Origin: Triglochin maritima
Taxonomy: Eukaryota > Streptophyta > Magnoliopsida > Alismatales > Juncaginaceae
Direction: 5' to 3'
Assembly: GCA_963682175.1 (NCBI GenBank)
Contig: OY821784.1
Coordinates: 35,879,621-35,943,620, forward strand
Length of the DNA: 64,000 nucleotides
Shown here one piece after another: positions 1 through 64,000 of the stretch. Both the position numbers and the translations under genes were made by a program. The notes under the pieces were generated by a model, which worked only from the letters and a program-made list of their open reading frames with translations, was not told the origin of the DNA and made no database searches. Numbering within the stretch: position 1 is the stretch's first letter; each line of letters starts with the position of its first letter.

Positions 1-776
1 AATCCAGGGGTTATTTGCACGAATGATACCTCTACTATAACCTATTTCAGAATTTGAGGTCTAACTCGAATTGTTTTCCGTCATCAGTTGAGATTCGACT
101 TCACTTATAATGCGTCGTGTGTGGGATATTTTTGTAATTTGTGTTTCGTACAAAAATCGTTCATGCTAGTTTCGTTTGTTGTAAAAGATGTTGTGGTTTA
201 GTTTTAACACTTGTTATGTTTGAATTTGTGATTCTATTGAATTTGTTGTGGTTTAGTTTTAACCCTTGTTATGTTTGAATTTGTGATTCTATTGAATTTG
301 TTGTGTATTAGATGGAGTGATGACGCAAAATATTTTTCTGTTTTCATACTTGTAGGTTGTAAGTTCAAATAAGACACAGCGAAAGTAAATATAGGTTGTT
401 CTTTTTCATTTCTTCTCTACAATTTTGTTGCTTTCCTTAGCCCACAAACTACTATACTGAATCCAGTTAGTATGTACTTAGTACTTATATGATCAGTAAC
501 ATAGGCCAATGCTAAATTGTTTAGATCATTGCCAATGGCAATGCAATATTTCCTCATTCTCTTGTTTCTACCCCCGTTTGAAAGGCATATTTGCAAAGTC
601 CTTTGGTATAGTACAACAATAAAATATGTCATTTATAAGGGTCTTAACGCAAATTCTTAAATTTGAGTCATTTGACACACCCAGTAAAAGTCTTCACGTA
701 GGGAGGTCATTTTCTTCACAAATCGCTTTCATTCTGCATGGCAATGATGACGTCGCACGTAAAGTCATGGTAAGGA
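1..776. other. Left flanking DNA with a 55-bp tandem duplication
   Basis: No gene is recognised here. A 55-bp AT-rich unit starting TTGTGGTTTAGTTTTAAC is present at 191-245 and again at 246-300, with one clear base difference and a short third start at 301. The rest is AT-rich non-coding sequence leading to the target site of the Mutator-like pair. Confidence 0.6.
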
Positions 777-785
777 TTAATGAAA
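777..785. repeat. Target-site duplication, left (TTAATGAAA)
   Basis: The 9 bases TTAATGAAA stand directly before the first element copy and recur at 18458-18466 after the second copy. Nine bases is the usual TSD length of Mutator-like elements. The duplication flanks the pair of copies and not each copy. Confidence 0.7.
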
Positions 786-1145
786 GAGTAGTTATATACG
801 GACGCGAGCGTCCGTGACGCGTCCTACGTGGAATAACACGTCAGCTGCCAGGTGTGCGTCCAGTCAACCAAAACCTCTGCGCGGGGAAATGTATACGAAT
901 TGTTGGGTGCGACGGTTCATTTCCCTAAATCACGATTTGTTGGGTGCGACGGTTCATTTCCGTGCGACGGTTCATTTCCCTAAATCACGATTAGACGGTT
1001 CGACTTCACGTACATCAGTAGCGGCGGTACAGCATTCGAGTAACTTTCCCCATTTCACCCGGAGTTCCTTTCCATACGCTCATCCAAAACCTTCATTGCT
1101 CCAAAACCTTTCCATTCCAGTAACGAAAACCAAGACAAGGCGAAA
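786..1145 (+). promoter_or_regulatory. Element end and 5' leader of the Ulp1 gene
   Basis: The element end holds an 8+8 palindrome, ACGGACGC-GA-GCGTCCGT (798-815). It is followed by a direct repeat built on GTGCGACGGTTCATTTCC (about 906-980, three occurrences). The first plausible ATG of the gene is at 1146. The promoter role is inferred from position. The same sequence is found at 9623-9982 in copy 2. Confidence 0.45.
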
Positions 1146-4100
1146 ATGGATCCTTCTCTACCTGAAACCTCCATTGCTCCTGAAATTGTAGCCGCGCAGG
1201 TGTTTTGTCAACCATGTTCTTTCTGGTTCATTTTAAGGTTCATTATTGGCCTCTAACAATTTTTTTGTGTGGTTTAAGGGAAGCACGTACTACTTCCGCG
1301 AAACCAAGTGCGGTTTCGCGGCCCTTCACAAGCAGTTCGACCGGATGAAGGAGGAGGAGAAAAATGTCTTCCAACGGACGCCTTTCGGTCACTTCCTCAG
1401 CTTTCCTCACGTCACAACTGACAACGAGATACTGGGTTGGTTCGTCGAACACTTCGACGCCAATGAAGTCGGTCTGAGAATAGCCACTGGGGTGGTCCCA
1501 TTTACGGTAGAAGACGTCGCCCTTCTACTTGGACTAAGAGTACATGGGCAGAGAGTGGATATGGATGCCATGTACGTAGCGAAACGTGACGGGGTTAACC
1601 TCGACAACACCCAGCTACTGGGTCATCTTACCGCCACGAGCAAGATGGGCGAGGAGGAGGAGCACGTCCGACTCCTTATTTCTATGATTTTCAATCATTT
1701 TTTGTTCTTCGATGGATCACTGCGAACTAAAGCGTGGTACACGAAACACCTTAAGAACCTCAAGCGCCTCAAGAGATATGCGTGGGCAAATGCGGTTCAC
1801 ACTTTCTTGGTTGAAGGCCTGGAGGAAGCCCAACGGGACCTCTCGAGGAGGAGATCGTCAGCGAACTTCTCTATGAAGCAGGGCTACGTGTCTGGTTGCG
1901 TTGCCGTATTACAAGTAAGCATCTTGGTCCGGAATGAGTGTTGTGTCAGTCCGGAATAGTGTCGGTTTATGTCCGGAATAAGTGTGTTGCCTGTCCGGAA
2001 TAGTCCTGTATGTGTCCGAAATGACTGTCTTGCTTGTCCGGAATACGTCTTGTGTCTGTCCGGAATACGTCTTCTGTCTGTCCTGAATAGTGTTGTCTCT
2101 GTCCGGAAAAAGTGTCTTGAGGTTTTCCGGAATAAGTGTCTTGTGGTAGTCCGGAATGAGTGTTGTGTCAGTCCGGAGTAGTGTTGGTTTATGTCCGGAA
2201 TAAGTGTGTTGCCTGTCCGGAATAGTCCTGTATGTGTCTGGAATGATTGTCTTGTCTGTCCGGAATACGTCTTGTGTCTGTCCGGGATAAGTCTTGTGTC
2301 TGTCCTGAATAGTGTTGTCTCTGTCCGGAATAAGTCTTGTGTCTGTCCGGGATAAGTTTTGTGTCTGTCCTCAATAGTGTTGTCTCTGTCCGGAATAAGT
2401 GTGTTGCCTGTCCGGAATAAGTGTGTTGCCAGTCCGGAATAGTCCTGTATGTGTCCGGAATACGTCTTGTGTCTGTCCGGAATAAGTAATTTGTATGTCC
2501 GGAATACGTCTTTGTCTGTCCGGAATAAGAGTTGTGTCTGTCCGGAATAAGAGTTGTGTCTGTCCGGAATAAGAGTTGTGTCTGTCCGGAATTAGTGATT
2601 AACGTTATGAGACTGTCCTGGGGATGTTATGTTTCTGTTTTTTAACTTATTCCTGTTTTCAGGTGTGGCTTTGCGAGAAGTTCAAATTGGGGGATCCCCG
2701 GTCAGCATTTCCACGGTTCAAGTGTTGGACCGAAATGTTTAGCAGACGCCAAATCCTTAGAAAATGGGAAGATCGAGGCATCAACTTGTCCCGGATATAC
2801 TCGGGCCAATTTGAGTTGAAGGGCACCCCAAAACTCAGTGCACGGGAGCATTCACTGTTGTCAGAGGATCAATTTCCTCCTGCAGCAGCAACTCCCGCAG
2901 CGAAGGAAACACCTTCAACTCCTGCAGAAGCAACGGTCGCCTCGAAGGAAACACCTTCAACATCCACTCTACCAAGGATACAACTCAGTGAATGCAGCAT
3001 TCCATGTGACCCACTGCTACAAGAGTTGGAACTTAGTGAGGTGAAGACGAAATGGCTGCGAGCCGAAGCAGCACTTAGGGAGGCGACCGTTAAAATTAAC
3101 AACCTGGAGGAAGAACTGCGGATCTCTCAAGAAGAGTGTCGTGAGCTGAGAGTCCGTGGGGAGGAGGAAGAGAGGGAAAAGAGGGAGGAGGAAGAGAGAA
3201 ATAAGAGGGAGGCGGAGGAGAGGGAAGAGAGGGAAGAGAGGGAGGAGGAAGAGAGAAATAAGAGGGAGGCGGAGGAGGAAGAGAGAAATAAGAGGGAGGC
3301 GGTGGAGAGGGAAGAGAGGGAAAAGAGGGAGGAGGAAGAGAGAAATAAGAGGGAGGCGGTGGAGAGGGAAGAGAGGGAAAAGAGGGAGGAGGAAGAGAGA
3401 AATAAGAGGGAGGAGGAGGAGAGGGAAGAGAGGGAAAAGAGGGAGGAGGAAGAGAGAAATAAGAGGGAGGAGGAGGAAGAAAAGGAGGAAGTTATGAGGA
3501 GACAGGAGGAAAGAAAGAGGAAGGCTGGGGTTGCGCTTCCGCTTTTGCACCCCAAAAAAATGCGGACCTTTAAACCACGCTTGCGCACAGAACACATACA
3601 CGAAGCGCAAAGCAAATCTGGCCAAGATGAGGCACAGAAGATTGCCGCAGAAAAACAAGAACAAATAAAGGAGGCCGAAGAAGCCACCACAAAAACAAAA
3701 GGGCCCGAAGAAGCCAGTGAAGAAAAAGCGAAAGATGAACTGGCCGCCCTTGTTTCGTCCACGAGGCCAGATGTGGATGATACCGCCTTGAGAACGCTGA
3801 CCAATGATGAGGTACATCGTTTATTGAATGCAACGGCCCCCGAGCGAGAAGCAAAAGATATTATCTGGAGGGGGGTTCTCAGCATTATCAGCAGGGGTGA
3901 TCTCAAGGAAATAATTTCGCGAGGCACAGAAATCACCAACGAAACGCTTGACGGCCTAATTGAGGTACTCGTCAGAAGAGGAGGGCAACAAAAGGTGGTC
4001 TGCTTATCATCCTTCGAATCGGAAATGATTGTGGAGGGACAGGGAGAAGATATAAAGAGAGATTATTTACTCCCAAAAATGGAAGGACTTAATGTGGAGG

Positions 4101-4504
4101 AAGTCGTCATCGCACAGCCATGCTGTTTGTCCGGCCACTGGACTCTGTTCGTTGCCCACGGACCTCGATCGGAGTTCATTCAGTACAACAGCCTCTCCCG
4201 CACGCTTAAAAGAGGTGAAAATCCTAACCTTTTAGTCGGAACTCATGAATGCACCGCGTCTAAGATAGCGGGATTCTGGCGAGGGTTTTTGGCGGTCGAA
4301 TGGCCACTGAGAGTTGACAGGAAGGGTAGCCAACGACAGCTAGCGGGGAGTAACGACTGCGGGCCATACGTTTTGTACTGGATCAAGCGTTTGATGGAGA
4401 ATGCTGATCCGACTCAGCCGAAGCAGAGCAAGGTTATTCACCGTTTTAGAGGCGATTTGGCCAATTTCTTACTCGAAGACTCTGGGATGTGCGATCAACA
4501 ATAA
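1146..4504 (+). CDS. MULE-carried mobile-domain-like / Ulp1 (C48) protease fusion, copy 1
   Basis: Three inferred exons, 1146-1199, 1279-1914 and 2663-4504, give 843 aa. All junctions are phase 0 (CAG/GTGTTT, CAA/GTAAGC, acceptors TTTAAG and TTTCAG). Residues 19-230 resemble the plant mobile domain/DUF1985 regions of MULE-borne genes (motif VEDVALLLGLRVHGQ). Residues about 360-513 are an E/R/K-rich coiled-coil repeat. The C-terminus is an Ulp1-like cysteine protease with GHWTLFV (His about 721) and SNDCGPYVLYW (Cys about 796). The usual Asp of the triad is Asn (QYNSLS, about 739). The family removes SUMO or related modifiers, but substrate and activity here are unknown. The 18-codon first exon starts at ATG; the long second exon has no usable upstream ATG in frame. 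The gene converges on the element's transposase. Confidence 0.75.
1915..2662 (+). repeat. Intron 2 made of TCCGGA minisatellite units, copy 1
   Basis: Nearly the whole 748-bp intron consists of degenerate units of about 20 bp built on TGTCTGTCCGGAATAAG or GTCCGGAATAGT. The array starts a few bases after the splice donor and stops shortly before the pyrimidine-rich acceptor. The exons on both sides lack it. Short reading frames within it are by-products of the repeat. Confidence 0.9.
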
Positions 4505-6333
4505 ACGACTCTGGATGTTTTAATTTTTTTTACAAAGTTATACATGTATACATGTTAAAATTACATAGACTATTTGAATGATTTATCAATACAATGACAT
4601 TTGGTGTTGGGTTAAATTATCAATACAAGGACATGTATAAATAATCAATACTCTTAAACCGGACAACAAATACACCTATTCCGGACAGCAAATACACTAA
4701 TTCCGGACAACAAATACACTTATTCCGGACAGCAAATACACTTATTCCGGAAAAACTTAATGTTCCGTTTCTGGACAAAATTTATTCTTAAACCGGACAA
4801 CAAATACACTTACTCCGAAAAACAAATACACTTATTCCGGACAGCAAATACACTTATTCCGAACAACAAATACACATATTCCGGACAACAAATACACATA
4901 TTCCGGACAACAAATACACTTATTCCGGACAGCAAATACACTTATTCCGGACAAAAAATACACTTATTCTGGGCAGCAAATACACTTATTCCGGACAAAC
5001 TTTTTGTTCCGTTTCGGGACACACTTTATTCTTATTCCGGACAGCAAATACACTTATTCGGGACAGCAAGTACACTTATTCCGGACAGCAAATACACTTA
5101 TTCCGGACACACTTTATTCTTAAACCGGACAACAAATACATTTATTCCGGACAACAAATACGCTTATTCCGGACAACAAATACACTTATTCCGGACAGCA
5201 AATACACTTATTCCGGACAAACTTTTTGTTCCGTTTCGGGACACACTTTATTCTTATTCCGGACAGCAAATACACTTATTCCGGACAGCAAGTACACTTA
5301 TTCCGGACAACAAATACACTTATTCCGGACACACTTTATTCTTAAACCGGACAACAAATACATTTATTCCGGACAACAAATACGCTTATTCCGGACAACA
5401 AATACACTTATTCCGGACAGCAAATACACTTATTCCGGTCAAACTTTTTGTTCCGTTTCGGGACACACTTTATTCTTATTCCGGACAGCAAATACACTTA
5501 TTCCGGACAGCAAGTACACTTATTCCGGACAGCAAATACACTTATTCCGGACACACTTTATTCTTAAACCGGACAACAAATACATTTATTCCGGACAACA
5601 AATACGCTTATTCCGGACAACAAATACACTTATTCCGGACAGCAAATACACTTATTCCGGACACACTTTTTGTTCCGTTTCGGGACATACTTTATTCTTA
5701 TTCCGGACAGCAAATACACTTATTCCGGACAACAAATACACTTATTCCGGACACACTTTATTCTTAAACCGGACAACAAATACATTTATTCCGGACAACA
5801 AATACGCTTATTCCGGACAACAAATACACTTATTCCGGACAGCAAATACACTTATTCCGGACAAACTTTTTGTTCCGTTTCGGGACATTGATGTAACGTA
5901 ATCCGGACATATTGGTAACGTAATCCGGACATACTGGTAACTTATTCCGGACAGAAATTAACGTAATCCGGACAGACAAACAATGTAATCCGGACTGCCT
6001 AATTACGTATTCCGGACATACTGGTCACTTAATCCGGACTTTGATGTTACGTAATCCGGACATACTGTTAACTTAATCCGGACATACTGTTAACTTAATC
6101 CGGACAGACATACAACGGTACAAAATTACTTAATATATTTGTCGCCATGAGAAATTAATTCACAAACGATCAAGCAAAGAAAGGGTTGAATCTTATGCAA
6201 TAATACAATGACTTTCAACAAAATTACATACAATGACTTTCAACAAAATTACATACAATGACATTCAACAAAATTACAATGACTTTCAACAAAATTACAT
6301 AGGAATAATTCCAACCAAGGACAAATACAATAA
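4505..6333. repeat. Intergenic TCCGGA satellite with a 222-bp higher-order repeat, copy 1
   Basis: Between the two convergent genes, about 4658-6112 is an array of units of about 22 bp, TTATTCCGGACAGCAAATAC and variants. A higher-order unit is marked by GTTTCGGGAC at 5011, 5233, 5455 and 5677, a spacing of exactly 222 bp; the next mark, at 5877, is one sub-unit short. From about 5890 the units change to TAACGTAATCCGGACATAC. A separate short repeat on ACAATGACTTTCAACAAAAT lies at 6205-6300. The 1-kb open frame across the array is a repeat artefact. Confidence 0.9.
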
Positions 6334-9002
6334 TCAAGGAGGAACTCCCTCGTAATGCAAATTCATGTCCCAGTCATCGAAATCGTGATCCCCCGGTTTG
6401 GGTGCTGCAGGGTGTAACGGGGGTAGAGCCTTCTTCCTGTTGATTTTCTTAACGTTACTTTTAATTATTTTCTCAGACAAAGAAATCCGTCGTTTGCTCG
6501 GCGGTCTGCCTTTCCGTATTGTCTTATCCGGATTGAGAACGGATGTACCAGCGAACACAGGATCAGGTCGTTGCATACGTTCCTTAAGCAACTCAAGTGC
6601 CTCTACCGCCTGAAGATATCTGTCGTTTGAGTCGAAAGCGGCCTCGGCGATCCAAAGCGCACGACCCATTATGTCGTCGTGGCGACGAAGCGCATCGTTC
6701 CCCGTTATGCCGCTTTGAAGAGGAAACTTGACTCCATAGCTCCTTCGGATATCCTTCCTCCATCGGTGGACGATGTAAAACTCGGGGAGCAACGCGTTTG
6801 GACGTATTCGGGCAATAACAACATAAACGTGACAACATAGGATACCGACGTGATCAAACATTCTGCAATCGCATACCCACTTCTCATCTCTAATTTGCAC
6901 TGTGAACCGTTTCGACAATGGGAGGATATGTGTCAATACATGTTCGGTCACGTTGAAGTGCAATGTGTCGTCCTCGTTGAACTCATCCTTGATGTCGCAG
7001 TACATCATCTTCCCAATTTCTAACTGCACCTTCTTGAAGACACCCACCGTATACAACTCGCTCAATTGCCTCTCGAATGGATATTTCGAAATCAATTGCG
7101 GAGCCTTATGCTGACAATCGAAATCAGACTGAGCTTCCTTCTCATACTTGTGGCGTAGTGCGAGTTCGTATTGTTGAACGAACTGCTTAAGTGTCGTCCT
7201 TGATGTGAGGTACTTATCGAAGAAGGCGTTCATACCCTCACTTCTCTGGGTTGATGCCATTCCGGCGGAAAAACAATCCCTCGAAAATGCAGGTACCCAG
7301 TGCTCTCGAATTGCATAAATGGATCGGAGCCAATTATTGTCGTGCAACTCGAAATCATCTAGAAATCCCTGCCAATTCCGCTCGAATTCTGCCGGAGTCT
7401 TGGAATCGAATACACAGTTGTTGAGGTCAAACAACGTATGCTCCCGGTACTTCTTGGGCAGCTTCACAGGGGCCTTATTCATTATGTGCCATATACAAAA
7501 TCTGTGCCGCGCTTCAGGGAACACAGTCCTCACAGCCGAAGCTATGGCGCCACATTGGTCTGTTATGATCGCCGGGGGGCTTGTATCTGCACACAAAGCG
7601 ATCAAGATAAAAACATATGTTAATCCGGACAGAAATAACGTAAACCGGACAGACGTCAAGGGTAAACCGGACGAGCAAAAGACGTAAACCGGACAGACGT
7701 AAAGGATAAACCGGACGAGCAAAAGACGTAAACCGGACAGGCGTAGGGGTAAACCGGACAGACGTAAGGGATAAACCGGACGCGCAAAAAACGTAAACCG
7801 GACTTACGTAAGGGATAAACCGGACGAGCAAAATACGTAAACCGGACAGACGTAAGGGATAAAACGGACGAGCAAAATACGTAAACCGGACAGACGTAAG
7901 GGGTAAACAGGACGAGCAAAAGACGTAAACAGGACAGACGTAAGGGATAAACCGGACGAGCAAAATACGTAAAACGGACAGACGTAAGGGAGTAACCGGA
8001 CAGGCACACAACGTAAAATGGACAAAGCCGGACAAAATAAAACACGTACCGTTCATGCACGTCAACCATGTTTGGAACAACCAAATGTAATTTTGTGTCG
8101 TCTCGGAAGAGAGGAGTGCGCAACCGAGTAGGACGGACTGGTAGTGGTGATTTACCCCCACAAATGGGGCAAAAGGCATGTCATACTTGTTTGTTATGTA
8201 TGTTGTGTCGAAACATATTGCATCTCCAAAGTAAGAGTAAGCAGCTCGAGACCGACTGTCGGCCCAGAACACATTTCGTAGTCTGCCTTCGTCGTCCATA
8301 TCCATTACGTAAAAGAAGCGGGAATCATTCTTCTGCATCCTGATGAAATAATCTTGGATAGCTTGCGCATCTCCTGGTCCCATTTTGAGGTTTCTAACCT
8401 CGTTCACAACATTCCTGCGAAACATAATTTTTATGACAAAGCTAAATGCGTAACTTCAACCAGGTTAAGTGGAGAATAAATAACCTTAGGTCCCGCTCGT
8501 TGAAAGACAATTTATCGTGACCTCCAGCTTCGACCACAAAAGATTGCATGGTCTTGGCGGCAGATATACCGGCAGCATCATTGCACGAAATGCGTGCTCT
8601 GGCGGACTCCGGGACGGATCGTTTTTGACGGAGGAAGCGCATCTGGTCTTCCGACAGCATGGCGTGATTATGTTCGAGATCTACGTAGTTAATTACGTAG
8701 CCTCTGGATGGATTACCGGAGACCCTAATCCGCGCAGTGCATTCGACCCTACCGGATAACCTATGTTTCGGTCTACCTTCACCTTGGTTTCCGGGAGCAT
8801 TACCTTCCTTTGAGCAAGTAAGAGTGGCCCGTATAACAACACCACGATCGTAATGAGATTGCCTTATCTTCACACCAAAACCACAGGAATCGGCGTATGA
8901 AACGTAAAATGCTTTGGCTTCTTCGAAGGAAGGAAAATTCATCATCACTTGAGGGACGTTGGAGGCAGGAGCCGGCTGTGAGGACACATTTACGAGTGCC
9001 AT
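6334..9002 (-). CDS. FAR1-related MULE transposase, copy 1
   Basis: Exons 9002-8485, 8414-8050 and 7586-6334 (minus strand) encode 711 aa. Introns are 70 bp and 463 bp with GT-AG ends and restored frame. The start is the ATG at 9002 (MALVNVSS); farther upstream the frame has only a non-ATG start. The N-terminal 20-115 region is a FAR1-type DNA-binding domain (SFEEAKAFYVSYADSCGF). The MULE DDE region follows: FDTTYITNKYDMPFAPF (Asp about 242), IITDQ (Asp about 304), a candidate Glu in QRSEGMNAFF, then a SWIM zinc finger (VCDCRMFDHVGILCCH, about 535). The tail is basic. The length is normal for the family and there is no in-frame stop, so it may be active. It should act in the nucleus on the element's own ends. 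Confidence 0.85.
7587..8049 (-). repeat. Transposase intron 2 filled with CCGGA repeats, copy 1
   Basis: The 463-bp intron between the exons carrying the first and second catalytic Asp consists largely of units like ACGTAAACCGGACAGACGTA (plus strand). This is the same core as the other arrays of the element, read on the opposite strand. The array reaches close to both splice sites. Confidence 0.88.
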
Positions 9003-9070
9003 TACAGTACAACAAAAATGGAGGAAGGAGAGAAGAAGGAATGGTTCGTAGGATCGGAATAACCTAGACA

Positions 9071-9622
9071 CTCATATTTGTATCTCCGTGACGCGCCAAA
9101 CAATAAGAAAGAAGACGGAGGACGTGCTGATTTGAAAAGCATTAAATGCGATGGTGGACGCATCGGGAAAATAAAACAACAGCAACAAAAAATCAGGAGT
9201 AAGTAGTTCGTTTGTCCGGAATAAGTGTTCCGTCTGTCCGGAATAAGTATTCCAACTGTCCGGAATAAATAGTAACTGTGTCCGGAATAAGTTACGTGCT
9301 TGTCCAGAAACTAAAGAAAATGAATGACGTGTGTGTCCGGAAAAAAATGAATTTAATAAAGAGAAGGGAAGAAATAGGAGGACGAATGTTGAGTGTAGGA
9401 GCGCCAACATGATGAAAGAATGGAGTGATTTGAGACGCATTAATGAGGGATGGCGAGGGATGGCGAAATTTGTACGAAACGAGGAATAAACTAAACAAAG
9501 AAATTGTTTCTGGGGAGAGAGCGAACTCAGCCGCGTCTGCTGACTGGGTTGCCCACATCAGCCATTCTGCTGACTGGGTTTGCAGCGTCCGTGACGCGAA
9601 GCGTTCAACAAACATTTTTAAT
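9071..9622. promoter_or_regulatory. Transposase-side element end, copy 1
   Basis: Upstream of the transposase, four to five TGTCCGGAATAAG units lie at 9212-9345. The terminal part has two copies of CTGCTGACTGGGTT and the motif GCGTCCGTGACGCG at 9587-9600. It should hold the transposase promoter. No clear TATA box was identified. Confidence 0.5.
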
Positions 9623-9982
9623 GAGTAGTTATATACGGACGCGAGCGTCCGTGACGCGTCCTACGTGGAATAACACGTCAGCTGCCAGGTGTGCGTCCAG
9701 TCAACCAAAACCTCTGCGCGGGGAAATGTATACGAATTGTTGGGTGCGACGGTTCATTTCCCTAAATCACGATTTGTTGGGTGCGACGGTTCATTTCCGT
9801 GCGACGGTTCATTTCCCTAAATCACGATTAGACGGTTCGACTTCACGTACATCAGTAGCGGCGGTACAGCATTCGAGTAACTTTCCCCATTTCACCCGGA
9901 GTTCCTTTCCATACGCTCATCCAAAACCTTCATTGCTCCAAAACCTTTCCATTCCAGTAACGAAAACCAAGACAAGGCGAAA

Positions 9983-12900
9983 ATGGATCCTTCTCTACCT
10001 GAAACCTCCATTGCTCCTGAAATTGTAGCCGCGCAGGTGTTTTGTCAACCATGTTCTTTCTGGTTCATTTTAAGGTTCATTATTGGCCTCTAACAATTTT
10101 TTTGTGTGGTTTAAGGGAAGCACGTACTACTTCCGCGAAACCAAGTGCGGTTTCGCGGCCCTTCACAAGCAGTTCGACCGGATGAAGGAGGAGGAGAAAA
10201 ATGTCTTCCAACGGACGCCTTTCGGTCACTTCCTCAGCTTTCCTCACGTCACAACTGACAACGAGATACTGGGTTGGTTCGTCGAACACTTCGACGCCAA
10301 TGAAGTCGGTCTGAGAATAGCCACTGGGGTGGTCCCATTTACGGTAGAAGACGTCGCCCTTCTACTTGGACTAAGAGTACATGGGCAGAGAGTGGATATG
10401 GATGCCATGTACGTAGCGAAACGTGACGGGGTTAACCTCGACAACACCCAGCTACTGGGTCATCTTACCGCCACGAGCAAGATGGGCGAGGAGGAGGAGC
10501 ACGTCCGACTCCTTATTTCTATGATTTTCAATCATTTTTTGTTCTTCGATGGATCACTGCGAACTAAAGCGTGGTACACGAAACACCTTAAGAACCTCAA
10601 GCGCCTCAAGAGATATGCGTGGGCAAATGCGGTTCACACTTTCTTGGTTGAAGGCCTGGAGGAAGCCCAACGGGACCTCTCGAGGAGGAGATCGTCAGCG
10701 AACTTCTCTATGAAGCAGGGCTACGTGTCTGGTTGCGTTGCCGTATTACAAGTAAGCATCTTGGTCCGGAATGAGTGTTGTGTCAGTCCGGAATAGTGTC
10801 GGTTTATGTCCGGAATAAGTGTGTTGCCTGTCCGGAATAGTCCTGTATGTGTCCGAAATGACTGTCTTGCTTGTCCGGAATACGTCTTGTGTCTGTCCGG
10901 AATACGTCTTCTGTCTGTCCTGAATAGTGTTGTCTCTGTCCGGAAAAAGTGTCTTGAGGTTTTCCGGAATAAGTGTCTTGTGGTAGTCCGGAATGAGTGT
11001 TGTGTCAGTCCGGAGTAGTGTTGGTTTATGTCCGGAATAAGTGTGTTGCCTGTCCGGAATAGTCCTGTATGTGTCTGGAATGATTGTCTTGTCTGTCCGG
11101 AATACGTCTTGTGTCTGTCCGGGATAAGTCTTGTGTCTGTCCTGAATAGTGTTGTCTCTGTCCGGAATAAGTCTTGTGTCTGTCCGGGATAAGTTTTGTG
11201 TCTGTCCTCAATAGTGTTGTCTCTGTCCGGAATAAGTGTGTTGCCTGTCCGGAATAAGTGTGTTGCCAGTCCGGAATAGTCCTGTATGTGTCCGGAATAC
11301 GTCTTGTGTCTGTCCGGAATAAGTAATTTGTATGTCCGGAATACGTCTTTGTCTGTCCGGAATAAGAGTTGTGTCTGTCCGGAATAAGAGTTGTGTCTGT
11401 CCGGAATAAGAGTTGTGTCTGTCCGGAATTAGTGATTAACGTTATGAGACTGTCCTGGGGATGTTATGTTTCTGTTTTTTAACTTATTCCTGTTTTCAGG
11501 TGTGGCTTTGCGAGAAGTTCAAATTGGGGGATCCCCGGTCAGCATTTCCACGGTTCAAGTGTTGGACCGAAATGTTTAGCAGACGCCAAATCCTTAGAAA
11601 ATGGGAAGATCGAGGCATCAACTTGTCCCGGATATACTCGGGCCAATTTGAGTTGAAGGGCACCCCAAAACTCAGTGCACGGGAGCATTCACTGTTGTCA
11701 GAGGATCAATTTCCTCCTGCAGCAGCAACTCCCGCAGCGAAGGAAACACCTTCAACTCCTGCAGAAGCAACGGTCGCCTCGAAGGAAACACCTTCAACAT
11801 CCACTCTACCAAGGATACAACTCAGTGAATGCAGCATTCCATGTGACCCACTGCTACAAGAGTTGGAACTTAGTGAGGTGAAGACGAAATGGCTGCGAGC
11901 CGAAGCAGCACTTAGGGAGGCGACCGTTAAAATTAACAACCTGGAGGAAGAACTGCGGATCTCTCAAGAAGAGTGTCGTGAGCTGAGAGTCCGTGGGGAG
12001 GAGGAAGAGAGGGAAAAGAGGGAGGAGGAAGAGAGAAATAAGAGGGAGGCGGAGGAGAGGGAAGAGAGGGAAGAGAGGGAGGAGGAAGAGAGAAATAAGA
12101 GGGAGGCGGAGGAGGAAGAGAGAAATAAGAGGGAGGCGGTGGAGAGGGAAGAGAGGGAAAAGAGGGAGGAGGAAGAGAGAAATAAGAGGGAGGCGGTGGA
12201 GAGGGAAGAGAGGGAAAAGAGGGAGGAGGAAGAGAGAAATAAGAGGGAGGAGGAGGAGAGGGAAGAGAGGGAAAAGAGGGAGGAGGAAGAGAGAAATAAG
12301 AGGGAGGAGGAGGAAGAAAAGGAGGAAGTTATGAGGAGACAGGAGGAAAGAAAGAGGAAGGCTGGGGTTGCGCTTCCGCTTTTGCACCCCAAAAAAATGC
12401 GGACCTTTAAACCACGCTTGCGCACAGAACACATACACGAAGCGCAAAGCAAATCTGGCCAAGATGAGGCACAGAAGATTGCCGCAGAAAAACAAGAACA
12501 AATAAAGGAGGCCGAAGAAGCCACCACAAAAACAAAAGGGCCCGAAGAAGCCAGTGAAGAAAAAGCGAAAGATGAACTGGCCGCCCTTGTTTCGTCCACG
12601 AGGCCAGATGTGGATGATACCGCCTTGAGAACGCTGACCAATGATGAGGTACATCGTTTATTGAATGCAACGGCCCCCGAGCGAGAAGCAAAAGATATTA
12701 TCTGGAGGGGGGTTCTCAGCATTATCAGCAGGGGTGATCTCAAGGAAATAATTTCGCGAGGCACAGAAATCACCAACGAAACGCTTGACGGCCTAATTGA
12801 GGTACTCGTCAGAAGAGGAGGGCAACAAAAGGTGGTCTGCTTATCATCCTTCGAATCGGAAATGATTGTGGAGGGACAGGGAGAAGATATAAAGAGAGAT

Positions 12901-13341
12901 TATTTACTCCCAAAAATGGAAGGACTTAATGTGGAGGAAGTCGTCATCGCACAGCCATGCTGTTTGTCCGGCCACTGGACTCTGTTCGTTGCCCACGGAC
13001 CTCGATCGGAGTTCATTCAGTACAACAGCCTCTCCCGCACGCTTAAAAGAGGTGAAAATCCTAACCTTTTAGTCGGAACTCATGAATGCACCGCGTCTAA
13101 GATAGCGGGATTCTGGCGAGGGTTTTTGGCGGTCGAATGGCCACTGAGAGTTGACAGGAAGGGTAGCCAACGACAGCTAGCGGGGAGTAACGACTGCGGG
13201 CCATACGTTTTGTACTGGATCAAGCGTTTGATGGAGAATGCTGATCCGACTCAGCCGAAGCAGAGCAAGGTTATTCACCGTTTTAGAGGCGATTTGGCCA
13301 ATTTCTTACTCGAAGACTCTGGGATGTGCGATCAACAATAA
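9983..13341 (+). CDS. MULE-carried mobile-domain-like / Ulp1 protease fusion, copy 2
   Basis: Exons 9983-10036, 10116-10751 and 11500-13341 encode the same 843-aa product as the copy-1 gene at 1146-4504. I saw no stop, frameshift or substitution relative to that gene, including the Asn at the usual catalytic Asp position. Identity at coding and silent sites alike means the duplication is too young for selection to be read from it. Confidence 0.75.
10752..11499 (+). repeat. Intron 2 TCCGGA array, copy 2
   Basis: Same length (748 bp) and same unit order as 1915-2662. Tandem minisatellites usually diverge in unit number quickly, so unchanged length supports a very recent copy. Confidence 0.88.
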
Positions 13342-15170
13342 ACGACTCTGGATGTTTTAATTTTTTTTACAAAGTTATACATGTATACATGTTAAAATTA
13401 CATAGACTATTTGAATGATTTATCAATACAATGACATTTGGTGTTGGGTTAAATTATCAATACAAGGACATGTATAAATAATCAATACTCTTAAACCGGA
13501 CAACAAATACACCTATTCCGGACAGCAAATACACTAATTCCGGACAACAAATACACTTATTCCGGACAGCAAATACACTTATTCCGGAAAAACTTAATGT
13601 TCCGTTTCTGGACAAAATTTATTCTTAAACCGGACAACAAATACACTTACTCCGAAAAACAAATACACTTATTCCGGACAGCAAATACACTTATTCCGAA
13701 CAACAAATACACATATTCCGGACAACAAATACACATATTCCGGACAACAAATACACTTATTCCGGACAGCAAATACACTTATTCCGGACAAAAAATACAC
13801 TTATTCTGGGCAGCAAATACACTTATTCCGGACAAACTTTTTGTTCCGTTTCGGGACACACTTTATTCTTATTCCGGACAGCAAATACACTTATTCGGGA
13901 CAGCAAGTACACTTATTCCGGACAGCAAATACACTTATTCCGGACACACTTTATTCTTAAACCGGACAACAAATACATTTATTCCGGACAACAAATACGC
14001 TTATTCCGGACAACAAATACACTTATTCCGGACAGCAAATACACTTATTCCGGACAAACTTTTTGTTCCGTTTCGGGACACACTTTATTCTTATTCCGGA
14101 CAGCAAATACACTTATTCCGGACAGCAAGTACACTTATTCCGGACAACAAATACACTTATTCCGGACACACTTTATTCTTAAACCGGACAACAAATACAT
14201 TTATTCCGGACAACAAATACGCTTATTCCGGACAACAAATACACTTATTCCGGACAGCAAATACACTTATTCCGGTCAAACTTTTTGTTCCGTTTCGGGA
14301 CACACTTTATTCTTATTCCGGACAGCAAATACACTTATTCCGGACAGCAAGTACACTTATTCCGGACAGCAAATACACTTATTCCGGACACACTTTATTC
14401 TTAAACCGGACAACAAATACATTTATTCCGGACAACAAATACGCTTATTCCGGACAACAAATACACTTATTCCGGACAGCAAATACACTTATTCCGGACA
14501 CACTTTTTGTTCCGTTTCGGGACATACTTTATTCTTATTCCGGACAGCAAATACACTTATTCCGGACAACAAATACACTTATTCCGGACACACTTTATTC
14601 TTAAACCGGACAACAAATACATTTATTCCGGACAACAAATACGCTTATTCCGGACAACAAATACACTTATTCCGGACAGCAAATACACTTATTCCGGACA
14701 AACTTTTTGTTCCGTTTCGGGACATTGATGTAACGTAATCCGGACATATTGGTAACGTAATCCGGACATACTGGTAACTTATTCCGGACAGAAATTAACG
14801 TAATCCGGACAGACAAACAATGTAATCCGGACTGCCTAATTACGTATTCCGGACATACTGGTCACTTAATCCGGACTTTGATGTTACGTAATCCGGACAT
14901 ACTGTTAACTTAATCCGGACATACTGTTAACTTAATCCGGACAGACATACAACGGTACAAAATTACTTAATATATTTGTCGCCATGAGAAATTAATTCAC
15001 AAACGATCAAGCAAAGAAAGGGTTGAATCTTATGCAATAATACAATGACTTTCAACAAAATTACATACAATGACTTTCAACAAAATTACATACAATGACA
15101 TTCAACAAAATTACAATGACTTTCAACAAAATTACATAGGAATAATTCCAACCAAGGACAAATACAATAA
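13342..15170. repeat. Intergenic TCCGGA satellite with 222-bp higher-order repeat, copy 2
   Basis: Matches 4505-6333 base for base in the stretches compared, including the four GTTTCGGGAC marks spaced 222 bp apart (13848, 14070, 14292, 14514). It separates the 3' ends of the Ulp1 gene and the transposase. Confidence 0.88.
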
Positions 15171-17839
15171 TCAAGGAGGAACTCCCTCGTAATGCAAATT
15201 CATGTCCCAGTCATCGAAATCGTGATCCCCCGGTTTGGGTGCTGCAGGGTGTAACGGGGGTAGAGCCTTCTTCCTGTTGATTTTCTTAACGTTACTTTTA
15301 ATTATTTTCTCAGACAAAGAAATCCGTCGTTTGCTCGGCGGTCTGCCTTTCCGTATTGTCTTATCCGGATTGAGAACGGATGTACCAGCGAACACAGGAT
15401 CAGGTCGTTGCATACGTTCCTTAAGCAACTCAAGTGCCTCTACCGCCTGAAGATATCTGTCGTTTGAGTCGAAAGCGGCCTCGGCGATCCAAAGCGCACG
15501 ACCCATTATGTCGTCGTGGCGACGAAGCGCATCGTTCCCCGTTATGCCGCTTTGAAGAGGAAACTTGACTCCATAGCTCCTTCGGATATCCTTCCTCCAT
15601 CGGTGGACGATGTAAAACTCGGGGAGCAACGCGTTTGGACGTATTCGGGCAATAACAACATAAACGTGACAACATAGGATACCGACGTGATCAAACATTC
15701 TGCAATCGCATACCCACTTCTCATCTCTAATTTGCACTGTGAACCGTTTCGACAATGGGAGGATATGTGTCAATACATGTTCGGTCACGTTGAAGTGCAA
15801 TGTGTCGTCCTCGTTGAACTCATCCTTGATGTCGCAGTACATCATCTTCCCAATTTCTAACTGCACCTTCTTGAAGACACCCACCGTATACAACTCGCTC
15901 AATTGCCTCTCGAATGGATATTTCGAAATCAATTGCGGAGCCTTATGCTGACAATCGAAATCAGACTGAGCTTCCTTCTCATACTTGTGGCGTAGTGCGA
16001 GTTCGTATTGTTGAACGAACTGCTTAAGTGTCGTCCTTGATGTGAGGTACTTATCGAAGAAGGCGTTCATACCCTCACTTCTCTGGGTTGATGCCATTCC
16101 GGCGGAAAAACAATCCCTCGAAAATGCAGGTACCCAGTGCTCTCGAATTGCATAAATGGATCGGAGCCAATTATTGTCGTGCAACTCGAAATCATCTAGA
16201 AATCCCTGCCAATTCCGCTCGAATTCTGCCGGAGTCTTGGAATCGAATACACAGTTGTTGAGGTCAAACAACGTATGCTCCCGGTACTTCTTGGGCAGCT
16301 TCACAGGGGCCTTATTCATTATGTGCCATATACAAAATCTGTGCCGCGCTTCAGGGAACACAGTCCTCACAGCCGAAGCTATGGCGCCACATTGGTCTGT
16401 TATGATCGCCGGGGGGCTTGTATCTGCACACAAAGCGATCAAGATAAAAACATATGTTAATCCGGACAGAAATAACGTAAACCGGACAGACGTCAAGGGT
16501 AAACCGGACGAGCAAAAGACGTAAACCGGACAGACGTAAAGGATAAACCGGACGAGCAAAAGACGTAAACCGGACAGGCGTAGGGGTAAACCGGACAGAC
16601 GTAAGGGATAAACCGGACGCGCAAAAAACGTAAACCGGACTTACGTAAGGGATAAACCGGACGAGCAAAATACGTAAACCGGACAGACGTAAGGGATAAA
16701 ACGGACGAGCAAAATACGTAAACCGGACAGACGTAAGGGGTAAACAGGACGAGCAAAAGACGTAAACAGGACAGACGTAAGGGATAAACCGGACGAGCAA
16801 AATACGTAAAACGGACAGACGTAAGGGAGTAACCGGACAGGCACACAACGTAAAATGGACAAAGCCGGACAAAATAAAACACGTACCGTTCATGCACGTC
16901 AACCATGTTTGGAACAACCAAATGTAATTTTGTGTCGTCTCGGAAGAGAGGAGTGCGCAACCGAGTAGGACGGACTGGTAGTGGTGATTTACCCCCACAA
17001 ATGGGGCAAAAGGCATGTCATACTTGTTTGTTATGTATGTTGTGTCGAAACATATTGCATCTCCAAAGTAAGAGTAAGCAGCTCGAGACCGACTGTCGGC
17101 CCAGAACACATTTCGTAGTCTGCCTTCGTCGTCCATATCCATTACGTAAAAGAAGCGGGAATCATTCTTCTGCATCCTGATGAAATAATCTTGGATAGCT
17201 TGCGCATCTCCTGGTCCCATTTTGAGGTTTCTAACCTCGTTCACAACATTCCTGCGAAACATAATTTTTATGACAAAGCTAAATGCGTAACTTCAACCAG
17301 GTTAAGTGGAGAATAAATAACCTTAGGTCCCGCTCGTTGAAAGACAATTTATCGTGACCTCCAGCTTCGACCACAAAAGATTGCATGGTCTTGGCGGCAG
17401 ATATACCGGCAGCATCATTGCACGAAATGCGTGCTCTGGCGGACTCCGGGACGGATCGTTTTTGACGGAGGAAGCGCATCTGGTCTTCCGACAGCATGGC
17501 GTGATTATGTTCGAGATCTACGTAGTTAATTACGTAGCCTCTGGATGGATTACCGGAGACCCTAATCCGCGCAGTGCATTCGACCCTACCGGATAACCTA
17601 TGTTTCGGTCTACCTTCACCTTGGTTTCCGGGAGCATTACCTTCCTTTGAGCAAGTAAGAGTGGCCCGTATAACAACACCACGATCGTAATGAGATTGCC
17701 TTATCTTCACACCAAAACCACAGGAATCGGCGTATGAAACGTAAAATGCTTTGGCTTCTTCGAAGGAAGGAAAATTCATCATCACTTGAGGGACGTTGGA
17801 GGCAGGAGCCGGCTGTGAGGACACATTTACGAGTGCCAT
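15171..17839 (-). CDS. FAR1-related MULE transposase, copy 2
   Basis: Exons 17839-17322, 17251-16887 and 16423-15171 (minus strand) encode the same 711-aa protein as 6334-9002, with FAR1, DDE and SWIM regions intact. Two undamaged transposase genes in tandem make further movement of this family plausible unless it is silenced. Confidence 0.85.
16424..16886 (-). repeat. Transposase intron 2 CCGGA array, copy 2
   Basis: Copy of the 463-bp intronic array at 7587-8049, with the same unit order. Confidence 0.86.
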
Positions 17840-17907
17840 TACAGTACAACAAAAATGGAGGAAGGAGAGAAGAAGGAATGGTTCGTAGGATCGGAATAAC
17901 CTAGACA

Positions 17908-18457
17908 CTCATATTTGTATCTCCGTGACGCGCCAAACAATAAGAAAGAAGACGGAGGACGTGCTGATTTGAAAAGCATTAAATGCGATGGTGGACGCAT
18001 CGGGAAAATAAAACAACAGCAACAAAAAATCAGGAGTAAGTAGTTCGTTTGTCCGGAATAAGTGTTCCGTCTGTCCGGAATAAGTATTCCAACTGTCCGG
18101 AATAAATAGTAACTGTGTCCGGAATAAGTTACGTGCTTGTCCAGAAACTAAAGAAAATGAATGACGTGTGTGTCCGGAAAAAAATGAATTTAATAAAGAG
18201 AAGGGAAGAAATAGGAGGACGAATGTTGAGTGTAGGAGCGCCAACATGATGAAAGAATGGAGTGATTTGAGACGCATTAATGAGGGATGGCGAGGGATGG
18301 CGAAATTTGTACGAAACGAGGAATAAACTAAACAAAGAAATTGTTTCTGGGGAGAGAGCGAACTCAGCCGCGTCTGCTGACTGGGTTGCCCACATCAGCC
18401 ATTCTGCTGACTGGGTTTGCAGCGTCCGTGACGCGAAGCGTTCAACAAACATTTCCC
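17908..18457. promoter_or_regulatory. Transposase-side element end, copy 2
   Basis: Same content as 9071-9622: TGTCCGGAATAAG units at 18049-18182, duplicated CTGCTGACTGGGTT, and GCGTCCGTGACGCG at 18424-18437. Here the element reaches its outer end (AACATTTCCC) before the TSD. Confidence 0.5.
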
Positions 18458-18466
18458 TTAATGAAA
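18458..18466. repeat. Target-site duplication, right (TTAATGAAA)
   Basis: Exact match to 777-785. The bases after it (TGGTTATATCT) also partly resemble the start of the element (GAGTAGTTATATA), so the boundary could shift by a few bases. Confidence 0.65.
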
Positions 18467-19695
18467 TGGTTATATCTATAACATCTAATTTCATATTATT
18501 TTGTACTTTCCAAATTATATACCATTACACTAGATGTAATCTTCATGTACTGTTAGGATATTTATTCATTTTCATTATTTACATTAATTTGAATCGAAAC
18601 ATTGACATTGACGATACAAACAGGAGTGTAAACGTAAAGAGAAGTAAAGAACACACATTTTCTCATTTTTTGTTTTAGATATGTAAACAGGACAATAACC
18701 TCCTTTGTTTTGGAGGAAAAGAGGACAATAATTATCAATTTTCTTTTATTTAGTCACTATTTTGACTGTTTTCATCAAAAGCATCAAAAGTCGACATAGA
18801 GTCGTATTTAAGGAAATTACTGGAGCTGATTCTCCCAAGATGTTTACTTATTTTTATAGTAATTGCTAGAACATATTTCGTGAAGAAACTGCAAAAATTC
18901 CACGTCTGGCGCTACAAAATGAAATGATAAAAAAATCATAACAAATAGCCAAATATGCAATAATTTTAAAGTTAAATGCGTGACGAAAATGTTTCAATAT
19001 ACAAAAAAAAAATCTCACAACAATCTCTACAAATCTAGGTGTTTCAGCTTCTTCCCCGATGCTCATAAATCATTTACAAAACTCGATGGAGCTAAATGAA
19101 ATCAGACATCATAATCACCTGCAAAATAGGAAGCTGAGGTAAGCAAATTTGACAAAAAGAAAGCTAATATGCATGGATTTGATTGCTCGTTAAGCTTCAC
19201 GACTCAAAGGATGGTTATGAACATATGAAAAAGGTTTAAGCAATGGCTTAAGCAATCTATTTACCATAGTTATAATAAGTTCCCGTATTGAATTCTTTTT
19301 TATGCTTCAAGCTTCTATTCATTTTTTGGTTATCGACATGTTAATTTTCATTGTAGATCAATTGGGATTCGAAGAAGACACCTAGGATTTGTATGTCATA
19401 AAAATGTATGTAAATTATCGAGTGCCTAACTAATTTACCACCCGTCCGCACGACTGCACATATGACTTCTCAAAGAAAAGCAAATTTCAACATAAGCATC
19501 GGATGTTTGTACTTACGATAACGAAACCGAGGTTGCACCCTAACGACACATTATATTCTACGTTTGATACAAATAGGTTGATAAATTTTCAAAAAAAAAA
19601 AAAGATTGGTAGCAAATTGTTGAGACCTCCTGAAATATCATATTAAAACGTGAGCTTCAACTGGAAATGACATTGAGAACATGAGGTAATTAAGC
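18467..19695. other. AT-rich intergenic DNA downstream of the SAP gene
   Basis: No coding region is recognised. It contains poly-A/T runs and presumably the 3' UTR of the minus-strand zinc-finger gene that ends at 19696. Confidence 0.5.
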
Positions 19696-22637
19696 TTACC
19701 TTTTACGGTATGATGATCCCCCGTGCTCCCTCTCAACATGCTCTACCAAGGCAACAGGATCGACAAACCCTTTACTACATTTAGGGCAAGCATCTATCAT
19801 CACCTTCCGCCCACCTGTAGTAGGTCGACCTTGATGAACACTCTCCGCATGCTCAATCAGAGCTGCAACATTGGAGAATTTGGCAGGACACTGAGCACAC
19901 TGCTCTACTAGAGGACCACCAGAAGTACTCGCCATCCTAGATTTCGTTTTCTGGAGTGATTGGTTGGTTGTAACGCTCAATTTACTCATACCAGCTTCGG
20001 CAGAAGACCAAACATTTGACCACCAAGACGATCCGTTTTGGTGTTGGGTTGATTGGTTTTTCTTGCTTCCACCGAGAAGGCCTAAAAATGATGATGCATG
20101 TTCAGGCTTCTTCGGTCCTGGACAATTGTGATCAAGTCCAAGCCTGTGCTTCAAGCAATGGTCCTTTCCACAGTCTTTGCATTTGATTGTGTTGGAGAGC
20201 AACAAAGTTTCCCTGCAACCAGGTGCAGGGCACCTCCTTTTCTTTGTCACGCGTTGGTAGTTTGAGGGGTCACAATCAGTATTGACATGCTTCTCCCAAG
20301 TTATGTTGGCATCTTCTTTTGGATTTAAGCGGACTCCTTTCGCGCAGAGTGGGCAGACGACAACAGTCACATCCCCCTCATTAGCATTAGGACAGGAGTG
20401 CTTGTAGTAACTCCTGTGCTCCAGGCAAAATACCTATCCAACATGGCATTACAAAAATTTGAGGTCATCATCAACCCTGTAGTAAGCACCAGTGACACAT
20501 AGAAAACTCAAAAGACATTGTTAAGCTATTTGATTGTCCAAAAATTGACAGTTAATATAAAATATTAACATGGAAAGCACGGCAGTTAGAAGATACAAAT
20601 AACTGTAACTGTGTAAACACTCCAATAACCACTACAATAGGTCTTGTCCCTTAATCATAGCAATTATGCCTTTAAACACTCAAATAACCATCCTAAGAAG
20701 TTGAAATTATTATCAAATCAAACTAACACAAATAAATCATCAGATATTCCAAAGATGACCCGAAAACTTTAAACTCATCTCTTCTTATTTCATCCATTTT
20801 GTTTTCCAATTCCTCCGTGTACATCCATGTCAACTGCCTCCTTTATTATAATCCAAAAGGGCTTCAACTTTTCAAATAGTAAGAACCAAAATATTCCGAT
20901 CCACACACAAATTTGTCAAGAAACCCAAAATCATTAACCAGACATGACCACAGAACCCAGAGTCACACCACCGAACCAAGCTAATAAGAACGCAGAAGTC
21001 AATTTCACCACACATTATAACAGGAACATGCCACTTTTCCTACTAAAAAATGTAACGTTGTCCCAACCCGAAACACATCAAATTATGTAAAGATTTCCAA
21101 AAGTACCAACAACAAACAAAAAAACCACATGAACACAATTTCCTTAAACCCGAAACAACCAATTACCCTACTCGCAAACCAACCCAACAATCCCAATACC
21201 TCATCAATTCAATTATATCGCAACACCAAATCTCCTCTCCTTTAATCTATAAAAGAAGGAACACATTTTCTTACCTTAAAACACAAAATTTTGCAACAAA
21301 ACTGGTTGACCTTAGCAACATGAACCAACCACTAGACCTACTATAACATTACAAGATTAATAAAAACCCAATATTAGCGATACTATTGCACACTGCCTCC
21401 TTATTCCGCACAAAGTTTAACTTTCCCAATCATAAACGCAGAAATTCCTAAATATCCATCAACCCATCACGGACCCACACCCACCAAGAACCTCACAATC
21501 ACGACACTATAACCCACAAAAACACCACCATATAGGTGAATGGCACAATCACAGGGTATACCATACCAGATTGCAGGTTGTATTTTTCAACTCTTCCAAT
21601 TGCATCCCCTAATTCCACAAAGCTCTCCAACATTCACCAATCCCAAAACCCCAGATTCCAATTTGCTACCAAATACCCCATATCAATAATCCTGGAAGGA
21701 AACCAACTCGATCAATCAAAGCACTACTTTAATCCACTAAAGTTGACCTTTTCCTAATCCTAAACACAAACTACATGGACAACCCTAATGGAAACCAATC
21801 CAATGCCTGAACACCTCCTTATATTCGAAAGGTTCCAACCTTTTCCAATCATGAACACCCAAGACGCCAACACCCCCGAATTCCCAAAACCTATAACCCC
21901 AAACCAACATGAATCGCCACATCACCTCCTCAATTCACACAAGGTTCACCTTTTTCTTAATTCTAAACACAAACTGCCGTCGAAAACCGAATCCAAACCA
22001 ACAAAATTCACCACATCACCTCTCAATCGAAAAAAGAGTTCACCTATTCCCAATCCCAAACTCCATCCAAAATCCCAATCTAAACCACCCTCACACCTCC
22101 TTAAAACCCGAAAAGCTCCAACTTTTCCCAATCCTTCACACCCAAAACTCCAATTCACTCCCACATTCCAAAACCGATTCCTCAAATCACAAAATCTCCA
22201 CCGTTCCACAATCCCAAGCTCAACTCCCCTCGAAAACCCCCAATCGAACCCAACCCAACACCCAAATCCGAAAAGTTTCAACTTTACCAATCCTTTCACA
22301 TCCAAAACTCCAATTCACTCCCAAATTCCAAAACCAAATCCTCAAACCACAAAACCTCCACCTTTCCCAAATCCCAAAAGCAAACTCCCCTAAAAAAACC
22401 CCAATCCAAACCACCCCACTACCCTCCCACCCCCCAAAGCCCAAAAAGATCAATCTTTCCAAATCTTAAATCGAAAAAGCTCCACATTTTCCTAATCCCA
22501 GACTCAAACTCCCCTCGAAACACAAAGAAACCACGCACCAGATGGCAGCGGTCGCACGTGAAGGGGAGGAAATCGACGAGCTTGCAGTCGTCGACGCTGC
22601 AGTGCTTCCCGAGGTCGGGGAACTCCGGCGTTCCCAT
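19696..22637 (-). CDS. AN1/C2H2 zinc-finger stress-associated protein (SAP11/SAP16 type)
   Basis: Two exons on the minus strand, 22637-22539 (33 codons, ATG start [10 protein letters not shown]) and 20433-19696, give 278 aa, close to the plant SAP11 class length. The 2105-bp intron has donor CTG/GTGCGTGG and acceptor GATAG/GTATTT, phase 0. It splits the first AN1 finger ([20 protein letters not shown] joined to [14 protein letters not shown]). A second AN1 finger ([18 protein letters not shown]...HNC) follows. Two C-terminal C2H2 fingers are [17 protein letters not shown] and [17 protein letters not shown]. The family is linked to stress responses and ubiquitin-related regulation in plants; the specific role here is not visible. 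The stop codon lies within AGGTAAGC, a good splice-donor match, so an alternative C-terminus is possible. Confidence 0.88.
21780..22530 (-). other. Strongly strand-skewed segment of SAP intron 1
   Basis: About 750 bp of the intron next to exon 1 is almost purely A and C on the plus strand, hence G and T on the sense strand. It has loosely repeated phrases such as CCCAATCCCAAACTCC and CCAAAACC. Long open frames on the plus strand come from this skew (TAG, TAA and TGA are rare in C/A-rich DNA). No gene is supported. Confidence 0.7.
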
Positions 22638-24187
22638 CGAGACCTGAATTCGGCTCGTTAGGGTTCCGACGCGTCCGATTTAGATTTGGAATCGACGGGA
22701 GGAAAAATAAAGGGGGGAAGATGGAATGGAATACGCGGTTATGACTTTTGGGGCAAATTGTATTTCTTAGCTGGATTTCTTTCTTTTAAACATTGTGTGA
22801 ATTTGAAAGTTTGCTAAACATCTTGATACTTTCTAATTCTATGTAATCTAAATTTCCACTATAATGAAAATTCTGAATTTGAATTTTAGATTTTCAACGA
22901 TGGCTCGAGGTAATCATATTTAAGCTTTTGTGACAATAAATTAAGGAAGTTACCGTGGGCTGGTAACTCATGAATTTAGTAACATATTGAACTAGGGTGA
23001 GCAATTGGTCCGACCTGGACAGGAACCGGATCGACTCCGGATCCTGGACCGAAAATTGGACCGGTTGGGTTCAGTTCAGACCGAAATCCGGATCGACCGG
23101 TCCAAAAAACCAAACCGGACCGGTTGTTGTTGACCCCTACACCGAACCATACTTAAACTCGTGACTTCTGGGGACAAATTGTGTTTTTTTAGCTAGATTT
23201 CTTTTCTCTTTTTTTTTAACTTATTTGATTTTGAAAGTTTGTGCTAAATACCGGGATAATATTTGATTTGTCTGATGGGTATGACAATAATATGCAATTG
23301 AGATTTATATTCTTGCCGTCAATTACTTGAGGCCAAATTACTATTTATGTAATCTAAATTTTCACTATTACGAAACTTTTGAATTTTAGATTTTCATCAA
23401 TAGCTCAAGGTAATAATACTTATGGTCCGTTTGAGAAGTGCAGTTTGAGGTTGCGGACTTGCGTTTTAGATCTTGGTGACGCTAAAATCTACATTTGTTC
23501 ACCTAAACTAGTTAAAATAACGTTTTAAGTTTTGACCCAACTTGTGCTTTATTGAAAAAGACGGTTTGACTTATTCACTCTAAAAAGTAAGTCATTTACA
23601 ACCTAAAAACAGCCCAAACATGACCAAAAATTACAGATGAATACCCCCACTAAACCCCAATTTCATACTTACACAAACCTTACACTCACCTATTTCAATT
23701 CTCTATTCCTTTGCATTATTTTTTCTCTGTTTTTGAAATTTATTTTTTTGGTTGGTTTTGGCCTTCTTTTTTCGCAGCATTCATTTGCAGAAAAATTAAT
23801 CCCGATGGACCATATCTTATTTTTTTGTGAATATTACTTGTTTTTTTTTTTTTGAATTTCACGTTTCTTGTGTTGTTTCGTGTTATTATGGGTTTTGCTT
23901 TGTTGGTGACTTGGTGTGATGGGTTATTGGGTTTTATGTTGGTTTGGTTTTGAGGTAGTGTAATTTGTGCCTTTTTTGTGTGGCTCCGTAATTTGGTTGG
24001 ATTTTTTTTTAAATCGGTATGGGTTATTATGCTTTTTTGTGGATTTGGAACTTTCGAACTTTCTACTCTAATCTCAGGTTGCAGGACTTTTAATAGATTT
24101 TGAGGATTAGGAATATAATCTGGATTCTTGTTCTTATCCTATGTATTTAGCCAATGAGACAAAGGTATCCAAAACTCTCATCCCCTT
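22638..24187. other. SAP upstream region with imperfect direct repeats and a probable small MITE
   Basis: The SAP promoter and 5' UTR should lie just above 22637. A segment from about 22742 to 22925 (GACTTTTGGGGCAAATTGTA ... TTTTAGATTTTCAACGATGG) recurs diverged at about 23162-23415. A related piece (AAGCTTTTGTAGCAATAAAT) is at 28096. Between the two lies a segment of about 150 bp (22993-23144) starting TAGGGTGAGCAA and ending TTGTTGACCCCTA, which looks like a hAT-type MITE. Its TSD is not clear. No gene is seen. Confidence 0.5.
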
Positions 24188-24195
24188 GCACCACA
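24188..24195. repeat. hAT target-site duplication, left (GCACCACA)
   Basis: Eight bases, GCACCACA, directly precede the TIR and recur at 28021-28028. The length is diagnostic of hAT elements. Confidence 0.92.
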
Positions 24196-24199
24196 TAGG

Positions 24200-24365
24200 G
24201 GTGAGCAAAACCGGATATCCGAATTTGCGGATATCCGGAATCCGGATATTCGATTTTCCGGATCACCTAAATATCATTCCGGATCCGATCCGGATTAAAC
24301 CGGATATCTGATTTTCGGATATCCGAAAATTCGGATATCCGATTTTCGGAAACCGGATATCCAGC
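24200..24365. repeat. Subterminal CCGGATATCCG repeats of the hAT element
   Basis: Units such as GGATATCCG and CCGGATCC are repeated about ten times here and again at about 27815-28010 near the other end. Short subterminal repeats are the usual transposase-binding region in hAT elements. The function is inferred from family knowledge. Confidence 0.7.
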
Positions 24366-24574
24366 TATTGTTCCATAAATACCTGAACATATTTTCATAA
24401 CGAAATCATAATCGCCAAAATATTCACAAAACCGATTTACCACCATACACACGAAAAAAAACCAATGATTTGTAACAAATTAAAACCACAAAGTTACTTT
24501 TGAATTCAGGAATCCAATACAAAGTTAATGTTCTAATAGTATTCTTATAGTAAAAGTGTAAAACAACACAAAAT

Positions 24575-26916
24575 TCACTCATCAGAATCAGATGTATCGA
24601 CAGTCTCATCAATAACAACCATCGATTGCTCCAATATCAAGTCTTTCAAACCTACAAAAAAATGTACATGTTATACACCACAAAATACAAAAAAACAATA
24701 AAAGAAGTAAAATATTTGAAATGAAACTACCTTCTTCAAATATCTCTAAGTCAAGCAAGTTTTCCTCTATTATAAGTGAACCATGAGAAATTCGCACCCA
24801 ATCTTGTGAACAAATAAGAGCTTCCACCATCCTTGGTGTCAAAGAAGTACGGAATGAATCAAGAACTCGTCCTCCCGTGCTAAAAGTAGATTCTGAAGCA
24901 ACTGTGGAGACTGGAATAGCTAATACATCTCTTGCAATTTTTGCTACAATGGGATATCTTTTTTTATTGTCTTTCCACCACTGCAATATGTTAAAAGTTT
25001 GATCCATAGCCATACCCATAGGCTCACATGCATCATCCAAGTATTTCTCCCACTCACTTTTGTTGTCATCCACATTACCACCCATTTCCATTTGATATTG
25101 ACTATTCAACAATTGCCCAAAATCAATCATGTCACTATTCTTCTTCGTATTATGTCCCAAATTACTAGTAGATGCCGATGAAGAGACGGAGCTTGAAGAA
25201 GGCTCTTGCATATTCTTTGATTGTGACATAGAGGAGGACCCATACATCTCAAACAGTGAACGGAAAGTATACTTGATATTCTTAGACAATATGCTAGCAT
25301 TATCAACCCCGTAAGTGTTCTTCACCATCCAATCAACATATGGTAACTTCTTTCTTGGGTCAAGAATCACAAATACAAATAACAACAAGTTAAGATTGTG
25401 AATATTACCCCAATACTTATCATACTTCACTTTCATTTGTGATGTCATTTTCCTAATGCTTTCATTTTCACTTTCACATTGATGAGAAAGTATGAGACCA
25501 ACACCAAATATATCATCTACATATGCATTGCTAGTCACATACCGAGAACCCGACAACTTCAATGTGGCATCATAGAAGATTTTCAAAAATGGCAAAAAAC
25601 AACTCAATTGGTCCCATTCATGATTTGTAGGCTCACCACCAACCTTCCTCATTTTTTTAACAAGAGTTGGATCTCTCATAATTAGACTAGCAAATGCCTT
25701 TCTAAACTTTAAAGCAGAATCAAGCATTAAGTAAGTCGAATTCCATCTAGTTTCGACATCCAAACATACAAGCTTCTTGGATTCTATTCTTTCTTCTTCA
25801 ACACAAGTCTTAAACTTTTGCAACCTAGCAGGAGAAGACCTCACATACTTCACAAGAGTACGGACTTTCACAATTGAGTTATCAATATCATTTAAACCAT
25901 CTTTGACAACCAAATTTAGAATGTGTGCTGCACATCTCATATGCAAAATATTTCCCCTCCAAGACACCACATTCCCAATGATTGAGCCTTCTTCTCAAAT
26001 AATCAACAGCCAGATCATTGGAACTAGCATTATCAACTGTGACAGTCATAATATTTTTCAATCCCCAATCACTCAAACATTTTTCAACTGCTCTACCAAT
26101 AAGTTGTCCAGAATGACCAGCAACTGGGCAAAAATTAAGAACTCTTTTATGCAAATTCCAATCATCATCAATAAAGTGTGAAGTAAGACACGTGTAACTT
26201 AAATTCTGCCCAGAAGTCCATGAATCAGTAGTGAGGCTAATTTTGGAAGGCAGCTGCTTAAAGAAATCAAACAACTTCCTTCTTTCCTCGATATAAAGAG
26301 AATAGCAATCTCTAGCAGCAGTAAAACGGGACGGAACATCAAATTGTGGATTCATAACCTCACAAAAACCAAGAAAACCCTCTCGCTCTATAAACATAAA
26401 AGGTAGCTCATCCAATATCAACATTCTTGCAAGTTGTTTTCTAATAAAATCTTGATCATGCTGCCACAGTTTTGGAACATGAACGGTTTCAAGATTGCCA
26501 TCTTTGTTAACAACAGTTTTTGCATCAACGGAAATGAGCTTTTGTTTTTTATCTAGATTTGCAGGCAACTTCTTACACCTCTTTGTATGATTTGCTAACA
26601 CACTAGTCCCATTTTTTGAATCACAACTAATCATAGCTTTACAATACTTGCACTCAGCAAAAAGGGAATCCTTTACTTTGTTATAGTGAGACCACCATGG
26701 AGATTCATTCTTTCTTTTACCAATAGAGGAGTTGCTATCACTTACATTGGATTTGGACTTGGACTTGGACTTGGGGGCACTTGGTGGTTTTTCCTTTCGA
26801 GAAATCTGCTCTTCTTCAATGATTTGAATGTCACTAGCTTGAGTAGCTTCAATGAAAGTCCCATCCATCCTATCATCCTCCACCCTTTCATGATTGTCAT
26901 TTAAACTTGATGACAT
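24575..26916 (-). pseudogene. hAT transposase (BED finger, hATC domain) with one frameshift
   Basis: On the minus strand, ATG at 26916 opens a frame with a BED finger (ECKYCKAM ... NHTKRCKKLP) and the DDE-region motifs LTTDSWTSGQNLSY and TVDNASSNDLAVDYL. Near 25944-25948 the reading must move to another frame, since HMRCAAHILNLVVKDGL continues the protein. This looks like a single inserted G after a TTT run. The second frame runs to the hATC dimerisation region (IPVSTVASESTFSTGGRVL). A 79-bp intron (24730-24652, GAAG/GTAG ... TTGTAG) leads to a last exon 24651-24575 ending TGA. Everything else is intact, so the defect is a recent lesion or a sequencing error. Confidence 0.88.
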
Positions 26917-28020
26917 TATTTCAACCTACAAAAAATCCAAAGAACACACAAATTCAATAAAGTAAAGCTCACCGTGAAGCTGAAATTCTAGATTAGTAAG
27001 TACACTAGCTAACCGGATAAAGAAGAGTCAGTGTGTGAAACCTTGAGAGAATATTCAATCCAATCTACTAAAGAAGAGTCAAACGTGCTTAAACTGAAGG
27101 CTTGAAAACGTGAAACTTTCAAAGAATTCACTACTCATTCAACAGCTCATGCCTTCCAAACAGAAAACACATTAGGAAAGCCCATGCCTATGTCCCACGG
27201 CCCATTCGGATTTTGTATCATGCAAGCGATGGAAGGGAAAAACATATGAATGCATGGTCATCCTTTTATTTCCACAGTTCTTCAAAACAGGCCGAACTCA
27301 GAAGGCACCAATATTCATGTCTACAGCTCACAAGTATTTAACATATAATCCTTAAGAGCAAGCATATGATTCACAAATCAAGCAAAAACATGCAGTGATC
27401 GAATAACCTCAGAATCCAAAACATATGATTCACAAATCAAGCCAAAACATGATCGAACACACATCAGAATCCAAAAACATGTAAACAACAAAATCAGAAT
27501 CCAAAAACATGCAAACAACAACTAGCCGAACACACATCAGAATCCAAAACCAAACCCAAATGTCAGTTCGAAGGCGTAAAAGGGGAGAGAATGGTACCGT
27601 CGGAGTTCCAGAGGTCGCCGGAGGGAATGTGTGCTCGCCGGAGGGAGGGCAGTCTTCGGTACGCGAAGCCGTGAAAGGGAATTTGGATTTTGAGGGAGAG
27701 GAATGACGAATGGGGAGAGCCGGAGAGGGGATTTTGCTTTTTTGTTTTGGTTTAGGGCTGGGGAGGACCGAGGACCGGAGGTGCTTTTTTGTTTTGATTT
27801 AGTGTTGGGGAGGACTGAATTCGGTTCAGAATTCGGATTCGGGTATCCGAATGTTCCTAAATTACTATCCGAATCCGGTCCGAAAATATGAGTAGTAAAG
27901 CGGATCGGATACCCGATCCGGAATATTAGGACCGGATATCCGATTATTCGGATTTTATAAACTGGATACCGGATCGGAAATGCGGTTATCCGGTTATTCG
28001 GATTGTTCTGCTCACCCCTA

Positions 28021-28028
28021 GCACCACA
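28021..28028. repeat. hAT target-site duplication, right (GCACCACA)
   Basis: Exact copy of 24188-24195. Confidence 0.92.
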
Positions 28029-28479
28029 TGAGGTTGCGGTTTAGAAACCTCACCTTCAAACCTCTAACTTCAAACCTCCATCCAAAAACTCTACCTTAAG
28101 CTTTTGTAGCAATAAATTAAGAAAGTAACTCATGGACTTAGTAACATACTGAACGTACTCCAATGATTCTGATTAGTACCAACAAAACTCAAGAGAAATT
28201 TAGAACTCCACTTCTACGATTTCTCATTATTTTAGAGTAAAAATTGAAGAAGTCACTCTATGTGTATATTTTATGTCCTGGAAATTCTTTAATTTTTTAA
28301 GTTTTCATGATACTATTCAAAAGTTATTCTACAAAGTAGCAATCACAACCTAACATTAATGCCACCGTCACCAATCAACGACAATTGCTCACCTTTGCAC
28401 TCTTCACATTCCTCCCCATCTTTGCTCATGGTCGTCCATGACACTCATCGATCGATTTACTCGCCATCTTCCTACTTCG
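28029..28479. other. Intergenic DNA after the hAT element
   Basis: No gene seen. It includes a fragment (28096-28155) related to the repeats upstream of the SAP gene, so the hAT inserted into or near an older repeated sequence. Confidence 0.45.
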
Positions 28480-29972
28480 AGTTTTCGAGCACCAATTCAC
28501 TAGCTATACTCAACTGCTTTTTCAACTCTGCTAACTCAGCAGACGTCATCCTATATGGAGTCTTCGACTGTGGTGTAGTCTCAGTTACCAAGTCGATATC
28601 AAACTCGATCTCTCTGTGGGGGCGGCAGACCGGTGATCTCATCAGAAAACACTTCTGGAAAATCCTGAACAATCTCAATGTCCTCCAACTTCTTCACCTC
28701 TAGATATGGCACCACAAGAGTGGCTATAAAAACCCTGCAACCCTGATGGATCATCTTCTGTGCCCTCACTGCTGACACCACAACCCGACCCCCTCTGTCT
28801 TTCGTCCCCCTGATCAACAAATCAGGAAGACCCTTCCTCGGAATCAAAATTTTCTTTTCTTGGCACAAGACTCGAACATCGTACTGTGACAGTCAATCCA
28901 TCTCAAGTATGACATCAAAGTCTACCATTGGCAACAAGATTAGATCTGCCGAGAACTCCCGGTCTCCCAAAACAATTGTGGCGTCGGGGAGAAAGCTCAC
29001 CCACAATGCCCACCAAACCTAAGGGTGTGCTGACTTCCAAAGTGGTAGTCAACATCGCAGGGGTAAGACCTAACACGCTCGCAAACTTCTCAGAGATGAA
29101 CGAGTGTGTGACCCCACAGTCGAAAAGCATTCTAGCTATCAGATCGTCAACAAAAAGAATACCTTCCACCACCGCACTGGCATCCCTAGCCTCCTCCGCC
29201 TGGATGGTGAAAACACGACCACTCTTCCCCTGCTGCGAAGGCACAACATGTCAACTCGGGCCCGCTCCACCGGCTAAGGACGATCACGGTCGACTACCAG
29301 TCCCGCTTGATCTACTCGAGCAAACACGAATGAAGTGACCCATCTGGCCACAACCATGACACACACCGGGACGGTGCCCGCACCCACGCCTGGGATGAAC
29401 TCCACCGCACCGCCTACACTGTCCAGACTGTGATGCTCCACCATCATCAATCTGGAGCCTCTTGCCCGGATTCCCTGAAAGCTGACCTCCGAGACGTGCA
29501 CTCATCTTCTGTTGCGTCTTCCTGGCCTCTACCGTCTCCTGGTAGTCCTGATCAATGATCGTCGCAAACTTCACTGCATCAGCTAAAGTTTGTGGCATAC
29601 TCGTGGTCACCCGAGATCTGAACTGCGGCCTTAACCTTCAGACAAACTTCCGAGCCCTCTGCTCCTGAGTCACATAAATCTCGGGGCAGTAACGCTCCAG
29701 AGCGTGAAATCTACTAATGTAAGTCACCAGCGTCATCTCTCGTTGCTCAAGTGCCATGAATTCCTCCATCTTCCTGTCACGTACATGATGTGGGAAATAC
29801 TGCTTGTTGAACTCTGCGAGGAATTCCTCCCAGCCTACCTCATCACTATCCTGAAACACCACTGTAGAGGTAGACCTCTACCAGGTGGTTGCCTCGCCAT
29901 CCAAAACATTGGTGGCCAGATCCACCTGTCTCTCAGCAGGACAACCAATCACTCTGAATATCTTCCGGATAG
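28480..29972 (-). pseudogene. Decayed internal fragment of a Ty3/gypsy chromovirus (gag to start of RT)
   Basis: Minus-strand pieces match, in order, the intact element at 40143-48972: gag (VGWEEFLAEFNKQYFPHHV), zinc knuckle (RCGGVHPRRGCGHRPG ... [14 protein letters not shown]), protease ([16 protein letters not shown]), linker ([17 protein letters not shown]) and the first part before RT ([17 protein letters not shown]). Frames are broken by shifts and by stops (for example a TAG in place of Trp near 29880). No LTR is attached. It corresponds to roughly 42.60-44.08 kb of the intact element, so both ends were lost. The 29.97-kb end stops at the GA-rich block. Confidence 0.88.
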
Positions 29973-31190
29973 AGTGGAGAGAGAGTGATGAGAGAGAGAA
30001 AGTGGGATGAGAGAGAGTGAACGATTGGAGAGCGAGAAAGGAGAGGGAGATTGAAAGAGTGGAGAGGAAGAAAGGTGAGAAAGAGAGAGAGTAAGAGAGT
30101 GGAGAGCGAGAAAGGAGAGGGAGAGTGAAAAAGTGGAGAGGAAGAAAAGAGAGAGAGATTCAAGAGAGAGAGTGAGAGAGTGGAGAGGGAGAAAGGAGAG
30201 AAAGAGATTCAAGAGAGAGAGAAAGAGGTTGCATTTCGTAGAGAGAGATTCAAGATAGAGAGATGGGAATGAGAGAGAGAGAGAAAGAGGGATGAGAGAG
30301 AGTGAAATATTGGAGAACGAGAAAGGGGAGAGAGTGTGAAAGAGTGGAGGTAGAAAGGAGAGAAAGAAAGATTCAAGAGAGGGAGAGTGAAAGAGTGGAG
30401 AGAGAGAGAAAGAAAGATTCAAGAGAGGGAGAGTGAAAGAGTGGAGAGAGAGAAAGGAGAGAGAAGATTCAAGAGAGAGAGAAAGATGGATGAGAGTGAG
30501 ATATTCATGAGAGAGAGAGAGTGATGAGAGAGAGAAAGATATTGTGTTTCGTGGAGAGAGAGAGAGAGAAAGGATAGAGATTCAAAAGGGAGAGCGGGCT
30601 GAGAGAGAGAGTGAAATAGTGGAGAGAGAGAGAGAGAGATGAGAGAGAGGAGAGGGAGAAAGGAGAGGGAGAAAGGAGAGAGAGTGGAGGTAGAAAGAGA
30701 GAGAGAGAGAAAGATTAAAGAGAGATAGGGAAAGAAAGAAACATTCAAAAGAGAGAGTGAAAGAGTGGAGAGAGAAGGAGAGAGAAAGATTCAAGAGAGA
30801 GAGTGAAAAAGGTGGAGAGGGAGAAAGGAGAGAGAGAGAAAGGAGAGAGATTAAAAAAACGGGATGAGAGAGAGTGAAAGAGTGGAGAGAGAGATTCAAG
30901 AGACAAAGCAGGATGAGAGAGAGAGAGAGAAGAGGGAGAGAGAAGAGGTAGAAAGAGAGAAAGAAAGAAAGATTCAAGAGAGAGAGTGAAAGAGTGGTGA
31001 GAGAGAGAAAGATTCAAGAGAGAGAGTGAAAGAGTGGAGATGGAGAAATGAGAGCGAGATTCTAGAGAGAGAGTGGAGAGAGAGAGAGAAAGATGGATGA
31101 GTGGGTGTGTGTGAAAGAGTGGAGAGAGATTCAAGAGAGAGAGGGATGAGAGAGTGAGAGTGAAAGAGTGGAGAGTGAAAAAGTAGAGAG
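29973..31190. repeat. 1.2-kb GA-rich low-complexity block
   Basis: Almost purely purine on the plus strand. It is built from drifting units like GAGAGAGAGTGAAAGAGTGG and GAGAAAGATTCAAGAGAGAG, with rare interruptions (TTGCATTTCGTAG near 30228, ATTGTGTTTCGTGG near 30540). Long Ser/Leu-rich open frames on the minus strand follow from the composition and are not genes. Confidence 0.92.
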
Positions 31191-33216
31191 CATTAGACAA
31201 TTTGATTTTTTATGTAATTCTTTTTACAATTAAGGACATTTGGATTTTACAAGGTTTAAATTGCAAATTTTCTTCGCCGTTGGATAGTAACGGTGACGGA
31301 GTGGGGTCCACTAACGACAGAAGTGTATATCAGCAAATAACACCGGATTACAGGTGCACATCAGGAAATAACAAAAAACATAGGTGCATTTGGCCAATTA
31401 GATCACTTAGGAGGTGCACAGTAGCAAATTATCCTAGAAAGGATTTGGGCCTACGAGAATGGTAGAAAATTAGAAATAATCAAAATATGTGGAGAAAGAT
31501 AAATCTAGAATTTATGGTATAAATCTAGAATTATACCATAAATTATAGATTTAACCTGCACAATTCACAGGTTAACCGTGGTCAAAGCTACCTCTTTATC
31601 TAACGCCATATCTAAGTTACCAAAAAAAACTGTAGATTTCTTTTGCGGCAATTATGCACATGTTGTTGGTTGGTTAGTTGGTTGGTTAGTTGGATTATGT
31701 TTGGTTTGTCATGTTATACTTATCCCAAACATTTAAGGTTGCTTCCACTTGTGCAGCAATCTTTTGTTTGTCCTTAAATAGTTTGGTCAACTGATTTCTT
31801 CTACTATGCATTACCGGAACAGCATGTGGCAGTTTAGGTCTGGCTGAGTCGGTTGATTCTTGTCCCTATTGGTCCATGTGTGGCAACTAGCAACTTAGAA
31901 TTTTTTTTAAAAAAAAAGAGGAAAATGAAATTTGACATATGTATAATTGATATTTAGATTGTATATCGATGCAATAGTAAGTTGGGTCACTTACTCACTT
32001 ATCAACTTAATTAGGTTTTCATAATACGTCATTTCAATTTGGGTAGAGTTTTCCTACAATTTATTGCTTTTCTTGAAACTTTGAAATAACATCTATATTA
32101 GCCTCTAACACCTATTAATCTCATTTACAAATGTCTGATATCCTAACTTTATGGAGTTACAAATGCTTTAGAAAGTTTGAAGTTTAGAGTTTTACATGAT
32201 TAAAGTCCATGCTTTCACATGGCATAGGATAAGATGAATTTCTCTTTGCATTATTATCACCACAAATTATATCCTCTCGTCGTGGACCTAAGCTAAAAGT
32301 CTTCTTTAAAATTAAGCATAAGTTGTTTGTTTCCAACACACAACTCAACAAGCTTGCTGCATCTTTTCTCCATATCTTATCTTGTCACTCTTAACCTAGC
32401 TATGTGCGTACCTTTCTCCATTCGTAATAGTTTTCCGATAGAATGTATATTTGTATATCTTTTTAGTTTCAGCTAATTAAGCACGAGATGAACTCATATT
32501 TAGATTAAAAATAGCTAATTAAAACATGCGCAGATGTGCTGATGTAGGTTTTCTAGTGAAGGAAAGTTTTAAGAGAGTGGGATTACTTTCCCACTCTCTT
32601 AATCATCAAGAAGTAGGACTTCCAGAGAGATGAAAAATGTTTTAAATAGGATAAAAAAATGGACAAAAATGAATCCACTTGGGTCTCTTGATCTTATATA
32701 GTTATAGGAAATTACTTTCAAATATCATGATTTTTGAAGTGCACGAACAACTCCAGTTATATATGTATTCAAATTTACGGTTTGGATTTTCATTTTATTA
32801 AAAAATGATCTAATATACTTTGAAAGAACTTGAGCTCAAGTAAATGAAGGGAATCAAGCTCTTTCGTGTAGTAAATTTAGATTTAGAGGGTGTATTAAGA
32901 ATACCGATCAAATAACAATATGCAAATAGTAAGTCACTAAAAACTGTTTATAAGGTGTTACTAAATTTGCCCAACATGCAGACAGGAGCAGTTTGTATAA
33001 CATTTACGTTGTATAAATCAACTGATCCCTGAACAACAAGATCAATACACTAGACCATTATTTTATGTACATCAGTCCATATATCTAATCATCTAATTTA
33101 CAATTAATACATCCATGCAGTACCTTTATTTCCTATACAATTGACTACAATCTGCATTATGCCTATAATGTATATGATCCAATTGCAAGAAGTTGTGTAT
33201 GTATATTTAAACTTCA
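31191..33216. other. Intergenic DNA, including the displaced 3' flank of the polygalacturonase gene
   Basis: No gene recognised. A GGTTAGTTGG microsatellite lies near 31665-31700 and a perfect hairpin at 32569-32602. The last 100-200 bases before 33217, read on the minus strand, are what originally followed the polygalacturonase stop codon before the MULE inserted, so they probably contain its ancestral 3' UTR. Confidence 0.5.
32569..32602. repeat. Perfect 14-bp inverted repeat
   Basis: TTAAGAGAGTGGGA and its reverse complement are separated by the 6-base loop TTACTT. Surrounding DNA is AT-rich and non-coding. It could be a folded RNA element, a remnant of a small inverted-repeat transposon or chance; nothing else identifies it. 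Confidence 0.7.
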
Positions 33217-33224
33217 TTTACTTA
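33217..33224. repeat. MULE target-site duplication, left (TTTACTTA)
   Basis: Matches 39672-39679 exactly. On the minus strand it reads TAAGTAAA, which contains the polygalacturonase stop codon in its right-hand copy. Confidence 0.88.
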
Positions 33225-33380
33225 GGGAACTACTAAACGTCGTCCCAAAACTACTTAAATCGCCCCTTGAAATTACCAAATTGCCCTTAACAATATATTT
33301 AATACCCAAATCGTCCCGTGTCTATAAATAAGGCCTATGGTCTTGTATATTCATAATTTATCAGTAAAAACACCACGAAA
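33225..33380 (+). promoter_or_regulatory. Left TIR and TATA promoter of the transposase-OTU gene
   Basis: The TIR is followed by TATAAATA at 33323-33330, about 50 bases before the ATG at 33381. TIR-borne promoters facing inward are normal in MULEs. Confidence 0.6.
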
Positions 33381-36300
33381 ATGTCTGGCGAGGGTGATGC
33401 ATCGGGTGAGTTAAGCCTGGCGCGGGGAAATTTTTGGGCCGAGCGTCTGCATTAGACGCCTCCCCCATGGTGAGGGCGTCTGCGTAGGACGCCCTCCCCA
33501 TGGCCGAGGCGTCTAACGCAGACGCCTACACAATGGGAGAGGCGTCTTATGTAGACGTCCTCCCCATGGGTAAGGCGTCTGTAGTAGACGCCCTTCCCTT
33601 CGGTCAGGCGTGCTACGCAGACGCCTTACCGTTGGGGAAGGCGTTTAACACAGACGCCCCATCCATGGGGCAGGCGTCTAACACAGACGCCTTTTTTTTT
33701 TTTTGATTTTGTTTTTTTAATTTCGAGTTTATTTTTTAATTTTTTTTAATTTCGAATTTATTTTTTAATTTTTTTAATTTTGAATATATTTTTGTAGGTT
33801 CCAGATTTCGGTGGTGATGGAGTGGATTACAGTGAGTTATTTCAAACTACACAAATCTTTGAAACAATCGATGAAACATGTAAATGGGCCAAACAAGTAG
33901 CTATCGGAGCTGGGTTTTTTTTGGTCGTGTCGTCGTACAAAACAAGATCAGATAGTCGGATGGATTGTTATTTGAGATGCGACCGGCGAAATCAAATGGA
34001 GTCTCGGGATATGGATACTGCACTTCGAAGAAACACCAAAAGAAAGGGTTGCGGTTGCCGTTTCTTAATAAAAGTGGTGGAGCGACGAGATCGTGATGGA
34101 TGGGTTGTGGTTTATAATAGTGCTCACGGACATCACAACCACAGACTGGCAGTTTATCCAGAGGGTCATCGTCAAATTAGTGGTCTAAGTTCTGGGGCGA
34201 AGAAGATTGTTCGTGATATGACAGAGGCGCAAGCAAAACCACGGAACATCTTGAAGGCAGTAAAAGAAAAATTCCCGGAGGACAATCCAAATCAAAGGCA
34301 TATTTATAATTTCAGAGATTACATGAGGAGGACAAAATCTGAAGACCGGAATCCCGTCCAGCAGTTTCTCTACCAAGCAGTGCAGTGTGAGTACTTACAT
34401 TGGATTATGGCGGATCCAGAAACTGATGTCGTCACTCACGCTTTTTTGGCACATCCGACGTCAGTCCAGTTGTTGCGGACATATCCTTTCGTTATCTGCA
34501 TGGATTCGACTTACAAGACGAACAAGTATAAGATGCCTTTGTTCGAAATGATTGGGGTCACACCAGCAAACATGAATTTCCTTATTGGATATGCGATTTT
34601 GATGGATGAATCTTACTCCAGTTATTTGTGGGTGATGGAGAAGTTGAGAGATCTGTTATTGGGGACTGTCAGCCCGACTGCAATAATAACAGACCGGGAG
34701 TTAGGCCTTATGCGACTAGTGAGAGAGGTTTTTCCTGACTCTGCTCATTTACTCTGCACATGGCACATCAACAAAGACGTATTGAATTACGCATACCACG
34801 TATTCGGCAAGAATAAGGAGATGGCAGAGACTTTGAGGCGTGGAAGATGGAGGAAGATCATGCTTTCTACTTCAGAAGCCGAGTATGATAGAGCTGTGTA
34901 TGCTCTGAAAGATTTGTATAGATCGTGGCCGGCTATCACGGAGTATCTGGACACCACGTGGTTGGTGCATAAAGAAAAGTTTGTGCTGAATTGGACGAAC
35001 AAAGTCCTTCATTTTGGGAACACCACGAATTGTAGGGTCGAAAGTGCTCATTCGGCTCTAAAAGAGTGGATTTCTACATCGACTGCAGCTCTGGACACTC
35101 TTTTCGAGCGTGTCAACGCGGCTACTGAAATGCAGCTGACGAATATTCGAAACTTTCTTGAAGACTCGAGACGGCGAAATTTGACTAATTTCGGACATGC
35201 TCTATATCGTCACATAAATGGTAGAGTTTCGCATCACTGTTTGCAGTTGCTGAGTCAGGAGGTGAAGAGAATGCAACAGTTAGATGATGAAGTTGAATAT
35301 CGTTGCGAGTGCGCTTTTCTGACTTCTCATGGGATACCTTGCGCATGTACCATCCGTGGATGTCTTGAATCAGAAAACGGAATTTACTTAGAGCAGATTC
35401 ATTCGTTCTGGAGGACACTTGTCATTGGGGAAGGAGCCGGGAACGCAGAGTTTGTGTCTCAGGCAGCTCAAGACGCCGAACATTTTCGCAGTCTGGTTGA
35501 TGAGATTGCAGGAAGTGACCCTACCGTAATTCGATCTGCCTCTCGGGTTTTATTCGAGCAGCTACACCCCGAACATTCGAATTTGAAAGAGCCTGCAGTA
35601 AAAACAAAGCTACGAGGTCGACCAAGGGGAAAGTCGACACGACGGGACCCTAGTGCGTTTGAGTATGCAGAGCGAGGTAGTGGTCGATCTTCAGGTAGTG
35701 GGAGTAGAGGTCGTGGTCGTTCTTCCGGTAGTGGAAGCAAAGGTCGTGGTCGATCTTCTGGTTCTTCGTCAGTGAGAGGAGGATCAGGTATACCATCCTT
35801 ACATTTATTATTATTATAATTTTGTTATTTATTTCAGTAAATATGTATCTTTTGTTATTATATCTAACTGTATTTTTTGTTCATATTGTAGTGACTGGGC
35901 GGGCTGACGTAGACGACTTCCCATATGGAGATAGAATTCCAGGAATCATTATGCCATTCCTACACCAGTGGAATGATGTACGTGCTGATGGAAACTGTGG
36001 ATTTCGATGTGTCGCCGATGTTTTCCACGGTGGTGAAGACAATTGGCAACTCGCCCGTCGTTCGATTTCAAATGAGATAGCTGCGAACCCATCTTTTTAT
36101 GAGCACGTATACTACGACGGTGTGGCGGAGGCTCGTCACCGGATTGATTGGGGCGGGGGACCTTGTGGCGAGAATCACTATATGGAGACGTGGACGGACT
36201 TGTTTCCCATTGCAAATTTTTACAAGTGTGCAGTTATGTTCTTCTCTCTCGGAAATGATGGTTCGTTGTACCCATGTCTTACAGTTCTACCTTGGGAGAG

Positions 36301-36511
36301 TCCGCCTACCGTGACGAGACCGTGCAGAGAGTTGATTATTGCTCATTTAGGGAGTTACGCTCATTACATTCGTTTGGAATTGAATGAGGGATTCCCCGTA
36401 CCTCCTATAGCGACTCTGTGGTATCAAATACGAGATGAGAGTGTTATTGGATGGGAGCTGGAGTACCAACATAGGATAGCATATTGGCAACAATTATGTA
36501 ATATGTTTTGA
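33381..36511 (+). CDS. MULE transposase fused to an OTU cysteine protease domain
   Basis: Exons 33381-33405, 33805-35787 and 35892-36511 give 875 aa. Junctions TCGG/GTGAGT..TTCCAG/ATTTC and ATCAG/GTATAC..TTGTAG/TGACT both restore frame. Domains: a FAR1-like Cys/His DNA-binding region (about 20-120), then the DDE region with CMDSTYKTNKYKMPLF (Asp about 242) and IITDREL (Asp about 304), then a SWIM finger CECAFLTSHGIPCAC (about 510). A Gly/Arg/Ser repeat (RGRGRSSGSGS) links to the OTU domain: RADGNCGFRCVADVF (Asp/Cys near 701-704) and AHYIRLEL (His about 827). OTU domains cleave ubiquitin chains, and MULE-OTU pairings are known in plants. Fusion in one protein rests on the second intron. If that intron is retained, the transposase ends alone after a short tail. 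Confidence 0.85.
33440..33695 (+). repeat. Array of about seven GGCGTCT/AGACGCC hairpins in transposase intron 1
   Basis: Units recur about every 36 bp. Each has a short inverted repeat such as GAGGGCGTC-TGCGTAG-GACGCCCTC or AGGCGTCT-AACGC-AGACGCCT, spaced by CCCATGG-like linkers, and the array ends in a poly-T run. It lies wholly between the splice donor at 33406 and the acceptor at 33804. A 12-residue peptide repeat in one frame (MGxASxxDAxPM) is a by-product. Confidence 0.88.
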
Positions 36512-36871
36512 TATGTTTGTATAATTATGTAATATGTTTTGATATGTTTGTACATTATATAGTGTTGCTTTATTATGTAATATGTTTTGATATGTTTGCT
36601 TTATTTGCATTATATATAATAGTACGAAAGGTTATCAAACACAAATACAAATAATAAGGGTACAACAGATAAGCAAAACACAAATACAAACAATAAGCGT
36701 ACGACATGTTCGCAAACACAAACACAAATAATAAATAATAAGCGTACAACAGATAAACAAATATAAATGCAAATACTAAGCGTACCACAGATAAGCAAAC
36801 ACAAATACTAAGCGTACAACAGATAAACAAATATAAATGCAAATACTAAGAGTACGGTACAACAGATCAGC
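36512..36871. repeat. Gap between convergent MULE genes, short AT-rich repeats
   Basis: Holds three TAATATGTTTTGATATGTTTG units (36500-36600) and several AAATACAAATAATAAGCGTA / ACAACAGATAAGCAAACAC units (36640-36860). It probably contains the polyadenylation regions of both genes. No open gene. Confidence 0.7.
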
Positions 36872-39524
36872 CTACTCATCATCCGAATCATGGTCGGAGA
36901 TGCCTAACTGAGTATGCCATGACTGTATGATCTGATCCACATCTCCGCATGCAGCTCTGGCATCGTCTGGCAGCTCATCCCTCATCTGCAAGATTGGGTC
37001 TACAGCCCGTATCATCTTACCCATCCACTGCACATAACATTAACATTAGCGTACATTAACAAATTATACGGTACAAATAAATTTAGATAAAATGAAAAAA
37101 TTACCAGATCGCCACACGTCCTATCTGGTGGTCGATCTGCTCTCCGGGAGGCACCACGGACGATGATAGGATGTGAGTAACTACCGAACCAATCAAGATA
37201 ACGTGCATCACACTCGGAGGGGTCGCGACTACGTCTGAAGTCGCCAAGGAACAATCGGCATGATCTCGGAAATGTCCGCCAAGTCGATTCCGCTGTAGAA
37301 GCGGGGAACCTGACGTCGTACGTCGCTGCTGTCGCAGACCGCACCGCATGCTCTGGTGTCGGAATGTCAACCGGGATCACCTGAACATATCCTAACTGAC
37401 GCAAGACCCGATCGGGCATATAAGGCTCTATGATATCCCGATAACGAATAAGACCCATCAATAAAGTCCTCGGGACATCCGCTGCTGGGTCAGGACCATA
37501 GGGTAACCACTCCACCTAAAGTTTAACACATTAATAATAATACATCTTAAAATTAAATAAATGGTGTAAAGTTTGATACCTCTGATGCAGTCATCTGATC
37601 TAGCCGTGCGCGGATGGAACGCAATCGTCCATCGCTCTTGTCCTCGCTCCGGACAACCCACATACCCGAACGTGGATGACCCTCGTCGATAATCTTCCGC
37701 TCACGATGCGGGCGGAATGCAGGAAAGTACTCGTATATCCACGCCTGCAGCAGCGTAAGACAACCTGCAATCCCAGAACAATCCGCACGGCTAGCTATCC
37801 CAAGCTGCCGGTACAGGTATGCCAACGTCGCTGACCCCCACGAGTACTCACGAACGGTCTCCGGGTCCCTAGCCTCCAGTAGATCGCGTGGTCTGATCCG
37901 ACAACCACTCTTGTCGACAAACAAGACGGCTCCGAGCATCAAGAATAGGTACGCCGTCAACTGTGTATCATCGGCCCGCGGAGGTCGTGCCCGTCTGCAT
38001 AGGTCCTCAAGGGAGTCGATGCCGACACCACCACCACTCCATAAAGCTGTATCTCTCGCCAGACCATCAGGTGTGACACCAAGCAACTCTGCCACATAAC
38101 ACCTCAGCTCAGACGTCGACCCCTGAGCACTAACCAGACGACCATCCACAGGAAGTCGCAGGATCTGGAAAACATCGTGAAGCATGATCGTCATCTCTCC
38201 GAAAGGCATGTGGAAAGTGTTGGTGTCAGGCTGCCACCGCTCCACAAACGCCGAAATCAAAGGCATGTCGAGATAAGGGAACATGTTGTACGGTAAGTGC
38301 CCCAAATGCGTGGCACTAATCTCATCTCTGATATCAGCACTCAGTGTAGACCGCCAACCCTGTAGTGCTGTACAGGCTCTGTGCCGATTCTGGCACTTCA
38401 GAACCTTCCGATCCTCTCCGTCCCAGATCCGTCTAGCAATGTGACCCCAGAAACTAGGAATGACGCTCCCATCTAAAGGACCACCAGGCGTCATACTGCT
38501 CACAATCCAAGAATCGTCCTGGACCCTCTTCTTCTTCTGAGCGCGGGGATCAACAGTGCACGAGCTCGAATCCCCGGCCGTAAACCTCCCACCCCTACCC
38601 TTCCGCACCATCCATCCGGCGGAAGTAGAAGTACCCGCTCGACCACGTCCTCCGCTATAATCCCCCTGCCTCTCCACCTCCGGCCGCACATCATACGGGC
38701 CATCATCGTCGCTCTCGTCGTCGAAACTATCCACATGCTCATCATCGAAGGAATCATCCTCCTCCTCACGACGACGTAATGCCTCCCTCTCCCTCCTGAC
38801 CGAAGCAGATATCCCCCGTCTACGTGGATGACGCGGTGCTGAATCATCCTCTAAAGAACGGAAGGCGTGTAATGGTATCGACTTGCCTCTCCCTCCACTG
38901 TGACCCGATGACTATTTATTGAAATTTTAAATACAAATTTGTTAAATTTGTTAAACTAAATTATCATATTTATCAAAATTGTTAAACTAAATCAAAATTT
39001 GTTAAACTTAATTATCAAAATTGTTAAACTAAATCAAAATTTGTTAAACTAAATTAAAACAATTGTTAAACTAAATCAAAATTTGTTAAAACTAAATATC
39101 ACAAATGTTAAACTTAATAAGAATTTGTTAAATTAATTTTTTTGATTTATCACTATTTATTAAAGTAATTATGATATTTATTAATTAAAAAAACAAAAAA
39201 GGAGGAGGCGTCTGCGACAGACGCCTCCCGCAAGGTGGAGGCGTCTGTCGCAGACGCCTCCTACTACGGGGAGACGTCTTCCGCAGACGTCTCCCGCTTC
39301 GGGTCGGCGTCCGAGGGAGACGCCCCCCGCATGGGTCGGGCGTCCTCGGAAGCCGCTCCCCCCATAGGGGGAGCGGCTTCCTCGGACGCCCGCCCCATGC
39401 GGGGGGCGTCTCCCTCGGACGCCGACGCCTTTTTTTTTTTTTTTAAAACAAATAAATAACGTAATGTTACCTCATACGGGTACACCGGGGGAACTGCTGG
39501 CTGCTTCCCTGGCCTCCGAGACAT
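36872..39524 (-). CDS. MULE-carried plant mobile domain protein
   Basis: Four exons on the minus strand, 39524-39471, 38911-37580, 37515-37105 and 37027-36872, encode 650 aa ending TAG. Donors are GAG/GTAACA, GAG/GTATCA and CTG/GTAATT; acceptors AATAG, TTTAG and TGCAG; all junctions are phase 0. The 18-codon first exon reads MSRRPGKQPAVPPVYPYE. The second begins with a basic/acidic low-complexity region, then the plant mobile domain (ISAFVERWQPDTNTFHMPFG, then VFQILRLPVDG; Trp-rich core). The domain occurs in MULE and other transposon genes and in host MAIN-like proteins involved in silencing and genome stability. Function within the element is unknown. A related first exon exists at 62115-62168. 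Confidence 0.85.
38925..39200. repeat. AT-rich GTTAAACTAAATCAAAATTT repeats in mobile-domain intron 1
   Basis: The acceptor-proximal half of the intron is made of 30-40-bp AT-rich units containing AAATTTGTTAAACTAAAT. The donor-proximal half is the GC-rich hairpin region, so the intron is compositionally split. Confidence 0.7.
39205..39440. repeat. GC-rich hairpins and a 124-bp near-perfect palindrome in mobile-domain intron 1
   Basis: Three hairpins with 11-bp arms (GGAGGCGTCTG / CAGACGCCTCC twice, then GGGAGACGTCT / AGACGTCTCCC) precede a large inverted repeat at 39303-39426. Its arms are about 60 bp with roughly four mismatches around a CATA centre. A poly-T run follows on the plus strand. 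It corresponds in position and motif to the array at 33440-33695 in the other gene of the element. Confidence 0.9.
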
Positions 39525-39671
39525 TCGTAATCTTGTGTAGTAGGTATAGGAAGAGAAAGTTTTGAAAAAAGAGTGAAATTGTGAGATATATAAGCAAAAA
39601 TAGGAGGAAGGGCAATTTGGTAATTTCAATGGGCGATTTAAGTAATTTTGGGGCGATGTTTAGCAGTTCAG
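39525..39671 (-). promoter_or_regulatory. Right TIR and TATA promoter of the mobile-domain gene
   Basis: On the minus strand the TIR (39671-39608) leads to a TATATAT box (39592-39586), about 62 bases before the ATG at 39524. Because the polygalacturonase stop codon is at 39673-39675 on the same strand, this promoter is also the immediate downstream region of that host gene. Confidence 0.6.
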
Positions 39672-39679
39672 TTTACTTA
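39672..39679. repeat. MULE target-site duplication, right (TTTACTTA)
   Basis: Exact match to 33217-33224. It overlaps the last two codons (AAG, TAA) of the polygalacturonase gene. Confidence 0.88.
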
Positions 39680-42600
39680 TTGCAAGTTGGAGGGTTTATC
39701 TTCCCTGACTTGGCCAACTTCACATGCTTGCATAAGCTTTTAGCAGATTTTCCATCTTTCCTAACAAGGTTGATGTTTTCCATATGTATCCCACGACATG
39801 GGATACTCCTGCTGCAATCGAATTTCACTGCAACATCTGTTGCACTTGTTCCTTTTATGTTCTTGTACACCACATCTCCCACAGCCACTGCTGATTTCTG
39901 CCAACAAAAATTAATAGAAGTTAAAGGAATATTGACATGTATTTTGATTTGTTGTTTGTGTATAAATATAAGGCCAAAACACAACGAGCTTTGAGGATCA
40001 ACGTAAACTCTATGTAATAACCGGTAATATAGTATCGTATGTTGGAGTATCGTGAATTTCATCAAGCATTTGGTCACTTGATTAAGAGTAGATATTTTTT
40101 TGTAAATTAATCACCAAATCATTTAAGTTTCTATATGTATACTGTTAGACCCTAACCTAGGGTTAGTAGACTTTTGTTGGTTAGAGTGTGGTTTGCATGG
40201 GGAAATGGGGTTGCAGGTGGGTGCATGGGAAGGGGAAGAGGCGGGGTTACTGTAGCATCCGAGTTAAATAGGGCTTTTCTTCTTCTTTCTTCTCCTTTCT
40301 CATTTCTCCTTCCTCATTTCTTCCTTCCCTTCCTTGCTGGTGCGTGTGGTGGCAAGCAACTGAGGAGGAGACCGGAGATCGCGCGGCATGAGGCGTGCGG
40401 AGTCGAGCGCGCGGGGAGATCACCGGAGGCGACGTGCGTGAGCGGAGCTCCGGCGTTTCGTCGTCGTGGTTGAGGTATGCCGCTCCTTAGTGTGGTTTGT
40501 TTATTACCCTCATGTGAGGGATGCGTTGGTCGAGTCGGGGGAGGTCGGAGACCTCTCCGGCGACGCGTTTCTTCTAAAATCCTCGGCTGGCGCGAGGATG
40601 AAGACGACCAACGGTCGACCGGACCCTTCGGGCGGTCGACCGTTTTAGCACTGTTTGCCCGACTTTAACCTTCACCGGTCGAACGATGCCTTGGGGCGGT
40701 CGACCGGTAGTGCATTATTGCTGGTGAGTTGGGATTTTCTACCTGTTGTCGGTCGACCGGTCCTTGTTGTGTTCGACCGGAACTTAAGTGTACCTGTTAG
40801 TTTGCATGTTTCGTTCGACCGATCGATTGTTGTTCGACCGATTATATGACTTAGAATAATAGGTTGACCCTGTCTGTTTTCGGTCGACCGAGACCCCTGA
40901 GTCGGTCGACCGATAGAGTGGATTTTAGTGTTGACCAGACTCCGGATTTTGACCTCGTTCGGTCGACCGGTTTTAGACCCTTGTTCGACCGTTGGGGGGG
41001 TTCTGTTATGAGCGCAGCGGTAGACCGTTTTAGGAGTACGGTCGACCGATTCCTTTCTGGAACCGGTCGACCGAATCACCTCTTCCGGTCGACCGTTTGG
41101 GCCCAGGACAGAATTCCTGGTTCCCTTTTTGGACACCAACTTTGCCACGGAAACCCGTGTCCTCGCCTTGTGCGTGAGCCGGGAGGTGACGGTGGGCGCG
41201 TGATGCGTGCCTACCCAGGGACCGCCGTTGGGAAGAGTGTGGGTGTTCGGGACGCGTCACCTCCATGTATGGACCGTGACCTTTGAGTTGTTTGGACTTA
41301 TTGTAGTATAGCAGGCCTGAGGGATTGCGGATCCCAGTGTTGATGTTGTGCGGGCACGCAACTGGCGTTGGGTGAGGTGACTACCGGCCCACGGGCTACG
41401 GAGGTCGCTGCCCTGCTTTTATAGCGGCGCGGTTGGTGTTTGCGGCTCGAGGAGCCTGATGACCTGGCAGACTTCGGTCTGGTTTTGTCCGATGCTGTGC
41501 CGGACTGTTGTGATGGACCACCGATGCTGTGCCGGTGATGCCGCCGAGGTTGTGCCGGCGATGGTGATTGTTGAGCCGAGGCTGTTCCGGCTATGTTGTT
41601 TTCCTCGGCTGGGCACCTACCGAGATGTTGTTGTTATACCTTCCGGGCGACGGCCCCGTTGGTCCCTGTGGCTCCGACCACTGAGATTTGCAGATCTGTA
41701 TTCTATCGGCCCGCAGGCGTGACAGAGGCTCCCTGCCGAACCCTTGAGTAGTGTAGCTGCGTGTGGGGGGTGCGATGTCGCGTGCTGTAAGACTGCATGT
41801 GCCTGCAGTAGGTCTCCTTGGGAGACTCGTTGTTGATTGTCGGACTGATGTCCTGTTTTACCCTTCAGGGGAACTGTTTTCCATTTCTGTCGATGTCATG
41901 ACATGCTACTAGTATGATAGGTTCATTGAGTAATGCATGCATATATAGGCGAGTTGGCATACGGGGTTTCCTTCTGGAAACTCAGGCATTGTTGTTATAT
42001 ATTTTCAGGACCGCAGTAGGTCCAGTGGGTGGTGATCGGCGGGCGCGCGCGTTTGGAGTCGGATCCTCTGGTCAGACCACTGAGGTCCACATGATTACGT
42101 TTATCTTCCCTTGTCGTTTTGTTGTAATCATGTATTCATTTTGGCAAACTCTGATGTATTATGGTGCACCGCTTATTTATTTATGAAAAGTAACAGTCCC
42201 GCCTTGATTATTGTGCTCTTTGTCTTGTTTATAAATTTTTAAATTTTTCCACTGTTTCGGGATGTTACAACTTGGTATCAGAGCGGTCGATTCCTATGCG
42301 GTTCCCAATGAAATCACCCTTGTAGTAATAGGACTCATGCATTTTATCTTTTAGCATGCATACATGGCTGAAGTGGTGTTTGTTTCTTCTGTCAGGTGGC
42401 ACCTAGGCGCGTGAGGAGTTCTACACGCGATCGTCCTTCCAGTGACGACACATCTGGTACTCATTGGGACAGGTTGGGTGAGTTTCTGGAGCGTCAGGCA
42501 GCTCAGAGCGCCCAGGGCGGAGTGGGAGCTGAGCACGATCGGTTCATGCGTCAGCACCCGCCGACTTTCGATGGCAGGAGGGCCCCAGAGGTCGCAGAGG

Positions 42601-45600
42601 ACTGGATCTTCCGTATGGAGAAGATCTTCCGTGCTATTGGAGTAGCACCTGAGAGGATGGTGGAGCTGGCCACCTATGTGTTTGACGGCGAGGCCGCCAA
42701 CTGGTGGAGGTCTACGTCCACAGTTCTGTTTGAGGATCGTGTGGATGTGAGCTGGGAGGAGTTCTTAGAGGTGTTTCATGAGCAGTACTTTCCCCAGCAT
42801 GTCAGAGATCAGAAGAGGGAGGAGTTCATGTCGCTCGAGCAGAAGGAGATGACTCTGGCGAGCTACATCAGCAGGTTCAACGCCTTGGAGCGTTACTGCC
42901 CAGAGATCTGCGTGACCCCAGAGCAGCGGGCGAGGAAGTTCGTGAAGGGACTGAGACAGCCGCTTCGTTCTCGGGTGATCAACAGCATGCCGCGGACCCT
43001 TGCAGATGCGGTGAAGCACGCTACGATCATCGAGCAGGACCAGAGGGAGTGTAATCAGGAGGCGCGGAAGGCGCCAGTGAGCACCGTTAGCAGGGCAGCT
43101 GATCGTGGGGCAGGAAGACCGGGCAAGAGACCCAGGTTCGATGGAGGAGGAGCACGTCAGTCAGGGGCGTGCACTTACTGTGGGAGGTTCCATCCAGGGC
43201 AGGAGTGTCCCCGTCGGACTGGAGCGTGCATGGGTTGTGGTCAGATGGGACACTTTGTCCGTGACTGTCCTCAGAGGCAGGGCGAGCCGAGCAGGAGTTC
43301 AGGACCACCACTGGTAGGCAGAGGCGGAGGCAGCCGGTCAGTTGTTCCACCGGGCCAGAGCAGGAGGACCGGGCGGGTCTTCACTATCCAGGTTGAGGAG
43401 GCGAGGGACTCCAACACCGTCGTGGAAGGTACGCTTTCAGTTTCTGGTTCTGTAGCGCGCGTGTTGTTTGATTGTGGCGCCACTCACTCCTTCATTTCGG
43501 AGAAGTTTGCTGGCGAGTTGGGTCGGACCCCTGTGCGGCTGACTGATGTTTTGGAGGTCAGCACGCCCATGGGAGAGGTGGGCACTGTGGGGAGCTATTT
43601 CCCCGGCACCACAGTTGCTGCGGGAGACCATGATTTTCCGGCAGATCTGGTCTTGTTACCGATGGTGGACTTCGACGTCATACTGGGGATGGACTGGCTG
43701 TCACAGTACGACGTGCGAGTCTTTTGCCGTGAGAAGAAGATCCTGATTCCGATGGAGGGCGTGCCAGATGTTCTGATCAGAGGTGCGAGGAGCAGAGGGG
43801 GTCGTCTGATTGTGTCTACGGTTAAGGCACAGAGACTGTTACAGCAGGGATGCAGAGCGTTTGTGGCCACGCTGGTAGTCCCTGATCCTGAGACAAGGAG
43901 GCTGGAGGATATAGAGGTAGTGCAGGAATTTCCAGACGTTTTTCCAGCAGAGATTCCAGCGTTACCACCGCACCGAGAGATTGAGTTCAGCATCGAGTTG
44001 GTTGCGGGTACGACACCTCAGTCGAAGGCACCCTATCGGATGGCACCTGCTGAGTTGACGGAGCTGAAGAAGCAGTTGCAGGAGTTGATGGAGTCCGGGT
44101 TCATTCGACCGAGTGTTTCTCCATGGGGAGCGCCTGTGCTCTTCGTGAAGAAGAAGGATGGATCGTTGCGGATGTGCATCGACTACAGGATGTTGAATAA
44201 GGTTACCGTTCGGAACCGGTACCCTTTGCCCAGGATTGATGATTTGTTCGATCAGTTGCAGACGGCGAAAGTGTTCTCGAAGATCGATCTGCGTTCGGGC
44301 TATCATCAGTTGCGGATCAGGGAGGCGGATGTTCAGAAGACAGCCTTCCGGACGCGGTACGGCCACTATGAGTTCTTGGTGATGCCTTTTGGGCTGACGA
44401 ATGCGCCTGCGGCATTCATGGATCTGATGAATAGGACCTTCCAGCCGTACCTTGACAAATTTGCCGTGGTGTTCGTGGATGACATTTTGGTATACTCGCC
44501 TGACAGGGAGCAGCATCGAGAGCACCTGAGGATTGTGCTGGGCATCTTGAGGGAACAGCAACTTTATGCCAAATACAAGAAGTGTGAGTTTTGGTTGGAT
44601 CAGGTGGCTTTTCTGGGGCATATCGTGTCAGCAGATGGGATTTCAGTGGATCCGGCGAAGGTCGAGGCAGTGACTCAGTGGAGAGCCCCGACGAGCGTGA
44701 CGGAGATCAGGAGTTTCGTAGGTCTGGCAGGGTATTACAGGCGGTTTATCCAGGATTTCTCCAAGCTTGCGTCACCGCTGACAGCGTTGACGCAGAAGGG
44801 CGTCAAGTTCGTTTGGTCCCAGAAGTACGAGGACAGCTTTCAGGAGCTAAAGAGGCGTTTGACGACAGCACCTATTCTGACGCTACCGAGTGGCAGTGGA
44901 GGCTACGTGATCTACAGTGATGCATCAGGAGTAGGCTTGGGTTGTGTCCTGATGCAGCATGGGAAGGTGGTCGCGTACGCTTCGAGGCAGCTGAAGGTGC
45001 ATGAGAAGAACTACCCTACGCATGATCTGGAGTTGGCGGCGGTAGTTCATGCGTTGAAGACCTGGCGGCACTATCTGTATGGCGAGCAGTTCGAGGTCTT
45101 CACCGATCATCAGAGTCTGAAGTACTTGTTCTCTCAGAAGGAGCTGAACATGAGGCAGCGCAGATGGCTCGAGTTCCTTAAGGACTACGACTTCACCATT
45201 TCCTATCACCCGGGGAAGGCGAATTCGGTTGCGGATGCACTGAGCAGGAAGGTGGAGGTTTCTGTTGCGAGTCTGTGCATCCAGGAGTGGAGGCTACTCG
45301 AGGCTTTGTCTGAATGGAGTCCATTCACCGAGGGTTCAGAGGGAGCAATGGTTGCTGGACTTCGGGTGGAGCCACAGACTGTCTCACGGTTGGTTCAGGC
45401 TCAGCAGGGGGATGATGAGTTAGCTAGTCTGCTGCAGTTAGCTTCCAGAGATGGATCAGACTTCAGTGTGGGAGTTGATGGTGGTCTGAGGTTCAGGAGT
45501 CAGATCTGGGTGCCGAAGGTTGATGGGCTGAGAGATGACATCATGGAGGAGGCACACAGAGCTAGATACACCATTCATCCGGGGAGCACAAAGATGTATA

Positions 45601-48600
45601 AGGACCTGCAGCGGAACTTCTGGTGGAAGGGTATGAAGAAGGACATCGCGGAGTTTGTGGAGCGATGCTTGATCTGCCAGCAGGTGAAGATTGAGCATCA
45701 GAGGCCGGCAGGACCGATGCAGAGTATTGAGCTTCCTGAGTGGAAGTGGGAGCACGTGACAATGGATTTTGTCACGGGTTTGCCGAAGACGAGGAGGTTC
45801 CACGACGCGATTTGGGTGATAGTCGACCGACTAACCAAGTCGGCGCACTTCTTAGCGATCCGGACCACGTTGCCTTTGGAGGGTCTAGCTAAGTTGTACG
45901 TGGAGGAGATAGTCAGGTTGCATGGAGTGCCAGTGAGCATCATCTCAGATCGAGATCCTCGTTTCACTTCCAGATTTTGGGGGAGTCTGCAACAGGCGTT
46001 GGGGACGCGTCTGAAGTTCAGTACAGCGTTTCATCCGCAGACAGATGGTCAATCAGAGAGGACGATTCAGACCCTGGAGGATATGCTTAGAGCATGCACG
46101 CTGGATTGGGCAGGACACTGGGATGAGCACTTGCCACTGTTAGAGTTTGCCTACAACAACAGCTACCACTCGAGTATTGGAATGGCACCGTACGAGGCGT
46201 TGTACGGGAGGCCTTGCAGATCACCGGTATGCTGGAGCGAAGTGGGCGAGAGGCAGTTAGTGGGGCCAGAGATTGTGCAGATGTACTCAGAGAAGGTGGA
46301 TGTGATCAGGAGGAGGCTGGCCACAGCACAGAGCAGGCAGAAGAGTTATGCTGATCGACGAAGGCGGGTATTGAGTTTTGAGGTGGGCGATCACGTGTTT
46401 CTGAAGATTTCCCCAGCCAGAGGTGTGATGAGGTTTGGGAAGAAGGGGAAGCTCAGTCCGAGATATGTTGGACCATTTGAGATCCTCGACCGAGTTGGAG
46501 AGGTTGCCTACCGGATTGCCTTGCCGCCACAGTTTTCGGGTCTGCATAATGTCTTCCATGTGTCGATGTTGAGGAAGTATGTGGCAGATCCGTCGCACGT
46601 TATTGAGATAGCGGTGCCAGAGATTCAGCAGGACTTGTCGCTCGAGGAGAGGCCAGTCGAGATTGTTGATCGCATGGATCATCAGCTCAGGAGGAGGACC
46701 ATTCCAATGGTTAAAGTCAGGTGGCAGCATCACAGCGAGCGCGAGGCCACTTGGGAGGTCGAGGAGGATGTCAGAAGGCAGTATCCAGAGCTTTTCGGTG
46801 AGTGTTTGCTTGATTTCGGGACGAAATCCTTTTAAGTTGGGAGGATTGTTAGACCCTAACCTAGGGTTAGTAGACTTTTGTTGGTTAGAGTGTGGTTTGC
46901 ATGGGGAAATGGGGTTGCAGGTGGGTGCATGGGAAGGGGAAGAGGCGGGGTTACTGTAGCATCCGAGTTAAATAGGGCTTTTCTTCTTCTTTCTTCTCCT
47001 TTCTCCTTTCTCCTTCCTCATTTCTTCCTTCCCTTCCTTGCTGGTGCGTGTGGTGGCAAGCAACTGAGGAGGAGACCGGAGATCGCGCGGCATGAGGCGT
47101 GCGGAGTCGAGCGCGCGGGGAGATCACCGGAGGCGACGTGCGTGAGCGGAGCTCCGGCGTTTCGTCGTCGTGGTTGAGGTATGCCGCTCCTTAGTGTGGT
47201 TTGTTTATTACCCTCATGTGAGGGATGCGTTGGTCGAGTCGGGGGAGGTCGGAGACCTCTCCGGCGACGCGTTTCTTCTAAAATCCTCGGCTGGCGCGAG
47301 GTTGAAGACGACCAACGGTCGACCGGACCCTTCGGGCGGTCGACCGTTTTAGCACTGTTTGCCCGACTTTAACCTTCACCGGTCGAACGATGCCTTGGGG
47401 CGGTCGACCGGTAGTGCATTATTGCTGGTGAGTTGGGATTTTCTACCTGTTGTCGGTCGACCGGTCCTTGTTGTGTTCGACCGGAACTTAAGTGTACCTG
47501 TTAGTTTGCATGTTTCGTTCGACCGATCGATTGTTGTTCGACCGATTATATGACTTAGAATAATAGGTTGACCCTGTCTGTTTTCGGTCGACCGAGACCC
47601 CTGAGTCGGTCGACCGATAGAGTGGATTTTAGTGTTGACCAGACTCCGGATTTTGACCTCGTTCGGTCGACCGGTTTTAGACCCTTGTTCGACCGTTGGG
47701 GGGTTCTGTTATGAGCGCAGCGGTAGACCGTTTTAGGAGTACGGTCGACCGATTCCTTTCTGGAACCGGTCGACCGAATCACCTCTTCCGGTCGACCGTT
47801 TGGGCCCAGGACAGAATTCCTGGTTCCCTTTTTGGACACCAACTTTGCCACGGAAACCCGTGTCCTCGCCTTGTGCGTGAGCCGGGAGGTGACGGTGGGC
47901 GCGTGATGCGTGCCTACCCAGGGACCGCCGTTGGGAAGAGTGTGGGTGTTCGGGACGCGTCACCTCCATGTATGGACCGTGACCTTTGAGTTGTTTGGAC
48001 TTATTGTAGTATAGCAGGCCTGAGGGATTGCGGATCCCAGTGTTGATGTTGTGCGGGCACGCAACTGGCGTTGGGTGAGGTGACTACCGGCCCACGGGCT
48101 ACGGAGGTCGCTGCCCTGCTTTTATAGCGGCGCGGTTGGTGTTTGCGGCTCGAGGAGCCTGATGACCTGGCAGACTTCGGTCTGGTTTTGTCCGATGTTG
48201 TGCCGGACTGTTGTGATGGACCACCGATGCTGTGCCGGTGATGCCGCCGAGGTTGTGCCGGCGATGGTGATTGTTGAGCCGAGACTGTTCCGGCTATGTT
48301 GTTTTCCTCGGCTGGGCACCTACCGAGATGTTGTTGTTATACCTTCCGGGCGACGGCCCCGTTGGTCCCTGTGGCTCCGACCACTGAGATTTGCAGATCT
48401 GTATTCTATCGGCCCGCAGGCGTGACAGAGGCTCCCTGCCGAACCCTTGAGTAGTGTAGCTGCGTATGGGGGGTGCGATGTCGCGTGCTGTAAGACTGCA
48501 TGTGCCTGCAGTAGGTCTCCTTGGGAGACTCGTTGTTGATTGTCGGACTGATGTCCTGTTTTACCCTTCGGGGGAACTGTTTTCCATTTCTGTCGATGCC

Positions 48601-51600
48601 ATGACATGCTACTAGTATGATAGGTTCATTGAGTAATGCATGCATATATAGGCGAGTTGGCATACGGGGTTTCCTTCTGGAAACTCAGGCATTGTTGTTA
48701 TATATTTTCAGGACCGCAGTAGGTCCAGTGGGTGGTGATCGGCGGGCGCGCGCGTTTGGAGTCGGATCCTTTAGTCAGACCACTGAGGTCCACATGATTA
48801 CGTTTATCTTCCCTTGTCGTTTTGTTGTAATCATGTATTCATTTTGGCAAACTCTGATGTATTATGGTGCACCGCTTATTTATTTATGAAAAGTAACAGT
48901 CCCGCCTTGATTATTGTGCTCTTTGTCTTGTTAATAAATTTTTAAATTTTTCCGCTGTTTCGGGATGTTACATATACAGCAAAAAGTATATTAAATCCAA
49001 TCGTCGAATTTGTCAGACGAGCACCCGATCACGAAAAATATGAGGGAGCTCATTAAGTTAATTTCTACAATTAGTGTACACAAATAATTTGACAAAGAAC
49101 TAATTGTTACCTGCTGATGGCATGGGTTGGGGGAATCACAATAGTTTTGGTCTATGATTATTGGGTTCTCGACACCATGCATGTCGATGTTTCTGAAGGT
49201 GATGTTTCTGGCATATCCTGCACCTCCCTGAGAAATAACAATACAAGTTAGGAAGGGTGGCAATAACAATTTTGCTTTAAGTGTTTCTGAATAATTCTTC
49301 ATGGATGTTTTCACCATTTTGAGACAATCTATAAGTACCCTCTTATGAAACGTACAAAATATACTCCTTTACTATTGTTGCATGTTATCCGTATCCTAGT
49401 CATTGTTTGACTATACATAGTCCGTTTGGAATCACATTCAATTTCTAAAAATAAAAAAAATCAAATGTGATTTACAATTGACGTAAAAACTAAAATATTC
49501 ATGTTAAAACTATATGGTAACATTTGGGAAATGATTATAAGTTTGGTCAATCTGATCATCAAAATATGATTCCCTAACTTGTATAAGAATAACCGAAACT
49601 ATTCCACATATTTTTCTTTTCTTAATTTCTATGATTGCACTTCAAAATTATCACAAAGTGTTAGTTTACAACAAACAATAAGTCAACAACTATCACCTGC
49701 CAGGTCTTGATCCGAACCCCATTGGTGGTGCCCTCAAATCTAGCATGGTCCACAACCACGTCCGACACATATTCTTTGGACTTGCCACTTCCCAAGCTTC
49801 CAATACTGCATGCATATTGCTTCATATTAATTACTTTCTTCCAAATTATAAGTTGGTTAAGGTTAGAACTAAATATGTTAGTTACATTTTATTTACCTTA
49901 TTCCATGTCCTGGTCCACGTACAATATCTGTGGCAACAACTCCTCTTGACCCACCAGTTATTGATATGCAATCATCACCTTCATCACCATCAACAAGAAC
50001 AAAAGTAGATGTGGATTAGTTAGTGCTTATCGAGCTAGTATGTTATGTTGTTCATTGCATGTGCGCAGAGGTGAAAACAGAAGTAACATTTTCTTCTACT
50101 TATTTTATATTTTTTTTAGAAAATAACAAGAAGTTACTCTGGAAATTATTTTATATTTTTTTTAAAATTTTAGCATGAAAAGTTAAGGACCTTTATATTC
50201 AAGGTCCCAAAATGACATTTGTTCATTATTTAGCTTTCGTTATGAAATTTACCCAAAAACATAGAATTATATTTCGGTAAATTTCATACGTACAAGAGTT
50301 ATTAATTAACTGATGGGTTTAAATTTGACCTCCAATAATTTTCGTAAAAAAGTAAATAGTATAAGTAGTACTCAAATTCACAATATTTGTTATCCTCACC
50401 TATCATATTGTATATATAATTTCTAACTTGCTAATAAAATTTCATGACACAACCATTGATCATGTATGCATGCATGCTTGATTATAGGTTGGCTCTTAGT
50501 GTGAGTTTGTTGGGTTGTAAGCTAACTACCTGTTCTAATGACACAACTTGTGATCCTAATGTTGTTGGTTCCAGCAACATGGATGCCATCTGTGTTTGGG
50601 CTTTCCCCTGGTGCTGTGATGGTGAGTTTGGAAACCTTCACATTATTACATCCTTCAATTGAGACATGAATCTGTTGGCTGTCTTTGATCCTCAGATTGT
50701 CCAAATTCAAGTTGTTGCATGAATAAAATGTTATAGCCTGTAATGTTGAGAACACATATAACCACCATAATTAGTATATATACTAAGCATGTCCTTGAAA
50801 GTAAAGTTTTAAGAGTTTTGGGTTTGGATTTTAGTCTTACTGTTGGTGCAACTTTGCATGGCTGCAAAAAAGAGTGAAGAAATAAAATACAATTAGTTTG
50901 GTGACATGAAGTTGGGAAGTTATATAAACTGAAATTTAATACTAATATTTGTTGGGCTCACAAGGGATTTGTTGATCTTGCATGATTTCTTCCACCAAAT
51001 GTCTCCATTACCACTAATTGTTCCACCTCCATGAACATGTAGATTTTTGACATCATTGAATAGGATCCAATGTCTGTGGTCTGTTCCATCCCAGTCCGAT
51101 TGCTTTGGAGAAGCTACTATTTTTCCCTCAATCTGATGCAATAAAACAATACGAAGTCATGAATATTTTATGTTTGATGTTAAAAAAAGGAATTAATTAT
51201 ATGTAAACATGTCTTACATTCATTGTGATACTGGATTTGCATGGTCCTCTGAACACAATTGGCTTAAGAAGGTAGGTTCTTCCATGTGGAACCATGAAAA
51301 CAACTGGGGCATGACTACATGAGCATGCTTCCTTCCAAGCCTTTCCAAATGCCTTCACATAAGAACCAACATATGAATTTCAGTTAAGAACTGTTACAAG
51401 TAAAATCATATGTATGTTTCCATGATTAGTTTGTAATTAAGTACCTTTGTAGCATCCGTGCCATCACCCTTGGCACCATACTTACTGACATCCACCACTT
51501 TGTGATTCATACCCTTTCTCCCCTCACCACAAGCAAACCTATACGTTTGAACATGCATGATTAACACTTCAGAGAAATTGTATTTTATTTTCAAAGTTTT

Positions 51601-51870
51601 ATTTACACTCAACCATGCATCATTAGACACAGGAGGCGACCCGCCTCATTGGTTGAAAATTTTAACATCAACGTCGCCTCAATAAGATAAAGAGTAAAAA
51701 TCTAAAACTAACACTGTTGTTAGACTCTAATCTTAGACCAAAAAACAAATTTGGTAACAAAATGCAAAAAATTAATGAACTCATACATGCATGAATGCAT
51801 GCAAGAATAAATAATGAAGTATGTACATGAGCATGAGGAGGACAAGAATGATCCCTTGTGTTCTACCCAT
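39673..51870 (-). CDS. Polygalacturonase (GH28), interrupted by an intronic retrotransposon
   Basis: Ten exons on the minus strand: 51870-51827, 51538-51445, 51352-51218, 51132-50962, 50861-50841, 50737-50530, 49978-49897, 49805-49697, 49227-49111 and 39897-39673. Together they encode about 401 aa, normal for the family (the third exon's 3' edge may be off by one base). An N-terminal hydrophobic signal ([16 protein letters not shown]) predicts secretion to the cell wall, where the enzyme hydrolyses pectin homogalacturonan. The four diagnostic GH28 motifs are present: [26 protein letters not shown] and RIKTW, plus [11 protein letters not shown] near the end. All junctions are GT-AG. The last intron spans 9.2 kb, of which 8835 bp is the retrotransposon at 40143-48972 plus one TSD. 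A MULE abuts the stop codon. The coding sequence itself is undamaged. Confidence 0.92.
40138..40142. repeat. Retrotransposon target-site duplication, left (TATAC)
   Basis: TATAC precedes the 5' LTR and recurs at 48973-48977 after the 3' LTR; 5 bp is standard for LTR retrotransposons. Confidence 0.92.
40143..42269 (+). repeat. 5' LTR
   Basis: 2127 bp, starting TGTTAGACCCTAACCTAGGG and ending GGGATGTTACA, thus TG...CA. It contains the GGTCGACCG array (40610-41095). Short open frames inside it have no support as genes. Confidence 0.95.
40605..41100. repeat. GGTCGACCG palindrome array in the 5' LTR
   Basis: About ten perfect GGTCGACCG motifs (for example near 40615, 40696, 40749, 40879, 40900, 40959, 41039, 41062, 41085) plus several TTCGACCG half-type variants occur within 500 bp, at irregular spacing. 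The same array is in the 3' LTR at 47309-47803 and in the solo LTR at 55242-56963. Confidence 0.85.
42273..42284 (+). other. Primer-binding site (initiator tRNA-Met type)
   Basis: TGGTATCAGAGC, three bases after the 5' LTR, is complementary to the 3' end of initiator tRNA-Met, the usual primer of plant gypsy and copia elements. Confidence 0.9.
42396..46835 (+). CDS. gag-pol polyprotein of the chromovirus
   Basis: One uninterrupted frame of about 1480 codons. Order: gag ([19 protein letters not shown]), CCHC knuckle ([14 protein letters not shown]), aspartic protease ([12 protein letters not shown], about residue 358), reverse transcriptase ([11 protein letters not shown], about 693), RNase H ([13 protein letters not shown]), integrase with HHCC finger and DDE core (TMDFVTGLP about 1121, [25 protein letters not shown]), and a C-terminal chromodomain ([20 protein letters not shown]). 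The natural start appears to be MAPRR at 42396, but the codon there is GTG and the upstream frame closes at a TGA; the next ATG lies just inside gag. Either the start codon mutated or another start is used. The protease has Cys where Ser or Thr is usual. Confidence 0.92.
46834..46845 (+). other. Polypurine tract
   Basis: AAGTTGGGAGGA stands one base before the TG of the 3' LTR, the expected place for the plus-strand primer. Confidence 0.85.
46847..48972 (+). repeat. 3' LTR
   Basis: 2126 bp, TG...CA, nearly identical to the 5' LTR. One difference is a single-base gap in the G-run near 47697, and others are mostly transitions, for example near 47303, 48197 and 48465. Confidence 0.95.
48973..48977. 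repeat. Retrotransposon target-site duplication, right (TATAC)
   Basis: Exact copy of 40138-40142, inside polygalacturonase intron 9. Confidence 0.92.
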
Positions 51871-52140
51871 TTGTATTGTGTTACAAAGAGAAAACGTAGC
51901 AATATATGTTGAAGTGGTAGGACATGATGAGGTGGTATATATAGAGGAGAGAGAGAGAGAGAGATGAGAGAGAAAGTTAAAGGATGCGTACGTAGTGGTG
52001 AGATGGAGATGGTTTGTCTCCACGAGACTGAGAGGAATGGGGGGATGGAAGAGGTTTAGACGAAAGGGGCACTCGACCGGTACAAAACGACCAACAATCT
52101 CTCTACCTCCCACCACCTCATTAGCTTCATTGGAAGGTCA
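51871..52140 (-). promoter_or_regulatory. Polygalacturonase promoter region
   Basis: On the minus strand a TATATATA box (51943-51936) lies about 66 bases before the ATG. A GA/CT microsatellite (51945-51972) is just upstream, a common feature of plant core promoters. Confidence 0.6.
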
Positions 52141-55100
52141 AAAAAAAATTATCACTTAATTTGTTATTTTATATTTTACTCAGAAATATATAAATGCATG
52201 GGATGAGCCATGAAACTCCAATATTAATTATTTGACGTAACTACTTTGCTTTTTGTTAACTAACTGCACTTTCTTCCAAATAAAATTGTGGTGAGATTTT
52301 AAAAGTACCCCTCCAAAAGTATCCTTTTTATATGAATATAACTTTAACTAAGCCCTTCTAGTCATTTTTTAACTTTTCATCAAATCAATTAAATTCATCT
52401 TGTACTACTAAATTCCTAATATGAAGAAGCAAATCCGGACCGGAACTTGATTTCTCCGAACCCGAGAATAGGTAACTGAATCAGACTGTGTTCGGTCCAT
52501 TTCAATTTGGACCGAATCGGTTTGTGTACACCTCCATCTGGAGGTGACCTATTTATAAGAGAAAATAATTACATTGCAAAACTTAATGAATTAAAACTTG
52601 AAACCTCAACTTTCAAGTGCAACCCTTCTTCTCCACCATGTTATCAACCAACCATAATACGAGGTTAGATGTTATATTTTCCATAAAATGCCATGTATCA
52701 GCTACTTAATTAATTTCTTCTTCCAAATCCTTTTCATTTCAGACCATTGGAACAAAAGACAATGAAGTTTGTTTTCTTCATCTCTAGCAACAAAATTTCT
52801 TTCCCTTTATTGTTCTAATTAGCTCTTTAATTACTTATTTTAGTTTGTTCCTAGGTTGGTTAGAGTTATCTTATAACTAGTTAGAACAAGAGTTTGATCT
52901 AATACAAGAATCAAAAGCACCCTCGTCGGCAGAAATAACGTCCAAATCGACTAAAATGTCGTCAGGTTAGAGATCGGATCCCCTGATGGAATTGGCCCGT
53001 AAAAAACTCTTGCACAGAGGTCCTTCCAGGTTGTGACTATTCTTTTCGTTTGCAGATTAGTCCAAACTCCTTGCAATTAGGTCCACAAGTGGTTCTTTTA
53101 CATCTTTCTCCATTTATTCATAGAGAAAACTTATAACCCCCGACGAAGTAGCACTCTTTATTGGATATTTAATTAATAAGATGATGAAGGTACTTAATGC
53201 ACAAAATGATGTACCTAAGTCAAACGACTTAGGTGGGTGAACAAGTAAACTCAACGGTGAATAAGCGGGCCATATGAATTAAAATAGGTTTTGGATCTGT
53301 AGTAGGGTTTCAAGATGTTGTTTAATCACAAAAAAAGCAAAAGTAGATACTGCACTTTAGAAGTTTAAAAATCTGTAACAATCATTATTATTATTATTAC
53401 AAATCTTACAGTAATTGTAGGGTACGTTATGTTGGAAGTGTAGAAATCGCAAGATATTATTCTAGAAAGGAAATAGTATCGTCAGCCAATTATACACACT
53501 TCTAGCTCTTGTAACTTAGTAATCATTAATAGTTATGAGTTGGAGTTGACTTTTTTTTGGCAACAAGGATAAATCGAAGAGTCATTCATATATACTTGAC
53601 ATTCTAAGTCTATTCAACTTTGATTTGAGGATTTGATTATATATTTATATGATATATCCATGTAAATTGTTTTTAAAATTCATGATTTTGATCAATGTAA
53701 TGTAAAGTGTTTTAAAATTCATGATTATATCCATGTTAATCTATTAATTTGCTGAAAATGACCTATGAAGCAAATCACCATGTAGAAATTAAATGTTAAG
53801 TGTTTAATATTTATACTATTTTCATTCATGTAATGTCTTTACTGATTAACTGTTCAAGTTGTGTTAAACTAGAAGTCAATTTGATGGAAAATTGAGTTTG
53901 AGATTTAAGACTTCACATCTTCCACTTGTACTAAATCGTATAATAATATAATTTAACTTTTTAATATTAGGATGAAAAGATTTATTGGAACTTTCTTCAC
54001 AAGTTCAAGCGGAAGTAAATGTGAACATCGATCGATTACACATCTTTGTTACTTCAAGAATGATATTTTTCATGGAGTGATTGATACCTAATTACAAGAG
54101 TTTAATGATCTTCTAATGATCTTTATGTGTGTTTTTTAAGTTAAACTTTTGAGTTTCGTTTGGTTGTCGTGGAAAAAAATTGAAGGGCATCCAATAATGT
54201 GTCATAAACATGGTTTAATAAAATGGCAAATGTACTTACGTCAAATTGAAGGGCATGCATTTAAGGTTTTCTTCAACTTTATTATGTCTTAGATTAAATT
54301 CAGCTTTGGAAACTTCAACTCGATAAACATAATATCAAACATAAAATAGGTCTCTATGTTTTACACATGGTACAATACAATGATATATATAAATTTGCTT
54401 CAAATTGAGGCTGTCAAACATATTAAAAAATATTGAAGCGCATTGATGATATTTTCAAACTATTATCCGAAAATTATAACTAACACCATTTTGGCCATCT
54501 ACATTAATGGAAAGATGCGAGATTTATCATGCTTGGAGACCTAACGTCCTAACCAAGTAATAAGCACTTCCCACGAAGCATATAATTACCTGTCCCCAAT
54601 GTAATCAAACTAATCAAGTTAAGATCTTTGATGTTTATGTTGCGAAATACATCTATACGACAAGTAGTAGCTTGCCAATACAACTCTAACTCTATCCCAT
54701 TGCACTGACTAATCCTTGTTTTGAGGATATGAAAAAAGATTTGTTCCAATCTAAACTCTTCAACACCTTCCGATTTGGATAATCATAAATAGCCTTACCT
54801 TTCTTTTTCAAATCATTAATTAGAGAAGATCCATCTTTTTTATTCTTCTTGCTTTCATTGTCATTTTTTTCTACTCATTAGTTAGCTGTGATTACAAATT
54901 AATATGATATCGAAATATGGGGTAATCTTCCAATGAGTTGAAAAAGGTTAAACTAATAGACATTGCCTAAAAACAACATTGTGCAAAAATTTCTGGCTAA
55001 TTAAAGGTAACCTTCATTCACTAGTAGTACAGACTTAACATAATCATTCTTCCTGTCTTATTTAAACAAATAAACACGTGACTATAGTTGTCACAAGCTA

Positions 55101-55236
55101 AATTGGTACTTGATCACTTAAGAGTATCATTAACCAATGATTACTAGATTGAATCACCACAACCAGTTTGCAGTTTGCAGTTGGGATTTTCCTTTCTCAT
55201 CCCATACCATTTCCAAAAGAAGTTTACATAGTTAGG
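52141..55236. other. AT-rich intergenic region
   Basis: No gene or RNA was recognised on either strand in 3.1 kb. A segment near 52432-52545 rich in GGACCGGAA, TCGGTCCA and GGACCGAATCGG resembles hAT-MITE interior sequence but has no visible ends. Confidence 0.5.
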
Positions 55237-55241
55237 CTAAT
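55237..55241. repeat. Solo-LTR target-site duplication, left (CTAAT)
   Basis: CTAAT recurs at 56964-56968. Confidence 0.8.
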
Positions 55242-56963
55242 TGTAACGTCCTCAAACACAGCGGAAAATTTCAAATTTAAATCATACAATCAACGAGGAC
55301 ATTACGAAAAGAAATACACACACTGGTGCACCAACATATAATATATATATGTGAACGAGTTTACAAAAGAATGTGATTACATCAAAAGATCATATACATA
55401 AAATATACACAAGTAATCACAACCACCTCAAAATATAGGGAAGCAGGATCAGGTCTCGAGCGCTCCCTCCACCATCGCCACCCACCTAACGTCGCTCTCG
55501 GCCTGAAAGCAGACAATGAATGTCTGAGTTTCCAGGAGGAAACCCAGTATGCCAAACCCTAACACATATATGGACAGAATGAAATATGCAAAGAACGTAA
55601 AACACCACAACTGATATACCCGCTAAGTTCCCGGGACCTCTCTCCCGGCCATACCCCAACAACACGGGTCTCAAGGGTCCTCTCACCCCAACCCACCAAC
55701 ACACGTGCACACAAGGCACCGCCGGTCCAAATCACGGCCAAACAACCCCCTCATTGCCTCAGTGTTACCGGAGCCACGGTTTTGCATCAATGTTACCAGA
55801 GCCACGGTTTTGCATCATTCGCCGGAGACACGGCTTTGCCTCAACTGCCGGAGTCACGACGACAATTATCACAATCCACCTCAACGTGTCACTACTAATC
55901 GCTATAGGGTCGGAATGTCTGTGTCGTCGCCCCAAAAGGGCCGGAGACCCGTTGCCTTCTAACCAATCAATAGCAACACACACACACACACACAAAAACA
56001 GTGCAAAACGGTCGAACGAAAACTGGCTTCCGGTCGACCGATCCTCACCCAGAGAACTGGCCCAACCGAAAAACCTGCCAAACGGTCGACCGACAAAGGG
56101 GTCCCGGTCGACCGAAAAGCACCAGTAGAAAACCATTTTCGCAATCAACAGTAAAACGATCGAACAACCGAACCCTATCGGTCGACCGAAAACAACCAGT
56201 AGAACTCACCCAGAGTCCTCACTTCACGGTCGACCGAAACCACACTTCCGGTCGACCGGCCATTAAGTTAACTTAAACGTCGGTCGAACGAGTCAAACAG
56301 GCGGTCGACCGTTTAGATGGTCAACGCCCCAACCGACATACAACAGTACTTTCGGTCGACCGGCAAAGGGATCCCGCTCGACCGAAAATACACAGGACGT
56401 CTTTCTCTCGCTAAAATTGCAACAACCGGTCGACCGCCCAAAGGGCATCGTTCGACCGGTGCGAGGGATTCGCCTAAAATACACTACAACCGGTCGACCG
56501 AACCAAAACACCGGTCGACCGTTTATAGTTCAGAAACGGCTGTGCAGGTCCGACGAGCCCGAAACGGCCTACCGTCGACCGCTCCCACTCCCACACTAAC
56601 AATAGGTGAGCTTGAAAGCAAGTTTGACATACCTTAAGGCTTGAAGAAGCCTTTGAAGAAACGACAGCGAGCTTTTCCACGATAAACTCGAACTCCGGCG
56701 AACACAACGATCTTTGCTCCTCCGGCGACTCCAACAACACCCTCACCTCCACAAAGCCGAAGAACTCTGATGGAGAGAGAGAGACACGCCTAGAGAGAGA
56801 GAGAGGGTGAGTGAGAGAGAGATACGTGCGAGAGAGAGTGAGAGAGAGTGAGAAAACCAACCTTTATATACTTTTCTCCGACTCGATCTCAGCCGTCCAT
56901 CTCAATCCATCACTATTCCTCTCCTAAACACAATTAGCACATAAGAAGGGTTAGGATCTAACA
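55242..56963 (-). mobile_element. Solo LTR related to the chromovirus LTR, reverse orientation
   Basis: 1722 bp. On the plus strand it starts TGTAACGTCC and ends GGATCTAACA, the reverse complement of an LTR beginning TGTTAGATCC and ending GACGTTACA. This matches the ends of the LTRs at 40143 and 46847. It holds many GGTCGACCG palindromes (56020-56580), an AC microsatellite (55975-55996) and a 5-bp TSD. No internal region is present, as expected after LTR-LTR recombination. It is more diverged, so it is a related subfamily. Confidence 0.88.
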
Positions 56964-56968
56964 CTAAT
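56964..56968. repeat. Solo-LTR target-site duplication, right (CTAAT)
   Basis: Exact copy of 55237-55241. Confidence 0.8.
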
Positions 56969-58061
56969 GGCAACGTGCAATTCCAATTTCTTGTCCGACC
57001 AAGATTTTACCAACGAACCAAGAACCATAATGAATGATGGGATGTTGTGTTCTTTTGGAAGTTTTCCAATCAAATGCAACAATTTAAAGACACATAGAAG
57101 TTGGTTTCATTGTGTGCTTTCAAACGTCAACCAAACCATGACATAATCCATCTCATCATAAGATGAGGAGAAATGTGGGACGTCAATATGGTTCGTATTT
57201 GGCTCGACACATAAAGGTTTTTGGTTGCATTTATGGTGAGAAGAAGCTAAAGACTTCCAAGTAAAGAAATGGAAATCTTGAAGCACGTTCCTTGATTGTT
57301 GGCGATGATTGAGGAGAATGATATGAGAGTTATGATGTATAGTAGTGATCTTGAAATCAATTGAGAATTTAATTCATGTATGGGATAAGTTGGCATCTGG
57401 AGTTGAATTGAAAGGTACTTCAGATGATATGGATAATGAGGTGGGATATGTTGTTAGTATGATTTTTTTTTTGTACTTAGTTGATACCTATTTTAACAAG
57501 CGACAAATATCCATGTGTAAAAGATAATTATTTTAAAAAATAATATATTAAGTGCAAAATTAACCGAGTATGGTTTAAGACCGTACCAACATAACTTAAG
57601 GAACAGATAATTGATGTATTTGGTTGGTGATTTATCTTTTGTATATCCTACAATTTTTAGGGTCTATTTTTAGCCTCGTGGATACTCGAAAAACCTTTTT
57701 TGTGGACAAATAAATCAATATCCATCAAACCAAGAAAGTCTGGCTGAAATACGGAGGTATCAACAAATTTGGCACGTGGGATCGAGAAAGGGATTTTAGG
57801 ATTTGTCGACGGATTTTCCGTTGGCAGTACTCTTGCATGTGCCTCATGCGCGTGTGGGATCATTGGTCGTGCATCAAAATTTTCGTGCCCGACCTAATGG
57901 ACTTTGTATTTAGCCGAATAAATTTTCTTCATCAACAACCCGAATGGGAATTTCAACGACACTAATCTGTCACGGAATCCATGTTTGTAATATTTTCTCT
58001 AGCTAGACCATTGTCGAAACAAATTGGGTATCGAAAAGTATGTCATTTTGAAGATTCAAGA
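56969..58061. other. Intergenic DNA
   Basis: No gene recognised. Short open frames near 57345 and 57657 show no known family motif and are flanked by AT-rich DNA. Confidence 0.45.
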
Positions 58062-58433
58062 ACTCGAAGCAGGCCCGGCCCATGACAGGAGCATGGTGAG
58101 CTCTTGTTCCGGACCTCATTTTGAGTGAGGCCTTAATTTTATTGATATATGTACATAAACTTATTGGGTTACAAAAAAAATGCTAGTACATAGATAACAC
58201 ATAATTATTGAGACAACACATAAAGAAAAAATCTCTCTTTGATTTTCCACCAAGTTAATTGATAAATTTTCCGGAAAAAATACTAGGAGACAATACTTTT
58301 CAAGTGATATTGCACTAAGTTAGTAATTTTTTTATAATTTAAGCTAAGATGAAAAAACTTTTCAAATTTAGAAATCTCACTGTTAGTTTTTACACAGGGC
58401 CTCAGAAATTCCCGAGACGGCACTGACTCGAAG
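58062..58433. mobile_element. Small non-autonomous hAT element
   Basis: ACTCGAAG (58062-58069) is repeated at 58426-58433, an 8-bp TSD. The 356 bp between begins CAGGCCCGGCCC and ends CGAGACGGCACTG, giving imperfect inverted ends (CAGGCCCGG against CAGTGCCGT). It has no coding capacity and an AT-rich centre. Size, TSD and CAG ends fit a hAT MITE. Confidence 0.72.
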
Positions 58434-59307
58434 GACTTGTTTGTTTGTAAGAACTCAGAATCCATGTGTCACGGTTTTTGAGAGAAACTTCTACAAATAA
58501 CATTTTACCCAAATCACACACTTAAATATTTACTTTGTGTGTGATGTGTTTGTTGTAACTAGTATGGTTGACAACAATAAGTCAAATAACTAAATAAATT
58601 CTTTAGTCTATGATACTATGATAGGGTTGACGTGGGCTAATCATATCACAGCTAAAAGAATTAAAATGCCCCACTTTGTTTTTATAGAATGAAAATGATC
58701 CATGGTCATCTGGGCTTAGACAAGGATCTTGGAAAAACAGTTGGGCCTAAAATTCGACCAACATAACTTTGAATTTGGTTGGCCCAATCCTTTACTCTTC
58801 ATAAGTTGGGAAATATAAATTGGGACGGGTTCATGATTGTCCAACTAAATGAAAGTATCACCAATATATGTCCTTTGGAATTCCATAACATCTTAGAAAC
58901 CCTTATTTGACATGCATTTTCATTTATCATTTCATTCCTATTGGCATTAATTTGACACTCTTTTGGGGGTTTCGTAACATTTTAGAAAATATTTATATTG
59001 GCAACGAAACTCTGACGTGCGGGACCTGATGATAATCTACCAACAAGACTCATGCCAAGAAGTCGATTTTATGCATAATTTGTTCAATTCGAATTGCCTT
59101 CCCAAACGGTTCCTTAGTCAAAACATCTCTTTTGTAATTTTAGATCATATAACTCCCGACAACATAACCCACGATATCATGATTGAGCGTCACATAATTG
59201 GTAAGTCAAACAAGAAATGTTAATATGGGTCGATAGGGGGAGGCATAGTACTCTCGAGAGAGATATGCTTCGCTCTAGACCTTCAATTGTGGTTTCAATG
59301 TAGCATT
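58434..59307. other. Intergenic DNA
   Basis: Nothing identifiable; AT-rich with no family-like open frame. Confidence 0.45.
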
Positions 59308-59582
59308 AAGAGTATGCACAACCATGACCTAGGTCATCCACTTTCCCTCTGCCACATCATTATGACTCAATCTCATATTATTCCTTCATTATTCACCCCT
59401 TAACAATGACTTAGGTCATCCTACTCTCTTTCATCCACATCATTAATTTTCTTCCCAACTTTTATTTAATTACAAAATCATTTATATTTACCAAAAATAT
59501 TATTAATATATTTGGAAAAAACAAAATAACAATAAATCTCTTATTTTTTATTGCATATACTTTATTTATTTAACACACTTAT

Positions 59583-59735
59583 CTACAGTACGCGTGTGAT
59601 GCCTTATCTTGTGGAACTGATAATCTATAGTACGCGTGTGATGTCTTATCTTGTCAGACTGATAATCTACAGTATGCGTGTAATTTCTTATCTTGTTAGA
59701 CTGACAATGTACAGTACACGCGTGATTTCAAATTT
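59583..59735. repeat. Tandem repeat of 42 bp, about 3.5 units
   Basis: Units of the form TAATCTACAGTACGCGTGTG followed by ATGTCTTATCTTGTCAGACTG recur every 42 bases with moderate divergence. It lies in the region upstream of the Harbinger ORF1 relic. Confidence 0.75.
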
Positions 59736-59912
59736 GAAATCTTGTCTGGAAACATAATTATCTTAAAATCATCTTCGGGAAACTAATAATCTATAAAACC
59801 TGTTTGGGAAGCTAAGCTAAATCAGAAGAAATTCTCTATAAATACTCTCAAGTCCACCTTAGTCATCACACACAACTTCATTTCCCTTAACCTTCCAAAC
59901 TCTCCTGAACCC

Positions 59913-61167
59913 ATGTCTTCTCCTGACCACAACACTGAGGGTCATCAAACTTCGTCGTCGTCTTTTTAAACCTCAAGGATTTGCCGTGTACTCCCAACCA
60001 GATCCCTACTACCGACCTATCCTTCCACACAACGTAGGAAGTAGTACCCAACCATTTCCCGAACCATACTGGGGGAGATCCCAACAATACTTTGAACATC
60101 CACCCCTGCACCAAAACTGGGGGAGCTCCCAACAATACTCCGAACATCCACCCCGACACCAAAATTAGGGAAGTACATCACAACCACAATATTCCCAACA
60201 ACTCCCAACCCATTGCAGATGTACAACCAACTCCTCAGTAGTCAATCCAGTAGTAACGAGGATACCACTACCTCAAATGACGAGGATAGTGACGATGCAA
60301 ACCATTGCCCCATCAACATGCCCCAACGTGCACCAAAAATGGCTACCAACCCTGTAAAAGCAAGAACGTATGGGCGAAAGAGAAGGACGAAGCCCTCGTT
60401 TCGTCGTACATGACGATTAGTTGCGATGCAACGGTGGGAACGAACTAGAAGGCAATGCTCCTTTGGAGAAAAGTGAAAAAATTTTACGACGAAGCGAGAC
60501 TCTCAAAGGGCATTGAAGGAGGATAAATGAGGTTACTATGAAGTGGGGCGGTTACATGGATGAGGCCACTCGGCAAACCAGAAGTGGAGACAGTACGAAC
60601 GACCTCATCGGGCAAGCTCACGCGATTTATGAGCGCACTTACGAGATGACCTTCACGTACTACCACACCTGGTTGATGTTGAAAGAGTACCCCAAGTGGC
60701 GGTCTACGGTCCCCATGCCCAGGATGATGCGTGAGGATAACTTCCAAAGTAGTCCTACCCGTCCATCCACCAGTTCGTCTAGGAAAAAAGGTCATACAAA
60801 CTCGTCGGAAGAAAATTTCTTAGACTCTCCTCATCCATCAACGACCCCAGAATTTGTCACCCCAAGTGCACCCCCTCCGACGGGTGTAAAGAAAAGCAAA
60901 AGGAAAGAGAAAGCGGTGACATAGGATCCGAAAGTGGTCGACAACGACGCACACTTCCAGTCTTTTCAGGTCACGACCTCAGTCAAACAAGATGAAATTG
61001 CACTTCGCCTAGAGAAGATAACGTTGGAAAAGGAGAAAGAAGAAACTCGTCGGGCTTCTATGAAGTACGACATTTATATTTCACTTCTGAAGGCCAAGGA
61101 ACTCGACATCCTGACCCCGAAGGATGAAATTAATCTGGAAATGATCAGTGGCGAAATCTTTAAGTAG
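59913..61167 (+). pseudogene. PIF/Harbinger ORF1 (Myb/NAM-associated type) relic
   Basis: Starts at ATG 59913 (MSSPDHNTEGHQTS) about 60 bases after a TATAAATA box (59849-59856), but meets a stop within 20 codons. Later frames carry typical ORF1 landmarks: KARTYGRKRRTKPSF, the motif MKWGGYMDEATRQTRSGDS with HTWLMLKEYPKW, a Ser/Pro linker ending VKKSKRKEKA, and a C-terminal coiled coil (QDEIALRLEKITLEKEKEE). At least four breaks separate them. Harbinger ORF1 proteins help the transposase enter the nucleus and bind DNA. The copy is inactive. Confidence 0.65.
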
Positions 61168-61590
61168 AACTTCATCCCTTTTTCTAGTTTATGACATATT
61201 TTCTCTATTTTCAGTTATGACCTATCTTCCCTATTTTCACTTTTAATTTCAGTTTAAGTCTTATCTTCCCTACTTATTTTATCAGTTTAGAATATCAATT
61301 GTTATTTCAGTTTAGTTGTTATTTTCTACTTTAAATTTAGTAAAATATTTACTATTTCAGAGAAGTTTGTGTATTTCAGTATAATTTTTGTACTTTAATT
61401 ATACTTTAATTATGACGTTATAAAAATATAATCAACCTTAATCCTAATTATTATCAAAATGTAAACTACAACTACTTAAATCTTAATTATTTGTCAAAAT
61501 ATAAACTCCTAATTATTAAAACAATAAATAAATAATAAAAAAGCCCAGACGAACCAGGTTGTGCAAAAAAAGTGCCCTCAGTGAGTAAAA

Positions 61591-61967
61591 TATTCATTAA
61601 TTATGGAGAAAACTTTCATTGTTTAATATATATATAAGTAAAATTGTTAAGGTATAAGACCACACTAAGAATCCAAAGAAATTAAGGAATCAACAGCACA
61701 TTTGTACCATATATGTACTCCTCAACTGTAGTTACATGTATAACCGTGAAGCATAGTATTGTAGGAATTATTGGAAAAAAATGTAGCAAAAACAAATGGT
61801 AAAGTACACTTGTGTTTTTAGAGTGATTATACGAATAAAACGATATACACAACTTTGTACACCCCTCCACCCTTTTGTATTAGTGAGTAGGCTTGAGGAA
61901 CCATATTGCCGGTGTGAGCTCTGGATTGAAGAAGGTATCGACAAGACAAAATGATTTAATTTTTTTA
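61591..61967. other. Intergenic DNA
   Basis: No gene recognised. Confidence 0.4.
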
Positions 61968-62285
61968 CTGAACTGTTATTCGTCGCCGTAAAACTACTTA
62001 AATCGCCCGTAAGATTACCATTTTGCCCCTCTACACTTTCTACTAATATAACTCCTCATTTCACTCTTTTAACACAACTTTCTCTTCATATCACACTTTT
62101 ATTCACCAAATAGGATGTCTCGGAGGCCAGGGAAAGAGCCAGCGGACACCCCAGACTACTCACATCTGGTAAATCACCTTGTTTATTTCAATTAATTTTT
62201 AAATTTTTTTTTTGAGTCGGGCGACCGCGGGAGCCGCCCGACCCAACGATCGGGCGGTCGCGGGAACCGCCTCCCCCCTGGGACC
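61968..62285 (+). mobile_element. End fragment of a second copy of the OTU/mobile-domain MULE family
   Basis: CTGAACTG at 61968 opens a sequence matching the right TIR of 33225-39671 (AACTACTTAAATCGCCC, then AGATTACCATTTTGCCC). The same first exon and donor as the mobile-domain gene follow, then GC-rich hairpins (for example GTCGGGCG ... CGCCCGAC at 62217-62243), after which similarity ends. Only one end is present. It is a truncated copy of a different subfamily. Confidence 0.8.
62115..62168 (+). CDS. First exon of a truncated mobile-domain gene
   Basis: An 18-codon exon, MSRRPGKEPADTPDYSHL, ends at CTG/GTAAATC. It has the same length and phase as the exon at 39524-39471 (MSRRPGKQPA...), and the stem MSRRPGK is conserved. 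No downstream exon is visible, so the gene is broken. Confidence 0.7.
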
Positions 62286-62742
62286 CCTTCTCCTTCCCTC
62301 CATCCATGAGTTTCTAACCCTCTCCACAGGGTGGGGGTGATGTATTTAAGGTGATGAGAAGAAGAATTATGTTATTATTTTAATTTCGTGTTAGTATATT
62401 TTGATTACTTGAGTTTATGTTGAGTCATTTATCATGTAATGTTTTATAACTAATGTGATTTATTATAAGTTTCAGATTTCTCTAAACAAAACCCGATATC
62501 TAAACCCCCACCCGCTGGACTCTCATCCATATTTGCTTTCTTCTTAGTTTTTCTTGTTGTTCTTGCTTTAGAAAATTGAAAATCCAAAAATCTCAAACCA
62601 ACCTTATTTCTCTCTCTTTCTTTCCTTAATCGAAAATCACAAAAATATAAATATCTCTCACTCCTTCTGTTCGACCCGTACTTGCCGCGTCTTCATCGAC
62701 GCCGTGCAATTGCGGTATAAATAAATTTTTCATCAAGTTTTT
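62286..62742. other. Possible LTR 3' part of an Athila/Tat-type element
   Basis: Sequence before the PBS-like motif includes GCGGTATAAATAAATT near 62712, a TATA-like box. The other LTR lies outside the window, so LTR limits cannot be set. Confidence 0.35.
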
Positions 62743-62760
62743 GACGCCGTTGCCGGGGAG
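62743..62760 (+). other. Primer-binding-region motif of an Athila/Tat-type gypsy element
   Basis: GACGCCGTTGCCGGGGAG closely resembles the GGCGCCGTTGCCGGGGA string that follows the 5' LTR in plant Athila and Tat/Ogre retrotransposons. I recognise the motif from family knowledge; the primer tRNA was not checked. Confidence 0.65.
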
Positions 62761-63918
62761 GCGACGAAGATTTTGTTTATTTTTGGTGATTTCGATTTTA
62801 TTCTGTTTATCGTGTGCACGATCTAACTATTTGGGTTTGCGTTTCAGGAGACAACGGAGTGCGCGGCGAAATTCGGGCACAGTTGGAGCAAGAAGAGCGG
62901 CGAAATCGCCGCACCCAAAGAACAACCTGCGGCGGATCCGCCGCACGTCTGGAGCATCTGGGCTTCAAAATTTTCTGGGGTCGTCTCCATCTCTGAATGG
63001 ACGCGTAGAGCAACTGGTAATTTTCGAGAGCGGCGGCGAACCCGACTTAGCGTTGCGTAGGTAAATTTTGTTTCCTTTTGCGCAATTTTTGATTTTTGGA
63101 AAGTTTCCTTTTTGTAGAACTGAACGTGTTAGGCTCAAATTCCATAATTGACAATAATTCAACTCTGACCTAAAAATTGGCAAAATTAGAAGGACTTAGT
63201 GCATGCATCATATAGTGTTTTGTTTGCATTATTCTTGCTAAATTCTTGCAAATTATTTTTTGTTGAAGAGTTCTTGAGGCAAGGTACGTGCGCGGTTTTT
63301 ATCGATTGCATTTAAGCATATAATTTAGTTTGCATACAACCTTGCAATTGTCTGCCACTAAAGACCAATGTTTGACTATCTTTGCTAGATTTAAGTTAAA
63401 CTATCTTAAGGGCAACTCCGTAGGAAAAGATACGATGAGGATTTCATCACCCTTCCGTGGCCCACAAATCACAATCCTAAAGTGTCACCTAAGCCTTAAA
63501 TTAAAATCAATTAGACATTGGCCCCTAAGGATTCGAACTCAATTAAGGAGAAGATTGGTTTGACTTGCTATGACTTGAAGCTGATCGAATTTAATTTGGT
63601 GTCTAGAAAGTGTTTTTGTGTTGACGTAAGTCTTCCAAGCGAAGTGGTTGTCTAATTGGCACCGACTCTGTCGGAAGCGCCACCACTAGCTATACACTGC
63701 CTGACCAATTTGGTTTGATTAGTGAGGGAGGTGTTCGCTTGATTCACCTACCTCACTAAAGAAAAATTGATTTTTCTTTAGAACTTCTCCAAAATAATAT
63801 TTTGGTACTCGTAATTTGCAGTCGGGTCCTCGGTTTTTTGCAATTAAGTCCCAGACTACTTTTCTGCTTAAGTCCCTGACCTTTTTGTAATTAGGTCTTT
63901 GAATGCTTTTATGCTTGG
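62761..63918 (+). other. Retrotransposon leader between PBS and gag
   Basis: About 1.16 kb without a convincing gene. It contains a GC-rich stretch (62840-63000), a stem CCGAC-TCT-GTCGG at 63662-63674, and a hairpin at 63719-63759 with 15-bp arms and one mismatch. Long structured leaders before gag are usual in this group. Confidence 0.5.
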
Positions 63919-64000
63919 ATGGACTTCAATTTGAACCCCGATAATCTTGAACTTGCTCTCTATGATAGAAATGAGTCTCTTGCACGCATTTATGCTCAGG
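63919..64000 (+). CDS. Start of gag, cut by the window edge
   Basis: ATG at 63919 opens MDFNLNPDNLELALYDRNES and stays open to the last base (27 codons). Position after a PBS-like motif and leader, and similarity to the N-termini of Athila/Tat gag proteins, suggest gag. The rest is outside the window. Confidence 0.55.
   Translation, partial: MDFNLNPDNLELALYDRNESLARIYAQ

What the first reader, a model, noticed from the sequence alone, without database searches (positions are those of the whole stretch)
786..18457. A mobile element whose own short motif fills its introns and spacers: candidate self-recognition (anti-silencing) system
In each copy the TGTCCGGAATAAG-type motif occupies four separate non-coding compartments (Ulp1-gene intron 2, the intergenic spacer, transposase intron 2, the transposase-side end) on both strands. 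It is absent from the coding exons. Independent slippage would not choose one core in four places. In Arabidopsis VANDAL elements, which are also non-TIR MULEs, the VANC protein binds short motifs amplified in the element's non-coding DNA and reverses its silencing. The mobile-domain/Ulp1 protein here could play the VANC part with a new motif, possibly adding SUMO removal at chromatin. The VANDAL/VANC facts are established; the transfer to this element is inference.
Basis: partly seen in the sequence, partly recalled or inferred. Interest (0 to 1): 0.88.

Follow-up and report, generated by a model that had tools for sequence, protein, structure and literature searches.

The report
Transposon carrying its own recognition tags
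A plant jumping gene fills its introns and spacers, but not its protein-coding parts, with one 13-letter motif that occurs about 44,000 times in this genome and lay inside its own family in 14 of 15 places checked, which likely lets a protein that it encodes recognise the family and would protect it from silencing.

Summary
Each of two identical tandem 8.8-kb copies holds 86 TGTCCGG cores in four non-coding compartments, each on one strand only, and one in exons. The genome (1.06 Gb) holds 44,323 exact 13-mers; the reversed control 2. Of 15 motif-sampled places, 14 lie in this family. Of 8 elements sampled by their ends, 7 carry the motif; the eighth carries a variant, TGTTCGG, itself 23,145-fold, control 23. 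Two relatives at synonymous dS 0.8-1.2 keep arrays in gene introns and spacer, same orientation, but not at the end. Core and tail are better conserved than the linker. Two-kb derivatives without full-length genes keep ends and array.

This is the layout of VANDAL/VANC anti-silencing. Ulp1-bearing VANC genes ("KIU") are already in print, so the Ulp1 idea is not new. Different here: a plant mobile domain where VANC has DUF1985/DUF287, another motif, two motif types in one family. Binding and demethylation were not tested; no T-type autonomous partner was shown.

The parts
777..785 (.). target-site duplication TTAATGAAA, left of the tandem pair
   Evidence: identical 9-mer at 18458-18466
786..1145 (+). 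left end and 5' region of gene 1, no TGTCCGG; holds end 14-mer GCGTCCGTGACGCG at 808
   Evidence: end 14-mer 2621 times in the genome, control 0
1146..1199 (+). gene 1 exon 1 (copy 1)
   Evidence: gene model from splice sites and open frames
1279..1914 (+). gene 1 exon 2, most of the plant mobile domain (PF10536)
1915..2662 (+). gene 1 intron 2: motif array, 20 TGTCCGG, all sense
   Evidence: 29 of 30 other genomic loci have the intron with 11-26 sense cores
2663..4504 (+). gene 1 exon 3: rest of mobile domain, E/R-rich coiled coil, Ulp1-like C48 domain
4505..6333 (-). spacer between convergent genes: motif arrays 4647-5864 and 5894-6106, 52 TGTCCGG, all on the minus strand
6334..7586 (-). transposase exon 3
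   Evidence: gene model; MULE/SWIM domains
7587..8049 (-). transposase intron 2: motif array, 9 TGTCCGG (15 GTCCGG), all sense to the transposase, tail TTTACC
   Evidence: 105 places in the genome have the core 10-40 bases behind this exon donor, control 0
8050..8414 (-). transposase exon 2
8485..9002 (-). transposase exon 1, FAR1 domain
9003..9617 (+). transposase-side end: 5 TGTCCGG on the plus strand (9213-9346); end 14-mer at 9585
9618..9622 (.). junction TTAAT between the copies; copy 1 lacks the terminal CCC
9623..18457 (.). copy 2, same features at +8837
   Evidence: 0 mismatches over the shared stretch
18458..18466 (.). target-site duplication TTAATGAAA, right of the tandem pair

Best explanation
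The element carries, in its introns, spacer and one end, arrays of a 13-base motif (TGTCCGGAATAAG, mostly every 22 bases) that are likely bound by the element's own mobile-domain/Ulp1 protein, which would then undo silencing of its family, as VANC does for VANDAL elements. Shown: arrays, compartments, orientation, location in the family in 14 of 15 sampled places, retention in derivatives without full-length genes, retention in introns and spacer of relatives at near-saturated synonymous divergence, and one family member whose array has TGTTCGG throughout instead. Inferred: that gene 1 rather than the transposase binds; that binding lowers DNA methylation or other silent marks; that the 22-base step (about two helical turns) puts binding sites on one face of the DNA; that the Ulp1-like domain strips SUMO at the bound chromatin.
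For: Enrichment: 44,323 exact 13-mers against 2. Family location: 8 of 8 motif clusters and 6 of 7 further places. Reverse direction: 8 of 8 non-autonomous elements sampled by their ends carry an array, 7 C-type and 1 T-type. Same intron and spacer compartments and orientation at dS 1.22 (gene 1) and 0.82 (transposase) to L001, 1.17 and 1.04 to L012, with dN/dS 0.17-0.24 for both the mobile domain and the Ulp1-like domain. Leave-one-segment-out conservation over 14 arrays: core 87.0%, tail 89.1%, linker 68.3%. 29 of 30 further gene-1 loci have intron 2 with 11-26 sense cores and no antisense one. The ends carry a different motif, GCGTCCGTGACGCG (2621 copies, control 0), a candidate separate site for the transposase. 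The published VANC system has the same layout: introns, intergenic and terminal non-coding DNA, not exons, in same-orientation tandem arrays (PMC5735166, parts 1-3 of 6).
Against: No binding or methylation data. DUF1985 and DUF287 not found. The Ulp1-like domain is below Pfam's cut-off (17.7-20.2 bits against 20.7) and has Asn where Ulp1 has its catalytic Asp (position recalled). The transposase is about equally conserved and could be the binder. The end compartment is not kept: no cluster of 3 or more cores upstream of the transposase in L001 or L012. No T-type autonomous partner was shown: 2 places have a T-type core 10-40 bases behind the transposase exon-2 donor, against 105 C-type. One sampled array (L054) has no recognised element around it. 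Old arrays show CpG decay (32 of 59 single changes), so these copies were probably methylated at some time.
Confidence: 0.6

Rival explanations
1. The arrays are binding sites of the transposase itself (FAR1 domain), used for transposition, or for activation and demethylation as with TnpA of Spm or MURA of MuDR.
For: Derivatives keep ends and array together. A paper reports demethylation linked to TnpA and to MURA (PMC10398659, passages). The transposase has a FAR1 DNA-binding domain.
Against: The ends carry another motif, GCGTCCGTGACGCG; arrays are mostly internal, in introns and spacer, not subterminal; gene 1 would then have no role yet is under strong purifying selection over the long branches.
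Confidence: 0.2
2. The arrays serve or attract a host factor (splicing or transcription enhancement in introns, or small-RNA-directed methylation), not an element protein.
For: Arrays in the gene-1 and transposase introns are sense to the gene. Tandem repeats can be RdDM targets (PMC10398659, passages). Old arrays show CpG decay.
Against: The spacer and the derivatives without full-length genes keep the arrays. A whole array with another core, TGTTCGG, is not expected for a fixed host factor.
Confidence: 0.12
3. The arrays are selfish minisatellites copied between non-coding slots of one element, tolerated because they avoid exons, with no binding protein.
For: Array lengths vary freely (intron 2 of 414-828 bases); one array lies outside recognised elements (L054); in the T-type array L051 the linker is as uniform as the motif.
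Against: Linkers differ between compartments while core and tail are largely shared; over 14 arrays core and tail are more conserved than linker even when left out of detection; layout kept at dS about 0.8-1.2.
Confidence: 0.08

Closest known systems
VANDAL21/VANC21 and VANDAL6/VANC6 of Arabidopsis (Hosaka 2017, PMC5735166, parts 1-3 of 6 read)
   Same: Mu-like element with a further gene beside the transposase; same-orientation tandem arrays of a short motif in introns, intergenic and terminal non-coding DNA, not exons; motif types that differ between related members (published C-type and T-type; here TGTCCGG and TGTTCGG).
   Different: Motifs YAGTATTAY and AGTTGTCC/AGTTGTAC there, TGTCCGGAATAAG here (TGTTGTCC of the spacer array matches AGTTGTCC at 7 of 8 letters, possibly chance). 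DUF1985/DUF287 there, mobile domain plus Ulp1-like domain here. Activity shown there, untested here.
KIU / Kaonashi: VANC genes with a transduplicated Ulp1 domain (PMC13317346, passages; Sasaki 2022 not held)
   Same: Ulp1 domain in the VANC-position gene; ULP reversed to the transposase in Arabidopsis KI-MULEs (PMC2528002 passages) and convergent genes here.
   Different: The review's text does not contain the words plant mobile domain; whether the motif here is among those of Sasaki 2022 I could not check; no activity data here.
Plant mobile domain proteins MAIN/MAIL1 and MULE-captured PMD-C (PMC5418596, passages)
   Same: The mobile domain sits in a Mu-like element; the authors speculate on use in a TE anti-silencing pathway.
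   Different: [quoted passage not shown] here a separate gene fused to a coiled coil and a Ulp1-like domain. The clade of this mobile domain was not determined.
TnpA of Spm and MURA of MuDR (PMC10398659, passages)
   Same: Element protein linked to hypomethylation of its own family.
   Different: MURA is the transposase and acts on terminal repeats; here arrays are internal and distinct from the end motif.

Membership tests
Mutator-like element (MULE) | MULE/FAR1 transposase | tested here: met
   PF10551 8.5e-33, PF03101 1.2e-15, PF04434 4.9e-07
Mutator-like element (MULE) | 9-bp target-site duplication | tested here: met
   TTAATGAAA around the tandem pair; exact shared 9-mers in 5 of 8 derivatives (L046, L048, L049, L051, L052), none found by the script in L047, L050, L053
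VANDAL/VANC anti-silencing system | No long terminal inverted repeats | tested here: inconclusive
   Autonomous ends carry the 14-mer in direct orientation; derivatives carry it inverted, so short inverted ends exist; no full TIR search was made
VANDAL/VANC anti-silencing system | VANC protein with DUF1985 and/or DUF287 | tested here: not met
   Pfam at E up to 0.1 for the whole protein and up to 10 for pieces and relatives: no DUF1985 or DUF287; mobile domain and C48 plus chance-level hits; no profile-profile test was possible
VANDAL/VANC anti-silencing system | Short motif in same-orientation tandem arrays in non-coding DNA of the element, absent from exons | tested here: met
   one 7-mer core in exon 3
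VANDAL/VANC anti-silencing system | Motif largely confined to the family | tested here: met
   14 of 15 sampled places; not a census of the 44,323
VANDAL/VANC anti-silencing system | VANC binds the motif and expression lowers methylation of the family | not testable with these tools
   needs protein and plants
KIU (Ulp1-bearing VANC) | Ulp1 domain in the VANC-position gene | tested here: inconclusive
   PF02902 17.7 to 20.2 bits against cut-off 20.7; GHW and NDCG invariant in 4 aligned rows, but L012, a broken copy not in that alignment, has NYCR; dN/dS 0.18 (L001) and 0.24 (L012); AlphaFold model unusable, pLDDT 34.8

The most novel reading that the evidence does not exclude
A Mu-like element has built a VANC-type self-recognition system from a captured plant mobile domain, the same domain that host MAIN/MAIL1 use to silence transposons, fused to a Ulp1-like SUMO protease: it targets its own 13-base tags, displaces or counteracts host mobile-domain silencing and strips SUMO there, and the family has already split into two recognition codes, TGTCCGG and TGTTCGG, with non-autonomous members able to swap the tag array between shared ends.
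Probability: 0.2. Interest if true: 0.85.

Novelty: new variant of a known kind. Interest (0 to 1): 0.6.

Why it matters
If true, sequence-specific anti-silencing is not tied to the VANC domains DUF1985/DUF287: a transposon can reach it with the domain family that its host uses for silencing. It gives a candidate motif-protein pair with about 44,000 natural sites, a second motif type 23,000-fold in the same genome, and at least 78 scored places of one gene-1 lineage, most of them 96-98% identical to it: a natural experiment on how anti-silencing specificity changes. It would also bear on what the Ulp1 domain does in such proteins, which the 2026 review calls unknown.

Tried and rejected
Chance or simple slippage rejected. 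Unrelated satellite rejected as the main source (14 of 15 places in the family), though L054 stays open. Gene-1 homologues: two searches, the second limited to the 7972 candidates sharing most words, gave one relative, P0001, source JGI; a PDB profile search gave none. AlphaFold of the Ulp1-like part was useless, so no fold search was made. CpG decay as a sign of hypomethylation was inconclusive: young copies are simply young, old ones show decay. T-type coevolution: the arrays at C1:135178-139955 (18, 9 and 2 exact motifs; +, +, -) have the order and gaps of an autonomous element, but the sequence could not be fetched; none of the listed gene-1 or transposase matches fell there, though only the best candidates are scored; and the donor-anchored test found 2 T-type places. 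A rarer T-type pattern gave 26 places, control 1, none informative. Literature: the string CCGGAATAAG, searched anywhere in words, gave 11 papers, of which the 10 listed are on unrelated topics by title; Sasaki 2022 (EMBO J) is not held and its content on domain gain and loss, helical periodicity and non-autonomous VANDALs is recalled only.
Full report
WHAT IS THERE. Positions 786-18457 hold two head-to-tail copies of an 8.8-kb Mu-like element, identical at every base of the shared stretch 786-9617. A 9-bp duplication TTAATGAAA flanks the pair. Each copy has two convergent genes. Gene 1 (+): exons 1146-1199, 1279-1914 and 2663-4504, 843 aa, with a plant mobile domain (2.2e-13, 50.5 bits, cut-off 34.9; 34.1 bits in the relative L001), an E/R-rich coiled coil and a Ulp1-like C48 domain just under the Pfam cut-off. 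Gene 2 (-): exons 9002-8485, 8414-8050 and 7586-6334, 711 aa, a FAR1/MULE/SWIM transposase. Gene models are from splice sites and open frames, with several alternatives open; no transcripts were available. The plant is unnamed; named relatives of the transposase are flowering plants.

THE MOTIF. With up to 2 mismatches TGTCCGGAATAAG occurs 177 times in the window against 1.65 expected. In copy 1 the core TGTCCGG occurs 86 times in four non-coding compartments and once in an exon. Within a compartment all copies point one way: sense to gene 1 in its intron 2 (20), minus strand in the spacer (52), sense to the transposase in its intron 2 (9), plus strand at the transposase-side end (5). The step is mostly 22 bases. 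Linkers differ between compartments, and the tail of transposase intron 2 is TTTACC rather than AATAAG. To avoid the bias of finding units by their core, I located units with each segment left out in turn: over 14 arrays the core is 87.0% conserved (3482 of 4004 sites), the tail 89.1% (2928 of 3288), the linker 68.3% (4367 of 6390). In the T-type array L051 taken alone the linker (90%) is better kept than the tail (84%).

GENOME-WIDE TEST. The genome (1,063,122,952 bases) holds 23,438 + 20,885 exact 13-mers; the reversed control holds 0 + 2. I read the eight motif clusters among the 100 places listed, all at the start of contig C1. Three lie in elements with recognisable gene 1 and transposase (L001/2, L012/13, L014/15). 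Five are about 2-kb elements that share ends and array with each other and have no full-length genes; L009 lacks the left tip, and L007 has a transposase fragment (residues 1-53) next to it. I then read 7 of 43 clusters (my count) in the listing of a rarer form with 456 places, of which 100 were listed, choosing two odd-looking ones on purpose: four are in autonomous copies, two in non-autonomous ones, one (L054, a decayed array of about 125 units near a contig end) has no recognised element in its 5 kb. So 14 of 15.

THE OTHER DIRECTION. The end 14-mer GCGTCCGTGACGCG occurs 2,621 times, control 0. Besides two already read, I noted 11 pairs of facing ends about 1.4-2.4 kb apart in that listing and fetched eight. 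Seven have 15-34 TGTCCGG, all on one strand. The eighth, L051, has none; its 54-unit array reads TGTTCGG (48 units with an accepted tail). Its array also faces the other way relative to the ends, so it is a different array, not the same one mutated in place. TGTTCGGAATAAG occurs 23,145 times, control 23.

CONSERVATION. Between the window element and L001, dS is 1.22 for gene 1 and 0.82 for the transposase; to L012, 1.17 and 1.04. dN/dS for gene 1 is 0.22 and 0.27; for the mobile domain 0.17 and 0.21, for the Ulp1-like domain 0.18 and 0.24, for the stretch between 0.43 and 0.43. To the close relative L014 dN/dS is higher (0.54 for gene 1), as for L016 (0.64), over few changes. L001 has the arrays in gene-1 intron 2, spacer and transposase intron 2, each oriented as in the window; in L012 transposase exon 3 is missing and its intron and spacer arrays run together; neither has a cluster of 3 or more cores upstream of the transposase, where the window has 5 and L014 has 3. 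Of 30 loci fetched with gene-1 exon 2, 29 have the intron between the two exons: 414-828 bases, 11-26 sense cores, none antisense, CAG acceptors in all 29, donors GTAA in 28 and GTCA in one; L016 lacks a normal intron. At least 78 places of the window's gene-1 lineage and 150 of a second query (about half at 73-78% identity, many without stops) were scored; both are lower bounds. 105 places show the core 10-40 bases behind the transposase exon-2 donor, control 0. The family is large, with members that have open frames.

HOW IT MOST LIKELY WORKS. The ends offer one site (the 14-mer) and the arrays another. Derivatives that lack full-length genes keep both, as expected if two trans-acting proteins are needed. 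The array layout is that of VANC targets: VANC21 sits on introns, intergenic and terminal non-coding DNA, binds a short motif in dense same-orientation arrays, and lowers methylation of whole elements; related VANCs use other motifs, and subfamilies differ in motif types (PMC5735166, parts 1-3 of 6 read). I therefore place the gene-1 protein in the VANC role. That step is inference. The choice between gene 1 and the transposase as binder is the main uncertainty.

WHAT IS KNOWN. A 2026 review (PMC13317346, passages) states that some VANDAL VANC genes carry a transduplicated Ulp1 domain (KIU), act on motifs of KIU-carrying VANDALs, and that the precise Ulp1 function is unknown; it cites Sasaki 2022, which I could not read. 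PMC5418596 (passages) describes mobile domains in MULEs and speculates on anti-silencing use. PMC2528002 (passages) reports ULP domains in several grapevine MULE families. So the kind is known. Different here: gene 1 has a mobile domain and no DUF1985/DUF287 by Pfam, the motif differs from those of VANC21 and VANC6 that I read, and two motif types coexist in one family. Whether the mobile domain and DUF1985 are related folds was not testable here.

AGAINST. No T-type autonomous element was shown: three T-type clusters at C1:135178-139955 have the right order and gaps but were not read, no listed gene match falls there, and only 2 places have a T-type core behind the transposase donor, a test that sees only lineages with that exact donor sequence. 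CpG changes dominate in old arrays (32 of 59 single changes in L001 and L012, 16 of 29 in L054) and are fewer in young ones (3 of 24 in L017-L045; 0 of 14 in the window; 1 of 13 in L014; 36 of 171 in non-autonomous loci), which fits age and past methylation of old copies and does not show protection. In exon 2 of young copies (16 of 29 loci aligned) there were 5 C-to-T type changes at 90 CpG bases and 5 at 239 other C/G bases, too few to compare.

Noticed in passing
9610-9640 and flanks: The pair is flanked by one 9-bp duplication, but the inner junction lacks the terminal CCC and has only TTAAT, the first five bases of that duplication. This suggests a tandem insertion or alternative transposition, which a paper proposes for two close VANDAL21 copies (PMC12312487, passages); the copies are 100% identical, so an assembly duplication is not excluded.
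   Followed up: partly
33798-38911: A second Mu-like element: FAR1/MULE transposase in one open frame (33798-35819), an ORF with an OTU-protease-like stretch (recalled, no Pfam hit; 35732-36511) and mobile-domain ORFs on the other strand (37012-38911).
   Followed up: partly
L051 900-2101; genome-wide: T-type motif TGTTCGGAATAAG, 23,145 copies; a second recognition code or a drifted array in the same element family.
   Followed up: partly
L001/L002, L012/L013, non-autonomous loci: Decay of the core's CpG is lopsided: 26 TGTCCAG against 6 TGTCTGG in the old elements, 30 against 6 in the non-autonomous loci. Symmetric deamination would not give this; TGTCCAG may be tolerated or amplified.
   Followed up: no
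L054 1205-3952: About 125 decayed 22-base units with the same 13-mer, next to a 278-base tandem repeat, 36 kb from the contig end, without recognised element flanks: an old relic or a satellite born from the element.
   Followed up: partly
G000 contig C1: The 100 listed end 14-mers lie at 0.2-21.7 Mb and 52-61 Mb, none between 22 and 52 Mb: the element seems to avoid the middle of the chromosome.
   Followed up: no
29977-31190: A strand-biased GA-rich tandem region of about 1.2 kb, GC skew 0.63 in the 2-kb bin 30001-32000.
   Followed up: no
4660-5864: The spacer array reads TTGTTGTCCGG in many units; TGTTGTCC matches the published VANC6 motif AGTTGTCC at 7 of 8 letters. A lead, possibly chance.
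   Followed up: no
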